A stretch of 64,000 nt of DNA, taken from the NCBI GenBank assembly GCA_900315095.1, contig OMXS01000005.1, positions 62,001 to 126,000 of the forward strand. The letters run 5' to 3'. This document shows, piece after piece, positions 1 through 64,000 of the stretch. Source of the stretch: an uncultured Prevotellaceae bacterium (GTDB lineage: Bacteria > Bacteroidota > Bacteroidia > Bacteroidales > Bacteroidaceae). The translations under genes and the position numbers were made by a program. The stretch's first letter is position 1, and the number at the start of each line of letters is the position of its first letter. The notes beneath the pieces are model-generated. The model did no database searches, was not told where the DNA came from, and saw nothing but the letters and a program-made list of their open reading frames with translations.

Positions 1-3000
1 GTACTGTAGGTATAGACACCTCTGAACGGATAACTCATGAGGTAACGCTGTGTTCCAGGATAGAGAGTGTGCAAGTCAACGTACTTGTTCTTCGAGAAGT
101 AGAACACATCCTCCGACACGGCGCGGTCGAACTTACCACCAGAATAGGAAGCGTAATTCGTGAAGTAATAATTCACATCTTTATATTTGGCCTGTGCCGT
201 TTCTCCCTTAATGAATGAACCGGAGAAGACAGACTCTGTGACTAGCTCTGGCGTCTTCACGATAGATGAACCCTTCTGTGTGGCGATAAACGAAATCTTA
301 TTGCCGTTGGACACTGACTCATCGATTCTTTCCACCTTAATCACATAGGGCTTGTTAGCCACGGAAACTGACGTTGTCAGCGGTTTGAAGTAAGCAGTAC
401 CGTAGTTCACGCTGCTGCTTCCTTCGGTAGCCATCTGAGCATTGGTTTCCATCGAGCTTACATAGAACGAACATTTTCCATCGTCATTAGTGTGCAAGCC
501 ATTCTCCAGCGCGAGCGTGAATGGCAACATTACGGTGGCGTTCACGGCCTGTCCATATTCAGGACGTGTCAGTAGTCGAGTGTAAGTAGCTCTATTCGCA
601 GCATCCACCGTGATGGTGTATGGTGTGTAGAACGGCTGCTTGTCGGTCAGTATGATATCCTTACCAGCGCGGAAAGCACCAGAGGTAGTCATGTAGGCGA
701 CATTGTCAAGCGTCGATGTCGTGTTCTTAGGCAAGAAGACAAGGGCGTTGGCAGGAAGTTCAGCCTTCAGGTCTTCAAGTTTTTTCACCACAGAGTTCTG
801 ACTACTGTTGAGCATGGCCTTAAGCGGTGTGCCATCCACATAGAGAATCTGCTTCATAGATGATGCTGTCTCCTTTGCGGTATTATTAATGTCTGCCATG
901 ATGGCGTCGAGAATCTCCTGATACGTCAGATAACTCTCCATCTTTACAACCTTTCCGTCAACGACTTCTGTGTCAGAAGTGTCAAGTGTCAGTCCCCACA
1001 TGCTGTCTTCAGCATCTGTACCATCTTTGTCATAAAGGGAAGCATCGTAGATCCTCGTCCACGTGAAATCAGGTGTGAAGGTCTTTGCCCTCAGTTCAAT
1101 GTCCATACGATAGAAGGCGTAGTAGCGATGCTGCAATGCCGTAGTTGGAGCGATGTTGTAACGCGTCTCGTCGGCAGTGAACACATAGAAGATACCTGTA
1201 TTTTGGTAGCCTAATGTAGGGTCAGCCATCAACTGACATGTTATAAATGATCCTGTCTCTGAAGAATGGTCGGGATCATCTGAACCGAGATAGTCGGTTA
1301 CTGTAAAAGGTGTCTCTATCAAGTACCTCGCCCCTGAGGTACTACTACCAGAGGATTCGATGTCTTCAGCATTGTTGAACTTGAAGCGAATGTTTCCGGC
1401 CGTAGAGGTGAAAACTTTATCCAAATAATTGGAATTGGGGCTATAGTTCGTGTCGTATAGACCATTGTTTACGGGAACTCCATCAATGCCAGGATCCTGA
1501 TTACCACTTACAGGCAAGAAATAATCGGAGGTCACAAAGCTATAGCGTGCCGTTCCGTTTGTCTGGTCTGGCGTGCCTGTATAATAGGTGTTGTCACCGT
1601 AATGGCTATACAAGTTAGAGAATGTGAATGTCAGCAAGTCATCAGAATAATCTGAAGGCACATAGAAGATGAATTTTCCTCCACTCACCGAGAAGTCGCT
1701 CGCAGTGAACGGCTGCGACAGTTCCAAGGTTGGTTTATTCGTTTGTGGATTAATAGCATCGTGGCAGACGACATCCATCTTGTCGATATACGGATTCAGC
1801 GCCTCCAGCTTCAGTGTTACATTCACCAATGCCTGTGTGCCATCAGCAAGGTTAGAGATTCTGAATTTTACGGCATCGTTGTTCAATCCTGTCAGCTCGT
1901 ATACGTCAGCGTCAGCAGCGCTATTCACAGTGACGGTCTCTACTGGCGTGTTAGGATCGGTTCCGAATATCTCCAACTTATAAGCGCCCGGCGTGAAAGA
2001 CGGAATGGTGATGTTATGAGATCCGGTGGAAGAAGCCGTTGCTATGTCATTACTACTAGTACTGTAGTCTCTTGTTACATAGCCTCTTAAATGATAGGTG
2101 GAGCCTTCTTGACCTCTGCGATAGTGCAGATAATAATAATTGCCACCGTCACTATAATAATAGACCCTATTATTGTTGTCTACTTTCAGGTTCCAAGTGG
2201 CCTCGTGGCCTGAAGCACTGGAACTGAGCGAGATGATTCGCTCATCACCTTCACCAAAGCATGCCAGATAGCGTTTGTACTCGGTGCCTGTATAGAGATT
2301 TCCGAACTCATCTACCTGCCATACAAAGGCATTGTTTTCATCGGTTTGAACAAAATCCAGATTATCATTCAAGTAATGATTCTGGTTATTATATCTCACA
2401 CGAACCCGATATCCGTTGGATATTGATTTGGTTCCACCTACTGTTGCTGTTCCCCATTTATAATCAAATGTGGCGCCAACTATTCTGTATCCAATAGGAG
2501 CTTCCGCGCCAGATACGGTATGTATGGTTGTTGGTGGTTCTATAAAATAGGTATCATTGCCAAAGGCATAAGCACCCTTTCCATCTACCTCTACAGGAAA
2601 GATATGCTTATTCGTGGCAATACCTTCAGTAGGCTTGCCTCCCGAAATAGCATCTGCCTGATACAACCAGTTGTATGCGATGAGGTCACGCACGTTGGTA
2701 TAATCATAACGCCAAACGTTGAGTGTGTTATTCCACGTAACGGCACCGATGTCCATCTTACTAGTTGAGAAAGGAGATTGAAGAACGCTGACTGCCTCTC
2801 CCGATTCAACGGGCAACACATCTGCAGCGAATGTACCCTGCGCCGTGAAATAAATCTCAAAAGACTTGATGGAAACAGCATACTGTTCAGAAGCTCGTGC
2901 GAAGAAGAAATGAAGTTGATTGGTCATGTCTGTTGCCGAATTACTCGTGCGCTCAATGACAAATTCCTTGTTTCTGTTCTCATCATTATTGTTACGCATC

Positions 3001-3575
3001 ACCGTGCTGCCATCAGAAGCCGTAGCAGTGGCGATAGCATCAGGGCAATTCAATTGAGTAGAGTGAGTGTTGCTACCATACGGAGAACCATTACTCCATG
3101 CAGGTGTCTCATAGAAGCTCATTTGGTCATCACTTCCAATAGCCCAAATATTCCTACCTGGATGAAGCTGGACGTTACCAGTTATGTTAGGTTGCAGTAC
3201 GAGTCTGTAACTGGTAATTCGATAACCCTTCGGTAGTGATACCACCATGAAGGTCTGCGTCTGACCGGCTCCGATAATCAGTCGTTCCTCTCCGTTAATA
3301 GTCATTTTGTCGATAGCACAGGAAGGGTCTTGCAACTCTCCTGCAGAGGTAAGGTTAGCAATATCCGATGTAGTCATCACCAGCTGCAACTGTTCATGCA
3401 TCCACATGGAACCCATACCTCTTTGAATACCAGAGTCGTCGACATTACCACCAGCCTGACCGGTAATAATACTGCCGTTGTTCGGGCCTATGGTCACATT
3501 CTGTGCCGTAGCCCATTGTGCACTCACTAGCCCTAGAAAAGTGAGTACAATTAGTAATAGTTTTTTTCGTTTCAT
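1..3575 (-). CDS. Very large secreted protein of unknown function, 3' end outside the window
   Basis: The minus-strand frame is open from an ATG at 3575 down to base 1, giving at least 1191 residues with no stop; the C-terminus lies beyond the left edge. It begins with a clear signal peptide (positive MKRKK, a hydrophobic stretch, then a cleavage-like ATAQ near residue 25) and has no lipobox, so it should be exported in soluble or surface form. The rest is rich in Gly, Ser, Thr, Asn, Tyr and Asp, as in beta-rich extracellular proteins. I recognise no catalytic motif. The part near the left edge (LTDKQPFYTPYTI, ATVMLPFTLAL, then AYFKPL and KPYVIKVE) resembles the C-terminal portions of large secreted Prevotella proteins that I remember, so the real end may be only about 100-200 codons away. 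This is an inference. Neighbour: divergent from the AraC-type gene at 3896. Confidence 0.8.
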   Translation of the reverse strand, partial: MKRKKLLLIVLTFLGLVSAQWATAQNVTIGPNNGSIITGQAGGNVDDSGIQRGMGSMWMHEQLQLVMTTSDIANLTSAGELQDPSCAIDKMTINGEERLIIGAGQTQTFMVVSLPKGYRITSYRLVLQPNITGNVQLHPGRNIWAIGSDDQMSFYETPAWSNGSPYGSNTHSTQLNCPDAIATATASDGSTVMRNNNDENRNKEFVIERTSNSATDMTNQLHFFFARASEQYAVSIKSFEIYFTAQGTFAADVLPVESGEAVSVLQSPFSTSKMDIGAVTWNNTLNVWRYDYTNVRDLIAYNWLYQADAISGGKPTEGIATNKHIFPVEVDGKGAYAFGNDTYFIEPPTTIHTVSGAEAPIGYRIVGATFDYKWGTATVGGTKSISNGYRVRVRYNNQNHYLNDNLDFVQTDENNAFVWQVDEFGNLYTGTEYKRYLACFGEGDERIISLSSSASGHEATWNLKVDNNNRVYYYSDGGNYYYLHYRRGQEGSTYHLRGYVTRDYSTSSNDIATASSTGSHNITIPSFTPGAYKLEIFGTDPNTPVETVTVNSAADADVYELTGLNNDAVKFRISNLADGTQALVNVTLKLEALNPYIDKMDVVCHDAINPQTNKPTLELSQPFTASDFSVSGGKFIFYVPSDYSDDLLTFTFSNLYSHYGDNTYYTGTPDQTNGTARYSFVTSDYFLPVSGNQDPGIDGVPVNNGLYDTNYSPNSNYLDKVFTSTAGNIRFKFNNAEDIESSGSSTSGARYLIETPFTVTDYLGSDDPDHSSETGSFITCQLMADPTLGYQNTGIFYVFTADETRYNIAPTTALQHRYYAFYRMDIELRAKTFTPDFTWTRIYDASLYDKDGTDAEDSMWGLTLDTSDTEVVDGKVVKMESYLTYQEILDAIMADINNTAKETASSMKQILYVDGTPLKAMLNSSQNSVVKKLEDLKAELPANALVFLPKNTTSTLDNVAYMTTSGAFRAGKDIILTDKQPFYTPYTITVDAANRATYTRLLTRPEYGQAVNATVMLPFTLALENGLHTNDDGKCSFYVSSMETNAQMATEGSSSVNYGTAYFKPLTTSVSVANKPYVIKVERIDESVSNGNKISFIATQKGSSIVKTPELVTESVFSGSFIKGETAQAKYKDVNYYFTNYASYSGGKFDRAVSEDVFYFSKNKYVDLHTLYPGTQRYLMSYPFRGVYTYS

Positions 3576-3895
3576 ATAATATCAGATTACTATTTATAAT
3601 TTACAACATATAAAAATCGCTTATTAGTTTCCAAATGGCGACGCGAAGATAATAAAATATAAGTATATAGTAAAACGGAATTATATGGTATGTGTAAAAA
3701 AACACGCAAAACAGGTGTGCAAAAACTCGTAATTAAAGGTTATTTTACAGTATTCAAGAACACACAAACAGGAGTGAAGTACAAAAAACGTGTATAAAAA
3801 CATTAAAAAAAATGACAATTTCGTTGACAATTCAATTATTTTTACTAATTTTGTAAGCAGATTTATCTTCAACATACAAAAACAGTAAAAAAACT
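3576..3895. other. AT-rich divergent intergenic region
   Basis: This 320-base gap separates two divergent genes. On the plus side it contains a good promoter (see 3824-3853). On the minus side the best candidate is a weak TATCTTCG box near 3640-3647 (read on the minus strand) without a convincing TTTG upstream. A short GTGT/ACAC hairpin lies near 3690-3706. I see no ORF in it that I would call a gene. Confidence 0.5.
3824..3853 (+). promoter_or_regulatory. Promoter of the AraC-type regulator gene
   Basis: TTG at 3824-3826 and TAATTTTG at 3846-3853 with a 19-base spacer match the Bacteroidota primary sigma consensus (TTTG, about 19-22 bases, TAnnTTTG). The start codon at 3896 lies about 37 bases after the expected transcription start. 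Confidence 0.55.
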
Positions 3896-5017
3896 ATGAC
3901 TATCGGAGAGTTCCAGTTTTGCGCCTCTGCTATAATGGGGTTGCTTTCTGCCTCGTTGGTAATAGCCTCTAGATACACTAACAAAGCTGGCAAAATATAC
4001 AACAAGTCCCTGTGGATTCTTACCACAGGAACAATATTGCTTACCGTACATTTCGGTCTGCAGTATTATTTCAAATTCAGGTCCAACGGACAAATGGAGG
4101 AGTGTGTGTTTCTTAATATTCTCCTCGTGCAACCTGCTGCATGGTTTATAAGTCTTTCGGTTCTCTACTTGTTGCGCAACGGGCATGTTCATCGTTGGGA
4201 ATATTTTACTGGATTACTCTTTTATATTGTGTCATTAGCTGTAATTCTTGCAAGTTACTTGTCCAACGAGAAGTTGCTCAGTCTTCACCATTCAGAAATC
4301 GCGGCTTCTGCCATATACGGATCGATGCTTCTATTCCTCTACTTACAGGAATTCAACTTGATAAGGCATCTCAACATGATCTTAGACAACTTTTATGACA
4401 GTCGTAGCAAAGAAATGACCAGGTGGATAAAAAACTCCGTGTCTCTACTCGCGATACTTGCTCTTTTCTCTCCCATTTTCATCTTTATGGAAAATAAAAT
4501 ATTACTTACGAGCTTCGCTTTCCTAATACTTTTTTTCGTTTTCTACTACGCGTTCAACTTCATATGCTTCGGAATAAGCGAGAACGCCAGCATGTTATCT
4601 CGCGCCAGCGAAGATGAAGAGAAAGAAGAAATCATACTGCCAACTAAAATTAAAGACAATAGCAAGAAAAGCCTCCAGCGAGTAGAACTGGCCATAAAGA
4701 AATGGATGCTGGATAGAGGGCACATGAAAACCGGCATCACCATTCAGGATGCTGTCGACGAAATGGGTATTCCTCGTTATTTGCTCGTGCAATGGATAAA
4801 GAACACCGAATACGAGGTGTTCAGCAAATGGATTGCCCATCTGCGCGTGGAAGAGGCAAAGCAGCTAATGACCGCACACCCAGACTATTCCAACGAAGCC
4901 GTTGCCAAAGAGTGCGGATTCAGTTCACGCTCGTATTTTCAAAAGGTATTCAGAGACCTGACAGGAATGACTCCAAGGGAATTCCAATCCCAATGCAATA
5001 AAAACGCAACGTCATAA
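3896..5017 (+). CDS. Membrane-anchored AraC-family transcriptional regulator
   Basis: The protein has 373 residues. Residues 1 to about 225 hold roughly six or seven hydrophobic segments (for example MGLLSASLVIAS, ILTTGTILLTVHFGL and FLILFFVFYYAF), followed by an acidic linker (EDEEKEE). The last 100 residues are a double helix-turn-helix of the AraC/XylS type: WIAHLRVEEAKQLM, then EAVAKECGFSSRSYFQKVFR and TGMTPREF, the classic second HTH and C-terminal motif. The architecture suggests a sensor in the inner membrane with a cytoplasmic DNA-binding tail; the signal is unknown. It is transcribed alone, with its own promoter and a terminator directly after the stop. Its target could be the divergent secreted-protein gene, but that is a guess from position. 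Confidence 0.85.
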   Translation: MTIGEFQFCASAIMGLLSASLVIASRYTNKAGKIYNKSLWILTTGTILLTVHFGLQYYFKFRSNGQMEECVFLNILLVQPAAWFISLSVLYLLRNGHVHRWEYFTGLLFYIVSLAVILASYLSNEKLLSLHHSEIAASAIYGSMLLFLYLQEFNLIRHLNMILDNFYDSRSKEMTRWIKNSVSLLAILALFSPIFIFMENKILLTSFAFLILFFVFYYAFNFICFGISENASMLSRASEDEEKEEIILPTKIKDNSKKSLQRVELAIKKWMLDRGHMKTGITIQDAVDEMGIPRYLLVQWIKNTEYEVFSKWIAHLRVEEAKQLMTAHPDYSNEAVAKECGFSSRSYFQKVFRDLTGMTPREFQSQCNKNATS

Positions 5018-5019
5018 GT

Positions 5020-5048
5020 GTCCTTTGAGCGTGCAAAAGGACCTTTTT
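5020..5048 (+). terminator. Rho-independent terminator after the AraC-type gene
   Basis: GTCCTTT (5020-5026) pairs perfectly with AAAGGAC (5036-5042), followed by CTTTTTC. It starts two bases after the stop codon at 5015-5017 and is also the first unit of a degenerate repeat series (see 5020-5160). Confidence 0.6.
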
Positions 5049-5160
5049 CGCCTCCTCAAAGGGCATCTTTCGCGATGTCACTTGTATACAAATGAGAAAC
5101 AAGCGGCACCTTATGCATTTGACGGATGCACAAGACGCCACTTGTTTTTCTTATGAAATA
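5020..5160. repeat. Degenerate 21-27 bp repeat units between convergent genes
   Basis: The gap between the AraC-type gene and the protease can be cut into imperfect units that begin GC and end in TTC or TGA: GCGTGCAAAAGGACC.., GCCTCCTCAAAGGGCATC.., GCGATGTCACTTGTATACAA.. and so on. The third unit is close to the units of the tandem array at 31081-31281 (read on the minus strand: GCATCTCACTTGTATATA..). The units are too diverged for a firm boundary. Confidence 0.4.
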
Positions 5161-5166
5161 CGCGTG

Positions 5167-6858
5167 CTATTCTTTCTTTCGCAGTATCGAACTGTATCTT
5201 TCGCCATCGCGAAGCAAGGCTACAGCTTCGGCAAACTGTTTGTCGGTACGCAGAGAATTCTCAATGGCACCCGACTGGAAATAGTATGCTGCCACGATGT
5301 CGCTGTTCATGAGGTTCTTCAGCGTTCGCTTGCTACGGTCGAGGTCACGCCCGAGATCATGCTTCAGTTTCGCCTCAAGAGCGTCGAACTCTGCCTTTGC
5401 TCCTTCGTAATAGCCCTCAAACTCAGCGAGTTTCTTCAGAGAGGCCAGCGCTTTCTCTGTCTCGGGGTCATACGTAAAGCCGCTTGCTATGACACGCTGC
5501 TTGAACTCCTCGTAATCGCTATCGCTAAGGTCGAACTCGCTTGCGGGTGCAATGGTCGGGTGCTTGGCGATGTAATCCATCACATACTCGAACATCACCT
5601 CGGTGGTGTCACGTCCTGTTACACCGAGATAATAGGCGATGTTAGGCAGCGAGTCAGGCTTTACCTCAACATCAGGCTTGATGCCACCGCCGTCACGAAC
5701 TTCTCTTCCGCCAGCAGTATAGAACACCTTGGTCAACGAGTCAGGAATATGCTCGGTGTAACCTCCGTGCGAGTGTTTGTAGTTTATTGCCTGGATGCAG
5801 CGCCCGCTGGGGATGAAGTACTTGCCGGTGGTGAGTTTGAGATTTGCGTTATACGGCAAGTCGAGCGGTGTCTGCACAAGTCCCTTGCCGTAAGTGCGTG
5901 TTCCGATAATCACAGCACGGTCGAGGTCCTGCAGCGAACCAGCAGTAATCTCACTTGCCGATGCTGTGTCGCCGTTTACGAGCACTACAATCGGCATGTC
6001 GGTATCTATCGGTTCCTTCGTTGTCTTATACTCACGGTTGGCTCGGTTCAGTTTCCCCTTCGTTGTCACCAGCGTAAGGTTGTTGGCCACGAACATGTTC
6101 ACTATCTGCACAGCCTCGTCGAGCGAGCCGCCGCCGTTGCCACGAAGGTCGAGAATAAGACCTTTCACGCCCTTTTCCTTCAGGTCGACGAAAGCACGGC
6201 GCATCTCCTTTGAACAGTTTTCCGTGAAGGAGTTGAGGTTAATGTAGCCATAGTTACCCTCCACCACCCCATAGAACGGGATGGCCGGCATTTGTATCGC
6301 GCGGCGCGTAATCTTCTTTGTCACAGGCTTACTTGTACCTCTCTGTATCTTCAGGGCAAAAGTGGTGCCGGCATCTCCACGCAGATGATTGCTGACATAC
6401 GACACATCCTTGTCCACCATCGTCGAGTCGTCGATGCTCAATATAATGTCGCCCTTCTTCAGTCCTGCCTCTGCAGCTGGTGTGTTGGCATAAGGCTCGT
6501 CAACCACCACACGCTTCAGTTTCGCGTTATAGCGTATCAGAGCACCTATTCCCGCATATTTCCCTGTTATCATCATCTTCAGGTCCTTTACGTCAGACGC
6601 AGGGTAATAAACGGTATAGGGGTCAAGCGAACGCAGCATGGCATTTATTCCGGTGCCAACCACTTCGTCGGCATTCAGCGTGTCCACATACATCATGTCG
6701 AGGTTGCGGTAGATGGCATTGAAAATGTCAATGTTCTTTGCCACATTGAAGTTGTGGTCACGGTCCTGCTGGGCAAGGCAAACGCCCGAGAAAAGCAGCG
6801 CCGAAACCATCACAAAGCCCCTCATGGCGAGGGAAAGTCTTGATATGTTCATCTTCAT
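5167..6858 (-). CDS. S41-family C-terminal processing peptidase with PDZ domain
   Basis: The start ATG at 6858 gives 563 residues with a signal peptide (to about LAQ, residue 30). An upstream extension of the frame to 6951 is rejected because it would begin above the likely transcription start. A PDZ domain spans about residues 100-180 (GIGALIRYN.. AEAGLKKGDIILSIDD). The S41 catalytic core follows: GLILDLRGNGGGS near 233-245, then TASASEI with Ser300 in the position of the catalytic serine of E. coli Tsp, Asp311, and Lys325 in TYGKG with the same 25-residue spacing as Tsp. The C-terminal 120 residues are charged and helical. It is a periplasmic serine/lysine endopeptidase that trims or degrades exported proteins by their C-termini; the substrate is unknown. 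It is monocistronic, with its promoter inside a dispersed repeat (6922-6952). Confidence 0.92.
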   Translation of the reverse strand: MKMNISRLSLAMRGFVMVSALLFSGVCLAQQDRDHNFNVAKNIDIFNAIYRNLDMMYVDTLNADEVVGTGINAMLRSLDPYTVYYPASDVKDLKMMITGKYAGIGALIRYNAKLKRVVVDEPYANTPAAEAGLKKGDIILSIDDSTMVDKDVSYVSNHLRGDAGTTFALKIQRGTSKPVTKKITRRAIQMPAIPFYGVVEGNYGYINLNSFTENCSKEMRRAFVDLKEKGVKGLILDLRGNGGGSLDEAVQIVNMFVANNLTLVTTKGKLNRANREYKTTKEPIDTDMPIVVLVNGDTASASEITAGSLQDLDRAVIIGTRTYGKGLVQTPLDLPYNANLKLTTGKYFIPSGRCIQAINYKHSHGGYTEHIPDSLTKVFYTAGGREVRDGGGIKPDVEVKPDSLPNIAYYLGVTGRDTTEVMFEYVMDYIAKHPTIAPASEFDLSDSDYEEFKQRVIASGFTYDPETEKALASLKKLAEFEGYYEGAKAEFDALEAKLKHDLGRDLDRSKRTLKNLMNSDIVAAYYFQSGAIENSLRTDKQFAEAVALLRDGERYSSILRKKE

Positions 6859-6914
6859 AAGTGTGAAATGTCGTGTATCATTATTAAACATGTTCATCGA
6901 ACGCATCTCGCATT

Positions 6915-7090
6915 CTGCCTGCAAAGTTACGAAAAGTCGAGAGCAGAACAAAAGAAATGTGTTTCTTTTTTATGCCGAGACGCAGAATTCGAGCTTTGCT
7001 CGCTTGGCTAGTCCAAGAAGTTCGCCAAGCCGTTGGCAAAGTTACGGAAAAACGAGGGAAGAACAAAACAAACTGTTTGTTTTTTATTCC
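6915..7090 (-). repeat. Dispersed intergenic repeat with two promoter modules (copy 1)
   Basis: The gap upstream of the protease holds two similar modules, GCAAAGTTACGAAAAGTCGAG (6921 on) and GCAAAGTTACGGAAAAACGAG (7036 on). Each is followed by an AGAACAAAA.. tract and TTTCTTTTTTATGCCGAG or TTTGTTTTTTATTCCGAG. The stretch between them (GACGCAGAATTCGAG.TTTGCTCGCTTGGCTAGTCCAAGA) recurs inverted at 13205-13260. Read on the minus strand, each module is a consensus promoter (TTTG-N19-TAACTTTG). The remaining bases, 7090-7210, show nothing I can name. Confidence 0.75.
6922..6952 (-). promoter_or_regulatory. Promoter of the S41 peptidase gene, inside the dispersed repeat
   Basis: On the minus strand TTTG (6952-6949), 19 bases, then TAACTTTG (6929-6922) matches the Bacteroidota consensus exactly. 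It predicts transcription from about 6915, leaving a leader of about 57 bases before the ATG at 6858. A second identical-geometry copy lies at 7067-7037. Confidence 0.65.
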
Positions 7091-7210
7091 GAGTGGAGTA
7101 TGTTCGCTATCATAAAGATGGCAAAGGCACATTATTATAATATGAAACACTCCTTTTTCTCGCCATTTTTTATTCTTTTTGAAGTCACAAGTAAAAAAAC
7201 GGCAAAAAAA

Positions 7211-7242
7211 TTTGCACGTTTCCAAAAAACTTTCTACCTTTG
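7211..7242 (+). promoter_or_regulatory. Promoter of tRNA-Asn
   Basis: TTTG at 7211-7214, a 20-base spacer and TACCTTTG at 7235-7242 form a consensus Bacteroidota promoter 28 bases ahead of the tRNA 5' end. Confidence 0.7.
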
Positions 7243-7270
7243 CACCCGCATTCAAAACAAATGCATCATT

Positions 7271-7344
7271 GCTTCAGTAGCTCAGTTGGTTAGAGCACCT
7301 GACTGTTAATCAGGGGGTCGTTGGTTCAAGCCCATCCTGGAGCG
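7271..7344 (+). tRNA. tRNA-Asn (GTT)
   Basis: This is a full cloverleaf. The acceptor arm GCTTCAG (7271-7277) pairs with CTGGAGC (7337-7343) with one G-T pair, and the discriminator base is G at 7344. The D arm starts GCTC at 7280 with the loop AGTTGGTTAGA. The anticodon loop CTGTTAA carries GTT at 7305-7307, which reads Asn codons. The T arm contains GGTTCAAG. The 3' CCA is not encoded. A consensus promoter precedes it and a terminator hairpin follows. Confidence 0.95.
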
Positions 7345-7354
7345 CAAAGAAATT

Positions 7355-7388
7355 AAGGAGTTAGACTTATCTAACTCCTTTTTCTTTT
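7355..7388 (+). terminator. Rho-independent terminator after tRNA-Asn
   Basis: AAGGAGTTAGA (7355-7365) pairs perfectly with TCTAACTCCTT (7370-7380) around a four-base loop and runs into TTTCTTTT. No clear promoter is visible between it and the gene at 7414, so that operon may depend on read-through or on an unrecognised promoter. Confidence 0.8.
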
Positions 7389-7413
7389 ATACATAGACCA
7401 AATTTAAAGTTAT

Positions 7414-7782
7414 ATGAGCGGATTCTATACTCTTATATTGCTTGTGCTAAGCAACGTGTTTATGACTCTGGCTTGGTATGGACACTTGAAGTTGCAGCAG
7501 GCAGGGGTGACCAACCACTGGCCTTTGATGTGCGTGATTGCATTCTCTTGGGCCATTGCTTTCTTTGAGTATTGCTGTCAGGTACCTGCCAACCGCATCG
7601 GCTTTGATGGCAACGGCGGTCCCTTCTCACTCGTTCAGTTGAAGGTGATACAAGAATGTGTGTCGCTGGTAGTGTTTGCCATCGTCGCCCATGTGCTGTT
7701 TCAGAATCAGGGACTTCATTGGAACCATGCTGTTGCGTTCCTTTTCCTCATCGGTGCTGTGTATTTTGTTTTCATGAAATAA
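7414..7782 (+). CDS. DMT-type small membrane protein, DUF486 family
   Basis: This 122-residue protein has four hydrophobic segments (LLVLSNVFMTLAWYGHL, LMCVIAFSWAIAFFEYC, VSLVVFAIVAHVLF and AVAFLFLIGAVYFVF). The motifs FMTLAWYGHLK, AFFEYCCQVPANRIG and FSLVQLKVIQE are typical of the DUF486 family, which is related to the drug/metabolite transporter fold. The substrate is unknown. It is the first gene of a tight plus-strand group (spacings 7, 10 and 15 bases). Confidence 0.85.
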   Translation: MSGFYTLILLVLSNVFMTLAWYGHLKLQQAGVTNHWPLMCVIAFSWAIAFFEYCCQVPANRIGFDGNGGPFSLVQLKVIQECVSLVVFAIVAHVLFQNQGLHWNHAVAFLFLIGAVYFVFMK

Positions 7783-7789
7783 ACCGATT

Positions 7790-8305
7790 ATGAGGAAAGC
7801 GAGTCGCCAAATGGATGCCGCCTTCGCAATGGAGGTTTTCGATAAGGCACCCTACGTCACAGTAAGCATGACGCGCGAGGACGGACAACCTTATGGTCTG
7901 CCTCTCTCACTAGTACGCACCGATGAAAAAACCTTTTATTTCCATTGCGCTATGGAAGGTGAGAAACTCGACTGCATAGCACACAACCCCGCTGTGTTTC
8001 TTTCTGCCGTTACTCGATGCGCGCCCACCGTTGGCCCTAAGGACGGTAGTTTCACGTTGCAGTATAAGTCAGCTACGGCTATAGGTAAGGCTGAAATAGT
8101 GACCAACAAGGAAGAGAAGATTGAAGCGCTGCGTGCCATCTGCCAGCGTTTCCTGCCAAAGCACATGGACGCTTTCGACGATGCCATCAGTCGAAGCATT
8201 GAGCGGACGGCGGTGGTGCGCATCACTCTTACCGAACCTCCCGTCGGTAAACGCAAGCAATATGACAAGAACGGGGATGAAATGACATGGGGAAGAATGG
8301 AGTAA
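7790..8305 (+). CDS. Pyridoxamine 5'-phosphate oxidase-like flavoprotein (NimA-like family)
   Basis: This 171-residue protein has the split-barrel FMN-binding pattern of the PNPOx-like family: an N-terminal MRKASRQM helix, APYVTVSMTREDGQPYGLPLS strands, and FYFHCAMEGEKLDCI, the family's flavin-contacting segment. The Bacteroides Nim nitroimidazole reductases belong to this superfamily, but most homologues are housekeeping flavoproteins of unknown substrate, and nothing in the sequence shows drug resistance. The C-terminal GKRKQYDKNGDEMTWG is soluble and polar. It lies seven bases behind the DUF486 gene and is probably co-transcribed. Confidence 0.82.
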   Translation: MRKASRQMDAAFAMEVFDKAPYVTVSMTREDGQPYGLPLSLVRTDEKTFYFHCAMEGEKLDCIAHNPAVFLSAVTRCAPTVGPKDGSFTLQYKSATAIGKAEIVTNKEEKIEALRAICQRFLPKHMDAFDDAISRSIERTAVVRITLTEPPVGKRKQYDKNGDEMTWGRME

Positions 8306-8315
8306 GACAGATATT

Positions 8316-8861
8316 ATGAATGCATTTGAAGAAAAGCTGCAGCAGGACCTTCATCAATACCTGCTGTCTATGAATGAAGTGGACAACCACATGCCCGAAT
8401 GTCCCGACGTGGAAGAGCGTTGGGAACAAATAGCACAGACATATTTGCCCGACGGAATACGTGAGTTCAACGACTATCCCACGGCATCGCTGGGATGGAT
8501 GATGTATATCGGTATGGCGGTTGCTAAATATTGGGATGCCGAACTGCTGACAGCAGATGCTAATAACCGAGCCTTGACAGACAATATCTATGCTTACATG
8601 AGGGACAAGCGCGGTTATGACCACATGGACGAGTACATCCGCGAAGAAGTGCTATTGCTGAAAGGCAACGACTATACGGCACTTGAAAAGCTCACCGGCG
8701 AGTGTGCCTCGCGTGTGTATAACATTCTGCGCCACCAGAACATAGAACCGGGAAGCAAAGAGGCATTTCGCGCATACGTTGCATGTCTGCATCAACTTTA
8801 CCTGATGGGAATGGCGGTGCAACTGAAACGCATGGGCTATCACATGGAGAAAATGAGCTGA
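8316..8861 (+). CDS. Conserved hypothetical helical protein
   Basis: The predicted protein has 181 residues, is acidic and mostly helical, and has no signal peptide or membrane segment. It contains no motif I can assign to a named family. Proteins of this kind (MNAFEEKLQQDLHQYL.., ASLGWMMYIGMAVAKYWD.., LYLMGMAVQLKRMGYHM) are common next to small enzymes in Bacteroides and Prevotella, but I know of no function. The spacing of 10 bases to the flavoprotein gene and 15 bases to the DUF1294 gene supports one operon. Confidence 0.75.
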   Translation: MNAFEEKLQQDLHQYLLSMNEVDNHMPECPDVEERWEQIAQTYLPDGIREFNDYPTASLGWMMYIGMAVAKYWDAELLTADANNRALTDNIYAYMRDKRGYDHMDEYIREEVLLLKGNDYTALEKLTGECASRVYNILRHQNIEPGSKEAFRAYVACLHQLYLMGMAVQLKRMGYHMEKMS

Positions 8862-8876
8862 AAACGTAGGAGCATC

Positions 8877-9203
8877 ATGAGCACGCTGCATTTCATCATC
8901 ATCTATCTCGCTATTGTCAACATTACAGCCTTCGTCATGTATGGCATCGACAAGTGGCGTGCCGTGAGCAACCGCACCTCTCAAGGACACCGTAAGAGTA
9001 AAAAGAAACAAAAGAGACGCATCCCCGAAAGCACGCTGCTGGGCATTGCCATCATCGGAGGCAGCATCGGCGCACTAGCAGGAATGCAGATATGGCACCA
9101 CAAGACACTTCACAAGAAGTTCAGGTATGGCATTCCGTTCATCATCATCGCACAAGTGGCGATAGTGACGTTCATATTATATAACTCAAGTTTCGCATGT
9201 TAA
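8877..9203 (+). CDS. DUF1294 family small membrane protein
   Basis: This 108-residue protein has an N-terminal membrane segment (FIIIYLAIVNITAFVMYGIDK), a basic loop (RKSKKKQKRRIPESTLL), a glycine-rich segment (GIAIIGGSIGALAGMQIWHHKTLHKKF) and a final hydrophobic segment. YGIDKWRA and the GG.GALAGM..WHHKT.K..F signature define DUF1294. No function is established for the family. It is the last gene of the 7414-9203 group. Confidence 0.9.
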   Translation: MSTLHFIIIYLAIVNITAFVMYGIDKWRAVSNRTSQGHRKSKKKQKRRIPESTLLGIAIIGGSIGALAGMQIWHHKTLHKKFRYGIPFIIIAQVAIVTFILYNSSFAC

Positions 9204-9398
9204 AGTAGATATAGGAAGATAAATGGAGATAGTCGTCTGACGGCGACGGGAGATAGAGGACATCACTCTGTCTCAATTATCATGCAGCAAGACTATTGTC
9301 ATCTAACTCCCTCTATCTGCTTTTAACTCCCTCTATCTACAGAGCAAGCGAGGCTTGCGAAAGTTATATTATATAAGCAGTAAAGGGGTTTCCTGTTC
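9204..9398. other. Intergenic region with repeated CTCCCTCTATCT motif
   Basis: The convergent gap holds two direct copies of TAACTCCCTCTATCT (9306-9320 and 9326-9340) and the complementary GGGAGATAGAGG near 9249-9260, so they can form alternative stems. This may serve as a terminator for both flanking genes; no T-run follows directly. Confidence 0.35.
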
Positions 9399-10514
9399 TC
9401 ACTCAAAAGTCTTTGCAACAAGTTTCAGACTGTCAATAATCTGAATATGCTGCGGGCAGTGCTCCTCACATTGTCCACACTCGATGCAATCGCTTGCCTT
9501 TCCATGAGTCTTGTTCAACACGCCATAATATACAGACGTGTTATTCCACTGCTCCTTGCGTCCAAACTGGTACAAGGTGTTATAGATATTAAAATATTCC
9601 GGGATGCAAATCTCCATCGGGCAACCGTCAGTACAATAGTGACAAGCCGTGCAAGGGATGGCTATCGAACGCTTAATTATCTGCGCCGCTTGTTCCACAC
9701 ACATCTGCTCCTCGCGGTCGAGAGGATTGAAATCCTGCATGAAACCGGTGTTGTCCTCCACCTGCTCCATCGTGCTCATTCCGCTAAGTACGGTAAGCAC
9801 GTTGGGCAACGATGCCACATAACGGATTGCCCATGATGCTGGGCTAGCATCGGGATTGTATCCCTTGAACAACTCCTCCACTCCTGTGGGCACCTTGGCA
9901 AGCGAACCGCCCTTTACAGGCTCCATCACGATGACTGGCTTGCCGTATTTCGTGCAGAGATTGTAGCACGTTTCCGACTCCACCGTAGGACTGTCCCAGT
10001 CGAGATAATTTATCTGCAACTGCACATACTCCACCTCGGGATGCTCCTTCAGCAACTGTTCCAGCAGTTTAGAGTCGTCATGAAACGAGAACCCTATGTG
10101 ACGTATCTTGCCTTCTGCTTTTTTTCGTGCTATGAATCCCCATCCGTCGACGCGGTCCATCGTCTTGACGTATTCATGATTCAGCGCATGCAGCCAGTAG
10201 TAGTCGAAATAGTCAACGCCGCATTTCTCCAGTTGTTCGTTGAAGATGCGCTCAAGGTCGTCTTCCTTCGACACGTCCCAGCACGGCATTTTATCAGTCA
10301 CGGTGAATCGTTCCCGTGGATAACGCTTAGCCACTGCTTCGCGGAACGCAATCTCGCTCTTGCCTCCATGATAAGGATATGCGGTATCGAAATAGGTGAA
10401 ACCGCGCTCCATATACATGTCCACCATACGCTTAACCTCCTCGATGTCGATGCTCGACTGGTCGTTGGGGTTCTTCAACGGCAGGCGCATCAGTCCAAAT
10501 CCTAATTTTCTCAT
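9399..10514 (-). CDS. Aldo/keto reductase with C-terminal 4Fe-4S ferredoxin domain
   Basis: This 371-residue protein consists of an AKR barrel followed by an iron-sulphur tail. The barrel shows the tetrad context: FDTAYPYHGG (Asp, Tyr), VTDKMP (Lys) and YYWLHAL (His). At the C-terminus two cysteine clusters, CTACHYCTDGCP and CIECGQCEEHCP, can hold 4Fe-4S centres. This fusion is common in anaerobes and suggests electron exchange with ferredoxin-type carriers; the carbonyl substrate is unknown. It overlaps the upstream ECF-type gene by four bases (ATGA), a sign of translational coupling. Confidence 0.9.
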   Translation of the reverse strand: MRKLGFGLMRLPLKNPNDQSSIDIEEVKRMVDMYMERGFTYFDTAYPYHGGKSEIAFREAVAKRYPRERFTVTDKMPCWDVSKEDDLERIFNEQLEKCGVDYFDYYWLHALNHEYVKTMDRVDGWGFIARKKAEGKIRHIGFSFHDDSKLLEQLLKEHPEVEYVQLQINYLDWDSPTVESETCYNLCTKYGKPVIVMEPVKGGSLAKVPTGVEELFKGYNPDASPASWAIRYVASLPNVLTVLSGMSTMEQVEDNTGFMQDFNPLDREEQMCVEQAAQIIKRSIAIPCTACHYCTDGCPMEICIPEYFNIYNTLYQFGRKEQWNNTSVYYGVLNKTHGKASDCIECGQCEEHCPQHIQIIDSLKLVAKTFE

Positions 10515-11020
10515 TTCTTCAATAGATATTTAATGAAGAGATAACCGCCGAAAACCTGTAGCAGCATGCCTGGGATGCCGATGCGGAAGTCCTGGAAACC
10601 AAGAGAGAGCGAACCAAGCATTGCCGACTCTATGAGTGAGCCTACAACCTGATAAAGTAACACCACCGCCAGCAGCAGCGCGATACTTACCTTCTTCTGC
10701 TTGTGTGCTATATAAGCGGCAGCAAGTGCCAGTAAAACAGACTTCACCATGATGCCTGGAAGAACGGCAGCGGCAGGCATTCCGAACAATGCGGAATTGG
10801 CCAGCGGTGATAGTATTGCCGTCAAAAGACCGACTTGCCATCCGTACTTATATGCTCCGATGAGTGTGAAGAAATAGATGGGTAAAAGCATAAATCCACC
10901 CTGCGGAATGAGGTGGCACAATTGTGGCAGAAGAATGTTGCCCGCAACGAATAGCACTGCATAAAGCAACGAACGGCTTTCACGTAACGAAAGCGAGTAA
11001 AGATTTACAGTAGTGTTCAT
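10511..11020 (-). CDS. ECF-type transporter substrate-binding (S) component, vitamin-like substrate
   Basis: The 169-residue membrane protein has about five or six hydrophobic segments (YAVLFVAGNILLPQLCHLI, FMLLPIYFFTLIGAYKYG, VGLLTAILSPLANSALFG and others). The order and the GAYKYGWQVGLLTAILSPL type of loop resemble S components of energy-coupling factor transporters. The ATPase and T subunits are not in the window, as is normal for shared ECF modules. The substrate cannot be read from the sequence. It sits in one operon between a DUF1893 gene and the ferredoxin-like aldo/keto reductase. Confidence 0.7.
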   Translation of the reverse strand: MNTTVNLYSLSLRESRSLLYAVLFVAGNILLPQLCHLIPQGGFMLLPIYFFTLIGAYKYGWQVGLLTAILSPLANSALFGMPAAAVLPGIMVKSVLLALAAAYIAHKQKKVSIALLLAVVLLYQVVGSLIESAMLGSLSLGFQDFRIGIPGMLLQVFGGYLFIKYLLKK

Positions 11021-11092
11021 ATTTGTAATTTTGATTTTTAGGAGTTAATATAAAGACAGGAGGAAATAGATGGAGACAAAGGACAAACAGAG

Positions 11093-11518
11093 TCAGCGCC
11101 TGCTGTTCCTCATTTCCTCGAAGTGCTGGCGCAACATAGTCTCCACCTCTTGTGCGGTCTCTGCTTCAAGCACTATGCTCTCCAGCGGGCAGCGTTTGTC
11201 GCCTTCGGGAATTACGACGCGGTCAACCGTCTCGCCACAGTTGTATTTTATCCCTGCCTTGTCGAGCAGCGGAATTGCCAAACAGCTCATAACATCAGCA
11301 TACACCTCTGTCACGCCACCTTGCACCAGCAGTCCTGCCGACGCCTTGCCCACCACCTTGTCGGCAACCGATGCGCCACGCAGCCGTTGCGGTTCGTTGT
11401 CAAGCAGCCACACGAGGTCGCGCACACCCTTCTTGTTGTATGTGGTCACCTCACCGCTTTCCGAACTCACTACAAGCGAGCATTGTTCATCATGCAGAAT
11501 TTCAACTAACCGCTTCAT
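11093..11518 (-). CDS. DUF1893 family protein
   Basis: With the ATG at 11518 the protein has 141 residues; an ATG at 11527 also exists, but it would sit on the predicted transcription start. The sequence is soluble. DEQCSLVVSSESGEVTTYNKKGVRDL is followed by ASVADKVVGKASAGLLVQGGVTEVYADVMS, which matches the DUF1893 family pattern (DKVVGKAAA.L...G). A structural relation to the deaminase fold has been suggested for this family; function is unknown. It is the first gene of the operon with the ECF-type S component and the aldo/keto reductase. Confidence 0.82.
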   Translation of the reverse strand: MKRLVEILHDEQCSLVVSSESGEVTTYNKKGVRDLVWLLDNEPQRLRGASVADKVVGKASAGLLVQGGVTEVYADVMSCLAIPLLDKAGIKYNCGETVDRVVIPEGDKRCPLESIVLEAETAQEVETMLRQHFEEMRNSRR

Positions 11519-11531
11519 AGAAAACATGCTG

Positions 11532-11565
11532 CAAAGATAATGTTTTTTTTGAAATGAAAAACAAA
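11532..11565 (-). promoter_or_regulatory. Promoter of the DUF1893-ECF-aldo/keto reductase operon
   Basis: On the minus strand TTTG (11565-11562), a 22-base spacer and TATCTTTG (11539-11532) form a Bacteroidota promoter. Transcription would begin near 11526, giving a very short leader before the ATG at 11518. This decides against the ATG at 11527. Confidence 0.55.
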
Positions 11566-11642
11566 AATATGATTTAAATCATGGAGTTTTGTGAAATTAA
11601 ATGTTATTACTTCGATTATGATGATTATTCCGAAATTGTTCA

Positions 11643-11650
11643 TAATTTTG
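11643..11650 (+). promoter_or_regulatory. Candidate -7 box of the MATE transporter gene
   Basis: TAATTTTG at 11643-11650 fits the -7 element and is followed by GCACCC, but no TTTG is found at the right distance upstream. A start near 11657 would leave a leader of about 10-20 bases. Confidence 0.35.
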
Positions 11651-11666
11651 CACCCGCTTATATATA

Positions 11667-13016
11667 ATGTGTAGTCACATGTCCGACAATTCACTAAAAC
11701 AACAGCTTAGAACACTCACAATTCCTGTATTCATAGAGATGGCCCTTGTCATGATGATGGGAGCCGTGGATACCGTTATGCTGAGTCGTTACAGCGACAA
11801 CAGCGTTGCAGCAGTCGGACTTGACAACCAGCTCATCTCGCTGGTGTTCCTTGTATATCAGTTCTTTTCTATGGGTGCTGCCATTCTTTGCGCCCAATAC
11901 ATTGGTGCAGGACTGTGCAAGCGCCTTGTTCAAGTCGTGGGCATGGCACTGGTAGTGAACCTCTTGCTCGGTCTTGTGGTCAGTGCGTTGCTTTATTTCA
12001 ATGCCGAAGCACTACTTAAACTTATGGGATTACGTCCCGAACTGATGGATGACGGACTCGTTTATCTGAAACTTACGGGCGCATTGTCGTTCTTCCAGGC
12101 TCTGTCGCTTACTTTTTCTGCCTCTCTCCGCAGTGCCGACAAGGTGGTTTATCCAATGGCTGTGACAGGAATTGTAAATATCATCAACATCATCGGCAAC
12201 TACGCACTTATCTTCGGTCACTGGGGTTGTCCACAGATGGGCGTGGAAGGAGCCGCACTTGCCACTGTGATTTGTCGCGCAGTTGCAACGGTGCTTCTTG
12301 CAGCCATACATTTCAAGGTGCACATCCCGAGTTTCCCCCTGCGCTACTTCCGCCCCATACCTTGGCAGGAACTGAAAAACCTGATGCATATAGGCATTCC
12401 CGCCATGAGTGAGAACATCTCATACAGTCTGTCTCAGGTGGCCATAACATTCTTCATCAACCAGATAAGCAATGAGGCACTGGCAGCACGCACCTACTGC
12501 GCCAACCTCATCATGTTTGTCTATCTGTTTTGTATCAGCATCACACAAGGCGGTGACATTCTTGTGGGGCATCTCGTAGGGCAGAAACGTCATCAGGCAG
12601 CCTATATCCTTGGCAACTACTTTTTCCGCATATCGCTAATAATAACTCTCGTGGGGTCCGCACTCATGGCACTGACGGGGAAGAGCATCCTAAGCGCCTT
12701 CACCGACAATGAAGAGATTATACGAATGGGGTGTTGGGTGCTGTTTATCGACTGGTTCCTTGAGATTGGACGCACCTCCAATATCTTCGCCGTAGGCACC
12801 CTGCGTGCAACAGGCGATGCCATCTATCCTGTAATCATAGGCATCATCTTCCAGTGGAGCATCGCCGTAGGACTCAGTTATTTCATTGGCATACCTCTGG
12901 GCTACGGTCTCATTGGCATGTGGATAGGCTTTGCCCTCGACGAGAACATCCGTGGCATCATACTCATGCGTCGCTGGAGGTCGGGAAAGTGGAGAACAAA
13001 GGGATTTGTTGGATAA
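11667..13016 (+). CDS. MATE family multidrug/metabolite efflux transporter
   Basis: This protein of 449 residues has twelve hydrophobic segments in two halves, typical of MATE exporters. The first half has IPVFIEMALVMMMGAVDTVMLSRYS.., AAVGLDNQL.. and the second IGIPAMSENISYSLSQVAITFFINQ. It would export cationic compounds in exchange for Na+ or H+ at the inner membrane; the substrate is unknown. An alternative ATG at 11679 (MSDNSLKQQL) would remove four residues and is equally likely. It is divergent from the DUF1893 operon. A short hairpin, CCTCCCC/GGGAGG, at about 13028-13044 follows it. Confidence 0.92.
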   Translation: MCSHMSDNSLKQQLRTLTIPVFIEMALVMMMGAVDTVMLSRYSDNSVAAVGLDNQLISLVFLVYQFFSMGAAILCAQYIGAGLCKRLVQVVGMALVVNLLLGLVVSALLYFNAEALLKLMGLRPELMDDGLVYLKLTGALSFFQALSLTFSASLRSADKVVYPMAVTGIVNIINIIGNYALIFGHWGCPQMGVEGAALATVICRAVATVLLAAIHFKVHIPSFPLRYFRPIPWQELKNLMHIGIPAMSENISYSLSQVAITFFINQISNEALAARTYCANLIMFVYLFCISITQGGDILVGHLVGQKRHQAAYILGNYFFRISLIITLVGSALMALTGKSILSAFTDNEEIIRMGCWVLFIDWFLEIGRTSNIFAVGTLRATGDAIYPVIIGIIFQWSIAVGLSYFIGIPLGYGLIGMWIGFALDENIRGIILMRRWRSGKWRTKGFVG

Positions 13017-13204
13017 GCCCCCACTAAACCTCCCCCTATATGGGAGGCTTTATGATTAGTTTCTTATCTTTACCCCCAACTACTCTCTCTTCACGGAAGA
13101 GGCTTTTATTTTATTTCATATTCGTTTATCTTTTTCTCAATTATACATTTATAACAGTAGAAAAACACACGATATGCTATTTTTTTATATCTTTGCTGAA
13201 ACTT

Positions 13205-13400
13205 TCAACGAACTAGTCTTGGACTAGCAAAGCGAGCAAAACTCGAATTCTGCGTCTCGGCATAAAAAGAAACACATTTCTTTTGTTCTGCGCTCGACCT
13301 TATATAACTCTGCGACAAATGTCGCGAAGTTACCAACATTCGGAAGAAAAAACAAACGAGTTTGCTTTGTTCTTCGCTCGACTTTTCGTAACTTTGCAAA
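13205..13400 (+). repeat. Dispersed intergenic repeat with two promoter modules (copy 2, inverted)
   Basis: This is the reverse complement of the repeat at 6915-7090. It holds CTTGGACTAGCAAAGCGAGC and CGAATTCTGCGTCTCGGCAT, then a TTTCTTTTGTTCTGCGCTCG module, then a TTTGTTCTTCGCTCGACTTT module ending in TAACTTTGCAAAG. Both modules carry a TTTG-N19-TAAC(T/C)TTG-like promoter on the plus strand (13282-13312 and 13366-13396), directed at uxuB. Confidence 0.75.
13366..13396 (+). promoter_or_regulatory. Promoter of uxuB-uxuA, inside the dispersed repeat
   Basis: TTTG at 13366-13369, a 19-base spacer and TAACTTTG at 13389-13396 form an exact Bacteroidota consensus. The leader to the ATG at 13448 is about 45 bases. 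A weaker upstream copy (TTTG 13282, TAACTCTG 13305) has the same 19-base spacing. Confidence 0.65.
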
Positions 13401-13447
13401 GTTATTTAAAAATAATCTGACAGCAATAACAAATCATAATAAAAATC

Positions 13448-15034
13448 ATGAAACTAACAGATTTACTTTCAGGCAACGCCAATGTTGCCGAGTGGGAAGC
13501 CAAAGGCTATCAACTTCCGAAGTTTGACATCGCCGCTGTGCGCCAGCGCACTCACGACGAGCCGACATGGGTGCATTTTGGAGGTGGCAACATCTTCCGC
13601 GCATTCCCTGCCGCAATTATCAACGATGCGCTAAACACAGGCCAGTACGACCGCGGCGTCATCGTTGCCGAGACCTTCGACTATGAGGTAATAGACAAGG
13701 CATACAAGCCTTACGACAATCTCTCGCTGCTCGTCAGCCTGCAATCGTCGGGAACCATCGAAAAGAAGGTGATTGCATCTGTCACCGAGAGCCTGAAGGC
13801 AGACTATCAATTCAGCGACTGGGCACGACTGGTGGAGATTTTCTGCAAGCCTTCGCTGCAGATGATTACATTCACCATAACCGAGAAGGGTTACAGTTTT
13901 AACGATGCCGACCTGGCGCGAGGACTTACTCCAGTGCTGGCAATGGGTAAGGTGACGGCGCTGTTGCTCGAGCGTTTCAAGGCAGGACAACTGCCTCTGA
14001 CGGTGCAGTCGATGGACAACTGCTCTCACAACGGCGACAAGGTGAAGGCAGGCGTAATGGCTTATGCCGAGCGCTGGGTGGCCGACGGACTGGCACCTGC
14101 CGAGTTCCTCGCCTACCTGAAAGACGAGAAAAAGATAACATTCCCGTGGTCAATGATTGACAAAATCACTCCGCGCCCACACGTCAAGGTGAAGGAAATG
14201 CTCGCGGCCGACGGTTTCGAGGACAACAACTACATCGAGACTGAGAAGCACACGTTCACGGCACCGTTCGTGAACGCCGAAGAGGTGCAGTATCTCGTAA
14301 TCGAAGATAACTACACCAATGGACGTCCGCCACTGGAACTGGGTGGAGCGCTCTACACCACACGCGACACCGTTGATAAGGTGGAGACCATGAAGGTGAC
14401 CACATGCCTCAACCCGCTGCACACTGCAATGTCAATATATGGATGCATGCTCGACTATACTCTCATCTCAGCAGAGATGGCAGACGAAGATCTGCGCGCC
14501 TTCATCCAGAAGATTGGATACATGGAGGCAATGCCTGTGGTTACCGACCCGGGAGTGCTTAACCCATACGAGTTCATCGGCGCCGTTATCAACCGCCGTC
14601 TGCCTAACCCGTTCATGCCAGATGCACCACAGCGCATAGCATCAGACACCAGTCAGAAACTGCCCATCCGCTTTGGTGAGACAATAAAGAAATACATTGC
14701 ACGTGGACTCGACAAGAGCAATCTGGTGCTAATCCCACTCACGCTGGCTGGCTATGCCCGTTACCTGAAGGGCATCAAGGACAACGGCGAACCATTTGAG
14801 CCGTCACCAGATCCAATGCTCGAGGAACTGCAGGCCATCGTGGCACCGCTGGAAATTGGCAAGACAGACCAAGACTACTCATGCCTGCGCCAGCTGTACA
14901 GCCGAAAGGACATCTTCGGTGTCGACCTCTACGAGGCTGGCCTGGGCGAGCAGATAGAGGGCATGGTGAAAGAACTCTATGCTGGCAATGGCGCTGTACG
15001 CAAGACTCTGCACAAGTATGTGGTGGCAAGATAA
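13448..15034 (+). CDS. uxuB: Mannitol dehydrogenase family oxidoreductase, probably D-fructuronate reductase
   Basis: This 528-residue protein belongs to the long-chain mannitol dehydrogenase family. The N-terminal nucleotide-binding region contains WVHFGGGNIFRAFPA, the family's dinucleotide-binding variant (GxGxx(F/H)R). The central part has TFTITEKGYS and SMDNCSHNGDK, the substrate-side motif with the conserved Asn-His, and the C-terminal domain is helical. Because the next gene is mannonate dehydratase (uxuA), the likely reaction is NADH-dependent reduction of D-fructuronate to D-mannonate in glucuronate breakdown. Other family members act on tagaturonate, mannitol or altronate, so the exact substrate is inferred from context. 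The start follows a repeat-borne promoter. Confidence 0.85.
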   Translation: MKLTDLLSGNANVAEWEAKGYQLPKFDIAAVRQRTHDEPTWVHFGGGNIFRAFPAAIINDALNTGQYDRGVIVAETFDYEVIDKAYKPYDNLSLLVSLQSSGTIEKKVIASVTESLKADYQFSDWARLVEIFCKPSLQMITFTITEKGYSFNDADLARGLTPVLAMGKVTALLLERFKAGQLPLTVQSMDNCSHNGDKVKAGVMAYAERWVADGLAPAEFLAYLKDEKKITFPWSMIDKITPRPHVKVKEMLAADGFEDNNYIETEKHTFTAPFVNAEEVQYLVIEDNYTNGRPPLELGGALYTTRDTVDKVETMKVTTCLNPLHTAMSIYGCMLDYTLISAEMADEDLRAFIQKIGYMEAMPVVTDPGVLNPYEFIGAVINRRLPNPFMPDAPQRIASDTSQKLPIRFGETIKKYIARGLDKSNLVLIPLTLAGYARYLKGIKDNGEPFEPSPDPMLEELQAIVAPLEIGKTDQDYSCLRQLYSRKDIFGVDLYEAGLGEQIEGMVKELYAGNGAVRKTLHKYVVAR

Positions 15035-15165
15035 TTAAAGGGAGGAAGAAGGAAAGAGGAAGTAGAGAAAACAGAAGTATTCTCTTGACAATTAAAAAAA
15101 TGTTCTCCTTCCTCTCTACACCTTTTTTTCCGCATTCTTCAAATAAAAAATTAATAAAGCAAAAT

Positions 15166-16428
15166 ATGGAAAGAACATGGCGATGGTTTGGCAAGAAAGA
15201 CAAGATTACGCTTGCCATGCTGAAACAAATTGGTGTTGAGGGCATTGTCACCGCCCTCCACGACGTGCCACTAGGACAAGTGTGGACACGCGAACAAATA
15301 CGCGACCTGCGTGAGTATATCGAATCTTACGGCATGCGATGGAGCGTGGTGGAGTCACTGCCAGTCACAGAGACAATAAAATACGGAGGACCCGACCGCG
15401 ACGAGCAGATTGCAGTTTACAAGGAGTCGCTCGCCAACCTCGGCAAAGAGGGCATCCGTTGCGTGTGCTATAACTTCATGCCTGTACTCGACTGGGCACG
15501 CACCGACCTGCTCCACCCCAACCCCAACGGCTCGAGCAACCTTTACTTCGACTGGGGAGAGTTTGCCTACTTCGACATACACATTCTCAAGCGCGAAGGT
15601 GCTGAGGAGGAATGGACTAAGATCTCACGCGGAGAGGCAAAGGGACACCTCGCCGACATACTGCGCGGACGCGACATCATGGCTGAGGTGAACGCCATCA
15701 AGGCGAAGGCGACACCTAAGTTCGACCACGACATGGTGGACACCATCGTAATCAAGACACAGGGTTTCGTGTCAGGCAACTTCAAGGAGGGTGACGAACG
15801 ACCTGTGGAGATGTTCCGCGAGCTGCTCGCACTCTATAAAAACGTGTCACGCGAACAACTGCGCGACAACATGAAGACATGGCTCGAGGCCATCATGCCT
15901 ATATGTGACGAGTATGACATCGACATGTGCGTGCATCCTGACGACCCACCATACGAGATTCTGGGTCTACCACGTATCGTCACCGACAAGGAGGATATCC
16001 GTTGGTTCCTCAACGCCGTGCCTAACCCGCACAACGGTCTCACGTTCTGCGCCGGCTCACTCTCAGCAGGCGGGCATAACAACCTGACGCCACTGGCACA
16101 AGAGTTCCACAACCGCACCCACTTCGTTCACCTGCGTTCATGCCACATCTTCCCCGACGGCAACTTCACAGAGGCAAGCCATCTGGGCGGGCGTGCAGAC
16201 ATCATCGAGCTCACCCGCATCTTTGAGCAAGAAGAGCAGAGTCGCAAGAAACCGCTGCCAATGCGCGTTGACCACGGAATGACAATGCTGGGCGACGAGA
16301 CGAAGGGCTACAATGCAGGCTACTCGTTCCTCGGACGTATGTTCGCACTTGGACAGGTGCAGGGCATCATCGCCACCGTAGACCGCGAGTTGGGCATCAA
16401 GTACCAGCAGCCCGGTTTCTTCGATTAA
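15166..16428 (+). CDS. uxuA: Mannonate dehydratase
   Basis: The start ATG at 15166 (MERTWRWFGKKD) gives 420 residues. The frame is open far upstream inside uxuB, but that extension is not similar to the family and is rejected. Diagnostic stretches are the N-terminal WRWFG..D.ITL, GIVTALHDVPLGQVW, MPVLDWARTDL, MCVHPDDPP, FCAGSLSAGGHNNL and THFVHLRSCH, which carry the metal-binding Cys and His residues of UxuA. It removes water from D-mannonate to give 2-keto-3-deoxygluconate and is a cytoplasmic TIM-barrel enzyme. It is co-transcribed with uxuB (131-base gap) and closed by a strong terminator. It would process glucuronate side chains released from xylan. Confidence 0.95.
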   Translation: MERTWRWFGKKDKITLAMLKQIGVEGIVTALHDVPLGQVWTREQIRDLREYIESYGMRWSVVESLPVTETIKYGGPDRDEQIAVYKESLANLGKEGIRCVCYNFMPVLDWARTDLLHPNPNGSSNLYFDWGEFAYFDIHILKREGAEEEWTKISRGEAKGHLADILRGRDIMAEVNAIKAKATPKFDHDMVDTIVIKTQGFVSGNFKEGDERPVEMFRELLALYKNVSREQLRDNMKTWLEAIMPICDEYDIDMCVHPDDPPYEILGLPRIVTDKEDIRWFLNAVPNPHNGLTFCAGSLSAGGHNNLTPLAQEFHNRTHFVHLRSCHIFPDGNFTEASHLGGRADIIELTRIFEQEEQSRKKPLPMRVDHGMTMLGDETKGYNAGYSFLGRMFALGQVQGIIATVDRELGIKYQQPGFFD

Positions 16429-16460
16429 AAGCAGCAAAAACACATTTACGCAAACAACAT

Positions 16461-16500
16461 CAGCGGTTGCACCCCACAAAGGTGCAGCCGCTGACTTTAT
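16461..16500 (+). terminator. Rho-independent terminator after uxuA
   Basis: CAGCGGTTGCACC (16461-16473) pairs with GGTGCAGCCGCTG (16481-16493) with a single G-T pair and a seven-base loop, followed by ACTTTAT. It is a strong hairpin with a weak T-tract. Confidence 0.75.
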
Positions 16501-16583
16501 ATAACCAACGATAGAACTGATATGAATAGTTTTTACTATTCTTTGCCATGCAATAACAAATTACATTATTGGAAAATGGTGAC

Positions 16584-16702
16584 TTGCGACAAATATCGGG
16601 TGTGTTCAAGTGATATGTCGCAAAATCGGGGGCATGTCGCAACATTCTGAAGAGAAAGAGGATGATAAATGATTGCGGGTACGGAAAAGCATAATACCTT
16701 TG
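16584..16702 (+). promoter_or_regulatory. Promoter of the small 81-residue gene with three TGTCGCAA sites upstream
   Basis: TTG at 16673-16675, a 19-base spacer and TACCTTTG at 16695-16702 form a promoter. Upstream lie TTGCGACA at 16584-16591 and TGTCGCAA at 16616-16623 and 16635-16642: one inverted and two direct copies of the same octamer, the direct ones 19 bases apart. They look like binding sites for an activator or repressor. The rest of the 16501-16778 gap shows nothing else. Confidence 0.5.
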
Positions 16703-16778
16703 CAATGTCAAAAGGCGATAAACCTGATGACATGAGAGAATTGATAAACAACAAATAACATTTAAAAAGTATACAACT

Positions 16779-17024
16779 ATGAAGTTCTCATTGTTCGACA
16801 AAGTATTTGCTATAAGTCTTGTATTAGCCGTATCTGGCATTTCTCTGAAAGCTCTGAGCACGGATAGCAAGCCTGCAATGAACCTGCAAGATCAAGTAAA
16901 AAAGAAAGTCACCAAGAGAGTAAAGAACCTTAAGAAGGTGGATTACAACCAGATTCGCGAGGACTACGAGTGGGACCTCGACGGTGCCAGTGACATGGAA
17001 GATTCATTCCAATCATGGGATTAA
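16779..17024 (+). CDS. Small membrane-anchored or secreted protein, unknown function
   Basis: The predicted product has 81 residues. The N-terminus has a hydrophobic segment (VFAISLVLAVSGISL), followed by a lysine-rich stretch (QVKKKVTKRVKNLKK) and an acidic tail (EDYEWDLDGASDMEDSF). There is no lipobox. A consensus promoter about 70 bases upstream and a conventional ATG support it as a real gene. I do not recognise a family. It stands alone, 145 bases before the convergent SH3 gene; the short CCCTC/GAGGG hairpin just after the stop (about 17029-17042) may end the transcript. Confidence 0.6.
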   Translation: MKFSLFDKVFAISLVLAVSGISLKALSTDSKPAMNLQDQVKKKVTKRVKNLKKVDYNQIREDYEWDLDGASDMEDSFQSWD

Positions 17025-17169
17025 GACCCTCGGGAGAGGGCTCATGTTAAGAACCCAATCCTTTTCATCGATAGAAAGACTGTTTATCTTTCTTGTTGTG
17101 GGTGTGTCAAAAATGGCACATCCACTTTTGTGCTATTATAATAAGATGTAGGCAGTTCAAAACCCAGGA

Positions 17170-17685
17170 TTATGGACACGTGGTGAGAGGATTGAAGCAG
17201 ATGCGGTCTATGGGCATCCAGCCGGTATATTTCTTGTTCTTAGACATCACCTTTATCCACGAGCCTTTTATCAAGAGGGGTTCAAGATACAGTTCCGCAT
17301 AATCTGATAGTGCTATCTTCACTGCCTTAGCACCTTTGGAAGGGGCCGTGCGCAAGCATCCCTCTGGGTCGCCGGCAATGCCAAAACCCAGCACCGACTT
17401 ATGTATCCAGTAGCCCGTAGTAGAGCCCTTCAGAGGTATTGTCTTCTCATCGTCGCCCCACATCTCAACCTCAGGAGTAATCTTCCACCATCCGTTTTTC
17501 ACACTAACGATGTCAACTGTACAAAACTCGCTATCTGTCATTTGGTAAACCACTTTGCCGTTAGGCGCATTGCGGATGTTTGTCGGTGAGCCCGAAGGGT
17601 CAGCCACGCATACCGTAACAGAATTCTGCGAATAGGCAGCAAGCGAAACGACAGTAAAAAGGGTCATAATAAGAATCTTTTTCAT
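17170..17685 (-). CDS. Secreted protein with bacterial SH3-like domains
   Basis: The start at 17685 (MKKILIMTLF..) gives 171 residues with a signal peptide ending near AAYSQ; an ATG two codons upstream (17691) is possible. The mature part has two SH3b-like halves. The first contains NIRNAPNGKVVYQM, the typical start of a bacterial SH3 domain, then WWKITPEVEMWGDD and TGYWIHKSVLGFG. The second has CLRTAPSKGAKAVKIA and GWMPIDRICFNPLTTCP. Such domains bind peptidoglycan or other ligands in the periplasm. No enzyme domain is attached. The gene has its own promoter and is convergent to the small gene at 16779. Confidence 0.8.
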   Translation of the reverse strand: MKKILIMTLFTVVSLAAYSQNSVTVCVADPSGSPTNIRNAPNGKVVYQMTDSEFCTVDIVSVKNGWWKITPEVEMWGDDEKTIPLKGSTTGYWIHKSVLGFGIAGDPEGCLRTAPSKGAKAVKIALSDYAELYLEPLLIKGSWIKVMSKNKKYTGWMPIDRICFNPLTTCP

Positions 17686-17734
17686 AAGCATGAAGTTTTT
17701 GTTATTAGTTACACATGTTGTTTATTATCTGTTG

Positions 17735-17765
17735 CAAAGATATAAAAAAACAACTTACGAGCAAA
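17735..17765 (-). promoter_or_regulatory. Promoter of the SH3 protein gene
   Basis: On the minus strand TTTG (17765-17762), a 19-base spacer and TATCTTTG (17742-17735) match the Bacteroidota consensus. The leader is about 45 bases. Confidence 0.6.
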
Positions 17766-17838
17766 TAATTCATCATTGTTTTTTCAATCTGTCACATCCC
17801 GATATGTTTCACTCAATGGAAATAAAAAGAGAACATTC

Positions 17839-17869
17839 TTGTTTCATTGTAGAAAAGTAGTTATATTTG
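17839..17869 (+). promoter_or_regulatory. Promoter of the GH13 gene
   Basis: TTG at 17839-17841, a 20-base spacer and TATATTTG at 17862-17869 match the Bacteroidota consensus and give a leader of about 28 bases before the ATG at 17904. Confidence 0.55.
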
Positions 17870-17903
17870 CAAAGAGGAAATTACAATCATATTATATTAA
17901 CCT

Positions 17904-19655
17904 ATGAAACGACTATTTATAATTGTGGCCTTGACGCTATCTCATGCAGCCACGGCACAGACCATAACGGGAAAGTATGAAATACCAAAGGTGCCTGAAT
18001 GGGCGAAGAACGCGGTGTTCTACCAGATTTATCCACAGACGTTCTGCGACTCCGATGGCGATGGCATCGGCGACTTGCAGGGCATCATCAGCAAACTCGA
18101 CTATGTAAAAAGCCTCGGCGTTGACGCCATCTGGTTCAACCCCTTCTTCGACTCTCCGTTCTTAGATGCGGGCTATGACATCCGCGACTACTACAAGATA
18201 GCACCACGCTACGGCACAAATGAAGACGCGCGCCGACTGTTCGAGGAGGCACACAAGCGCGGCATGCATGTCATCTTCGACTACGTCATCAGTTACACAG
18301 CCATAGACAACCCGTGGTTCGTGGAGTCGCAGAAGCAGGAAAAGAACAAATATTCCAACTACTACATCTGGACTGAGACCAACTGGGTGGACCCACCACG
18401 AGAGTTTGCCGGACAGTTCATCAAGGGTTACGGACAGCGTAACGGACAGTTCATGCGCAACTTCTACTGGTGTCAGCCAGCGTTGAACTTCGGCTTTGCC
18501 AACCCCGATCCCGAACAGCCGTGGCAGTTGCCCACCAACCATCCCGATGTGATGGCGATGCGTGAGGACCTGAAGAAGGTGCTACGCTTCTGGATGGACA
18601 TGGGGTGCGACGGCTTCCGTGCCGATATGGCTGGCGCGCTGGTTAAGACGCGCCGCGTACGTGGCAACGAGCAGTTCTTCAACACCAACGAGAACGAGAC
18701 TAAACTGTTCTGGCGCGAGATACGCCGTCTACTGGAGAAAGAATATCCGCAGGGATTCATGGTGGCTGAGTGGTCTTATCCTGCCGACGCACTTGACGAC
18801 TGCTTCCACGTTGACTTCTTCCATTGGTTCAATGGTTACAACGACCTGTTCCAAAAAGAGAGCTGGCGCATACTGAACGGCGTGAGCGAGGGGCACAGTT
18901 ACTTCGATGCCGAGGGCAAGGGCACCATCACGGAGTTCCTAAAGAGTTACATGGACCAGTATGAGAAGACCGTAGGAAAGGGCTATATCAGTCTGCCTCT
19001 TGGCAATCATGACAACGCCCGACTGGGCAACCACCGCACCGACAAGGAACTGGAGATTATCTATGCCTTCGGTTTCACCATGCCCGGAGTGCCGTTCCTC
19101 TACTATGGCAACGAGATAGGAATGAAGCAGTTGCCGAAAGACTGGCCGCAGGTGGAGGGTGCATACCAACCACGCAACGGTGCACGCACTCCGATGCAAT
19201 GGACCAGCGGAAAAAATCTCGGTTTCTCTACCTGCGACCCTGCTAACCTTTATCTGCCCGTTGACCCTGCTCCCGATGCTCCTAACGTGGAGGCACAAGA
19301 GAAGAACCCTAACTCGCTGCTCAACAAGACACGCCGACTGATAGCGTTGCGCCACAATGAACCAGCACTCGCCAACTACGCCGAGTTTGTTCCTATATAC
19401 CCAACAGCCACATCAGCCAACACCTACCCCTTCGTCTATGCACGTGCAGCAGGCAAGGATGTGGTGCTGGTGATGCTTAACCCGAGGGCAGAGGCTTCGG
19501 ACGCCACATTCAGCGTCAACGTGAAGTTCAAGAAGACAAAACTCCTCGCGGGTGACAGTTTCACGATAGGTCACAACAAAAAGACGGGCATGGTGGATAT
19601 CCATATGCCTGCCACTTCATACGCTATAGTAAAACTGGAGGGGGTAAGTTACTAA
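17904..19655 (+). CDS. Exported GH13 alpha-glucosidase/trehalose synthase-like enzyme
   Basis: This 583-residue protein has a signal peptide (to ATAQ, residue 19), then a GH13 barrel. DSDGDGIGDLQGI (49-61) is the calcium-loop pattern of the oligo-1,6-glucosidase and trehalose synthase group. Asp241 in GFRAD is the nucleophile, Glu289 in VAEW the acid/base, and Asp370 with His369 in GNHD complete the site. A C-terminal beta domain starts near residue 500. It should act on short alpha-glucosides in the periplasm or outside. Oddly, conserved region I reads DYVISY (126-131) where the family normally has an Asn-His pair, so the usual His at subsite -1 is missing. It is probably monocistronic, 100 bases before pepD. 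Confidence 0.88.
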   Translation: MKRLFIIVALTLSHAATAQTITGKYEIPKVPEWAKNAVFYQIYPQTFCDSDGDGIGDLQGIISKLDYVKSLGVDAIWFNPFFDSPFLDAGYDIRDYYKIAPRYGTNEDARRLFEEAHKRGMHVIFDYVISYTAIDNPWFVESQKQEKNKYSNYYIWTETNWVDPPREFAGQFIKGYGQRNGQFMRNFYWCQPALNFGFANPDPEQPWQLPTNHPDVMAMREDLKKVLRFWMDMGCDGFRADMAGALVKTRRVRGNEQFFNTNENETKLFWREIRRLLEKEYPQGFMVAEWSYPADALDDCFHVDFFHWFNGYNDLFQKESWRILNGVSEGHSYFDAEGKGTITEFLKSYMDQYEKTVGKGYISLPLGNHDNARLGNHRTDKELEIIYAFGFTMPGVPFLYYGNEIGMKQLPKDWPQVEGAYQPRNGARTPMQWTSGKNLGFSTCDPANLYLPVDPAPDAPNVEAQEKNPNSLLNKTRRLIALRHNEPALANYAEFVPIYPTATSANTYPFVYARAAGKDVVLVMLNPRAEASDATFSVNVKFKKTKLLAGDSFTIGHNKKTGMVDIHMPATSYAIVKLEGVSY

Positions 19656-19755
19656 CCCCTTCCTATTCATTCGTGCGGCGTGAGTGGTCTGCATGTGTGC
19701 CAGGATGGTTGCCTTTTATTAAACATGAAACGTATATTGCTAAAAATCAACGGAT

Positions 19756-21180
19756 ATGGAAAGAAACGAAAGAATTTATCAAATATTCAGCGAGATAAAC
19801 AAAGTGCCGCGGCCATCGTGGCATGAGGAGCGCATTGCCGACTGGCTCTGCGCTTTCGCGGAGGAGCATGGAATGGAGTGCAAGCGCGACAAGCAGAACT
19901 GCATCGTGATGAAAAAGGCGGCAACGCCAGGACATGAGAACGCAAAACCGATAGTGCTGCATGCCCACATGGATATGGTGTGCGTGGCAGAACGTGGCAA
20001 GCAGTTCGACCCGCTAAACGATGCCATCGAGGCATATGTGGACAATGGATGGATGAAGGCACGCGGCACATCGCTCGGTGCTGACAACGGCATGGGACTC
20101 TCAATGGCTCTGGCAGCGATGGAGGATGACGCTCTAGTGCACGGACCGCTGGAACTGCTGGTAACAACCAATGAGGAAGACGGCATGACGGGCGCAGCAG
20201 CACTCTCTACCGACTTCATCAAGGCACGCCGAATGATAGACCTCGACTCTGAAGACTATGACACCATCACCGTGGGTGCAGCAGGTGCTTATCTGCAAAC
20301 TGCCACCCTACCCTTCAGCCGCAAGCCTACAGCAGAGGGAATGGAGTTCCTCAAGATTGAGATAAGCGGCGGACGCGGCGGTCACAGCGGTGTGGACATC
20401 GGCAAGGGACGTATGAGTGCCGTGAAGGAGATTTGCCTCTTGATAGACCGCATACGTGAGATTTGTCCGGAAATGGTAGTGAGCGAGATAACAGCAGGCG
20501 AGGCAAACGCCTCCATAGCATCACAGGCGGAAGCGCTGGTAGGCGTAGAGAAGGGCAATGCCGCTAAGTTGAGCAACCTCATCTCGCTATATATCATAGC
20601 TCCTGAAGGCGACCCTGACGTACAGGTGACATGCTTGGCGGCAGAACAACCCACCACAACGATATGCCCAGAGGCGGTGGAGGACCTCACGGAAAGCATC
20701 CGCGAGATTCCTTTCGGAGTGATAAACATGAGTCAGCACATGGAGGGCACGGTGGAGACTTCAAACAACATAGGCGTTATAAGGACCGAGGCCGACCATT
20801 TCTTCATAACCACCCACTCGCGCAGTTTCATTCATAAAGATATGGTGGAACTTGGAAAGGGCATTGCAACGGTACTCACCAACCACGGCGCAACAACAAA
20901 ATTGGTGATGGACACGCCAGCATGGGAAGAGAATGCAGAGTCTGACTACGTTCACCTCGTTGAGCAGACGTTTGAGGATGTGCTTGGGTTCCGTCCTCGA
21001 AAGGTGGAGATGCACTTCGTCATGGAGATGGGATACTTCGTCGACAAGTTCCCGGGCATCGAGATAGTGCCAATCGGTCCGCGCATCATCGAGCCACACT
21101 CCACCAGCGAGCGCGTTGAATTGGAGACGATAGACAACATATGGCACGTGCTGAAAGAACTGCTTAGAAGACTCTCATAA
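19756..21180 (+). CDS. pepD: Aminoacyl-histidine dipeptidase (peptidase D, M20 family)
   Basis: This protein of 474 residues has no signal peptide. It shows the PepD pattern of the M20 clan: HAHMDMV (first metal ligand His and nearby Asp), GTSLGADNGMG (bridging Asp), TTNEEDGMTGA (catalytic Glu pair), DLDSED, and near the end IEPHSTSER with the last metal-binding His. It hydrolyses Xaa-His and other dipeptides in the cytoplasm with two divalent metals. An inserted dimerisation domain spans about residues 190-390. It lies 100 bases behind the GH13 gene without a visible promoter between, so co-transcription is possible. Confidence 0.95.
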   Translation: MERNERIYQIFSEINKVPRPSWHEERIADWLCAFAEEHGMECKRDKQNCIVMKKAATPGHENAKPIVLHAHMDMVCVAERGKQFDPLNDAIEAYVDNGWMKARGTSLGADNGMGLSMALAAMEDDALVHGPLELLVTTNEEDGMTGAAALSTDFIKARRMIDLDSEDYDTITVGAAGAYLQTATLPFSRKPTAEGMEFLKIEISGGRGGHSGVDIGKGRMSAVKEICLLIDRIREICPEMVVSEITAGEANASIASQAEALVGVEKGNAAKLSNLISLYIIAPEGDPDVQVTCLAAEQPTTTICPEAVEDLTESIREIPFGVINMSQHMEGTVETSNNIGVIRTEADHFFITTHSRSFIHKDMVELGKGIATVLTNHGATTKLVMDTPAWEENAESDYVHLVEQTFEDVLGFRPRKVEMHFVMEMGYFVDKFPGIEIVPIGPRIIEPHSTSERVELETIDNIWHVLKELLRRLS

Positions 21181-21256
21181 ACACGTTTTAAGAAGTAAAA
21201 AACACCTCTTAAAATAGTATCATATATCTTCTTGCAATTCATTCATATACAAATGG

Positions 21257-21304
21257 GGAGACTATGTTATTAACTTTGTTAACAAAGTTAATAACATAGT
21301 CTCC
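21257..21304. terminator. 48-bp perfect palindrome between convergent genes
   Basis: Bases 21257-21280 (GGAGACTATG..CTTTGTT) are the exact reverse complement of 21281-21304, centred on GTTAAC, with no loop and no mismatch. It sits between the ends of pepD (+) and the CE6-CE1 gene (-). A bidirectional transcription barrier is the simplest explanation, but its AT-richness and lack of a T-run are unusual for a terminator. Confidence 0.5.
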
Positions 21305-21334
21305 TTACTTGATACTCCTGACGTAAGTAAAAGA

Positions 21335-23311
<1,977 letters not shown>

Positions 23312-23350
23312 TTAATTAATTTAGGTGTTTTAATTTCTCCTAATGCCCCG

Positions 23351-24877
23351 TTATTTATTAGGGGTAAGCCGTGAGACGTATTTCACGGGAACTGCCTCTC
23401 CCTTTAAGACATCTGCAAACTCACGTGGTTTTATCGTCACCGCGCCTTTCATAAACTCTGGAATGTTATAGCACTTCATGAACTGTCTGTTGTAATCGGG
23501 ATCACTACATGGCAGTTCAAAAGGCTTTGACCAGTGCCCGTCCTTGTCAACATGAGCGAAGAACGGACGTGTATATTCGCCGTCATTACGGCGACTGCTG
23601 AACACCAGCCACCTGCCGTTGCTCGACCAGGAATGGTAACTCTCCGTGTCATTAGAGTTTATTTCCTTTAACGCACGGGCAGAGTCGGAGCCCTGACCGT
23701 TCAAGTCCATCACCCACAGGTCGGCATCATGGTGCCATATGTGAAACACACCATACTCACCCATGGTGAATACCAGCCATCGTCCATCAGGCGACACCCT
23801 TGGCAGCGTGGCACTCTTTCCCAACGCTGCTGCATCGAACACCAGTTCGCGCTCTCCGAACGTTCTTGTCTCTGGATCAAACGACTTACGGTAGATGTTG
23901 TACTTCACATCCCTTCTGTTTCTTATGATTTGTTTTCCGTGGTCTATAGTGTCGTTATACTCGAAGTGGGCACTGCAATAGTACAGCGTCTTGCCATCTG
24001 GCGCCCAGTAAGGGAACACCTCGAGTTCGGTGGAGTCATTCTCGATGTTGGTCACCTCGTTGCGCTCCACATCATAGGCAATCATGTCGCTCTCCGCGTC
24101 AAACACTTCAATTTTGTTAGGGTCGGTAACTTGGAATATCTGACCGGTTGTGTTTGTAGAATAGACTATCAAGTTGAGCCATGGGTGCCATGTAGGATAC
24201 ACGCCAGCAGAGAGGATGGAGTCGTTCTTCATGTTCACTTTCCTCATCTTGCCATCGTAGGCTATCACCGTTCCGCCCAGATTCTGACGTGCATGGAACT
24301 GAATACGCTCAGGGTTGTATTGCTGATAGTTGTGGCAATTGATGCACTGTCCGCCACTCTCTCCTTCCAGACTACACAGGATGTTGTTATAAATCACGCT
24401 CTCATCGTAGTTTTCCAGACAGCGCTGGCTTATTGTAAGTTCCTCATAACTCACATACGACGGATAGATAAGACGATAACTCAAATAAGGGTCGATGCTG
24501 TCTTTCGACACATGGATATCGAAAGGCTTATACTTTGTCCACTTACCATCGTAGCTGGCATACACTTCCACGCTGATGCTCTTTTCCGTAGCACTTGCCA
24601 CGAGCCGCTGCCAGTCATCACGGTCAGGCTGTATCTTCTCGCCGCCACACAGCAGTTCTTCGCTGCCTGCCGTGAAACGTGCAACCATGTCTTCTGCCTT
24701 TTTATCCATTTCGAATGTCAGCGGAGCCATATTCACCGGCACCGTCACCCCGATGTAGTCGGGATAAATGCGAGGATGCTCGTTAGAAGTAGCATAGTTC
24801 TCTGGCACCTTCGGTCCGCACGCACTCATCAGTACCAGGACCGACGATATAATAATATAAGGAATGTATCTTTTCAT
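23351..24877 (-). CDS. TolB-like beta-propeller lipoprotein with a CxxCH motif (copy A)
   Basis: The ATG at 24877 gives 508 residues with a lipoprotein signal (VLVLMSAC, Cys20). An N-terminal domain of about 150 residues begins with IYPDYIGVTVPVNMAPL and ends in QCINCH (Cys178, Cys181, His182). It is followed by a propeller with PD40/WD40-like blades: GVYPTWHPWLNLIVYSTN, VFPYWAPDGKTLYYCS, LPRVSPDGRWLVFTMG and YHSWSSNGRWLVFSSRR. It aligns along its length with the products at 51369 and 54415. CxxCH is the haem c attachment signature, but a structural or redox role is equally possible. Function unknown. It lies behind a DUF6057-like gene, as do both other full-length copies. Confidence 0.85.
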   Translation of the reverse strand: MKRYIPYIIISSVLVLMSACGPKVPENYATSNEHPRIYPDYIGVTVPVNMAPLTFEMDKKAEDMVARFTAGSEELLCGGEKIQPDRDDWQRLVASATEKSISVEVYASYDGKWTKYKPFDIHVSKDSIDPYLSYRLIYPSYVSYEELTISQRCLENYDESVIYNNILCSLEGESGGQCINCHNYQQYNPERIQFHARQNLGGTVIAYDGKMRKVNMKNDSILSAGVYPTWHPWLNLIVYSTNTTGQIFQVTDPNKIEVFDAESDMIAYDVERNEVTNIENDSTELEVFPYWAPDGKTLYYCSAHFEYNDTIDHGKQIIRNRRDVKYNIYRKSFDPETRTFGERELVFDAAALGKSATLPRVSPDGRWLVFTMGEYGVFHIWHHDADLWVMDLNGQGSDSARALKEINSNDTESYHSWSSNGRWLVFSSRRNDGEYTRPFFAHVDKDGHWSKPFELPCSDPDYNRQFMKCYNIPEFMKGAVTIKPREFADVLKGEAVPVKYVSRLTPNK

Positions 24878-24989
24878 ATCATATATAGTTCTTTTAGTCA
24901 ACTATCGCCGAGCACAACGTTCAATGTTCAAAGTTCCGCTCGACCCAAAGGGGCGCTTTCATAGCGAAGCGGAGAAAGAATGTTCAAAG
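24878..24989. other. Spacer between the DUF6057-like and TolB-like genes of copy A
   Basis: This 112-base spacer contains two GTTCAA-type heptamer traces (24918-24940 and 24979-24986) and a small inverted repeat (CCGCT...AGCGG, 24937-24972). No promoter is convincing, so the two genes are probably co-transcribed. Confidence 0.4.
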
Positions 24990-26909
24990 TCAAATGAACT
25001 TCAAGTCATCCATCAGATAATAATCAAAGAAGAATGTGTCACCGAACCTAGGATACAGTGCCGAACGCACATCGTCAATATCCATGCCGTCGTATTTTGG
25101 CAACTGATCTATAAATTCCTGATAGGTCTTTTTCACCCCCTCGTCGAATGACATATTAAACAGAGCCTTCTTCTCCTCCGTGGTATAGAGATAGGCAGCC
25201 TCCATAAAGTAACGGGGCACTGGCTTCCCAGGATTCAGTTCCAGATATCTCTTGAAACGGTACCAGAAATGGAGACTGCTTTTCGTCCAAAGGGTAGCCA
25301 ACACACACTGCTCTTGGAACTCGGGGTCATCGCAGTCAATCACGGCCAAGTGATTCATAAGGTATTTCTCTGCATATCCGTGATCTGCGCCGACGTTGTC
25401 ATAATGGTGCATCGTGTGCATGATAGGACCTGTCTCTCTGTCTTTGCGCTTCAGTTCCGGCTTCTGCAACTTCTCCATATTATCCGCCCACTCACCATGG
25501 AACAGCGTATGTTTCAGCAGTCGTGTGTATTTAAGCATGGCGTTCACCTCATCATTCATCAGATTGCAACGCGCCATATATTTCAGTTGTTCAACGTGCC
25601 AGCCAAACTCGACGCCAGCCTCCACACACATGTGATGGCAGTCGTTAAACATGCCGTAGTTGTAGTAAAGCATGTTGCCTATCATCATAGACAACTGGAA
25701 AGGAAATGGCGAGGCGGGCTGCTTCGAGCCGTTACGGTACCGATACATCTCCGTGCTCTGTCTTCCCAGTCGCGAGAGTGCCAGGTTTCTCATCACCACC
25801 ACACCCCTCGTAGGCATGTCTTGCTGCTTGTCGGCCTCTGCCAGCACGTCTTCCCAGCGCGTCTGCTCAATAAAGTGTTTCATGGCGGTCTCATGATGGA
25901 AATTCTCATCTTTCATCCACGCTGCATTTACACCGTATACCGTCGCTGCTAATACAATGATGACAATGGCAGTCTGCCACCAGCCACTACACTTCTTGCT
26001 GCTTGACTTTTGCTTCTTTGAATTCTTCTGTGTACGCTTACGCTCAGTGGTTACAGGACTTGGAGCACTCTGCTCCTGCTTGGCAGCGGTGTTCCATTTG
26101 CCGACTGTCAATATTAACAGGCAAGCTCCCAGCAATGCATAAGGAACATAGAACTCTGGATATTCATCTATGATCTTGAAGATGGGCAGTCCTGTCCACC
26201 ACAGATTTGCCATGTTAACCTGGTTGTAAACATACTGGTAACACAACAGCGGTATGGCGACAACCATAAGCGCAGCAAGTATGCAGTCCACCAATGCCTG
26301 CCAGCGGTCTTTATCCAATCGCCAGCACCACAGCCCCATCAGTACTGCCGCTGCTATGGCATAGGTTCCAAAGAGAGGATAACCTGCCGCAACAGTAACA
26401 ACAATCAGCACGCGGCGCCATATTCGGTATGCCGACAGCACGCGGAATGCCCATAGCAACGCTGCAATAACCATAACACCCACGGTGGCATCAAAATACC
26501 AGCCTTTCAGTTTTATGGGATATACCCAGTAGCCCATATCGACATTTGCAATCAACAGCAATGCCACGGGAACCACCAGTAACGAAGCCCAACGCTCGCC
26601 AACCATGAATGCGCGGCGCAGCAGCCACATCAGCAGCAGCCACAAGGCACACAACACAGTCACGCCCAGCACAGGATGGTACAGCAATTGCGTAAGGAAA
26701 CAACCTATGTACACAAGTAGTCCTCCTGGCACTACCATCTGCTGCGAGAAGAACTGCGAAGTGTCAAGAAACAGACTTTGTTCCTGAACCAGCCATAACA
26801 CATGCTTCTCGTAGCTCAGCAACAAACCTGCCACAACAGCAAGCGATATCAGCCATACTATAATCGAAGCATGGTCCTTTAACTTGCCGAGAACTGATTT
26901 AAAAGTCAT
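24990..26909 (-). CDS. DUF6057-like polytopic membrane protein (copy A)
   Basis: This protein of 639 residues has about ten hydrophobic segments in the first half (IIVWLISLAVVAGLLLSY, LLVYIGCFLTQLLYH, LLVVPVALLLIANVDMGYWV and others), a basic hydrophilic linker (KRTQKNSKKQKSSSKK, about 290-310), one more membrane segment (TAIVIIVLAATVYGVNAAW), and a soluble helical C-terminal half with TPR-like character (LALSRLG.., YMARCNLMNDEVNAMLKYTRLLKHTLFHGEWADN). The motif VPGGLLVYIG..LTQ....P.LG is shared with the products at 52856 and 55937. I assign it to the family I know as DUF6057; no function is established. It precedes a TolB-like lipoprotein gene and follows the GH10 xylanase gene. Confidence 0.8.
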   Translation of the reverse strand: MTFKSVLGKLKDHASIIVWLISLAVVAGLLLSYEKHVLWLVQEQSLFLDTSQFFSQQMVVPGGLLVYIGCFLTQLLYHPVLGVTVLCALWLLLMWLLRRAFMVGERWASLLVVPVALLLIANVDMGYWVYPIKLKGWYFDATVGVMVIAALLWAFRVLSAYRIWRRVLIVVTVAAGYPLFGTYAIAAAVLMGLWCWRLDKDRWQALVDCILAALMVVAIPLLCYQYVYNQVNMANLWWTGLPIFKIIDEYPEFYVPYALLGACLLILTVGKWNTAAKQEQSAPSPVTTERKRTQKNSKKQKSSSKKCSGWWQTAIVIIVLAATVYGVNAAWMKDENFHHETAMKHFIEQTRWEDVLAEADKQQDMPTRGVVVMRNLALSRLGRQSTEMYRYRNGSKQPASPFPFQLSMMIGNMLYYNYGMFNDCHHMCVEAGVEFGWHVEQLKYMARCNLMNDEVNAMLKYTRLLKHTLFHGEWADNMEKLQKPELKRKDRETGPIMHTMHHYDNVGADHGYAEKYLMNHLAVIDCDDPEFQEQCVLATLWTKSSLHFWYRFKRYLELNPGKPVPRYFMEAAYLYTTEEKKALFNMSFDEGVKKTYQEFIDQLPKYDGMDIDDVRSALYPRFGDTFFFDYYLMDDLKFI

Positions 26910-26931
26910 TATATACTTTAACTCTAGAGTA

Positions 26932-27024
26932 AAGGAGTTAAGGAGTTAAGACAATTGCTTCGCATAATGTCATTTTAACGTACTTACATGACATCAGAAC
27001 GGTTGAATTAACTCCTTAACTCCA
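26932..27024. repeat. Inverted GGAGTTAA repeats after the GH10 gene
   Basis: AAAGGAGTTAAGGAGTTAA near 26932-26950 and TTAACTCCTTAACTCC near 27008-27023 are complementary over about 16 bases and separated by about 58 bases. They may form a long-range stem downstream of the GH10 gene. The same GGAGTTAA words recur at 34055-34105. Confidence 0.5.
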
Positions 27025-27029
27025 TATAT

Positions 27030-29141
27030 TTATTTCTTTATGTACTTCTTGCCGTTCTTGATGACGATACCACGGTAGTCATCGCCTACAGGCATACCCA
27101 TAACGTTATAGGTCGGGGTGTCTGTCTCGTCGTCGCTGGTAACAGTACGGATGTCTGTCGGAGTGTCACTAGTAACCTCCAAAATGCGCGGATTCGACAT
27201 CTTCTCCTTGCCCTCTGCATTAACGGCTATCGCTGTCATAGAGTATGAGCGCTTCTCTGTAGGTACAAATACACACTGGTATGGTGATGTCGTAGAAGTT
27301 CCTATCAATATATTGTCAGCATAGAACCTCACCTCGCTTACAGAGCTGTTTCTTGCTGTTGCTCTTGCAGAGACAGTAATGTGGTCACCAACGCCATAGG
27401 TGTCATTAAATGCTTTCAACAGACATGAGCCTTCAGCCTCTTCATAGCGGGTGAACGTGATTTTATTGATATAGAAACCGCCCGTGTCAATCATCAGAGA
27501 TATGATGTGACGTCCTGCTGTCAGAGGCATTTGCAATCTACCGTGCAATGTCTTAAAGACGCTGGTGCCGCCAGTCTTTGGCACTTCCACGAACTCGGTG
27601 AGATAGTTGAGATTATCTTCTGCATATTCAGCCAAGTGGAACATGCCGCCAGTTGAACTTGATGCAATCTCGGCATCGAAAGAATAAAGACCGTCTTCTG
27701 CTACATCAACGGTATAATCCATCCACTGGCCAGTAGAGGTAATAGCACTTGAACGCGATGCATTGTTGTATGTCACGCCAGCAGCGCCATCGTCATATTC
27801 GGTGACATTTATAGTGCCTGGCAATTGAGGTACAACATCATTATATGGCTTGCGTTTCTTTGTAGAAGCGAGCGGAGTGAAGCCCGACTGTCGTTCATAG
27901 GTAGAACCGTCGGTAGTGGTTACTATGGCCTTGATGGTCTTCCTTCCTGATGCTATTGATGAAGGCACATTATATACCGTCTTGTAAGGAGCCTCGGTCA
28001 TCGTTGCTATCAGCTCATCCTCCACATAAAGGTCAACCTTCTGAATTGTCTTTGTGGCCATGCGCGCACGCACACAGATAGGAAGCGCATCGCCTCTTGC
28101 CACTTTCAAGGCAGCAGGACGGATATAGATAGAAGCCTCTTTCTTCGTGCCTGGCAGAGGACCCACGGCATTCTTGGCAGCATCAGTAGCCATATACTCC
28201 TTAATCCATGTCATAGCGGGACGCTCTGCGCCGTCCTTGTAAAGACCGGAGTTGTCCACCCATGTACTTCCATGAATATAACCCCACAAGGTGACACCAG
28301 CACAATAGGGAGCCTCCCACATTATTGGCAGCACCTTCTGATACTGTGCCTTTTGCTGTTGGTCGTTAGCGATATCTATATCCAACTCTGTGACGAACAT
28401 AGGCATCTGCAATTCGTTCTGTTGCCTTTGCAATGCGCTGCTAAGCTCCGATGTACTGATACTGCTCAGTTCGTGCGATTGATTGCCGTAGGCATCGATA
28501 GGCGCTCCCGCATCACGCAAAGTCTTCACCAATGTGATGTAGTTGTTTATATCATAACGGATGGAGTTATAGTCATTGTAAATCAGAATAGCATCCGGCC
28601 AGCGCTCATAGGCCATCTCAAATGCCTTGATGAGCCAGTCATAGCCCGTCTTGCCGCCACCGCCAAGAGTCTCCTTCATCATGGGATTGCCCGGCTGGTG
28701 GTTGCCAACAGCCTCGTTCACCACGTCAATCATTGGCAGCGTGTTGAACTTTTGCTTTGCATTGTCAAACCAATTGGTAAGGGCCGCAAAACGCTCCTTT
28801 GCCGACAGACTTTCCAACCAGTTAGGATACTGAGCTCCCCACACCAGAGCGTGGAACTTGTAGGTGAAATTGTGGTTCTGGGCATAGGTGAATGCGTTTT
28901 CTGCTCCACTCCAGTTGAAAGAGCCACGAGTACCTTCTACAGAGGACCACTTTGATTCGTTTTCGCAAGTAATTTGGTTCCATAGCGTGTAATACTTTGG
29001 AATGTTGCCACCTGCTTCCACACTACCTCTTGTAGTGATATTGCCCAAGAACTTGTTTGGATTACTCGAAATCTGGGCAAATGATATTGCCGGCAGCAAC
29101 ACTGCCACCAGCAAAATACTGATTTTAATTATTCTTCGCAT
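27030..29141 (-). CDS. Secreted GH10 endo-1,4-beta-xylanase with C-terminal carbohydrate-binding and sorting regions
   Basis: The ATG at 29141 (MRRIIKIS..) gives 703 residues with a signal peptide to about SFAQ (23). The GH10 barrel (30-335) has CENESKW (59-65), KFHALVWG, the acid/base Glu143 in IDVVNEA, YNDYN, GNQSHEL and the nucleophile Glu252 in FVTELDI. After it come an Ig-like domain, a CBM6-like sandwich (about 440-570; TEYDDGAAGVTY.. and GGFYINKITF), a second Ig-like domain, and a C-terminal tail YNVMGMPV..GIVIKNGKKYIKK. It cleaves internal xylan bonds at or outside the outer membrane. The tail resembles a short type IX secretion signal (inference). It lies between the CE6 and DUF6057-like genes. 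Confidence 0.93.
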   Translation of the reverse strand: MRRIIKISILLVAVLLPAISFAQISSNPNKFLGNITTRGSVEAGGNIPKYYTLWNQITCENESKWSSVEGTRGSFNWSGAENAFTYAQNHNFTYKFHALVWGAQYPNWLESLSAKERFAALTNWFDNAKQKFNTLPMIDVVNEAVGNHQPGNPMMKETLGGGGKTGYDWLIKAFEMAYERWPDAILIYNDYNSIRYDINNYITLVKTLRDAGAPIDAYGNQSHELSSISTSELSSALQRQQNELQMPMFVTELDIDIANDQQQKAQYQKVLPIMWEAPYCAGVTLWGYIHGSTWVDNSGLYKDGAERPAMTWIKEYMATDAAKNAVGPLPGTKKEASIYIRPAALKVARGDALPICVRARMATKTIQKVDLYVEDELIATMTEAPYKTVYNVPSSIASGRKTIKAIVTTTDGSTYERQSGFTPLASTKKRKPYNDVVPQLPGTINVTEYDDGAAGVTYNNASRSSAITSTGQWMDYTVDVAEDGLYSFDAEIASSSTGGMFHLAEYAEDNLNYLTEFVEVPKTGGTSVFKTLHGRLQMPLTAGRHIISLMIDTGGFYINKITFTRYEEAEGSCLLKAFNDTYGVGDHITVSARATARNSSVSEVRFYADNILIGTSTTSPYQCVFVPTEKRSYSMTAIAVNAEGKEKMSNPRILEVTSDTPTDIRTVTSDDETDTPTYNVMGMPVGDDYRGIVIKNGKKYIKK

Positions 29142-29235
29142 AGTATAGTTGTATTTATTATCTACTTTCCTATTGGCTACTATATACAATTAGAGCCACA
29201 TGTATAAAAAGGCCAGTATTGAAGTCCGGTGAAAT

Positions 29236-29257
29236 CCCCGCCCCTATAGGGGCGGGG
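29236..29257. repeat. 22-bp perfect GC palindrome behind the CE6 gene
   Basis: CCCCGCCCCTA and its exact reverse complement meet at 29246/29247. It is one copy of a GC-rich palindromic word (CCCCGCCCCT..AGGGG) that recurs at 31322-31355 and 31409-31447. It could pause or end transcription of the CE6 gene, but no T-run follows. Confidence 0.6.
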
Positions 29258-29275
29258 AGTCGATAGGGATACTTC

Positions 29276-30784
29276 CTATTTAATGGCAACTTTTTTACCG
29301 TTATGGATATACAGACCGCGCTGGGCAGGCTTGTCTTTGAGTTTGCGACCGTCAAGCGTGTACCATCCGGTAGCGGTGGTAGTATTGACACCATTGACAA
29401 TTCCCTTTTCGTCGATGCCTGAAGTAGCATCCTTCAACGTACAGAAGGTGAAATAGGTAGGCTCGTCATACTTGGCAGGTGATGTAGCATCCTTCAGATA
29501 CTTGCCCGTGCCGACATTCTTAATTGCCCAGCCCTTGCCTTCTACATACTGAATATCCCATACATCGCCCTTGCTGACTTCTGCGTTCTGATGAGCGATA
29601 AAGCAGCGATTGCCGTCAACAGCAGAAGAGTTAAGATAAGCAGTATATCCTCCAAGTTTATAATCATTGCCTTCTGGCGTGATTAGCTTCAACTTTACAC
29701 CGCCAGAGGCTTTCCCCAACTTAAAGGTATAGCCAGAATTGATTCCCAGGAAAGCCTTGTCATAACCTCCATAGTCAAGGCGCTGTTCGTAACGGCCATA
29801 GAATAACTTGTTTTCTGACTCATTGACAATGGCAAAAGGAGTGCTTATGAGAGGTGTCTTTTCGGTGATGCGCTCATCTATGGCTTTGTAGGTTTCGGGA
29901 ACTGTAGGCTCATCGAAGTCTATATCAATGCCATAAGCCACACTCAGCGCAATCTGAGCATAGCGCTTACCCAATTGACGATATCCTAAAGCGGAGAAGT
30001 GCCAGGGGTCTACTCCGTTGCCTGGAAGATACTTGGCAGATACCACATGACCTGTAGGGATAACACTGGGGATACGGGCAACCTGCACGTTATGGCCCTC
30101 ACAACCGCCGCTCTGCGGAGCATCACCCTTGTGTTCTACCTCACCGACATACAGTGGCACATCCTCAGCATTCAGACCAAGGTCATTAAGCATGTCGTTG
30201 TAAATCTTCTTCACCATGTCTGGCCAGTTGGGGTCGCCGCAGTTAGAACATCCCTGATGCAGAAGGATACCCTTGATTACACCCACTTGCTTGGCCTGAT
30301 TAGCCATCTGGATGATGCGTCCATAGGGATTGCCGCCGTAGTACCATGTGGCTAACTTAGCCCACCATTCATTAGAATTTTCGTTCAGTTTCTGCTGATA
30401 TTTGTCCTTGTCGAACATCTCGATAGGACTGCCACCCATAGCAACAGCTATAACACCAATCTTGTAGTCAGAGGGCAGGTTGGCTACCATCGTGCGTCCG
30501 AAATAATCTGTGGGACCTAACTTTCCCTGCGGGCTTACTATAGGGCACGTTGCCGTATACCAGTTGCCTAGTGTACGCTTAGGATTATCAAAATTGCATG
30601 TGGCAAGCATCTTGAAACGGGGATCAACATTACCTATATCCTGCGCCTCCCACTGTGCATTGCCTTCCATATTCGACTGTCCGAAACAGATGTAGATATG
30701 GAAATTAGGGTCTACTTGGGCTTTTACATCGGGAGACATCATAAGCATGAATGCCCCCATAATCAGAGTAATAATTTTCTTCAT
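29276..30784 (-). CDS. Secreted CE6-type acetyl xylan esterase with C-terminal sorting tail
   Basis: This 502-residue protein has a signal peptide (to VKAQ, residue 23). The SGNH/CE6 domain (24-280) carries FGQSNMEG with Ser37, GGSPIEMF and DPWHFS with Asp259/His262. The HQGE block of the family reads HQGC here (176-179), so the usual Glu is a Cys. After about residue 300 comes a separate beta-rich region (KLFYGRYEQRLDYGGYD.., YVEGKGWAIKNVGTGKYL) that may bind carbohydrate. The C-terminus, WYTLDGRKL..RGLYIHNGKKVAIK, matches the tails of the GH10 enzyme and the CBM protein. It probably deacetylates xylan outside the cell. It is co-directional with the whole xylan locus but preceded by a 944-base repeat-rich gap and probably has its own start. 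Confidence 0.87.
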   Translation of the reverse strand: MKKIITLIMGAFMLMMSPDVKAQVDPNFHIYICFGQSNMEGNAQWEAQDIGNVDPRFKMLATCNFDNPKRTLGNWYTATCPIVSPQGKLGPTDYFGRTMVANLPSDYKIGVIAVAMGGSPIEMFDKDKYQQKLNENSNEWWAKLATWYYGGNPYGRIIQMANQAKQVGVIKGILLHQGCSNCGDPNWPDMVKKIYNDMLNDLGLNAEDVPLYVGEVEHKGDAPQSGGCEGHNVQVARIPSVIPTGHVVSAKYLPGNGVDPWHFSALGYRQLGKRYAQIALSVAYGIDIDFDEPTVPETYKAIDERITEKTPLISTPFAIVNESENKLFYGRYEQRLDYGGYDKAFLGINSGYTFKLGKASGGVKLKLITPEGNDYKLGGYTAYLNSSAVDGNRCFIAHQNAEVSKGDVWDIQYVEGKGWAIKNVGTGKYLKDATSPAKYDEPTYFTFCTLKDATSGIDEKGIVNGVNTTTATGWYTLDGRKLKDKPAQRGLYIHNGKKVAIK

Positions 30785-30953
30785 ACAGTTTATGTTATTT
30801 CAGTAAGTTCATAATTCGGGTGTAAAGGTACGAAAAATATTTCGAATTTCCTTGTTTGCAAATCACTAATATTTTGCCGCATGTTACACATGAGCAGAAA
30901 AAAGGATGAGTGCTGAGCGTTGAGGGATGAGCGTTGAGCGAGATTTCAACCAA

Positions 30954-31040
30954 AGCATGCGGGCGCACACGGGGGTACGCCCCTACATTGAACGGATGTT
31001 TATTCTGTAACATTGTAGGGGCGTACCTCCGTGTGCGCCC
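30954..31040. repeat. MITE-like palindromic element, copy A
   Basis: The left arm GGGCGCACACGGGGGTACGC.. (30961-30987) is the reverse complement of 31014-31040 over 27 bases with one mismatch, around a 26-base loop. The word AAGCATGC precedes the left arm, as in copy B. The flanking ATTTCAACCAAAGCATGC is also shared with copy B (31533-31550), so the repeat unit extends beyond the palindrome. Confidence 0.75.
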
Positions 31041-31080
31041 GAAAGAGGGTATATTATAGGCAAAACATATACCCCCTTTG

Positions 31081-31281
31081 TCAGGAGATACAAGTGAGAT
31101 TGTCAGGAGACACAAGTGGCAAGCTCAGGAGTGTCTCCTGAGATGCTCAGGTATATACAAGTGAGGTGGTCAGTTATATACAAGTGAGATGCTCAAAAGG
31201 CACTTCTGAGGTGTTCAAATATATACAAGTGAGGTGCTCAAAAGGCACTTCTGAGAGAGTGAATAGGCTCTAATCACTTGC
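31081..31281. repeat. Tandem array of 22/23-bp units
   Basis: The array divides exactly into units starting TCA: 31081, 31103, 31125, 31147, 31170, 31193, 31215 and 31238, of 22 or 23 bases each, then a degenerate ninth (31260-31281). Typical units are TCAGGAGATACAAGTGAGAT.. and TCAAATATATACAAGTGAGG... Some units carry CAAGTGAG, others CACTTCTGAG or GTCTCCTGAG at the same place. Spacers and repeats are not distinguishable, so this is not a CRISPR array. The 22-23 bp period equals two helical turns. Confidence 0.85.
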
Positions 31282-31286
31282 TCAAA

Positions 31287-31508
31287 GGTAATTATATACT
31301 ATTAGACCTCATTGCTAACGACTCCCCGCCCCTGAAGGGGAGGGGCCAGGGGTGGGGACTGTAATTAAAGGAAAGAGATAAATGGAGTTATGTGTGGATA
31401 AAAGGCACTGACCCCACCCCAGCCCCTCCCCTACAGGGGCGGGGAACCAACGTCGCTGGCCGAAGGGAAGAGCAATCATTAGCAATGAGGGCTAATTGTA
31501 TATACTTC
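31287..31508. repeat. Compound inverted repeat with GC-rich core
   Basis: The outer parts TATACTATTAGACCTCATTGC (31294 on) and TTAGCAATGAGGGCTAATTG (31480 on) are imperfect reverse complements. The inner arms CCCCGCCCCTGAAGGGGAGG.. (31324 on) and ..CCCTCCCCTACAGGGGCGGGG (ending about 31444) are near-perfect reverse complements, and each also contains a small palindrome of its own. The whole could form one long cruciform or hairpin. No ORF lies inside. Confidence 0.65.
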
Positions 31509-31544
31509 CCAAATATATAGTTCCCAGAGTGAAGATTCAACTAA

Positions 31545-31638
31545 AGCATGCGGGCGCACACAGGGGTACGCCCCCACTATTTACAGAACATGTTCATCCG
31601 TTTATGTAGGGGCGTACCCCCGTGTGCGCCCGCATGCT
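31545..31638. repeat. MITE-like palindromic element, copy B
   Basis: Terminal inverted repeats of 33 bases (31545-31577 and 31606-31638, beginning AGCATGCGGGCGCACAC) differ at only two positions and enclose a 28-base loop. It is nearly identical in its arms to the element at 30954-31040. No transposase is encoded, so mobility would depend on an enzyme elsewhere. Confidence 0.78.
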
Positions 31639-31671
31639 TAGCAAAGTCAAACAGTATATACACCTAAAAAG

Positions 31672-31702
31672 AAAAAAGTAACCCTCCGTAGTGGAGGGTT
31701 AC
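31672..31702 (-). terminator. Rho-independent terminator after the CBM-protein gene
   Basis: On the minus strand the 10-base stem GTAACCCTCC / GGAGGGTTAC (31702-31693 with 31687-31678, loop of five) is followed by TTTTTT (31677-31672). It is a strong classical terminator 27 bases after the stop of the gene at 31729. Confidence 0.88.
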
Positions 31703-31728
31703 CTTTTTATAATTGAGATAAGGGATGT

Positions 31729-33990
31729 TTATTTGTTAATAAACTTCTTGCCATCCTGGATGACAATGCCCTTGTAATCCTTATTCACACGCTGACCAGC
31801 AATGTTATAGAGAGCGCCGTTGCTCTTCACATTGTTGCCGTCAACAACATTCTCGATGCCTGTAGATGTGCCGTACTCGTATGGAGCTGTGCCTGCACCA
31901 ATCTTAACCCAGAAATTGCTTGTACCTGTTGCATTAATCAGATTATCCGGAGTCTTTCCTTCAGCATTACTATCGTCTTTCACATACCATTTAACATTCT
32001 TGATGGTATAGGTGCAAGCACCCTTGATCACAGCAAGGTCAAATGCGATAGACTGAGCATCTGTTATGGCATTGCCACCCCAATCCGAAGCAGGAACAGT
32101 ATAATCAACCTTGAGGTGCTGCAATTCAGTTGTGAAGGTGAAATCAGGGATAGCATTCTTTCTGTAGGCACCAGGTGAAGCGTGGGTACCTGTTGTGGTG
32201 CCAGCTTCAGTAGTTGCTACATAGTCGAACTCAAGAACAGTTTCTTCGTTAGGCTCGAGAACTCGGTTAGCGACGATGAAGAACTGGTTGTCCCAAGTCT
32301 CGCCTGTACCACCTTCTTCTTCTCTAACGTTGTCTCCATCTGAGAGGTCATCACGCTCAACACCTTCAATAATAATCTCTGTTGGGTTAGTAACGATGTC
32401 TTTCTTCTCAATGGCTTCACCCTCGAGCATCTCGAATGCCATTGCTAAGTATGTAGGATCGAGGTAAATTTTCCAGATACCGACACCTGGGAGGTTGAGT
32501 TTAGCCAAACTTGATTCGGTGTACGAAGCCCAGTCCTCAGGATCGTCAACAACATAATCAGGCTTCAGAGTATTGTTCTTGAATGCAGCATCATTACCAC
32601 GAACGGTAGAAATCATAATCTGATTAACGTATGCTCCTGTCTCACCTACTGTAGCTGTGTAGATTCCCTCTTCGTCATCATACTCAAATGGGATAGCATT
32701 GTCGAGGTCATACTCAAGACCGTCAATAGTATTAGCACCTGCAACGAAGTAACCTTCGTCGAGTTTCATGCTCTGCCAAGAGAGGTCGTCGAAATAGAAA
32801 TCAACAGCATCCTTAACTTCTGGATTCAAGTTGAAAGCGATAGACCAACCTGTATCATTATCACGAGCGCCATCACCTGGCCATGAGAAAGTCTTTTCAA
32901 AAGTCTGCCACTCAGTAGTGAAGGTAACATCACCCACTGCAGACCAGTGCTGATAGTCTGACGGGTTCTGATGGTGAATCTGGGTATTGGTTTTTACGCC
33001 ATCCATATTCGCTCTGTAACGGAAGCGTACCTTAATCTGGTCGCCTGCTTTCCACTGTTTTGGAGACTCAATCCAGAACTGGTTGTCCCATGCAGAAGGA
33101 TCGCCCTCAGTAGTAGCTGGCTGGCCATGAACAACGAATACGTGGTTGTTTGCATCTGTTGGGTCAACCTCGATGTTAGCGGGGAATGGATCCCAACCAC
33201 CATCATCGTTCATGTTGCGACCCTTCTCCTTTGACCATGCGCAAATGAGATAGTTCTTATCAGCATCGTTGTATGCTACATTAGGATCAGACCATGGAGT
33301 CTCTGCGTCACCCATGTACTTATCGTTAACAGCACCTTCTGACATAATGAATGGCTGGCCATCGCTGTTAAGCCACTCCTGCCATGTGGTAGGACGCTGT
33401 GCCTTCTGATTGTGAGAAACGGTAATGCTCTTCCACTCGATTGTTGCTGTTGAAGTACCAGGCTGTGCAATGAGAGAACAAGAATTTCCGCCAATGCCAG
33501 AGAACGTAACCTCTACCTCTGCCCATTCTGTACCAACAGCCAGTGTTCCTGTTGCAGGGTCTGCACCCCAACTCCAACGCATTTGTATTGGAACATTAAC
33601 AGGCTCAGAAGCCTTTACCATTGCCACCACCTTGTAAGTACCGTCAATTTCTGTAGGAATACCGTCGGCAACGAAATACTGATGCCAATATGGGCCAGCA
33701 CCTGTTACCTTCTGATACTCTGTTCCACCTTGGGTAGTAGTTGCACCAACAGAAGTCTCTCCGTCTTTCCATTTGGCATCACCATCACCGTCAAGATCAG
33801 CCTGTGTTGCATACCTGTAGTCTGCACCATAGTCGGTCATCACACCATTGATCCACTCTGGTACATAACCCATTACGTAGAATGGGAAGCCAGTGTTAGT
33901 TGAGTAGTCGATCGTGTAGTCGGTCACCCACTCAGCCTTTGCCCCCATGAAGCATGCCAAGAGAGCAATAAGTGTAAACAATTTCTTCAT
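31729..33990 (-). CDS. Secreted multi-CBM protein, probable xylan-binding protein
   Basis: This protein of 753 residues starts with a cleavable signal peptide (MKKLFTLIALLACFMGAKA) and has no lipobox Cys after it. It contains at least three beta-sandwich modules like CBM4/CBM9. Two of them repeat the same pattern: AWDNQFWIES..F.YRAN...FTTEWQTFEKTF..IAFNLN..YFDDLSW and TWDNQFFIVA..F.YVAT...FTTELQHLKVDY..IAFDLA..IKNVKWY. No catalytic residues are seen. The tail YNIAGQRV..GIVIQDGKKFINK matches those of the nearby GH10 and CE6 enzymes. Position after xusE and the GH10-like lipoprotein suggests a surface or released glycan-binding role, but the ligand is inferred. A strong terminator follows. Confidence 0.82.
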   Translation of the reverse strand: MKKLFTLIALLACFMGAKAEWVTDYTIDYSTNTGFPFYVMGYVPEWINGVMTDYGADYRYATQADLDGDGDAKWKDGETSVGATTTQGGTEYQKVTGAGPYWHQYFVADGIPTEIDGTYKVVAMVKASEPVNVPIQMRWSWGADPATGTLAVGTEWAEVEVTFSGIGGNSCSLIAQPGTSTATIEWKSITVSHNQKAQRPTTWQEWLNSDGQPFIMSEGAVNDKYMGDAETPWSDPNVAYNDADKNYLICAWSKEKGRNMNDDGGWDPFPANIEVDPTDANNHVFVVHGQPATTEGDPSAWDNQFWIESPKQWKAGDQIKVRFRYRANMDGVKTNTQIHHQNPSDYQHWSAVGDVTFTTEWQTFEKTFSWPGDGARDNDTGWSIAFNLNPEVKDAVDFYFDDLSWQSMKLDEGYFVAGANTIDGLEYDLDNAIPFEYDDEEGIYTATVGETGAYVNQIMISTVRGNDAAFKNNTLKPDYVVDDPEDWASYTESSLAKLNLPGVGIWKIYLDPTYLAMAFEMLEGEAIEKKDIVTNPTEIIIEGVERDDLSDGDNVREEEGGTGETWDNQFFIVANRVLEPNEETVLEFDYVATTEAGTTTGTHASPGAYRKNAIPDFTFTTELQHLKVDYTVPASDWGGNAITDAQSIAFDLAVIKGACTYTIKNVKWYVKDDSNAEGKTPDNLINATGTSNFWVKIGAGTAPYEYGTSTGIENVVDGNNVKSNGALYNIAGQRVNKDYKGIVIQDGKKFINK

Positions 33991-34103
33991 AATAGAAATA
34001 ATTTAGATTAATAATAAAAAGAATATAAAATTTAGGTATATATTTATTCAGTAGTTAAGGAGTTATGGAGTTAAGGAGTTATGAAGTCCTTAACTCCTTA
34101 TTC
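33991..34103. repeat. GGAGTTAAGGAGTTA repeats with hairpin between two genes
   Basis: Direct AGGAGTTA/GGAGTTA words (34056-34083) are followed by a hairpin, TAAGGAGTTA (34072-34081) with TAACTCCTTA (about 34090-34099). It may attenuate transcription between the GH10-like and CBM-protein genes; no T-run follows on the minus strand. Confidence 0.5.
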
Positions 34104-35780
34104 TCAATTTCCGCTGAGAGCGTCGCAGAATGCCTTGTATGTGGCATTGCGAACCCAGTCCTTGCTGTCCTTGTCGATAGACCAAAGACCTACAGGGTCG
34201 CTGGTGTCAGCCATGTTACCCTTGCACATGCCTGCCTGTTTCTCGTGCGGAATCTTTTCCATGTAACTCTTGATGACATAGCCGTAGTAGTCGGCCAGTT
34301 GCTGTCGCTCTGCTGCGGATATTTTGTCAGCTGTAACATTGAGACCCTCAGCATCCTGATACTTGATGTCAAAGTTAGACAGGCGAATCAGTTTGCCTGT
34401 AGCAGCAAGATTGTCAAGGAGAGTGTTCAGTTTAGCCACGTTGTCTGCCTGCGTTGCTGCGTCCTCGCTATATACGAGATTCAGTTTGGCATTGATACCG
34501 TCAATCTTGGCGCCCTTTGCATCCCAGATGTCAATCCAGTATTCGAGGCTCTCCATTTTCTTGGTATCGTCGAGTCCAGACTCGCTGACGAAGAATCTCA
34601 GCAGAGATGGGTCGCCATCATATCTTTCGTAGGCTTCGCTTGCTACCTTAGATACAACGGGAACATAGTTCTCACTGCCAAGGATGTCCTGCCAGAAGAC
34701 CTTCTCGGTAGAGTGCTTGAGGTCGTACATGCCGTTCTCGAGGGTTGCCTTCGAGTCAATTGCCTCATCGATGATATCGAACGACTTGATGCGGCCCTTG
34801 TTAATCTTCATCAGACCGTCACACCATGTATAGATAGCGTAGTTGATGGTGTCTGTCACCTCCTCCTCAGTCTGTGGGCGGTGGTTGTCGGGATAGTAGC
34901 CAACTTCTACTTTCTGTATATAAAGGATACCTCCACGACCATTGTCAATTCTGAAGAAACCCTCTGTTGCATCTGGTGCGCTTTGTGCCTCAACAACAAG
35001 TTTTGTCCACTTGTCGCCCTTTGCTACCCATGTTCCGTTGGTTCCGCTTCCTTCAATATTGTTTCCTGAGAAGTTCACATTGAAGTTCACGTCCCTGTCT
35101 GCTCTTGATCCCTTTGCCCAGAACGTAATAGTGTATTTTGCTTTAGGGTCAACTTCGAAATCTTCAACAATGCGTACGTTAGTCGTATTATTTATCTGAA
35201 GTACGTTCTGACCATCGTATCTAACGATAGAGGCTTTTCCCTTATCATTTTCTATGGTACCAGTATATGGTCCAACGCTCATCTCGTTGAAGTCAACAGT
35301 TTTCCCCTCAACAAAATCGACTGGAATCTCGATGGGGGCAGTAAGTGTGGCAAGCCAATCGTCGCCCTGGTTGGCGTTGGCAAAGATAGGGCTGCCAAAC
35401 ACCTCGGCACCAATTTCGTCCACATGGTCGAGAAGGTCGCTCATGTCAAGGAAGTTCATAACACCCTTGGCATTAATAATGTTGCCAGCCATCAGCGTTG
35501 TACCAAAAGCGACATTGTCGAAATTAGTGATTGCTGCAGCATGAGCCAATTCCTGCTTATTAAAGTCAGACACTTTGAGCATTGTGCCAAGAGACATATT
35601 GGGGTACTTATCTCTGTCGATGTACGACTTAACAGGACCCAAGTCTTTGTACGGCTCAACAAAAGAAGGATCGGGCTCTGCACGGAAATCGTCTGTCACA
35701 TTATAGTCGGCACAGGAAACAACAAGTGCACCTGCTGCCAACATCAAGAGACCATTCCAAAACTTTGAAATCTTTATCAT
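34104..35780 (-). CDS. GH10-fold lipoprotein with inserted CBM and lost catalytic residues
   Basis: The protein has 558 residues with a lipobox (ALVVSC, Cys23). Residues 60-145 and 305-558 align with the GH10 barrel, with a CBM4-like sandwich inserted at about 150-300, the same architecture as the Xyn10C-type xylanases at this position in xus loci. The acid/base Glu is kept (FDIIDEA, Glu339), but the nucleophile block ITELDI reads RLSNFDI, with Asn469 in place of Glu. The GHTLVWH block reads GSPIFANAN, and the QSH histidine and the C-terminal WG.TD block are also gone. Hydrolysis is therefore unlikely. A surface xylan-binding lipoprotein is the best guess. It is ten bases behind xusE and thus in the operon. 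Confidence 0.82.
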   Translation of the reverse strand: MIKISKFWNGLLMLAAGALVVSCADYNVTDDFRAEPDPSFVEPYKDLGPVKSYIDRDKYPNMSLGTMLKVSDFNKQELAHAAAITNFDNVAFGTTLMAGNIINAKGVMNFLDMSDLLDHVDEIGAEVFGSPIFANANQGDDWLATLTAPIEIPVDFVEGKTVDFNEMSVGPYTGTIENDKGKASIVRYDGQNVLQINNTTNVRIVEDFEVDPKAKYTITFWAKGSRADRDVNFNVNFSGNNIEGSGTNGTWVAKGDKWTKLVVEAQSAPDATEGFFRIDNGRGGILYIQKVEVGYYPDNHRPQTEEEVTDTINYAIYTWCDGLMKINKGRIKSFDIIDEAIDSKATLENGMYDLKHSTEKVFWQDILGSENYVPVVSKVASEAYERYDGDPSLLRFFVSESGLDDTKKMESLEYWIDIWDAKGAKIDGINAKLNLVYSEDAATQADNVAKLNTLLDNLAATGKLIRLSNFDIKYQDAEGLNVTADKISAAERQQLADYYGYVIKSYMEKIPHEKQAGMCKGNMADTSDPVGLWSIDKDSKDWVRNATYKAFCDALSGN

Positions 35781-35791
35781 ATTCTATCCTC

Positions 35792-36994
35792 CTATTCTTT
35801 TACGTATTTTGGTGAGAAGAATTCTTTCTTGTTTGACTCGCGAGTCTGAACAACAAGCGTGTCGGTGGTAGTAACCTGGACATCGTTCTCGAGAATCCAA
35901 GGTTGGTCTTTACCGTTGACGGTCTTTGTTCCGATAACCCTTCCTTTCTTGAAGTTCACCGTGTACGACAGGCGGAGAATGTCACGCTCATTTGGCTTGC
36001 CTTCTCCTTGCCACTGGTAGTCTTTGTACTCTGGCTTGCCACTTCCCTTAGGAATAAACTCACCTGAACCGGCAGAAGGTATTTCCTCGTCGTCGCCAGA
36101 GATGGTGCAGTTGTTGCCATCGAAGCTGAGAATAAGGTTACACTTCTGCGACGGGCGGGTTTCTCCCGTCGGGTCCTTACCGATATTCACCGATATGGGG
36201 AACACAGCCTGCGTCATGTTCTTTGTGATGATACCGCATACCTCGTCGTTCTGGTTTATCGGGTTCTCGGTGTAACGGTCAACATCGGAATTGACCAACG
36301 AGAAGTCCTTACGAACGATTTCGGTAGTGGTGCCGCCTTCTGTTACCAGATCAACACCACGGCGGATGTATTTGCCCTGCCATGGGTTCATGTACTTCAC
36401 GCAGTAGAGCACATAGTCCTTAGCCAGAACATCCCAGTCTTCCACGTTCGTTCGAGAAGGAGTAAGACCTTCACGAGGTGTGCCAGTAAGAATCCTGTCA
36501 ATACCTTTTACACTCGTCATCACGAGAGGAATAACATAGGTATTCTCTAACGCTTTGGGATCCTGGAAGAACTTATCAGTAAACTTTACCTCCACATATC
36601 CACGGCTGTCGCCTTTGTAAGGAATGGTGTTGGACAGAAGTTCATAATAGTCTGATGGCATAGGAGTCACCAGCGTTGATGGATTTCCACCAGCATCAAC
36701 AAAATAGAGGTTATCGCATAACGATTCATCTACAACAATACTTGCTACTGCGTCACGTCCGTGGTATGCTCCACCCATTGTAGCCCATATTCGACACTTG
36801 TGTTCGTTGTCTATCGAGTTGTCGTATATATCGTTACCTAGTATGAGTGTACGCACTGGGTACTGATAGGCGAAATAGGCTGTTGTTCCTCCATCAAAGT
36901 CTGGAAACTCATTCTCTGAGTTGTAGCAGGATGCAAACGACAGAGTTAGAACTCCCAGAACTGCTCCGTATATATATCTCTTAAGTTTCATCAT
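35792..36994 (-). CDS. xusE: XusE-like surface lipoprotein (DUF1735/DUF5627 type)
   Basis: The ATG at 36994 (or the next codon, 36991) gives about 400 residues with a lipobox (TLSFASC). The N-terminal half (TAYFAYQYPVRTLILGND.., DNEHKCRIWATMGGAYHGRD, YYELLSNTIPYKGDSRGYVEVKFTDKFF) has the pattern of the BT_3987-like DUF1735 domain. The C-terminal half (WQGKYIRRGVDL.., DILRLSYTVNFKKGRVIGTKT) resembles DUF5627 beta domains. Such lipoproteins sit behind SusD in many loci and bind glycan at the cell surface. Gene order SusC-SusD-SusC-SusD-this-GH10 equals xusABCDE-xyn10C of Prevotella; the symbol is assigned by that order. Confidence 0.8.
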   Translation of the reverse strand: MMKLKRYIYGAVLGVLTLSFASCYNSENEFPDFDGGTTAYFAYQYPVRTLILGNDIYDNSIDNEHKCRIWATMGGAYHGRDAVASIVVDESLCDNLYFVDAGGNPSTLVTPMPSDYYELLSNTIPYKGDSRGYVEVKFTDKFFQDPKALENTYVIPLVMTSVKGIDRILTGTPREGLTPSRTNVEDWDVLAKDYVLYCVKYMNPWQGKYIRRGVDLVTEGGTTTEIVRKDFSLVNSDVDRYTENPINQNDEVCGIITKNMTQAVFPISVNIGKDPTGETRPSQKCNLILSFDGNNCTISGDDEEIPSAGSGEFIPKGSGKPEYKDYQWQGEGKPNERDILRLSYTVNFKKGRVIGTKTVNGKDQPWILENDVQVTTTDTLVVQTRESNKKEFFSPKYVKE

Positions 36995-37009
36995 TATAAT
37001 ATATTTAAT

Positions 37010-37044
37010 GTTCAAAGTTCAAAGTTCAAAGTTCAAAGTTCAAA
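37010..37044. repeat. Five tandem GTTCAAA heptamers between xusD and xusE
   Basis: Five perfect heptamers GTTCAAA fill the gap from 37010 to 37044, ending one base before the xusD stop codon (37046-37048). The same heptamer occurs inside the coding region of the membrane protein gene at 56931-56958. Confidence 0.9.
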
Positions 37045-37045
37045 G

Positions 37046-38878
37046 TTACTGCCATCCCTTGTTTTGCACGAGATTGCTCCATTTGAGTATCTCGCTCTTT
37101 GGAATAGGACCGTACCACTGATAAGAACTATCAAAACCGCGAACCTCTACTTCATCGATAATACTATAAGTGAGTTCGTCAGTCTCGTTGTTGCGGGTAA
37201 TCTTCATACCACGAATTGGCTCATTGAGTGGCATCTGCCAACGGCGAAGATCCCAGAAGCGCTTGTTCTCGAAGCAGAGTTCGATGCGGCGCTCGTTGCG
37301 GATAAGGTCTCTCATCTTGGTCTGGTCGCCAGCACACTCTTCCAGATACACATCGCCTTCAGCAAGCGGCTGTCCAATCTCGTTGGTTGCAAGGCCGGCA
37401 CGCTCACGGATAGCCTTGATGACATCGTAGGCAGTGAAGCCGACACCAGTCGGGTCAGCCTTTGGTCCCCATGCATCGTTTGCTGCCTCTGCGTATGCGA
37501 GGAACAACTCTGTGTATCGTATGCGAGGATAGATGTGTTGCTGTTTCATCTCTGAAGCACTTGCTGCCGGGCTTACATCGTCACGAAGAAGTTTCTTCAA
37601 ATAGTAACCAGTACGGGTTGATGAAGACGTTTTGTCGCGGGTGTCTTCTTTGTCGCCATAGTCACCTGTGATGATAACATTTCTTCTGTAAGTGGTACCG
37701 TTATAGATGATATCATCACTAAGACGCGGGTCACGGTTGGCGTATGGGTCCTGTGGGTTGTAACCAGACTTCGGGTCTGAGATTGGAAGACCATTGCGCA
37801 TTGGGAAAGCATCAACAAGATTCTGAGAAGGGTTAACGCGACCGAGTCCATACAATGAAGGCGGGAAGTTCTGGCTTTCCTGATTAGTGTCTTTTTCTTT
37901 ACTTGACAAGCACCAAAGGATTTCGGGAATACCAGAAGTACCTTCTATAACACTCTTGAATGAAGACATAAACCAATTCTTGTTTCCAGTCTTGTCAAAT
38001 CCGTCCATACCACCAATGCGCTTAAGTACGTTAGCGCAAAGAGTTGCTGCCTCGGCAGAAGTAACACCACTCTGATCGCGGAATGCGGGACTTGCTGCAA
38101 GCAGTGCAATCTGTGCCTTTATTGCCTCAGCAATTTTTCCAGACATAAGGTCCTTTGAAGAAGAGCCAAACACAGAGTTGTAAGCGGCATAATTAGCACC
38201 AATTTCAACATATTTTGCGGGAATCTCATCGTTACTGCTGATGTCAGCGTAGTCGGCGGGAAGAAGAGCCATGGCATTGTCGCAGTCCTGGAAGCACTGC
38301 TTGACACAGTCGGCAAAAGTTGCACGAGGCTGATTGTAGTCAGAACTACCGTCTTCGGGAGTAGTCAGCAAAGGCACACCGTAGAGCACTCCATCATTGG
38401 CATAACCACCGTGAGCCATCAACAGATAGTAATAGAGAAGGGCACGCAGTCCGTATGCCTCGCCTTTAAGACGGTCGGCGAACATCTGCTGTTTGGACAT
38501 GGTACTGGGAGACCACTTCACTTTATCTACAATAGTAAGGAACAGGTTAACATACTGGATACCATCCTTACAACTGTTCCATTGAGACATTGGGTCGTTG
38601 TCTGATGCCCACGCACCGGGAGTCATTGCAATTGTGCGGTATGTGCTGTTTGTATTGGTAACAGCATCATCTGTAGCAATGTCCGTCTCAGTGGTTCTAA
38701 AATATGGAAGACGGGCATAAGCGTAAATCAGCAAGCCGTGTGCATACTTGGACTCCTCGATAAAGTCTTCCAACTGTCGATGGTTCTCTTCTGCCGGTTC
38801 AAACATGTCATTGCAAGAACAGAGAGCTAGAAGACCGAACAAATACAATATAATGTTTCTTATTTTCATTTTCTTCAT
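37046..38878 (-). CDS. xusD: SusD-like xylan-binding lipoprotein (second pair)
   Basis: The ATG at 38878 (or 38869) gives about 610 residues; the frame's TTG at 38893 is not needed. The lipobox is LLALCSC. SusD/RagB features are the N-terminal helical part with TPR-like repeats (YGLRALLYYYLLMAHGGYAND..VPLLTTPEDG), a YTELFLAYAEAANDAWG helix, IRERAGL, and the C-terminal RNERRIELCFENKRFWDLRRW signature of the family. It caps the SusC pore encoded directly upstream (41838-38920) and captures xylo-oligosaccharides. The 41-base gap to that gene carries short TCAATTATCAATTG repeats. Confidence 0.92.
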   Translation of the reverse strand: MKKMKIRNIILYLFGLLALCSCNDMFEPAEENHRQLEDFIEESKYAHGLLIYAYARLPYFRTTETDIATDDAVTNTNSTYRTIAMTPGAWASDNDPMSQWNSCKDGIQYVNLFLTIVDKVKWSPSTMSKQQMFADRLKGEAYGLRALLYYYLLMAHGGYANDGVLYGVPLLTTPEDGSSDYNQPRATFADCVKQCFQDCDNAMALLPADYADISSNDEIPAKYVEIGANYAAYNSVFGSSSKDLMSGKIAEAIKAQIALLAASPAFRDQSGVTSAEAATLCANVLKRIGGMDGFDKTGNKNWFMSSFKSVIEGTSGIPEILWCLSSKEKDTNQESQNFPPSLYGLGRVNPSQNLVDAFPMRNGLPISDPKSGYNPQDPYANRDPRLSDDIIYNGTTYRRNVIITGDYGDKEDTRDKTSSSTRTGYYLKKLLRDDVSPAASASEMKQQHIYPRIRYTELFLAYAEAANDAWGPKADPTGVGFTAYDVIKAIRERAGLATNEIGQPLAEGDVYLEECAGDQTKMRDLIRNERRIELCFENKRFWDLRRWQMPLNEPIRGMKITRNNETDELTYSIIDEVEVRGFDSSYQWYGPIPKSEILKWSNLVQNKGWQ

Positions 38879-38882
38879 TTCT

Positions 38883-38914
38883 TTAATTGTCAATTATCAA
38901 TTGTCAATTATCAA
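38883..38914. repeat. Short AT-rich tandem repeat between xusC and xusD
   Basis: Copies of TCAATTATCAATTG-type words (TTAATTGTCAATTATCAATT.. and so on) fill the gap. A second patch of the same words lies between xusB and xusC at 41842-41872. Both are in the same operon. Confidence 0.7.
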
Positions 38915-38919
38915 CTAAA

Positions 38920-41838
38920 TTAGAGGGTTACCTTTACACCAAGATTGTAGAAACGGGTCTGTGGAGCAGAGCCAATGCTCGTCTCCAACAACTTGCGCTC
39001 TTTTGCGATAGTGAGGAGGTCATTTCCGTTAATATAAACCGAGAGTTCCTTAACCCACTTGCCCTTGAACATTTCCTGAGGGAAGTCGTAGGTAAGTTGT
39101 ACCTTGCGGAGATTGAAACGGTTGGTGCTGTAAATCCAGAATGTAGAAGGCGCAGCATCGTTTTGATTTGGATCTGTGGTCAGACGTGGATGAGTGGCAA
39201 CATCAGCCGTTTCTGGAGTCCAGCGTCCACGTGCATTAACAGAGTACTTAGCATCTCCACTCATATAATAGTAACTGTTGCCATTATTCTTCATTCCGTT
39301 GGCACCGAACTGGCCATTGCCAACTACGAAGAGGGTGAAGTTATCATACTTAAGAGTAAGGTTCACACCCATTGTGAAAGGAGAACCGTATGTACCCCAC
39401 TTGCCAATGACAACCTGGTCTTTGTTGTTGATGATGCCGTCACCGTTAACATCTGCGTACTTCAAATCGCCAGGACGTATTGTACCGCCGACAGACGGCT
39501 TAGGCAAGTCTGACTTAACACCAATAATCTTTCCTGTCTCCGGGTTGTAGTCAAAGTCGTCTTGAGTATAGAAGCCCAGGCACTGGTAGCCGCGCATAGC
39601 ATCGATAGGCTGTCCCTCAACACGCTGATTTTCAAATTCAACCAGTTCGTCATACTTCTTATAGTTTGTCTTGAGATATGTGCCGACAACTCCGAGTTCA
39701 GCATAGACCTGACCAAACTGCTTACGTGCAGTAATGCTGAAGTCAAGACCCTTGCGGTTCTGAATGTTATTGTTTATTGTCGGTTTAAATGTACCTTGAC
39801 TAAGACCTCCTGACAAATATGATGGGAATGTGGTCGGATTCTGGATGATAAGACCTGACATATCTGTATTGAAGAATGAGATGTCTGCACTAATCATCTT
39901 GTTGAAGAACGAGCCACGAAGGTTTACTGAGAACTCCTTGCGATGAACAAAGCCGAGGGCAGGGTTAACACCCGATTTCGAGTAAGTAGAGGAGGTTGTC
40001 CTTGACCCGTCATTCCATGAATAACCCGGACCATCATTAGCCCACTCTGAAACATAGAGGTAGTGATTTTTGTCATAATCATCACTCATATATACATCCA
40101 TATCCTCGTTCAGGTTGCTGTATGATGCACTAAGCATCAGATCGTCAACAAAACTCCCCTTCATGAAGTCTTCCTTAGCCATGTTCCAGCCGAGTGTGAA
40201 AGAGTGTGAGAGGGCCTCGCGGTTTCCCTTAGGAAGGCGTGCAGAATGAACACCTGCAAACGAAACCTCTGCAAAGTAGCGCTTCATGAAGTCATAACCT
40301 ACCTGCAGACCCAAGTTGGCGTTAGCATAACGATGGTACTGACCACTGGTAGTAGTCGTGAACATGTTTGCGAGCAGCATACCAGTAACGTGATGCTTGC
40401 CAGCGAAGATATTGTCATAGTCAAAATGTCCGTTCCAACTAATGGTCTGGCGATACTTTGAGTCTGACATGGTCATAGTACCTGTCACAATTTCATCGCC
40501 CTGCTGAGTAAGTGCTACGATAGCATCCTGAGAATTATAGTTACTCCAAGTAGGAATAAACACTGCGTACTTGTTGTTATAGGAAAGGCTGTAGTTGGCG
40601 GCATAGTCGATAGAGAACAATGTCTTAAATGACAAGCCCTTCACCAAATTGTTCATATCATAGATGATACCTGCATCAAACTGGAACTGACGACTAACGT
40701 CGCGTGTCTTACCGCCGAAATAGCAGTCAGCAATAGCATTAGACTGTGTTGTCTTTGTACCGCCAGGGAAAAACTTTCCATCGAGAAGGTTGAGCGACTT
40801 GCCAAGGATTGAAAGAGCCTTGCTGCCATTGGGGTCAACCATTGAAAGAGGAAGCAGCGGCGCAGCGTTCTCTGGGAAATTGGGACGCATAGTTGCCGCC
40901 TCACCCCAAAAATTGCCCTTGTTCTTATGTGCATTGTAGAAGGTTGCACTGGCATTAGCATATCCCTTGACAACCCTATTTACAACGAGATCCACATTTC
41001 CACGTACGCTGAAACGGTCGGTGTAGTTATCCTTTGCTGGACCGAAGTTGATGAGGTCCTCAAAGCGATAGTAGTTAATGTTCGTATAGAAGTGTGCACG
41101 CTGTCCGCCACCCTGTATCTCCACCGTTGCATCAGAGCGATTATATACCTTACGTACATAGTCGTCTGAATAGTAGTTTACGTTCGGATAACGATAAGGA
41201 TTAAGACCAACGGCATGGTTATAGATGTCCATCTGGCTGTATCTTAGATCCTTACCGTCATTGAGACGTGCCTCGTTGTAGAGTGTCATATACTCTGCAG
41301 AACCGAGATACTCGGGGAACTCTTTTGCTACATGGAAGCCAGTGTTGGCATTTACATTAATCTGAAGTCCGTCAACCTTGCCACGTTTGGTGGTGATGAG
41401 GATAGCGCCCTTTGCACCTTTGGCACCATAGAGAATCACTGCTTGTGCACCCTTAAGGAAAGTGATTTGCTCAATCTCAGAAGGGAGCACGTTGTTTGAC
41501 GGACGCTTCACACCGTCGATTATAACGAGGGGAAGATTGCCGTTGTCATTGGTGTCAAGACGGTCGTTGTCCATACCCCAAAGATTGTTGCCGTTCCATC
41601 CTCCAACAAGTGCATACATGTCTTCAAGGCTGCTCATCGTGTAATCCTTCTTCGACAACTCTTCCATGTCAACATAGGAGATGCCTCCGAGAAGATGTTC
41701 GGCATCCTTCTCGCCGAAAGCAACATGTACTTTCTTTTTTACCACGAGAGAGTCACCCTCATCAACAGTCTGTGCATTGACTGTCAGCGACGATGCCATC
41801 ATGGCAAAGAGAAATATGTTTGTTTTTATATTCTTCAT
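38920..41838 (-). CDS. xusC: SusC-like TonB-dependent xylan transporter without N-terminal carboxypeptidase-like domain
   Basis: The ATG at 41838 (MKNIKTN..) gives 972 residues; the frame's TTG at 41856 is rejected. After the signal peptide (to VNAQ) the protein goes almost directly to the plug domain (LPLVIIDGVKRP, ITFLKGAQAVILYGAKGAKGAILITTKRG), lacking the CarboxypepD_reg-like domain that most SusC proteins carry. The barrel follows with typical strands and ends FYNLGVKVTL with a terminal hydrophobic residue. It imports xylo-oligosaccharides through the outer membrane with XusD and TonB energy. It is the third gene of the xus operon and also corresponds to XusC in the known order. Confidence 0.9.
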   Translation of the reverse strand: MKNIKTNIFLFAMMASSLTVNAQTVDEGDSLVVKKKVHVAFGEKDAEHLLGGISYVDMEELSKKDYTMSSLEDMYALVGGWNGNNLWGMDNDRLDTNDNGNLPLVIIDGVKRPSNNVLPSEIEQITFLKGAQAVILYGAKGAKGAILITTKRGKVDGLQINVNANTGFHVAKEFPEYLGSAEYMTLYNEARLNDGKDLRYSQMDIYNHAVGLNPYRYPNVNYYSDDYVRKVYNRSDATVEIQGGGQRAHFYTNINYYRFEDLINFGPAKDNYTDRFSVRGNVDLVVNRVVKGYANASATFYNAHKNKGNFWGEAATMRPNFPENAAPLLPLSMVDPNGSKALSILGKSLNLLDGKFFPGGTKTTQSNAIADCYFGGKTRDVSRQFQFDAGIIYDMNNLVKGLSFKTLFSIDYAANYSLSYNNKYAVFIPTWSNYNSQDAIVALTQQGDEIVTGTMTMSDSKYRQTISWNGHFDYDNIFAGKHHVTGMLLANMFTTTTSGQYHRYANANLGLQVGYDFMKRYFAEVSFAGVHSARLPKGNREALSHSFTLGWNMAKEDFMKGSFVDDLMLSASYSNLNEDMDVYMSDDYDKNHYLYVSEWANDGPGYSWNDGSRTTSSTYSKSGVNPALGFVHRKEFSVNLRGSFFNKMISADISFFNTDMSGLIIQNPTTFPSYLSGGLSQGTFKPTINNNIQNRKGLDFSITARKQFGQVYAELGVVGTYLKTNYKKYDELVEFENQRVEGQPIDAMRGYQCLGFYTQDDFDYNPETGKIIGVKSDLPKPSVGGTIRPGDLKYADVNGDGIINNKDQVVIGKWGTYGSPFTMGVNLTLKYDNFTLFVVGNGQFGANGMKNNGNSYYYMSGDAKYSVNARGRWTPETADVATHPRLTTDPNQNDAAPSTFWIYSTNRFNLRKVQLTYDFPQEMFKGKWVKELSVYINGNDLLTIAKERKLLETSIGSAPQTRFYNLGVKVTL

Positions 41839-41841
41839 AAA

Positions 41842-41872
41842 ACTATCAATTATCAATTTTCAATTATTAATT
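41842..41872. repeat. Short AT-rich tandem repeat between xusB and xusC
   Basis: TATCAATTATCAATTTTCAATTATTAATTG is made of the same words as the xusC-xusD spacer (38883-38914). Confidence 0.6.
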
Positions 41873-41876
41873 GCGT

Positions 41877-43901
41877 TTACCATCCTGGATTTTGCTTATA
41901 TTCTCCGAAGAGATAAACATCCTTGTCAGGAAGCGGGAACCAGTAGTGCTTTGTCTCCAGACGACGGGTTATCAAATCTTCCCTATGGAAGTTGCCAACC
42001 TTAGCGTCCTTTGGATCATGGCTCTTGAACCAGTCATCAGTCTCAAGACGCTCGAACTCATGAGAGTATTTCACAGTGTAAGGAGGCTCGGTGAGGAGAA
42101 GCCAGCGCTGAAGGTCGCACCAGCGGAAGCCCTCGAAAGACAACTCTACAGCACGCTCACGACGTATCTCGTCCATAAAGTGTTCTCTCGTATCGCGGAG
42201 GTTGGCGGGCACGTGCTCCATTGGATAATCGGTAGAGTTTACGCGGTCGCGAAGCGCGTTGATAGCGTCAATTGCAGAGTACGACATACAATAATCTTTT
42301 GCACTAAGGTCTGCTGTACCTTTTGCAATAGCAGTCCTTGCTTCCGCATACATAAGATAAACATCAGCAAGACGCATATAAGGGAGATATGTGTGGAGAG
42401 GGGCTCCGCCACCCCATGCATCATACCATCTGTCTCCTTCGTTGCACTGGTGAGGAACGAGTTTCTGAATGAAATAACCCGTGCTACTTCCCTTGTCAAC
42501 AAAGCGCATAGCGCCATCAGAGTATAAAGTACAATACTCATGTTTCTTTTGTTCTGCTGTCAAAATTTCTGTATTGAGAACATAGTGGAAACCGTCGAAG
42601 ACAATGTCGTGATAGAAACGCGGGTCACGGTTCTTGTATGGATGTTCAGGATCCCAACCAGACAGCGGGTTCAGCACCAACTCTCCGTTTCGCACGAGAT
42701 AGATAGGCTGTCCGTTAGCCATACCGTACTGGTCGATCAGGTTGGCTGTTGGATGATGAATGATATTATCATGAGCAACAACTCCTGCAACCTTAGGACC
42801 AAAGAGTTTCGTACAGTTCCAGTTAGAGGTGTTTCCGTCCGGCGAGAGACCGCGGAAAATTGCCTCGCAAGTACCTGGTAGTTTCCAGTCCTGATTGTAT
42901 GTATAGAAGATGTCCGAATAGTTTGTATCGGATTTATCATCTTTTGTATGGTTATAAATGTCAGAATACTTATATTCTGCAAGTTTATAACTCACCTGTC
43001 CTCCCTTGACCATATCAAGTGCCTTGCCGAGAACCTCTGCAGCCTTCTTACAGTATGTCTCGTCATAATCGTATGTCTTGCCGTTGCTGCTTGCGCCGAG
43101 GAGTTGTGCTACACCACCGTTCTTGGTTTTCTCAAACTCTTTCATGAGTGGCGAACCAGCCCAAAGATAGCACTTGCCAAGGTAGCAGAGCGCCATGAAC
43201 TTATTGATGCGCAGGTCGTTCTTTCCAGAAGTCTGCATACCAGCAAGTTTTTCGTCCCAGCCCTGAGGGTCGTTAGGAAGAAGATCGGCAGCCCTTTCAA
43301 AGTCTTCTGCGCATCGGTCGGCACATTCCTGGAAAGAAAGGCGTGGTAACGCAGGAATATTTTCAGAGTCAAAAGTTTGGTCAATGTAAGGAAGACCGCC
43401 AAAGTAGCACATCAGCTCGAAATGCCACCAAGCACGGAAGAAGTACAACTGTCCGAGCAGCAGGTCACGCTCCTCGTCAGTACCTATGAGCGACTTGATT
43501 TGCTCAATACCCATATTACACTTACGAATGCAGTACCATGAGTTCGTCCACATTGAACTTCTCGCTCCATTCAGCCAAAACTGGCCGTTGTTCCACCAGT
43601 TACGATAGTTTCCAAGATCCACCTGATGATCCATGTGTGCGTAACCTTCCGGGTTGTGAACAGCATCATCACCAAGATTCCATGAAGTACAATAGTTGAT
43701 TTTTTCCTTGTCAGGAATCAGACTATATATTTCCTCAATATATCCCTGGAAGTTACGGTAGTTCTTGAATGCCTCATCCTCAGACACGATAGCCTCGGGA
43801 TCTTTGTCAAGCCAATCGGTACATGAAGTGAGGGAAGCACTTGCAGCCAATAGGAGCATCGAACCACACAAAAGGGATTTGATGTTAATATAATATTTCA
43901 T
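41877..43901 (-). CDS. xusB: SusD-like xylan-binding lipoprotein (first pair)
   Basis: The ATG at 43901 (MKYYINIKS..) gives 674 residues, with lipobox AASASLTSC. SusD/RagB landmarks are DEAFKNYRNFQGYIEEIYS, LLGQLYFFRAWWHFELMCYFGGLPYID, YLPYMRLADVYLMYAEARTAIAKG and RRERAVELSFEGFRWCDLQRW. It is longer than average SusD proteins, in line with xylan-locus members. It forms the outer-membrane uptake pair with the SusC encoded 15 bases upstream. Confidence 0.93.
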   Translation of the reverse strand: MKYYINIKSLLCGSMLLLAASASLTSCTDWLDKDPEAIVSEDEAFKNYRNFQGYIEEIYSLIPDKEKINYCTSWNLGDDAVHNPEGYAHMDHQVDLGNYRNWWNNGQFWLNGARSSMWTNSWYCIRKCNMGIEQIKSLIGTDEERDLLLGQLYFFRAWWHFELMCYFGGLPYIDQTFDSENIPALPRLSFQECADRCAEDFERAADLLPNDPQGWDEKLAGMQTSGKNDLRINKFMALCYLGKCYLWAGSPLMKEFEKTKNGGVAQLLGASSNGKTYDYDETYCKKAAEVLGKALDMVKGGQVSYKLAEYKYSDIYNHTKDDKSDTNYSDIFYTYNQDWKLPGTCEAIFRGLSPDGNTSNWNCTKLFGPKVAGVVAHDNIIHHPTANLIDQYGMANGQPIYLVRNGELVLNPLSGWDPEHPYKNRDPRFYHDIVFDGFHYVLNTEILTAEQKKHEYCTLYSDGAMRFVDKGSSTGYFIQKLVPHQCNEGDRWYDAWGGGAPLHTYLPYMRLADVYLMYAEARTAIAKGTADLSAKDYCMSYSAIDAINALRDRVNSTDYPMEHVPANLRDTREHFMDEIRRERAVELSFEGFRWCDLQRWLLLTEPPYTVKYSHEFERLETDDWFKSHDPKDAKVGNFHREDLITRRLETKHYWFPLPDKDVYLFGEYKQNPGW

Positions 43902-43916
43902 AATTATAATACACAA

Positions 43917-46900
43917 TTAAATATAAAGTTTTACTCCGAAATTATAACGTCTGACAGTTGGATAGGCACCGCCACCGCCACCCCATCCGAAGTTACTCTC
44001 ACGGTCGTCAGGCATCTTTGTAATAAGTAAAAGGTTATTACCATTCAGATAAATCTTAAGGCTTGAGAAACCAAGTTTCTTGATCCACCCCTTAGTCCAA
44101 GTGTAAGCGACTTCCACATTCTTTAGACGCAAATAAGAACCGTCAAAGAGGAACTGTGTACCGTCGTTGTAGGAAACCTGTGAGGCAAAGCGCGGAGGAA
44201 CAACTTTTCCCGAACCATCTGCAGGATTCCACCAAGTTCCATTGTCAAATACAGTAAGGCGTTTATCTACGAAAGAAGCGAGGCCTACGTCACGTGTAAC
44301 ACCTGATGCACCATACCACTGTGCAAATATGCTGAATCCTTTCCATTCCCAACCGATTGTGGCATTGTAGGTGTGCTCTGGAGTGCCAGTGTATCCGTAA
44401 GGAGCTGGGTCGTTTGTCTCGTCCACTTTACCATCACCGTTGAAGTCAACAATGTAGTGGTCGCCGATAAGAACTTGATCGTCGTTAGCATCACGTTCTG
44501 GCGCACTATAGAGTTCGTCGTATGTACGGATGAAACCATTGTCTATGAACGACGACATTTGTCCTTGAGAATAGCCTTCCGCCTTGCGGTAATTTGGAAT
44601 CAAAGCTGGGTCATCTTTTTCTATAATTTTATTGTGTGCGTATGTATAGTTGGTGTTTGCCCAGAAACGCATGCCATTACTCAGCACTTTGTTGAAGCGA
44701 AGTTCAACTTCAAAACCAGTATTTCTAATCCTACCTTTGTTAACGTCTGGAGTCATTGCCGCTCCATAGTATGAAGGAACAGAACGGTTATTACCAGAAA
44801 TGAAGATGTCTGAACGGTTATCACGGAACCAGTCGAAACTACCTGCAAACATACCGCCGAGGAATGCATAGTCGAAACCGATATTCATCTTTGTCACTTT
44901 TGCCCAACGCAAGTCAGGAGCAGCAACACCTGATTCCTTATAACCAGTGAATGGACTATCGGTATTGTCAATGGTAACTTTGTAAGGACCAACGACTGAC
45001 CATTCTGTCATGTATGCAAAACGCTTACCTGCACTGTCGTCACCAATCTGACCGATAGAACCACGAATCTTGAACATGTCAACAATGTGCTTGTCCTTGA
45101 GTTTTTTCATGAATTTCTCTTCAGAGAGCATCCAGCCGGCAGCACCTGAGCAGAAGAATGCAAAGCGGTAGTCGGGAGAGAATCTCTGAGAACCGTTATA
45201 AGCACCATTGAACTCTGCGAAGTATTTGCTATCGTAATCGTACGTGGTACGGAATACCCAGTCCTCACGACGCCACTCTAGGTCAGAGCCACTTGCATTG
45301 ATACGGCGCTTCCAGTTACCCATGGCTGTCACATTATGTTTTCCAAGCTGACGCCCCCAGAAGAGTTGGAGCGACATTTCGGTTGCACGATATGTAGAAG
45401 TTACTTTACCTTGTTCAGGTCTCCACTCAAGTTTTTCATAGAAATCGAAACCTGTATTTGCATCAACTGTACAATTTTGACTCGGTAGGAACTCTCCATC
45501 CTCAGGAACGATAAGCGCTTCCTTTGCTTGATGCGTGTCATAAATACCACGCTCTCCTTCATTGAACTGATTGTCCCAAGAAATGGTACCGCGTGCTACA
45601 AGTCCCTTAGTAACAAAGTCGAGATTCTGCTCAAGCGCAAAGTCTGTGAATACACGCGTAATGGTATTCAGCGAATAACCTGACGTTGCAATGCTCTTAG
45701 GAGAGTTCACGACATTGGAAGCCTGGGCATAACCCCAAGAACCATCTGAGAACTGTACAGGGAAAATGTTTGGAGCCATACCATAGGCACCTGCCCAATT
45801 CTGCTGTTGGAAGAACTCACCATCATTACCCCAATAATAATGTGGAGTTTTTTGCTGGGCATTGGAACCCGCAAGGTTCACCTTGAACTGAGTTGTCTTA
45901 GTGATTTGGAAGTCCAAGTTAGAACGAACGTTCAGACGATTGTATGAATAACCGCCCTCATAACCCTGATGGTTATCCCAAATCCTAGTCATATCACCTT
46001 CGTTCTGGAAGTCGAAAGCCACGAAGTACTTCACGAAACTTGTACCACCAGAGAAGTTTATATATGTATTATATGACAAAGCTGTGGTTTTGAACATCTC
46101 TTTCTGCCAATCCACGTTAGGATAACGCTCTGCCTGACTATAGTCGCCAAGGTAGTTGCCATCAGCATTATAGTTTGACCTAACTGTATAGTCCTGATTG
46201 CGGAAGAGATTAACGAAGGTCTGTGGACGGTAATAACTCCAAGAAGCAGCACCCGTAGGAAGCGCAAGCTCGTGCTCGATGGCCTGATTACGCAGCATAT
46301 AGCCGTCGTAAGAGTCGTACTTGCGAGGGAGTTTTGACACCGCCTTCAACGTAGCGTTGAAGCCGACATCGATTCTCGCCTTACCTTCCACACCACGCTT
46401 GGTGGTGATAAGGATAACGCCGTTAGCACCCTCCACACCGTAAACGGCTGTAGCGGATGCGTCCTTCAACACTGACACTGTTGCGACAGACGTGATGTCG
46501 ACAGATTTGATTTCACGCTTCACACCATCGACGAGGATAAGAGGCTGGGCATCTTGGTTCCATGCAGCAGCGCCACGAATGTAGATACGTGGGTCTTCTT
46601 CACCAGGCTGACCTGTAGAAGCGATGGTCGCGATACCAGGGAGGTTACCGGTAAGTGCCGCACCGACACTACCAATACCTGCCGAACGCTCAAGAACCTC
46701 ACCTGTCGTCTGTGTGATAGCACCCACGACAGAGGCTTTCTTCTGCTGACCGAAACCGACAACAACCACCTCGTTGAGTTGGTTATTGTCTTCACTCATC
46801 ACAATCTTAAGCGTGCGCTGTCTGCCTACAGTAACCTCTTCGGCGTTCATACCAACGTATGTCACCTGGATTACTGATCGCTCACTAGGAACGGTGATGT

Positions 46901-47102
46901 GGAAGTTTCCGTCGAAGTCGGTCACTGTACCAACGCCCTTCTGTCCCTTCACCGTCACCGTAGCGCCAATGATGCTTTCGCCCGCTTCGTCTGTTACCTG
47001 TCCGCTGACAGCAATGCCTTGCGCATATGCACCAAGTGCACAACAAAGCAACAACGCCAACGTAGGAACGAATCGTTTGAATAGGTTGTTAAATGTTTCC
47101 AT
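43917..47102 (-). CDS. xusA: SusC-like TonB-dependent xylan transporter (first pair)
   Basis: The ATG at 47102 (METFNNLFKRF..) gives 1061 residues with a good signal peptide (LALLLCCALGAYAQ); an in-frame ATG at 47129 would put nine extra residues in front. Domain order: CarboxypepD_reg-like (about 29-105; ISGQVTDEAGESIIGATV type), TonB box region LNEVVVVGFG, plug (RIYIRGAAAWNQDAQPLILVDGVKR, VLKDASATAVYGVEGANGVILITTKRG), then a 22-strand barrel ending RRYNFGVKLYI. It is the first gene of the xylan locus, with a consensus promoter upstream, and corresponds to XusA in the known order. Confidence 0.93.
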   Translation of the reverse strand: METFNNLFKRFVPTLALLLCCALGAYAQGIAVSGQVTDEAGESIIGATVTVKGQKGVGTVTDFDGNFHITVPSERSVIQVTYVGMNAEEVTVGRQRTLKIVMSEDNNQLNEVVVVGFGQQKKASVVGAITQTTGEVLERSAGIGSVGAALTGNLPGIATIASTGQPGEEDPRIYIRGAAAWNQDAQPLILVDGVKREIKSVDITSVATVSVLKDASATAVYGVEGANGVILITTKRGVEGKARIDVGFNATLKAVSKLPRKYDSYDGYMLRNQAIEHELALPTGAASWSYYRPQTFVNLFRNQDYTVRSNYNADGNYLGDYSQAERYPNVDWQKEMFKTTALSYNTYINFSGGTSFVKYFVAFDFQNEGDMTRIWDNHQGYEGGYSYNRLNVRSNLDFQITKTTQFKVNLAGSNAQQKTPHYYWGNDGEFFQQQNWAGAYGMAPNIFPVQFSDGSWGYAQASNVVNSPKSIATSGYSLNTITRVFTDFALEQNLDFVTKGLVARGTISWDNQFNEGERGIYDTHQAKEALIVPEDGEFLPSQNCTVDANTGFDFYEKLEWRPEQGKVTSTYRATEMSLQLFWGRQLGKHNVTAMGNWKRRINASGSDLEWRREDWVFRTTYDYDSKYFAEFNGAYNGSQRFSPDYRFAFFCSGAAGWMLSEEKFMKKLKDKHIVDMFKIRGSIGQIGDDSAGKRFAYMTEWSVVGPYKVTIDNTDSPFTGYKESGVAAPDLRWAKVTKMNIGFDYAFLGGMFAGSFDWFRDNRSDIFISGNNRSVPSYYGAAMTPDVNKGRIRNTGFEVELRFNKVLSNGMRFWANTNYTYAHNKIIEKDDPALIPNYRKAEGYSQGQMSSFIDNGFIRTYDELYSAPERDANDDQVLIGDHYIVDFNGDGKVDETNDPAPYGYTGTPEHTYNATIGWEWKGFSIFAQWYGASGVTRDVGLASFVDKRLTVFDNGTWWNPADGSGKVVPPRFASQVSYNDGTQFLFDGSYLRLKNVEVAYTWTKGWIKKLGFSSLKIYLNGNNLLLITKMPDDRESNFGWGGGGGAYPTVRRYNFGVKLYI

Positions 47103-47494
47103 AAAGTTAATATTTATTTGTATTGTCATCTACATAATTTTTACGCTAGACATGGTAAAGAATGCTAGTGTTACTATTACAAGGTTTTGCAAAGTTAAAA
47201 GGATTTAACTGATTGTCCAAATATTTTTGGTTAAAATCTTGGGGGTTTAGCCAAAATAAGAGACAAAAACAAAAAAATGCAACATGAAACAAAAAAACGC
47301 ATACATAACGACTTCCAATAAAGACGTATTATTACACTTATTCCTTAATGCTACTATTATAAGACTCAGAAAGTACAATCATTCACATTTCACAACTACA
47401 AACATCCGCTAATGTCTGTTGAGAGTAATGAGAACACTTTCCGTACACAGTCATACATTTATGCATGTAACATTCAACAAAGTGACTGGCGGCA
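47103..47494. other. Upstream region of the xus operon
   Basis: This 392-base gap lies between xusA and the decayed TolB-like gene. It contains the xus promoter (47190-47221) with an 80-90 base leader. The part from 47225 to 47494 is AT-rich with no ORF and no clear terminator. Binding sites for a xylan regulator would be expected here, but I cannot identify a repeated motif with confidence. Confidence 0.5.
47190..47221 (-). promoter_or_regulatory. Promoter of the xus operon
   Basis: On the minus strand TTTG (47221-47218), a 20-base spacer and TAACTTTG (47197-47190) match the Bacteroidota consensus. Transcription would begin near 47183. Confidence 0.7.
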
Positions 47495-48433
47495 TTATTT
47501 AAGACGCTCGTCACTCTCAATGCGGCGACTAATCTCACGGGAATCAAGACTGACGGCACGAGAGGTGAAGTCCGGGGTGTTATAAGAGTACATCAGGCGG
47601 CGATAGAATGTCTTGGGGTCGCGCTGTGGCAGCAGGAAAGGTTTGGTGACACGTCCCTTATCGTCAACAGATGCAAAATAAAGGCGGGTGTAAAGACCAT
47701 CGTCGCGACGACTGGTAAAGAGGAACCAATGGCTGTTGGCACTCCAGTTGTGGAAACTCTCGGCACGCTTGCTGTTCACTTCATCGATGCTTCGTGTCTC
47801 GCCTGTCCTAAGGTAGAGCATCCACAGGTCGCTCTCCTCATGCCATATAGAGAAGTACCCATAGTTTGCTCGCGTGTACATTATATATTTACCATCATAC
47901 GAGGGGCGTGGCCATGTGACGCTCTTTTCCTCCTGTGAGGCACGAACGAGAGTGTCCACAGTCTCGCCTATCTTACCTGTCTTTTCGTCAAAAGCCACAC
48001 GGCAGAGGTCATATCGTTCCTTGTCGTAGTCGGTGGGATATACTTGACGCTTGGCTGTAATGAAGTAGAGCCACTTGCCGTCGGGCGAGAACACCGGACA
48101 GTTCTCAGCCCAATATTTTTTCATTATCAGAGTGTCGCTCAGCGTCTGGTTTGTCTGTGTATCATATACGAAGACATCCGATGAGGAGTCGTAAACTTCG
48201 ATGCGCTTATTGCTCGCCATATGGAACATCTGCGATGTCTTATTTGTGGAGAAGGCGCAGTAACGGCCACCTGGATGCCAGTAGGGATATACCATCGAAC
48301 CACCAAGCACTTCGTTCTTCGCCTTCAGAAGCACTTCCTTGCCATCGCGGTGGATTATCGTTGCCCCGTGCTCGCCACGCGCATGGAACACATACTGGTC
48401 GGGATTTGTGCGGTTGAGCCATGGTGCAACCAC
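47495..48433 (-). pseudogene. N-terminally truncated TolB-like beta-propeller gene
   Basis: The frame opens only with a GTG at 48433 and gives 312 residues aligned to the C-terminal propeller of the TolB-like lipoproteins (YPYWHPGGRYCAFSTNKTSQ, CPVFSPDGKWLYFIT, SVTWPRPSYDGKYIMYTR, FHNWSANSHWFLFTSRRDDGLYTR). It lacks the signal peptide, the IYPDY..VT.P.N.APL domain and the CxxCH motif. Homology begins at NRTNPDQYVFHARG, just where CxxCH should be, and the frame upstream meets a TAG about 40 bases before. No promoter points at it, since the promoter there drives the divergent esterase. It is most similar to the chimeric gene at 50479. Either a remnant or a cytosolic fragment; remnant is likelier. 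Confidence 0.75.
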
Positions 48434-48514
48434 GTTCGTTTCCCGTCCCGAGGAGTTGCTGGCATGGGACTAAACGCAAATGAGTGTGTATAATACGTTT
48501 TTACTTCCTAAAAC

Positions 48515-48545
48515 TTGCAGCATTCAGTAAATTGTCGTACCTTTG
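48515..48545 (+). promoter_or_regulatory. Promoter of the CE1-type esterase gene
   Basis: TTG at 48515-48517, a 20-base spacer and TACCTTTG at 48538-48545 match the Bacteroidota consensus. The leader to the ATG at 48600 is about 48 bases. Confidence 0.7.
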
Positions 48546-48599
48546 CGTACCCTTATATATAATAATGTATTACAAGCATAAATAATAACTACAACAAAT

Positions 48600-50393
48600 A
48601 TGAAACGATCTTTTCTTTTAACTATTTACATTTCACTACTGCTCTTTTCACTACAGGCTTCTGCCTATGAGCAATTGTCTATTGACATTAACGTAAATGG
48701 TCAGCAGCGAAACATGGTGGTCTTTATTCCAGATGTACTGCCTGCAAAATCACCGCTGTTCATCGTCACCCATGGTATGAACCAAGACCCGGAATACCAG
48801 TATGGCTCCGACAAGATGTACATGCTGATTGACACCGAGAAGTTCGTCGTAGCATACCTGCGCAGCGATGGCAATACATGGGATACCGGCGGCACGAAAG
48901 ACCAGAACTTCGTCATCAAGGCAATCGATGAATTGGCAAACCTCTATGACATCGACAAAGACCGTGTGTATTGGTCTGGCTTCTCCATGGGTTCGATGCT
49001 CATCCACCATTGCATCGCCAACATGCAAAACAAGATTGCTGCCTTTGCTCCCACGAGCGGCATACAGTTCTCTGAGGAGCCCTGGAACAACTGCAGTAAG
49101 CCCGTAAACCTGCTTGAGGTCATTGCCTACGGCGACGAGACGTTCGGCTACGAGGAATATAATATTCATGGTTACATCGAGAACTACGCCTTGCACGACA
49201 ATCACACCCAGTACTCGAAAACCATAGGCTACAAGCCCACCAGTGGCAGTTGGTTTGACGGTGACCTGGAGAAATGGACGGGAGGTCCAAACGGTGGCGA
49301 GGTGTGGCTCTATTCATATAACAACGGCGGCCACTGGCCCAATGATATTAATCCACGTCTCATCTGGAACTTCTGCAAACGCTTCACGCTTAATCAGCCC
49401 AAGGCGAGAATCACTCAGCCAGCAGGAGAGACTACCTATTTATATATGGGACCTGATGGCGAGGCCACATTCCCCGACATCACCATAGAAGCCACCGCTA
49501 CGGCTACCGTTGGTGAGGTAGAGAAGGTAGAGTTCTATGATGGCAACACTCTATTAGAGACACTTACAGCCCAGCCTTACACCGCAACGCTGACTGCCCC
49601 ACAAGCCGGACAACATGAGTTGCGCGTCGTGGTGACCGACACCAATGGAAAGAAGGGAGAGAGTTCGTGCGTGGTGAACTGCGTCGCTTCTACCAACTAC
49701 GACATGATTCAGACGTTCACCACCGAGGGCATTGTGCCACAGAACTGGTACGTGTGCAACGGCAAGATTAAACGTGTGGGCGGCGGACTTCCCTATTCCA
49801 ATGGTTGTCGCCTTCTGCACTTCACGAACACGAAACGAGGCTTCGAATATGGACTCCTCGTGCAGAACCCTGGTGGCAAGGAAAAAAAAGCATGGGCTAA
49901 ATTTGGCGACAATGCCGCACGTTCGTACATGACACTGCATGCAGGACATTATTCTATCAAAAGCAGGGTATGTAACTGGGACCAGCCAGATTTTACATCA
50001 GTCACCTACACCATAGAGGACCTCAACGGACAGGAAATGGCATCCAAGACTTTCACGCCCACCGTTAATATCGGTGGCGACACAAGCAACAGTTTCTCTG
50101 GCGGTAGGGGACAGACTTTCGATTTCGACATTCCTGAAACAGGTGAATATGTCTTCACTGTTTATACCGATGCCGTAAAGAATGCCGACTTCGTACTTGG
50201 AATGTCCACTATACAGGCCAAGTCGTTCGTTACAACAGGTATCAAGGAGATAAACACCAACTCTGAAAAAGTACAGTCAAAGAAGAGCGGATGCTATGAC
50301 CTCAGCGGTCGCAAGGTATCAGAAAGCAATACAACGAATGGTCTGAAACCAGGCATTTACATCATCAACGGACGCAAAACCGTCATCCGATAA
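48600..50393 (+). CDS. Secreted CE1/PHB-depolymerase-like esterase with Ig-like domain and sorting tail
   Basis: This 597-residue protein has a signal peptide (to SAY, residue 23). An alpha/beta-hydrolase domain of the LpqC/polyhydroxybutyrate depolymerase type, used by many feruloyl and acetyl xylan esterases, spans 25-265: FIVTHGMNQDPEYQYG, nucleophile Ser129 in SGFSMGS, Asp179 in AYGDE and His245 in NGGHWP. An Ig-like domain follows (about 270-365; VEKVEFYDGNTLLETLTAQPYT), then a jelly-roll-like region, and the tail CYDLSGRKV..PGIYIINGRKTVIR shared with other enzymes of the locus. It is the only plus-strand gene between 21.3 and 64 kb, flanked on both sides by broken TolB-like genes. Feruloyl or acetyl esterase activity on xylan is inferred from context. 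Confidence 0.85.
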   Translation: MKRSFLLTIYISLLLFSLQASAYEQLSIDINVNGQQRNMVVFIPDVLPAKSPLFIVTHGMNQDPEYQYGSDKMYMLIDTEKFVVAYLRSDGNTWDTGGTKDQNFVIKAIDELANLYDIDKDRVYWSGFSMGSMLIHHCIANMQNKIAAFAPTSGIQFSEEPWNNCSKPVNLLEVIAYGDETFGYEEYNIHGYIENYALHDNHTQYSKTIGYKPTSGSWFDGDLEKWTGGPNGGEVWLYSYNNGGHWPNDINPRLIWNFCKRFTLNQPKARITQPAGETTYLYMGPDGEATFPDITIEATATATVGEVEKVEFYDGNTLLETLTAQPYTATLTAPQAGQHELRVVVTDTNGKKGESSCVVNCVASTNYDMIQTFTTEGIVPQNWYVCNGKIKRVGGGLPYSNGCRLLHFTNTKRGFEYGLLVQNPGGKEKKAWAKFGDNAARSYMTLHAGHYSIKSRVCNWDQPDFTSVTYTIEDLNGQEMASKTFTPTVNIGGDTSNSFSGGRGQTFDFDIPETGEYVFTVYTDAVKNADFVLGMSTIQAKSFVTTGIKEINTNSEKVQSKKSGCYDLSGRKVSESNTTNGLKPGIYIINGRKTVIR

Positions 50394-50403
50394 TAGGATT
50401 ATT

Positions 50404-50460
50404 ACTACGAATTACACGGATTGTCATTTTAAGATTCGTTCAATTCGCGTAATTCGTAGT
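50404..50460. repeat. Inverted repeat between esterase and chimeric gene
   Basis: ACTACGAATTAC (50404-50415) is the exact reverse complement of GTAATTCGTAGT (50449-50460), with further imperfect pairing inside. It separates two convergent genes and may end transcription from both sides. Confidence 0.6.
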
Positions 50461-50478
50461 ATATATATAACTCGAAGT

Positions 50479-51363
50479 TTATTTAGTACTTACACGTTCC
50501 TCACTCTCGATTCTCCTGCTCATATCACGGGAATCGAGGTCCAAGGGGCGTGTGGCAAAGTCTGGAGTGTTATACGAATAGAGCAACCGGCGATAATACT
50601 GCTTGGGGTTGTGCTGTGGTAATAGGAAAGGCTTGGTGGCCTTACCATTCTCATCCAGGCAGGAGAAGTAGATACGGGTATAGAGACCATCGTCACGGCG
50701 ACTGGTGAAAAGGAACCAGCGGCTGCCAGTGCTCCAGTTGTGCAGGCTCTCAGTCTGAGGGCTGTTCACGGTGTCCATAGGACGCGTCTCGCCAGTCTTC
50801 ATGTCGAGTAGCCACAGGTCAGCCTCGGGATGCCATACCGAGAAATAGCCAAAGTCAGTCTGGGTGTACATGATGTAGCGTCCGTCGTAAGAGGGACGGG
50901 GCCACGTAACGCTCTTGCCTGTGACAGTAGTATTGATGAGGGTATCAACCTGCTCGCCCAGACGTCCTGTATGGGCATTAAAGGCGACGCGACAGAGACT
51001 GTAACACTCTTTGTCATAGTCGGTGGGATAGAACTGCCGCTTGTCCTTGATATTTGGGAAGAACTGTCGAAGCAGTTTGGAAGAAAGCTTCTGGGCGAGA
51101 ACGAAAAGAATGGCATAGGCCAAAGCCCCGTTGACAGGATTCAGGAAAAACTGTGCAATACATTCGCCCAAATACTGAGCCATTCCGCCTGGCAGCACAA
51201 GGCGCTCTGTCAGATAGTCGCAGTTCCATAGGAACAATACTGACATCTCCCTTGCCACTGGTATGAATGGATAGCCGAATAGCCAGAAACAGAACACCAC
51301 GATGGCCAAAAGAGCCACCGCTACATGTTCCAAGTATCGGAATATGATGGCTTTTATACTCAT
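50479..51363 (-). CDS. In-frame chimera: DUF6057-like N-terminus fused to a TolB-like C-terminus
   Basis: This ORF of 294 residues has an ATG six bases after the TolB-like gene at 51369. Residues 1 to about 105 are the N-terminus of a DUF6057-like membrane protein: two membrane segments and LPGGMAQYLGECIAQFFLNPVNG, which matches the conserved motif of the full-length copies. From KRQFYPTDYDKE (about 107) to the end it is the last 185 residues of a TolB-like propeller, closely similar to the remnant at 47495 (YPTDYDKE.Y.LCRVAF, SVTWPRPSYDGRYIMYT, FLFTSRRDDGLYTRIYF). An internal deletion spanning the end of a DUF6057 gene and the start of the next TolB-like gene explains this exactly. Whether the product is stable is unknown; the intact frame may be chance or recent. 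Confidence 0.82.
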   Translation of the reverse strand: MSIKAIIFRYLEHVAVALLAIVVFCFWLFGYPFIPVAREMSVLFLWNCDYLTERLVLPGGMAQYLGECIAQFFLNPVNGALAYAILFVLAQKLSSKLLRQFFPNIKDKRQFYPTDYDKECYSLCRVAFNAHTGRLGEQVDTLINTTVTGKSVTWPRPSYDGRYIMYTQTDFGYFSVWHPEADLWLLDMKTGETRPMDTVNSPQTESLHNWSTGSRWFLFTSRRDDGLYTRIYFSCLDENGKATKPFLLPQHNPKQYYRRLLYSYNTPDFATRPLDLDSRDMSRRIESEERVSTK

Positions 51364-51368
51364 AAGCT

Positions 51369-52859
51369 TTACTTGCGCACGCCTATGTCCTTGCGGTACT
51401 CATCGTTGATGACACTACTAGCCTTATTACCGTCAAAGCGAGTTGGACCAATGATGAAATCGGGCACATTGAAGGAAAGGAAACGGTCGCGATAGAAACG
51501 GCGCGGGTTTCGCTGCGGCAACATAAAAGCTTTGGTAACATTACCCTTGGCATCTATGTGACAAAAATAGGGCCGTGTGAAGAGACCATCGTCACGTCGT
51601 GAGCTGAGCACCATCCAACGTGAGTTCGTGCTCCAGTTGTGGAACGATTCGGTATCTTTAGAGTTAGCCGCAGTCATGGGACGGCTCTCCCCCGTAGAGA
51701 GGTCGAGCAGATAGAGGTCGGCCTCGTGATGCCAAATGCTGAATTGCCCGTAGTCGGAGAGAGTGTAACAGAGGTAACGCCCGTCGTAGGAGGGACGAGG
51801 GAAAGACACCGACTTATGTTGAGCCTCAGCATCGATAATGGTTTCTATACTGTCACCAAAGGTGCCTGTTGCGGGATCGAAATCGACGCGACAGAGGTTA
51901 TAGCGTATTGAGTCAAGCTGATGACTGCCCTCAGGCAGAGCGCGTGCTGAACAGAAATAAAGCGAACGACCGTCAGCCGAGAAAACGGGGAATGTCTCAT
52001 ATATAGAGTCATTTTTGAGAAGGGGCGAGAGCAACAGCTCATTTTTCTCAACGTCATAGACCTGAAGGTCGGAGGCTGTATCAAAGACCTCGATGCGGTT
52101 GTGGTTGGCACTATGGAACAACTGGTTCGTAGTATTTGTAGAATAAGCGATATATCGTCCCGAAGGATGCCAGTATGGATAGACGCAAAGGCCGAGAGTC
52201 TGGTCGGTCTTAGTGTTGTAAGCGGTGACAGGGCCATAGTTTTGGCGCAGCAGCGTGGCACCATGAGGTCCACGGATATGAAGACTCATGTCAGCAGGGT
52301 TACCACGGTTGAAGCTATGGCAGTTGACACATCCCTCGAACTGGGTGTTCTCAATCAACGGACGCTCATCGAATGAGGAGAGGTCGCGTTCATAAATGCC
52401 CATCTTACTCCACACCTCGTAACCAGGCTCTATAAGACGATAACAGATGCCGTAGTCAATGCTGTCAGGACTGACATATATTGAAAAAGGACGATAGGTG
52501 TGCCAGCCGTCGTCATACTTCGCCGAGACAGTAATGCTGAGCGAGCCACCACGGTTCTGCCCGAGCATATCTTTCCAGTCGTCAATGTCGAAATCGACAG
52601 ACTCTTTTCCTTGGCTATGCAGGTTGTTTCCGTGACTATCTGTTATGACCGCATCGATACATGAAGCCTTCTCATCTGCCATACAGAAGTCGAGAGGAGC
52701 AATGTTCACGGGTATAGTGACCCCGATGTAATCGGGATAGATATTAGGCTGAGCCGTCTCTTGCTTGGCATCGCTGACAGTCTCTGTACAAGCTGCCACG
52801 AGGTAAGAGGCAAGGAGCAAGAGGCAAGAGGCAAGAAGTATATGTAGAGTTCTTTTCAT
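51369..52859 (-). CDS. TolB-like beta-propeller lipoprotein with a CxxCH motif (copy B)
   Basis: This protein of 496 residues has lipobox YLVAAC (Cys24). NIYPDYIGVTIPVNIAPLDF begins the N-terminal domain; GCVNCH (Cys177, Cys180, His181) lies at its end, at nearly the same distance from the lipid Cys as in copy A. Propeller blades follow: GLCVYPYWHPSGRYIAYSTN, FPVFSADGRSLYFCS, SVSFPRPSYDGRYLCYT and FHNWSTNSRWMVLSSRRDDGLFTR. Residues 7-18 of the signal peptide are encoded by five AAGAGGC-like heptamers (52805-52839). The gene overlaps the end of the DUF6057-like gene at 52856 by four bases, so the two are translationally coupled. Confidence 0.86.
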   Translation of the reverse strand: MKRTLHILLASCLLLLASYLVAACTETVSDAKQETAQPNIYPDYIGVTIPVNIAPLDFCMADEKASCIDAVITDSHGNNLHSQGKESVDFDIDDWKDMLGQNRGGSLSITVSAKYDDGWHTYRPFSIYVSPDSIDYGICYRLIEPGYEVWSKMGIYERDLSSFDERPLIENTQFEGCVNCHSFNRGNPADMSLHIRGPHGATLLRQNYGPVTAYNTKTDQTLGLCVYPYWHPSGRYIAYSTNTTNQLFHSANHNRIEVFDTASDLQVYDVEKNELLLSPLLKNDSIYETFPVFSADGRSLYFCSARALPEGSHQLDSIRYNLCRVDFDPATGTFGDSIETIIDAEAQHKSVSFPRPSYDGRYLCYTLSDYGQFSIWHHEADLYLLDLSTGESRPMTAANSKDTESFHNWSTNSRWMVLSSRRDDGLFTRPYFCHIDAKGNVTKAFMLPQRNPRRFYRDRFLSFNVPDFIIGPTRFDGNKASSVINDEYRKDIGVRK

Positions 52860-54394
52860 TGCTTGGTGGAAGTGTTTAATAGTAATTTATTATATCTTTC
52901 ACGGTCATTTGTCAGTATATAGTAGGCCACCAGATATTGATATGCCAAACTATTGTCTTTGTTGCTGAAGTAAAGGCTTTCGAGCATATCAGGCGTCACA
53001 TGGTCGCTGAAAAAAGCATTATCTTTATAGACAGACTTGCGCAGGTGTCCGTATTCGGGATGCTTGGCTATCGCCTCTTCATTACCCAACAGTTGTAATG
53101 TCTCATTCGCCCAGTCACTATAGAAAAGTGTCTTCTGCAGGGCCGTGAGATATTTTCGTGCCACCTCATAATTGCCGTTTATCAGGTTGGTCTGAGCCAA
53201 TCGTTTGTAGCATCGTCCACTCTTCTGGAAGTCAAGAATCGCTTCCTGGGCCTCGAACACCGTTCGCTGTGCGACATTTATCATACCCAACTGATAGAAG
53301 GCCTCGGCAGTAGGCAGAGGACTGGTAGCATCGCTTTGGACATCGGGTAAGAGACCCAAGATGCCGTTCTGGTTAAATTCAAACAGGTGGTCAGCGAGCA
53401 GACCATGCATACCCAAGGCAAGATTCTGCACCGTCACTCCAATCTGATTGTTAGGTTTTTCAGCGTTGATGGTGGCGAGTATGCGGTTCCATTGCTGGTG
53501 GCGCGCCATGAAGTCATATTGCATCACCTTCTCTGCCTTGAGATTGCTGTATTTCCATACAGCACAGAGACCACAGAGGAAACAGAGGGCACAGAGTATA
53601 AGGGTTTTGAGGTTTTGAGACTTTGATGTTGCTGGTTTATTACAGAAACGGGCAATGAGTGCAAGGACGAAGACTGACAGGGCAGCAGACCATAGCAGGA
53701 CAGGAATCACCGTCGGGTAACGATAGTAATGTATGCCTGTCCATAGACTGCGGGGGGATACAGGAAGATGTGTTGACAGAATAACTATCATTATTCCCAA
53801 CAGTACAATCGCTCCATAATACCATATAGAGTATTTATGTCGTGGAATCTGCAAAAGAAAGAACACCACACATACAGGACCCACTATCCAATAGAGTATA
53901 GGAACGGCGGCAAAGAGAAGAATGAGCCGCAGCCAGGGGGTTGGATGTTTGGGAGATTGGTCGTCTGGTCGTTCAGGAACTAGGGCAAAGAGGCATGAGG
54001 CGAGAAGAGTGAGCAAGACAGCCCAGACGCCGCCCAACAGCGCATTCTCGTCGAGCAAGAAAAGCCAAAGCAGAAACGAAGGGATGAAAGAAGCCCCCTC
54101 CCAACCTCCCCCCAAGGGGGAGAAGAGCCGCAGGACGAGGAGCTGTATGGCAGAGAGTAGGAGTGCGATGATCAGAGCGCCCACCCAGGCATAAAGGAAA
54201 AACTGCGTGCAGAAGCGTCCCAGCAGGTCGGCAACGCCGCCTGGCAGCCTGACGATGTCCCACACGTATGTGCTATCGAAAAGGAAAAGCTGATACTGCT
54301 CCTGATAATGCAGATGATGCGGATAGGCCAGCCCGAAAAAGAGAAGGACCGCCACACCGAAAAGGAGAGTATATATACCACGCAGGTTCTTCAT
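52856..54394 (-). CDS. DUF6057-like polytopic membrane protein (copy B)
   Basis: This 512-residue protein has about ten membrane segments to about residue 290 and then a helical TPR-like soluble half (YKRLAQTNLINGNYEVARKYLTALQKTLFYSDWAN). The shared motif reads RLPGGVADLLGRFCTQFFLYAWVG. Two stretches look like repeat insertions in coding DNA: LFSPLGGGWEGASF at about residue 90-103 comes from the GC-rich palindromic word at 54091-54127, and LCALCFLCGLCAV at about 266-278 comes from four 9-bp CACAGAG(nn) units at 53563-53598. The gene is followed with a four-base overlap by copy B of the TolB-like lipoprotein. No function is known for the family. Confidence 0.8.
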   Translation of the reverse strand: MKNLRGIYTLLFGVAVLLFFGLAYPHHLHYQEQYQLFLFDSTYVWDIVRLPGGVADLLGRFCTQFFLYAWVGALIIALLLSAIQLLVLRLFSPLGGGWEGASFIPSFLLWLFLLDENALLGGVWAVLLTLLASCLFALVPERPDDQSPKHPTPWLRLILLFAAVPILYWIVGPVCVVFFLLQIPRHKYSIWYYGAIVLLGIMIVILSTHLPVSPRSLWTGIHYYRYPTVIPVLLWSAALSVFVLALIARFCNKPATSKSQNLKTLILCALCFLCGLCAVWKYSNLKAEKVMQYDFMARHQQWNRILATINAEKPNNQIGVTVQNLALGMHGLLADHLFEFNQNGILGLLPDVQSDATSPLPTAEAFYQLGMINVAQRTVFEAQEAILDFQKSGRCYKRLAQTNLINGNYEVARKYLTALQKTLFYSDWANETLQLLGNEEAIAKHPEYGHLRKSVYKDNAFFSDHVTPDMLESLYFSNKDNSLAYQYLVAYYILTNDRERYNKLLLNTSTKQ

Positions 54395-54414
54395 CTCTTA
54401 ATTCTTAACTATTA

Positions 54415-55929
54415 TTACTTGTCAAATACCTTACTGAATTCATCTACAGTGATCTTGACTGGCTCAACCATGAACTCTGGACGGTTGTAACTCTTCAAAA
54501 GACTGATATGCAACTCGGGGTCTTCCTGCGGCATGAGGAATGCCTTTTCCACCTTCCCATTGTTGAAATAGGCGAAATAGACACGGCTGTAGTTGTCATC
54601 GTCACGGCGACTGGCAAGCATAATCCAATGTCCGTTGCTCGACCACGAGGGATAACTGTCAGAATAGTCCTTGCTGTTCAGTCTCGAGAGGTCAATGGGC
54701 GAAGAGGTTTCCCAAGTGAGGGCAGTACCGGCATACTTGTCTATAGGGATGCAAACGATGTCGGCATCATGGTGTCTGCTGTGAAAACAGCCATACTGAC
54801 CCAGAGCAAACAACAGATAGTGGCCATCGGGGCTGATGCGTGGCAACGTGACGCTCTTATTGGCGGAGGCTGCATCATAGACGAGTTCCTCCTCGCCGAA
54901 GTTGTGCGTCTTCAGGTCGAACGAACGTCGAACGAGATTATATTGTATCTTTTGATAGGTGGTTCTGATATCTTTATCGCGCATTTCCTCAGGAAGCGGC
55001 ACCGACTTGCAGTAATAGAGGTACTTGCCATCGGGCGACCAAGTAGGATACACCTCCAAGAGCGTGGAATCGTTGCTGACAATGCTTACCGAGTCGGTCT
55101 CAACATCATAGAGTATCATATCACTCGCCAAATCATAAACCTCAATTTTGTTAGGATTTGACGTGTGGAATGCCTGTCGTGTCAGATTGGTAGAGAAGGC
55201 TACCAACTTGGCAGTAGGATGCCATGACGGATAGACACCACCGGAAATGGTATAGTCGCGCTTCATATTGACTTTCGAGACCTTGCCATCGTTCACAATA
55301 ACGGTACCTGCATTGGATAGACGCACATGAAAGAGCATGTTGTCAGTCTTGTAGTTCTGATAACTGTGGCAGTTAATGCACTGTCCCTTTTCCCTATCAT
55401 TCATTGTAATCTCGTTGTTGAAAATCTGTGTTTCCTCAAACGAGATGAGGTTGCGCTGGGCAATCTCCATGAAGGTCCATGCAACATACGACGGTTCTAT
55501 GAGACGATACGACACATATTCATCAATAGGCTCTTTAGCAACATGTATCTCAAACGGACTGAACAACAGCCATTTGCCTTCTTTCTGGCCCCATACCTCT
55601 ACCTTGATACTCTTACCCTTCGAGGCATTGAGCATGTCGTGCCATTCATCCTCTTGTATCTGAACCTTCACACCGTTGCCGTAGGTCTGCTGCTTGCCAT
55701 CGGGAGTAGTGAGACGTGCCACGCACTCTTCGTACTGGTCAACTGGGAGCATGAAATTTAGTGGTGCGATGTTGCAAGGCACGGTGACATCACAATAATC
55801 AGGGAAGATTGGTGGCAGCACTGAAGACGCGGAGGCGTCGGAGGGCACAGAGGGATGATTTGCGCACGATGAGAGGAACATCACGGCAAAGCCCAGCAAT
55901 ACAATGTAGGAGGATATAAATCTTTTCAT
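54415..55929 (-). CDS. TolB-like beta-propeller lipoprotein with a CxxCH motif (copy C)
   Basis: The ATG at 55929 (MKRFISSYIV..) gives 504 residues with lipobox VMFLSSC (Cys22); the frame is open to 55968 but the signal peptide fixes the start. IFPDYCDVTVPCNIAPLNF starts the N-terminal domain, which ends in QCINCH (Cys184, Cys187, His188). Blades: GVYPSWHPTAKLVAFSTN, VYPTWSPDGKYLYYC, LPRISPDGHYLLFALG and YPSWSSNGHWIMLASRRDDDNYSR. It is closer to copy A in several blades (CINCH, GVYP.WHP, ATLPR/VTLPR) than to copy B. It begins eight bases after the DUF6057-like gene at 55937. Confidence 0.86.
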   Translation of the reverse strand: MKRFISSYIVLLGFAVMFLSSCANHPSVPSDASASSVLPPIFPDYCDVTVPCNIAPLNFMLPVDQYEECVARLTTPDGKQQTYGNGVKVQIQEDEWHDMLNASKGKSIKVEVWGQKEGKWLLFSPFEIHVAKEPIDEYVSYRLIEPSYVAWTFMEIAQRNLISFEETQIFNNEITMNDREKGQCINCHSYQNYKTDNMLFHVRLSNAGTVIVNDGKVSKVNMKRDYTISGGVYPSWHPTAKLVAFSTNLTRQAFHTSNPNKIEVYDLASDMILYDVETDSVSIVSNDSTLLEVYPTWSPDGKYLYYCKSVPLPEEMRDKDIRTTYQKIQYNLVRRSFDLKTHNFGEEELVYDAASANKSVTLPRISPDGHYLLFALGQYGCFHSRHHDADIVCIPIDKYAGTALTWETSSPIDLSRLNSKDYSDSYPSWSSNGHWIMLASRRDDDNYSRVYFAYFNNGKVEKAFLMPQEDPELHISLLKSYNRPEFMVEPVKITVDEFSKVFDK

Positions 55930-55936
55930 TGTTTTC

Positions 55937-57748
55937 TTACGATTGAACTTCATGACCAATATTTCCATTATTTATAATATAAGACTTTCTTCCGAAAATG
56001 TTGTACCACCAATAGGTATCTCCATATTCTTTACGCATCTCTTCACCAACCGATTTAAGTGTCATACCAGGTATTGCATAGGTTTTCAAGGTTGCCCAAA
56101 ACTGTTTGTAACGCTCATAAACAGACCGTTCGACAGGGAGCATCATACGTTTCTCTTCTGGAGCCTTGTCCATGTACAGAATATAGGCCTCCATGGCATG
56201 CAGAGGAAATTGCTCATCAAGATGCAACTTCACATAATTGCGTAGGGATGGCCAGAAGCGACGGGAGTCGCAACGTATCATGGAATAGAACAAAGCCTGT
56301 TCTGAAGCCAACTTGCTGTCAGATTCGTACCAGAGACTAATACTGTTGACAATATAACTATCGCTGTTCTCAACGCCACTGAGCTCATCAGGATAGCATT
56401 TCTGCAGTTCCTTAACCTTTGCTGAGACCGGTGCCGGTTGCCAATTTCCGTAAAACGGACGATGATGCAGTATGGTGGTATAGCGTTCTACCAATTTCTT
56501 ATCTCCTGTAGCCAAGGCACATCTGGTAAGCATCTTCAAGTAGAAGGGCGAGAAACCCGCCTGTATGGCGTTCTCAAAACTCAGGCGGATGGATTCATTC
56601 ACCATGCCGTAATTATAATATACCAGAGGCGATGCTATGTCCAAAAGGGTGACGTGGAGCGTATCTGGATTGTTAATATTTACATCATCGTTGCCCAACT
56701 TGAATGAACGGTCGAGTAAACCACCTTCATTCATCAGTGCAATATTCTTAAGAAATACCATCGTGCTGGTTGGTTTCTTGTTCTCTTCAGACATACGAAG
56801 AACCTCCTTCCAGTTGTCGTCGTAAGCATAGCGTACCATGCGCATTTCGTTAATGTAATTACGATCGTAGTACATGAGCGACCAGGTAAAGACAATACCT
56901 GCAAAGACACATAGGACCGGCACAAGTATACTTTGAACTTTGAACTTTAAACTTTGAACTTTAGTTGGCAGATATTTGCTAAACAACGCAAAGAGCAAAG
57001 AAGCGCCACCAAGCACCCAAAACGGGACTGAAAGACGTCCAGTACTGTCGCTTGGCGTTTCAAAACGAGGCAGTCCTGCCAGCATGACATCATCGAATTT
57101 CAGGTTCGAATATAACTGGGTATGCCAGATGCTGGCGGTAAAGACAAGCAAGACAATGCCTATAAGTTCGCGCCACGTCAGTTTCTCGGCAACCACCAGA
57201 CAAAGCATGAAAAGCAAGGCGAACCATCCTAATATTGGATAGATGCAAAAGCCCAGCACATACCATAATAGATGCCATTTGCGTGAAGTACTTCGTGCTG
57301 CCCATAAAAGCAAAAGCATGACGAGATAGCCTACCGACTGAGAGAACCAATAGCCTCTAATCGTGGATATATAAATCCAATATCCCAAATCAACAACCGA
57401 TGTAAGCAGACAGGCGATTGGCAGGAGCATCAGTGCAGAAGTACTCGCCTGTAACCTGAAAGCCTTGGTTCCCACATAGAATATGAGGGTCCAAATAACT
57501 ATCATTACACTAGCACCTAACAACGGCCTATAGCATAGTTGTGTGAGCCATGCTCCCACGTACTGCATCAGACCGAAGGGCTTCGACATAAGGGTATGGA
57601 AGAATGGCGCTCCAAAGATGAACTCGGAACGGTCGTGTGCCGTATAAAACACCTCCCGATTAATATATAGTATATATACCGCAAATGCTATGAAAGCCAG
57701 CAGGCTCACATAGAGAATGATCTTAGATACTTTGTTGTTATTAATCAT
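55937..57748 (-). CDS. DUF6057-like polytopic membrane protein (copy C)
   Basis: The ATG at 57748 (MINNNKVSK..) gives 603 residues. The first 60% has about ten membrane segments with the shared motif SKPFGLMQYVGAWLTQLCYRPLLG and DLGYWIYISTIRGYW, which is also seen in copy A (DMGYWVYPIKLKGWY). The C-terminal half is soluble and helical (LKMLTRCALATGDKKLVERYTTILHHRPFYGNW). Between the halves, the linker KVQSLKFKVQS is encoded by four CTTTGAA-type heptamers (56931-56958), the same heptamer that fills the xusD-xusE spacer. It begins 19 bases after the ATPase gene and is followed by TolB-like copy C, so all probably share one transcript. Confidence 0.8.
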   Translation of the reverse strand: MINNNKVSKIILYVSLLAFIAFAVYILYINREVFYTAHDRSEFIFGAPFFHTLMSKPFGLMQYVGAWLTQLCYRPLLGASVMIVIWTLIFYVGTKAFRLQASTSALMLLPIACLLTSVVDLGYWIYISTIRGYWFSQSVGYLVMLLLLWAARSTSRKWHLLWYVLGFCIYPILGWFALLFMLCLVVAEKLTWRELIGIVLLVFTASIWHTQLYSNLKFDDVMLAGLPRFETPSDSTGRLSVPFWVLGGASLLFALFSKYLPTKVQSLKFKVQSILVPVLCVFAGIVFTWSLMYYDRNYINEMRMVRYAYDDNWKEVLRMSEENKKPTSTMVFLKNIALMNEGGLLDRSFKLGNDDVNINNPDTLHVTLLDIASPLVYYNYGMVNESIRLSFENAIQAGFSPFYLKMLTRCALATGDKKLVERYTTILHHRPFYGNWQPAPVSAKVKELQKCYPDELSGVENSDSYIVNSISLWYESDSKLASEQALFYSMIRCDSRRFWPSLRNYVKLHLDEQFPLHAMEAYILYMDKAPEEKRMMLPVERSVYERYKQFWATLKTYAIPGMTLKSVGEEMRKEYGDTYWWYNIFGRKSYIINNGNIGHEVQS

Positions 57749-57767
57749 GCTCAGAATAATATGAAAC

Positions 57768-58898
57768 CTATATAAATCTTTTCCTAAACCACAATGCAAA
57801 AACAGGATCCGTAACATTGAGTTGGCGTAGTTCTGAATATATCAGATCGCGTTCAATAAGTGCTTTACGCAAGCGTACAATGTTTGAAGGAGCCCCCAAA
57901 TCGAACTGAGAGCGGACACGTTTTTCATTAAACCCAGAGTGTACACCAGAAACGATAGCCCTAAGCATATTCATCTGATAACTGGACAATGGCTCTATCT
58001 GTTGCATATACAGAGCCTCATTAGTACTTATCAATTCTGCCACTGCCTGCGGCATCATATCTTCAGTTACGGTACCGCCTTGAGGCAGAAGGTTGAGAAG
58101 TATTGAAGAGAGGTGCTGTACGTACGACGGATAGTTATCTACAGTCTCGCATATCCGCGCTACCATTTGCTCAGAAATATGCTTACCTGCCGCCTCAAAA
58201 TGACTTATGATATAGTCAATCCAATCGTTAGTTGGTATTTTCTGTAACCAAAGCAAGTCACCAAACTGATAGAAAGGCATACTGCGATTCAGAAATATAT
58301 CACTCATCATATGCCGTTTACTGCCATACAAGCAATACGATGTGTAGTGATGGTGTTGCCAAACCGAACGAAGTCTGGCCTGGACTTCCTTTGTATTCTC
58401 AAATTCACCTATTTGCTGAAACTCATCTATGCATACCACAACATGGCGTTTCTTCTTTTGGGCAATGATTTCTACAACATTAAGAATCTCCTCTGGAGAA
58501 TGCGTTTCAGGAGTTATGCCTAAAGAAACACTAATTTCAGACATAGGGTCAACAGGAATACCAATTTTGGGAGTAAGACGAGCCAGAAAGCTGCGAGCTT
58601 CATCCATCCATAGCTGAATCTTAGATGCTGTTTGCTTCAACACAGCCACGGCCAAGGCGTTATAAAATTCATATTCCGACTTGCATCCAAATATATCCAA
58701 GCGTACCGTAATAACATCACTACTGGCCAGTTGTTGACAAACATGGTCAACCAACGATGTTTTCCCCCATCGTCTAGGAGAAATCAATATAGAATTAACT
58801 CCGCCTTCGAAGTTGGCTTTCAGACGACGTGTTTCCTCAATTCTACCAGTAAAATTGTAGTCTGTGACAGCTATTCCATATACAAAACTTTTCTCCAT
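57768..58898 (-). CDS. AAA-type ATPase of the archaeal ATPase_2/STAND-like group
   Basis: This protein of 376 residues has no signal peptide. Walker A is SPRRWGKTSL (about 40-49), Walker B is HVVVCIDEFQQI (about 153-164), with a sensor-like YCLYGSKRHMM and a C-terminal winged-helix-like part (LRAIVSGVHSGFNEKRVRSQFDLGAPSNIVRLRKALIERDLI). The family is multicopy in Bacteroidota and its function is unknown; roles in DNA or protein remodelling are only suggested. It has its own consensus promoter and stands directly upstream of the DUF6057/TolB-like array (19 bases), so it may be the first gene of that operon or an independent gene with read-through. Confidence 0.85.
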   Translation of the reverse strand: MEKSFVYGIAVTDYNFTGRIEETRRLKANFEGGVNSILISPRRWGKTSLVDHVCQQLASSDVITVRLDIFGCKSEYEFYNALAVAVLKQTASKIQLWMDEARSFLARLTPKIGIPVDPMSEISVSLGITPETHSPEEILNVVEIIAQKKKRHVVVCIDEFQQIGEFENTKEVQARLRSVWQHHHYTSYCLYGSKRHMMSDIFLNRSMPFYQFGDLLWLQKIPTNDWIDYIISHFEAAGKHISEQMVARICETVDNYPSYVQHLSSILLNLLPQGGTVTEDMMPQAVAELISTNEALYMQQIEPLSSYQMNMLRAIVSGVHSGFNEKRVRSQFDLGAPSNIVRLRKALIERDLIYSELRQLNVTDPVFALWFRKRFI

Positions 58899-58917
58899 AA
58901 CTTACTCATTTTGAACG

Positions 58918-58949
58918 CAAAGATATGAATTTCATCAAAGTTTCACAAA
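58918..58949 (-). promoter_or_regulatory. Promoter of the ATPase/DUF6057 array
   Basis: On the minus strand TTTG (58949-58946), a 20-base spacer and TATCTTTG (58925-58918) match the Bacteroidota consensus; the leader to the ATG at 58898 is short, about 13 bases. Confidence 0.65.
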
Positions 58950-59051
58950 CTTGTGAATCACTAATGTGTGATATTTAAGTTTTTTTATCCTTGGATACTT
59001 TGTTTAGGTAGTTCTTTTCCATAGATAGATGAAACTGTACTCTATTTCGAT

Positions 59052-59110
59052 GCAAATTTACGAAAAGTAGAGAGCAAAACAAAGAAAATGTTTCTTTTTT
59101 TTGCCAAGAC
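59052..59110 (-). repeat. Dispersed intergenic repeat with promoter module (copy 3, short)
   Basis: GCAAATTTACGAAAAGTAGAG..CAAAACAAAGAAAATGTTTC and the following TTTTTTGCCAAGACG.. are a diverged single module of the repeats at 6915 and 13205. On the minus strand it reads TTTG (59083-59080), 19 bases, TAAATTTG (59060-59053), again a full promoter, pointing at the ATPase gene 155 bases away. Confidence 0.65.
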
Positions 59111-59269
59111 GAAGTAAATTAGCCCTTATTTTTTTCCTAAACCCAAGCAATTATCTAAAAAAGATTATCCGCTTTGGATAATGACAAGTGACCATTTTTA
59201 CTAACCATAAATTGTCCACAGCAGAATCTAAAACCCCTCTCTACGGGAGAGGGGAAGGGGTGAGGCCCC

Positions 59270-59302
59270 AAAAAAGGCTGACTCATTTTACTGAGTCAGC
59301 CT
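59270..59302 (-). terminator. Rho-independent terminator of the second polysaccharide locus
   Basis: On the minus strand an 11-base perfect stem, AGGCTGACTCA / TGAGTCAGCCT (59302-59292 with 59285-59275, six-base loop), is followed by a run of Ts (59275-59270). It is 50 bases after the stop of the gene at 59351. Confidence 0.88.
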
Positions 59303-59350
59303 ATTATTTATTGTCCTGTAAGTATTATAATAAAGCACTTACATCAAACA

Positions 59351-60589
59351 TCATTTCGCTACAGGTCTGATAGAAACTCCGAAACTGGTACTCAGGTTGT
59401 TGTAGATGTCCAGAGAATTATACAGACCATTCTGGAAGATTAACATATTTGGCATGTTTTCATTTCCATTAATAGCACCTTCTGAGCCATTAACCTGGTC
59501 TGCCATCGATGGGAAATGGTATGTACCGGTAATCTCTCCAGTAGCATAATAGCCTGAATTTCCATTACCAAACAACTTATTCCCGTATCGATAACCTGCA
59601 GCCGGGAAGAATATACTATTTCCATTAGGACCAGTTACTCTATATCCAGAACCAACAAATTCCCATTCACACTCTTCAAGCAACTCTACGAATTCTATGG
59701 TTGTTGGCATTCTCCAGTTGCTGCCCCAGTTTGCAGTAGCAGGATCATGAGTAGCATCTGATACAATGCTATAAGCAGGAACGAAGGTTAAGTTATTCTT
59801 CTTCTTTGCGTCAAGTCTATCTTTCGGAGCATTTCCAATATCACCACCAGCGTAGTCCTTACGCATCACGGTACCAAACTGATCTTTGATTTCAGTATAA
59901 TTATTGGCTAAAGGAGACTCATAGAAATTGACATCTGTAGAATTAATCTGAGTAATGGTAAGAGTAGTTACCTTCTCGTAATCAAACGCCTGGAAAGCAT
60001 CGTCACCTGGCAATCTCTCAACAAACTCAGAACCATCCCAATCTATGACACCCTCAAACTCATCATTGATAAGTGTTGCCTCAAGGAAACCTGAATAAGA
60101 CGATTTGAGTTCATCCAATTTGTCCTTCATGAACGAAACAATCTTGTCCTTTTTCTGATTATCACTTACACTCGATAAGTCTATAAGCTTAGGCTGAGAG
60201 GTTGTAACGATATTTGTCGTGTCGCATATCGTTCCTGTCTTCTCATCACCTTTGTACAGATTAAACAAATCAGATACCGGTGTAAGACTTGTAACATCTG
60301 TATATGTCGCATCATTGTTTGCCATAACCTGTGTACCTGTTATGTCACCCCATACGAAGAGGATACCATTGTCTGTTTCCGAAGTCGCACCAACATTCAT
60401 GTTAGCCCACTTGGTACCACTTGGGAGCCCCAAATCTACAGCCTGACCAGCATTTTTTATATTGCTTGTGTTCGCTGTATATTGAGTATCTACAGTATTT
60501 TCGGTAATCTCCTCACTACAAGCCACAAACATACTTGATAAAATAAGCGTGGAGATTGCGAACTTACTAAAATTCATTAAATTTTTCAT
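59351..60589 (-). CDS. Lipoprotein with Fibrobacter succinogenes major paralogous (FISUMP/DUF1566-like) domain
   Basis: This protein of 412 residues (ATG at 60589, alternative at 60577) has a lipobox (SSMFVAC, Cys24). VDLGLPSGTKWANMNVGATSETDNGILFVWGD is the hallmark start of the FISUMP domain, and NWRMPTTIEFVELLEECEW and FFPAAGYRYGN are its later motifs. Between them lies an unusual insertion of about 150 residues (residues 110-260; DLSSVSDNQKKDKIVSFMKDKL..). These domains are surface-located in many Bacteroidota; the ligand is unknown. It is the last gene of the second SusC/SusD locus, followed by a strong terminator. Confidence 0.85.
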   Translation of the reverse strand: MKNLMNFSKFAISTLILSSMFVACSEEITENTVDTQYTANTSNIKNAGQAVDLGLPSGTKWANMNVGATSETDNGILFVWGDITGTQVMANNDATYTDVTSLTPVSDLFNLYKGDEKTGTICDTTNIVTTSQPKLIDLSSVSDNQKKDKIVSFMKDKLDELKSSYSGFLEATLINDEFEGVIDWDGSEFVERLPGDDAFQAFDYEKVTTLTITQINSTDVNFYESPLANNYTEIKDQFGTVMRKDYAGGDIGNAPKDRLDAKKKNNLTFVPAYSIVSDATHDPATANWGSNWRMPTTIEFVELLEECEWEFVGSGYRVTGPNGNSIFFPAAGYRYGNKLFGNGNSGYYATGEITGTYHFPSMADQVNGSEGAINGNENMPNMLIFQNGLYNSLDIYNNLSTSFGVSIRPVAK

Positions 60590-60627
60590 TATAACGGATG
60601 TTTAAATATTATACATATAAGAACCTC

Positions 60628-61731
60628 TTATTCCTCATAGTAAACAGCTTTGAGAGTCATAGAGCCACTATACAGCATGAGGTCAAGGTCACGGCCTTCA
60701 CCGCCCTTAGCACACTCATCAGCCATGGTCTGGGTAATCTGAAGTTCATTCAAACCATCTATCCACTTAACATGGTCGTAATAGGTGTTACTCCACCAAC
60801 CATTCATAACCTTCAGATCAAAATTATCTGTAACATCTGATACGTCGAAGATCAGAGTCTTCAGACCGAAGTAAACCTCATCAGGAATAGTGGGCAGATG
60901 TGCACCTTCGGTAGAACTGAAACGCATAGCTGCAGCATCCCAAGCACCAGGCTTGAATGGCAGTTGTGGATCTTCTGCTTTTTCATCTTCTGACCTATTA
61001 GGATCACCATAGATATAGTACTTAATAAGCGGATTACTGATTTCTTCACACTCTACAGGGTATTTAACAGTAAGCACAGTACCGTCAGCACAAAGAGCGG
61101 TGAGAACAACTGTGTACGGAGTAGAAACATAATCACCATTCTCATCCCACTTAAGTTTCATCTTCTTCGATGCATAGTTGCCGACAAACTCCTTATCACC
61201 GACATACCACTTTGCATTGACAGGAGCAGAGGTTTGACAGGTAATAACATTACCGAACTTACCATCTATGCCAGGAGCCGTCTTAGCACCATAGGTTTTG
61301 AAAATGCCTTTGGTGATGATACTGCTAACTTGGTTGGGGTTTTTGGTTTGCCTTATAACGATTTTTGGCAGGATACCGTCAACCGCCTTGTCGCCAATTA
61401 CACTCCTATAGACTGAAACATTTTTTGGAATACTCTCAAAGCTTTCGCCATTCAAGGATATCTCCCAATAATCATCAGGAATGGGATCTGCAAAGTAAAT
61501 GACAATACCCTCGCAGTCTTTTACGTCAACATTCTCCATCAAGACCGTTTCTTGATTAGCCTTAATGGTTTGCTGCCGTTCAATCTGGATTACTTTGTCA
61601 ACAACTACAGTAGACATTGCCTTGAGCTCGTCAGCAGTGATGTGACCGCCATTGCCGATATCCTCATGAACAGGATCACAAGCAGCAAAAGCGCATACTG
61701 TGACAACAAGCAAAAATAATATCTTTTTCAT
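60628..61731 (-). CDS. Surface lipoprotein in SusE position, unknown ligand
   Basis: This 367-residue protein has lipobox VCAFAAC (Cys18) followed by DPVHED, an acidic stretch as expected for surface export of Bacteroidota lipoproteins. The body is beta-rich, with Ig/PKD-like strands (KWYVGDKEFVGNYASKKMKLKWDENGDY, TVVLTALCADGTVLTVKYPVECEE) and a C-terminal domain containing FDLKVMNGWWSNTYYDHVKWIDG, which looks like a carbohydrate-binding face rich in aromatic residues. It follows the SusD gene by 19 bases. Position suggests a glycan-binding role like SusE; no named family is recognised. Confidence 0.78.
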   Translation of the reverse strand: MKKILFLLVVTVCAFAACDPVHEDIGNGGHITADELKAMSTVVVDKVIQIERQQTIKANQETVLMENVDVKDCEGIVIYFADPIPDDYWEISLNGESFESIPKNVSVYRSVIGDKAVDGILPKIVIRQTKNPNQVSSIITKGIFKTYGAKTAPGIDGKFGNVITCQTSAPVNAKWYVGDKEFVGNYASKKMKLKWDENGDYVSTPYTVVLTALCADGTVLTVKYPVECEEISNPLIKYYIYGDPNRSEDEKAEDPQLPFKPGAWDAAAMRFSSTEGAHLPTIPDEVYFGLKTLIFDVSDVTDNFDLKVMNGWWSNTYYDHVKWIDGLNELQITQTMADECAKGGEGRDLDLMLYSGSMTLKAVYYEE

Positions 61732-61750
61732 GTTTATTTCTTTTTTAATT

Positions 61751-63640
61751 TTAATAAAGAACTTTATATTGTGTCTCTTGATCAGCTAAATCCCATCCTG
61801 GGTTCTGCTCCATCTTACCATTCATCAGAGTAATCTGTGCCTGAGGCTTAGGCAAGAAACCGTTGGTAGCAGCGTAACGCTTAGCCCAAGAACAGGTCAT
61901 GTGAGCCATATTCATAGAATTCTTTTTGCCCCTAACAGTAATAACCTTACCACTTTGAGCCTGAAGAGCCTTCGCGGCGTATGAACTCTCACCAGAGTCT
62001 ATACCAGACCAACGACGCATATCGTTGAAGCGAAGACCCTCTAATGCAAACTCCCAACGACGCTCGTTCTGAACATTCTTCAAAGAGTAAGGTGTCTGAG
62101 GCACACCTGCACGCTTTTGAACCTGGTTCATATACTGGGCATCACCTGTGACTTCGGTGAGCATCAGCAGCACGTCAGCATAACGCATCAGGTAGAAGTC
62201 CTCGAAGTGGTCACCTTGCTGCTTGTTGTCAAGTGAACTGGATGAATAGCCCTCTGTCTTTGACCACCAAGAATCGTTGTCAGCAGCGCAAGCATCGAGG
62301 TTAACATCAGCGTACTTCTTAACTGCATAGCCTGACTCCTCGCAGTCGTCCTTCTCGTAAGTATAGGAAGCAAGCTCATTATCAAGGTCAATCAAAGAAC
62401 CGAGTTTACGGATGTCAGTATAACTACCGGCAGTCTCTGCAGCTGTCCAATCATCCCAGAGATTGCGTGAAGGAGTACCCTGACCCCAACCCTGGTTGAA
62501 TGGATAAGTCTTGTCGCGCTTACCATTGTCATTGGTTGCGCCATTACGAAGACCCCAGAAACAAGACAGGTAGTTAGAATACATACGTGGGTTGTTGTAT
62601 GTACCACCAATGGCCCACTTAGAAGCATTCATGAACTGAATCTGGAAGATTTCCTCAGTGTTACCATTACCCATGCCAGGCATGTCGAAACAGTTGCTAC
62701 GGTCCATATCTGCGATGAAATCATAGGAATGGCCCTTGCCATCGTGTGCCTCATCCCAGAGAAGGCTGTTAGAATACTGCCAGAGTGAACGGTAGTCCGG
62801 GCAAAGCTTGTAACCGCCATTGTTAACAATATCCTTAAGAGCAGCTATGACATCAGCCTTTGCGAGAGTACCTCCAGGGCAACCCTCCTGCTCCACGAGT
62901 TCAATAGTAGCATCGCCAGTAGCGAGTTCACCAACCTTCTTATAGAAGCCTGCCCAGAACATCCATGCACGTGCGATAAATGCCTCGGCAGCGAACTTGT
63001 CAGCATGTCCGGAACCATTAGCCCTTTCTGGCTTCATGAGATTCTTTGCAGAAACAAAGTCAGAGATAATCTGTGGATAAATAAACTCCTCAGCACTTAC
63101 CTGCTGCTGCATATCATCAGTAATAACAGTAGAGGTAATCAAAGGTACATCGCCGTACAACTGTGAGAGCCACATATAGTAGAGACCACGCATGAAGTAG
63201 CCCTCGCCGAGCAACTGATTGCGCTGAACGGTATTGTTTGTCCAATCAACATTATCGATGGTCTCAATCTGGTTGTTGGCGCGTGAAATACCACCATAGA
63301 GAAGGATGAAGTCCTGTTCATACTGGTTGGCACTTGCCGTTGTAAAATGATGGAGTGACTTAGCCACATTGTCCTGCAAACCACCACTGCCGTAGCAGTC
63401 GTCTGACATAAGTGACCACCAATAGAAAGGATTATTTAATATACCACTTTGGTCACCACCACCCAGCGTATTCATGATACTGTAGGTAGCAGCATTCAAT
63501 GCCTCAACATCTGCAGGTTTACCTGGGAATGTAGCCGCAGTCAACTCTGTAACACGCGGATCGGTGTCCAGACTGTCGTTACAGGCTGTGAATATAGTAG
63601 CTGTCAAAACAACTACTGCAGATAAAATATATTTCTTCAT
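61751..63640 (-). CDS. SusD/RagB-like nutrient-binding lipoprotein (second locus)
   Basis: This protein of 629 residues has lipobox ATIFTAC (Cys20). SusD landmarks: YGGISRANNQIETID, QLLGEGYFMRGLYYMWLSQLYGDVPLI, AEAFIARAWMFWAGFY, DFYLMRYADVLLMLTEVTGD and ERRWEFALEGLRFNDMRRW. The mature N-terminus (NDSLDTDPRVTELTAATF) is also typical. It pairs with the SusC gene 14 bases upstream. The glycan is unknown because no enzyme of this locus lies in the window. Confidence 0.93.
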   Translation of the reverse strand: MKKYILSAVVVLTATIFTACNDSLDTDPRVTELTAATFPGKPADVEALNAATYSIMNTLGGGDQSGILNNPFYWWSLMSDDCYGSGGLQDNVAKSLHHFTTASANQYEQDFILLYGGISRANNQIETIDNVDWTNNTVQRNQLLGEGYFMRGLYYMWLSQLYGDVPLITSTVITDDMQQQVSAEEFIYPQIISDFVSAKNLMKPERANGSGHADKFAAEAFIARAWMFWAGFYKKVGELATGDATIELVEQEGCPGGTLAKADVIAALKDIVNNGGYKLCPDYRSLWQYSNSLLWDEAHDGKGHSYDFIADMDRSNCFDMPGMGNGNTEEIFQIQFMNASKWAIGGTYNNPRMYSNYLSCFWGLRNGATNDNGKRDKTYPFNQGWGQGTPSRNLWDDWTAAETAGSYTDIRKLGSLIDLDNELASYTYEKDDCEESGYAVKKYADVNLDACAADNDSWWSKTEGYSSSSLDNKQQGDHFEDFYLMRYADVLLMLTEVTGDAQYMNQVQKRAGVPQTPYSLKNVQNERRWEFALEGLRFNDMRRWSGIDSGESSYAAKALQAQSGKVITVRGKKNSMNMAHMTCSWAKRYAATNGFLPKPQAQITLMNGKMEQNPGWDLADQETQYKVLY

Positions 63641-63654
63641 AACTTATTGTCGAA

Positions 63655-64000
63655 TTAGAATTTAATACTTGCACCAATCAAATATGTACGAGATGGTGGG
63701 TAAAGACCCAAGTCAATACCAGAAGCCCAACCTGAACCACCAGCAGTGTTACCAACCTCAGGATCAAGACCAGAGTAACCAGTGAAGGTGACGAGATTCT
63801 GAGCCTGAACATAGAGACGGAGTTGCTGGAATGGACAGTTCTTCCATACATTCTTGAAGTCGTAACCGAGAGTAACGGTCTTGATCTTGAAGTAGTCAGC
63901 ATTCTCCATATAACGGGTAGATACCCAGTTTACGTTCTCACTACCTGTACTTGTAATATGTGGCTGGGCGTTTGAAGAACCTTCACCAACCCAACGCTCC
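63655..64000 (-). CDS. SusC-like TonB-dependent transporter, C-terminal fragment at the window edge
   Basis: The minus-strand frame is open from the right edge to a stop at 63655, giving the last 114 residues. RYMENADYFKIKTVTLGYDF, LRLYVQAQNLVTFTGYSGLDPEVG and the final PPSRTYLIGASIKF are the standard last strands of SusC proteins. The rest of the gene lies beyond base 64000. Confidence 0.93.
   Translation of the reverse strand, partial: ERWVGEGSSNAQPHITSTGSENVNWVSTRYMENADYFKIKTVTLGYDFKNVWKNCPFQQLRLYVQAQNLVTFTGYSGLDPEVGNTAGGSGWASGIDLGLYPPSRTYLIGASIKF

Follow-up and report, generated by a model that had tools for sequence, protein, structure and literature searches.

A DUF6057 membrane protein and a propeller lipoprotein with an invariant CxNCH motif are encoded side by side as a unit that, we are nearly certain, is real and co-inherited. 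The pair is common in gut and rumen Bacteroidaceae, in which the two genes are inherited and copied together, and the company they keep in these genomes hints at a covalent haem facing the periplasm. Our best explanation, to which we assign a probability of roughly 45%, is a periplasmic two-protein module in which the lipoprotein would carry haem c at CxNCH, be matured by the fused synthase CcsBA, and serve in redox chemistry or sensing.

Gene Pairs and Remnants in the Window

The window, i.e., the whole stretch of 64,000 nucleotides that was analysed, contains three intact pairs in the order membrane protein, lipoprotein, just as the first-pass annotation of this DNA had described; all six open reading frames (ORFs) were recovered. 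They are listed here with their motifs and two decayed copies.

24990..26909, minus strand: DUF6057 membrane protein of pair 1 (P0007); PF19529, E = 7.8e-84, 283 bits; AlphaFold2 model, pLDDT 92.8
23351..24901, minus strand: CxNCH propeller lipoprotein of pair 1 (P0006); PD40, E = 1e-18; AlphaFold2 model, pLDDT 92.4
24332..24346, minus strand: CINCH motif of pair 1; residues 186–190 of the ORF as translated
55937..57748, minus strand: DUF6057 membrane protein of pair 2 (P0005); PF19529, E = 3.8e-68, 231 bits; ORF open to 57817
54415..55968, minus strand: CxNCH propeller lipoprotein of pair 2 (P0004); PD40, E = 2.5e-12; likely start 55929 (MKRF)
55366..55380, minus strand: CINCH motif of pair 2; residues 197–201 of the ORF as translated
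52856..54394, minus strand: DUF6057 membrane protein of pair 3 (P0003); PF19529, E = 2.1e-141, 473 bits
51369..52859, minus strand: CxNCH propeller lipoprotein of pair 3 (P0002); PD40, E = 4.8e-10
52317..52331, minus strand: CVNCH motif of pair 3; residues 177–181 of the ORF as translated
50479..51363, minus strand: chimeric remnant, DUF6057 N-terminus (about 100 residues) with an in-frame lipoprotein C-terminus, no CxxCH; PF19529 residues 11–103, E = 7.8e-20, 72 bits
47495..48433, minus strand: lipoprotein C-terminal remnant, starting past the place of CxNCH; 67% identity to the lipoprotein part of 50479..51363 over 187 residues

The membrane proteins had been taken for DUF6057-like proteins, and this identity holds: all three, as well as the chimera, score above the curated cut-off of PF19529 (29.8 bits). 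The likely start of P0006 lies inside its ORF, at 24877 (MKRYIP). The two genes of a pair are spaced by 112 bases in pair 1, by 7 bases in pair 2 (with P0004 started at MKRF) and by −4 bases in pair 3, in agreement with the earlier figures. As to the PGG..YLG..TQ motif ascribed to all the membrane proteins, the PGG element fails in P0005, which has PFG, but conservation across the family is high: in 83 diverse DUF6057 members, each G is 82–84% conserved and the Q of TQ 90%.

The three lipoproteins are mutually 35–45% identical with E values of 1e-107 to 1e-151, so that their likeness is not due to chance, and the PD40 propeller repeat is their sole Pfam match above cut-off. All three carry C[IV]NCH, as had been noted. 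The closest named relative among the matches listed is from Prevotella sp. UBA4330 (95% identity), and many titles among the 80 lipoprotein relatives listed (the best 80 of 568) name the ruminant gut; we take the source to be a Prevotella of rumen type, in the GTDB family Bacteroidaceae.

The chimeric remnant is 54% identical to P0002 over residues 121–290, and neither of the decayed copies has a CxNCH motif. Between the two sits a gene on the opposite strand (48600–50393), esterase-like by eye. Two further intact pairs, arranged tail to tail, occur on contig C46 (locus L016) of the same genome (G000; 58 contigs), which together with the three in the window therefore harbours five intact pairs and two remnants in total.

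Pairing, Duplication and Distribution

Adjacency of the two genes proved to be the rule outside the source genome too, which upholds the defined two-protein unit proposed in the first-pass annotation. In the loci of near relatives (the best 80 of 568 confirmed lipoprotein relatives), with a limit of 400 bases between partners, DUF6057 lies directly upstream of 81 of 84 lipoprotein segments, and the lipoprotein downstream of 81 of 82 DUF6057 genes. The misses are a 41-residue fragment (L126), a pair beyond the 400-base limit (L144) and a locus in which no DUF6057 was found (L122). Since these 80 loci are near relatives, we also counted pairing starting from DUF6057. The lipoprotein is directly downstream in 31 out of 31 loci fetched by strong DUF6057 matches (the top matches; L020, L021 and L046–L074). 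In a wider set of 41 longer loci, it directly follows 51 of 56 DUF6057 genes; seen from the lipoprotein, 51 of 55 are directly preceded by DUF6057. The exceptions in this set take several forms: another DUF6057 comes next (L250), the partners lie apart on opposite strands (L255), the stretch holds no lipoprotein (L256 and L262), or the gene order is reversed (L272).

The pair duplicates and diverges as one unit. Protein distances of the partners correlate over 130 pairs (rho = 0.79). Within genomes (39 pairs in 16 multi-pair genomes or loci), rho is 0.67, compared with a mean of 0.19 after shuffling of partners within each genome; 0.67 was not reached in any of 1000 swaps. Computation thus supports the pairing as well as the co-evolution of the partners.

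Of 400 genomes sampled from the family of the source organism, 360 have DUF6057 above the cut-off, as do three of 296 sampled from the phylum, a draw that includes few members of that family; the three are the source genome and two genomes of other families, both with full pairs (G039 and G078). In 21 of the 24 matching genomes of the phylum draw, the DUF6057 matches were weak and below the cut-off; the nine that were inspected appeared by eye to be other proteins (six FtsW-like, one RND-like, one TPR-like and one glycosyltransferase-like). Short DUF6057-like ORFs of 323–405 residues occur in G326, G401, G443, G447 and G349, in which the lipoprotein was searched for and not found; G542, G586 and G530, which lay outside that search, have short DUF6057-like ORFs too. 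DUF6057 is catalogued without a function. In the openly licensed literature, we found no paper naming it and no description of the pair, the CxNCH motif or the gene context.

The Lipoprotein and Its CxNCH Motif

The motif that had been called invariant in the window copies is conserved throughout the relatives. It is present in 82 of 82 full-length lipoproteins of the 80 near-relative loci, in both outside families, and in 170 of 170 segments from 215 loci (segments covering profile positions 100–300, exact duplicates removed), which do not equal 170 genes because partly overlapping fetches of one gene remain. The first x of CxNCH varies (I, V, M, L or F), and the N is constant. A second His, in FHxR, is absent from eight of the 170 segments, representing five genes. 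H231, H382 and H415 are 99–100% conserved in 75 lipoprotein rows, all 75 of which have the lipobox Cys; PD40 repeats were detected in 75 of 75 lipoproteins scanned.

The AlphaFold2 model of the lipoprotein (mean pLDDT 92.4) has an N-terminal beta domain followed by strands that we read as a propeller. CxNCH is located in beta strand 177–184, from which a short turn leads to strand 191–198 with FHxR; confidence is about 70 for residues 171–180 and 95 for residues 181–190, in a prediction made with no haem. From such a placement, the two Cys would be expected by geometry to face opposite sides, whereas the usual haem c site has CxxCH in a helix or turn, its two Cys on the same side. It is because this confident model has the motif in a beta strand, unlike the usual site, that we leave covalent haem undecided.

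Surface lipoproteins of this phylum bear an acidic export signal. No acidic residue occurs at positions +2 to +5 in 71 of the 75 lipoproteins, whereas SusD proteins of the sampled loci with a readable signal (17 of 19) have one or two at the same positions in all 17 cases. The scarcity of acids suggests that the lipoprotein points to the periplasm, and a periplasmic placement of the pair is likely. A Foldseek search against the PDB returned generic propellers, with a TM-score to the query of at most 0.38 among the matches listed.

Neighbours and Co-Varying Genes

Within five genes of the 56 DUF6057 genes in the 41 longer loci, we counted SusD for 22, SusC for 20, DUF4369 for 19 and RID, a chorismatase/Rid-like protein, for 11, and RID lies within two genes in nine of the 56. 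As each search profile was built from five of the 41 loci, all these counts may be low. RID adjoins the pair in both outside families (L244 and L245), and the link may therefore be old. Many pairs adjoin housekeeping genes. A special link to xylan, next to whose genes the first-pass annotation had placed the pairs, found no support: of 49 upstream neighbours on the same strand in the loci of near relatives, no Pfam family accounts for more than three, a number reached by methionyl-tRNA synthetase and by GH10. We rejected a xylan-specific role on account of this variety; the xylan context looks like one of many and the link incidental.

Cytochrome c maturation genes, for which a check had been suggested, are present in the source genome in the form of a fused ResB-CcsA synthase with a di-CxxCH protein adjoining. 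There, RID is on contig C56 and CcsBA on contig C42, neither beside a pair. RID is found within 4 kb of a same-strand CcsA-domain gene in 43 of 90 RID-bearing genomes, and RID and CcsBA occur together in 13 of 20 hand-chosen RID loci that were fetched, including L297, which the domain search had not listed. The usual order in these loci is porin, imelysin/M75-like protein, di-haem cytochrome, [porin, CxxCH protein], with RID and CcsBA last, whichever of the two comes first (some names assigned by eye).

Co-variation was assessed in 121 genomes of the family that are at least 90% complete, with presence called at E values up to 1e-20 for the lipoprotein, up to 1e-25 for RID, and over the cut-off for the CcsA domain. 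Carriers number 89, 90 and 109, respectively; in one lipoprotein-bearing genome (G306), the first half of CcsBA ends at a contig end, and counting it as present brings the CcsA total to 110. Lipoprotein and RID occur together in 85 genomes, the lipoprotein only in 4, RID only in 5 and neither in 27. CcsA is present in 88 of 89 lipoprotein-bearing genomes versus 22 of 32 without (p = 5e-6), or in 87 of 89 versus 22 of 32 if G306 is not counted (p = 2e-5). Because related genomes are not independent, labels were permuted within genera. Concordance remained above expectation for lipoprotein and RID (112 of 121 versus 96.5 expected, p = 5e-5), for lipoprotein and CcsA (98 versus 90.1, p = 0.0015) and for RID and CcsA (97 versus 90.3, p = 0.01), which gives the co-variation computational support.

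In a second set of 44 genomes, all 15 with the lipoprotein, those of the two outside families among them, have CcsA, versus 23 of 29 others (p = 0.08 for this set alone), the 29 having been picked by a weak DUF6057 score and not by absence of the lipoprotein. Pooling the two sets gives 103 of 104 versus 45 of 61. The exception is G333, a 140-contig draft with four lipoprotein matches and RID and with no CcsA match. As far as gene content can tell, the co-occurrence with CcsA favours a putative haem on CxNCH.

Haem, Metal or a Structural Role

That CxNCH holds haem c has about even odds, the genome company speaking for it and the fold model against. We count in favour of haem that the loci with RID and CcsA also encode CxxCH proteins. 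Counted against it are the position of CxNCH in strand 177–184, the missing FHxR His in five genes, and G333, with the lipoprotein and RID but not CcsA. The same goes for CcsA, which has other likely substrates, in 22 of 32 lipoprotein-free genomes, for the second co-occurrence set, which is not significant alone, and for the location of RID and CcsBA away from the pairs in the source genome. Finally, no structural relative tells the function, and DUF6057 is devoid of a conserved His for haem b.

The setting of the motif makes it quite conceivable, if short of probable, that CxNCH is instead a metal or thiol site, at which zinc, copper or iron would be ligated by the Cys and His together with the FHxR His, or the Cys would serve as a redox thiol, in a metal- or thiol-dependent envelope module. 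In the confident AlphaFold2 model, CxNCH and FHxR are on paired strands (177–184 and 191–198), H231, H382 and H415 are highly conserved too, and DUF4369, a family often joined to thioredoxin-like proteins, is found near 19 of the 56 DUF6057 genes. Against such a site we count the within-genus co-variation of the lipoprotein with CcsA, the link between RID and CcsBA loci and the exact C-x-x-C-H order in every full copy.

We regard as clearly unlikely a purely structural or carrier function without any part for a cofactor, in which the pair would aid the assembly or placement of SusC/SusD-type complexes of the outer membrane or of polysaccharide machinery, and CxNCH would only stabilise the fold. 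SusD and SusC do lie near 22 and 20 of the 56 DUF6057 genes, and contacts between proteins are commonly made by propeller and TPR-like domains; but CxNCH is more conserved than most of the lipoprotein (82 of 82), the genes that co-vary encode a metabolic enzyme and a cytochrome synthase, and many pairs stand beside housekeeping genes.

The DUF6057 Protein and the Proposed Module

The AlphaFold2 model of DUF6057 (mean pLDDT 92.8) has about nine membrane helices, read by eye, and a helical C-terminal half. Charge counts computed for 78 sequences indicate that the N-terminus is inside and the C-terminal half outside; the contrast is clearest between loop 270–306 (5.6 K+R) and loop 226–250 (0.9), and is less clear for the second outer loop (1.8 K+R). 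Not one His reaches 50% conservation in 83 diverse members, and we rejected haem b bound by DUF6057 on this ground. Nor does any Asp or Glu of the membrane half reach 70%, although among the near relatives E34 hardly varies. The best Foldseek match in the PDB, to TPR proteins, has E = 0.2, and for neither partner did the search return a structural relative indicating function.

That DUF6057 is a glycosyltransferase of the GT-C type, its periplasmic half TPR-like and the lipoprotein its acceptor or helper, is very improbable. The first periplasmic loop, which is long and has short helices following TM1, and the periplasmic helical C-terminal half do resemble the layout of GT-C enzymes. However, these need a conserved acidic residue in that loop, and none reaches 70% in the 83 diverse members despite the near-constant E34 of the near relatives, the best Foldseek matches are to TPR proteins, no GT-C family is among the 25 listed of 41 weak Pfam families (78 members), and hhalign against one GT-C-like protein was empty, as it equally was for a control FtsW-like protein.

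In the haem c module that we prefer, DUF6057 would be an inner-membrane protein of about nine helices with its helical, TPR-like C-terminal half facing the periplasm, and the lipoprotein, with its N-terminal beta domain, CxNCH site and beta propeller, would probably face the same compartment. CxNCH would most likely carry haem c (or a metal), the haem being attached by CcsBA. With one haem, or a haem plus a metal, the lipoprotein would act in redox chemistry or sensing, and DUF6057 would hold or serve it at the inner membrane; we infer the physical contact of the partners, as we do the haem and the redox or sensing function. The module would be used repeatedly near SusC/SusD importers, accompanied by RID.

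A bolder version, which we consider doubtful, has a haem c lipoprotein of a new, beta-hairpin type that is matured by CcsBA, docked by DUF6057, and either supplied with a chorismate-derived aromatic from RID or able to sense it. This system would couple redox state or iron supply to outer-membrane nutrient import, would have been multiplied in tandem along SusC/D operons, and would be widespread in Bacteroidaceae and not yet described. Given the co-varying CcsBA and chorismatase-like enzyme, assays would start with haem, redox and iron. Should haem be confirmed, it would give gut and rumen Bacteroidaceae a c-type protein that had not been suspected, with its CxxCH unusually placed and with frequent ties to nutrient import.

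Comparison with Known Systems

The lipoproteins weakly match the profile and structures of TolB, a PD40 propeller protein, but score 27–35 bits against a TolB (TIGR02800) cut-off of 343; CxNCH, the N-terminal domain and the DUF6057 partner presumably have no counterpart in TolB.

RID resembles the FkbO/Hyg5 chorismatases (profile matches 5ag3_A, E = 1e-27, and FKBO 4bps_A, E = 1e-23), with the Cys and Glu of its C-terminal CRxxLLvE aligned; C324, R325, L329 and E331 are invariant in 12 rows. We take this Cys and Glu to be functional residues of the FkbO/Hyg5 chorismatases that are matched in RID. However, four RID proteins score 44–62 bits against a TIGR04444 cut-off of 325, and RID also matches Rid deaminases.

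The RID-CcsBA loci resemble in gene content, by our own comparison, the B. thetaiotaomicron cluster BT2473-82 (CcsA, M75 and thiol-oxidoreductase), which is reported to be strongly induced by iron starvation (PMC10434189); the likeness does not extend to the DUF6057 pair.

For a CxxCH haem in an unusual fold, the alpha subunit of hydrazine synthase offers a precedent, by analogy only: its description (PMC12607021) has the CxxCH site of haem alpha-I in a fold unlike known cytochromes, where the His is a zinc ligand and a Tyr the ligand of the haem. It gave no match among the PDB sequence matches of the lipoprotein, nor among the Foldseek matches listed.

All three window membrane proteins are members of DUF6057 (PF19529), a Pfam entry with neither function nor partner, to which a fixed lipoprotein partner is added here. 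A DUF found in 360 of 400 family genomes thereby becomes a testable system in which the partner is fixed, the motif is invariant and two further genes co-vary.

Variant and decayed copies

Two decayed copies of the CxNCH propeller lipoprotein gene in the window lie on either side of another gene:

47495-51363, two lipoprotein remnants with a gene between them
48600-50393, plus strand, the gene between them, esterase-like by eye

Because the decayed copies flank this plus-strand gene, the arrangement suggests tandem duplication, deletion and insertion. Immediately upstream of pair 2 (DUF6057 gene P0005 and lipoprotein gene P0004), and overlapping the longest ORF of P0005, is another ORF:

57768-58898, same strand as pair 2, 376 aa, ATPase-like by eye

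Short DUF6057-like ORFs of 323-405 aa (loci L216-L223 and L225-L232) align with the central and C-terminal regions of DUF6057, and a search of the five such genomes covered found no lipoprotein. Two further loci carry a DUF6057 gene and no lipoprotein:

L256, 8183-9997, DUF6057 gene
L262, 8622-10433, DUF6057 gene

A 670-aa ORF adjoins the DUF6057 gene in both; in L256 this ORF resembles, by eye, a glycogen branching enzyme. The chorismatase/Rid-like gene occurs within di-haem cytochrome/imelysin-like/CcsBA (fused cytochrome c synthase) loci (L284, L286, L292 and L296).

One lipoprotein subfamily retains CMNCH, with the second conserved His replaced by Tyr (MMYxR):

L016 (own genome), 10597-12129
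L096, 13205-14629

These proteins are convenient material for testing the axial ligand.
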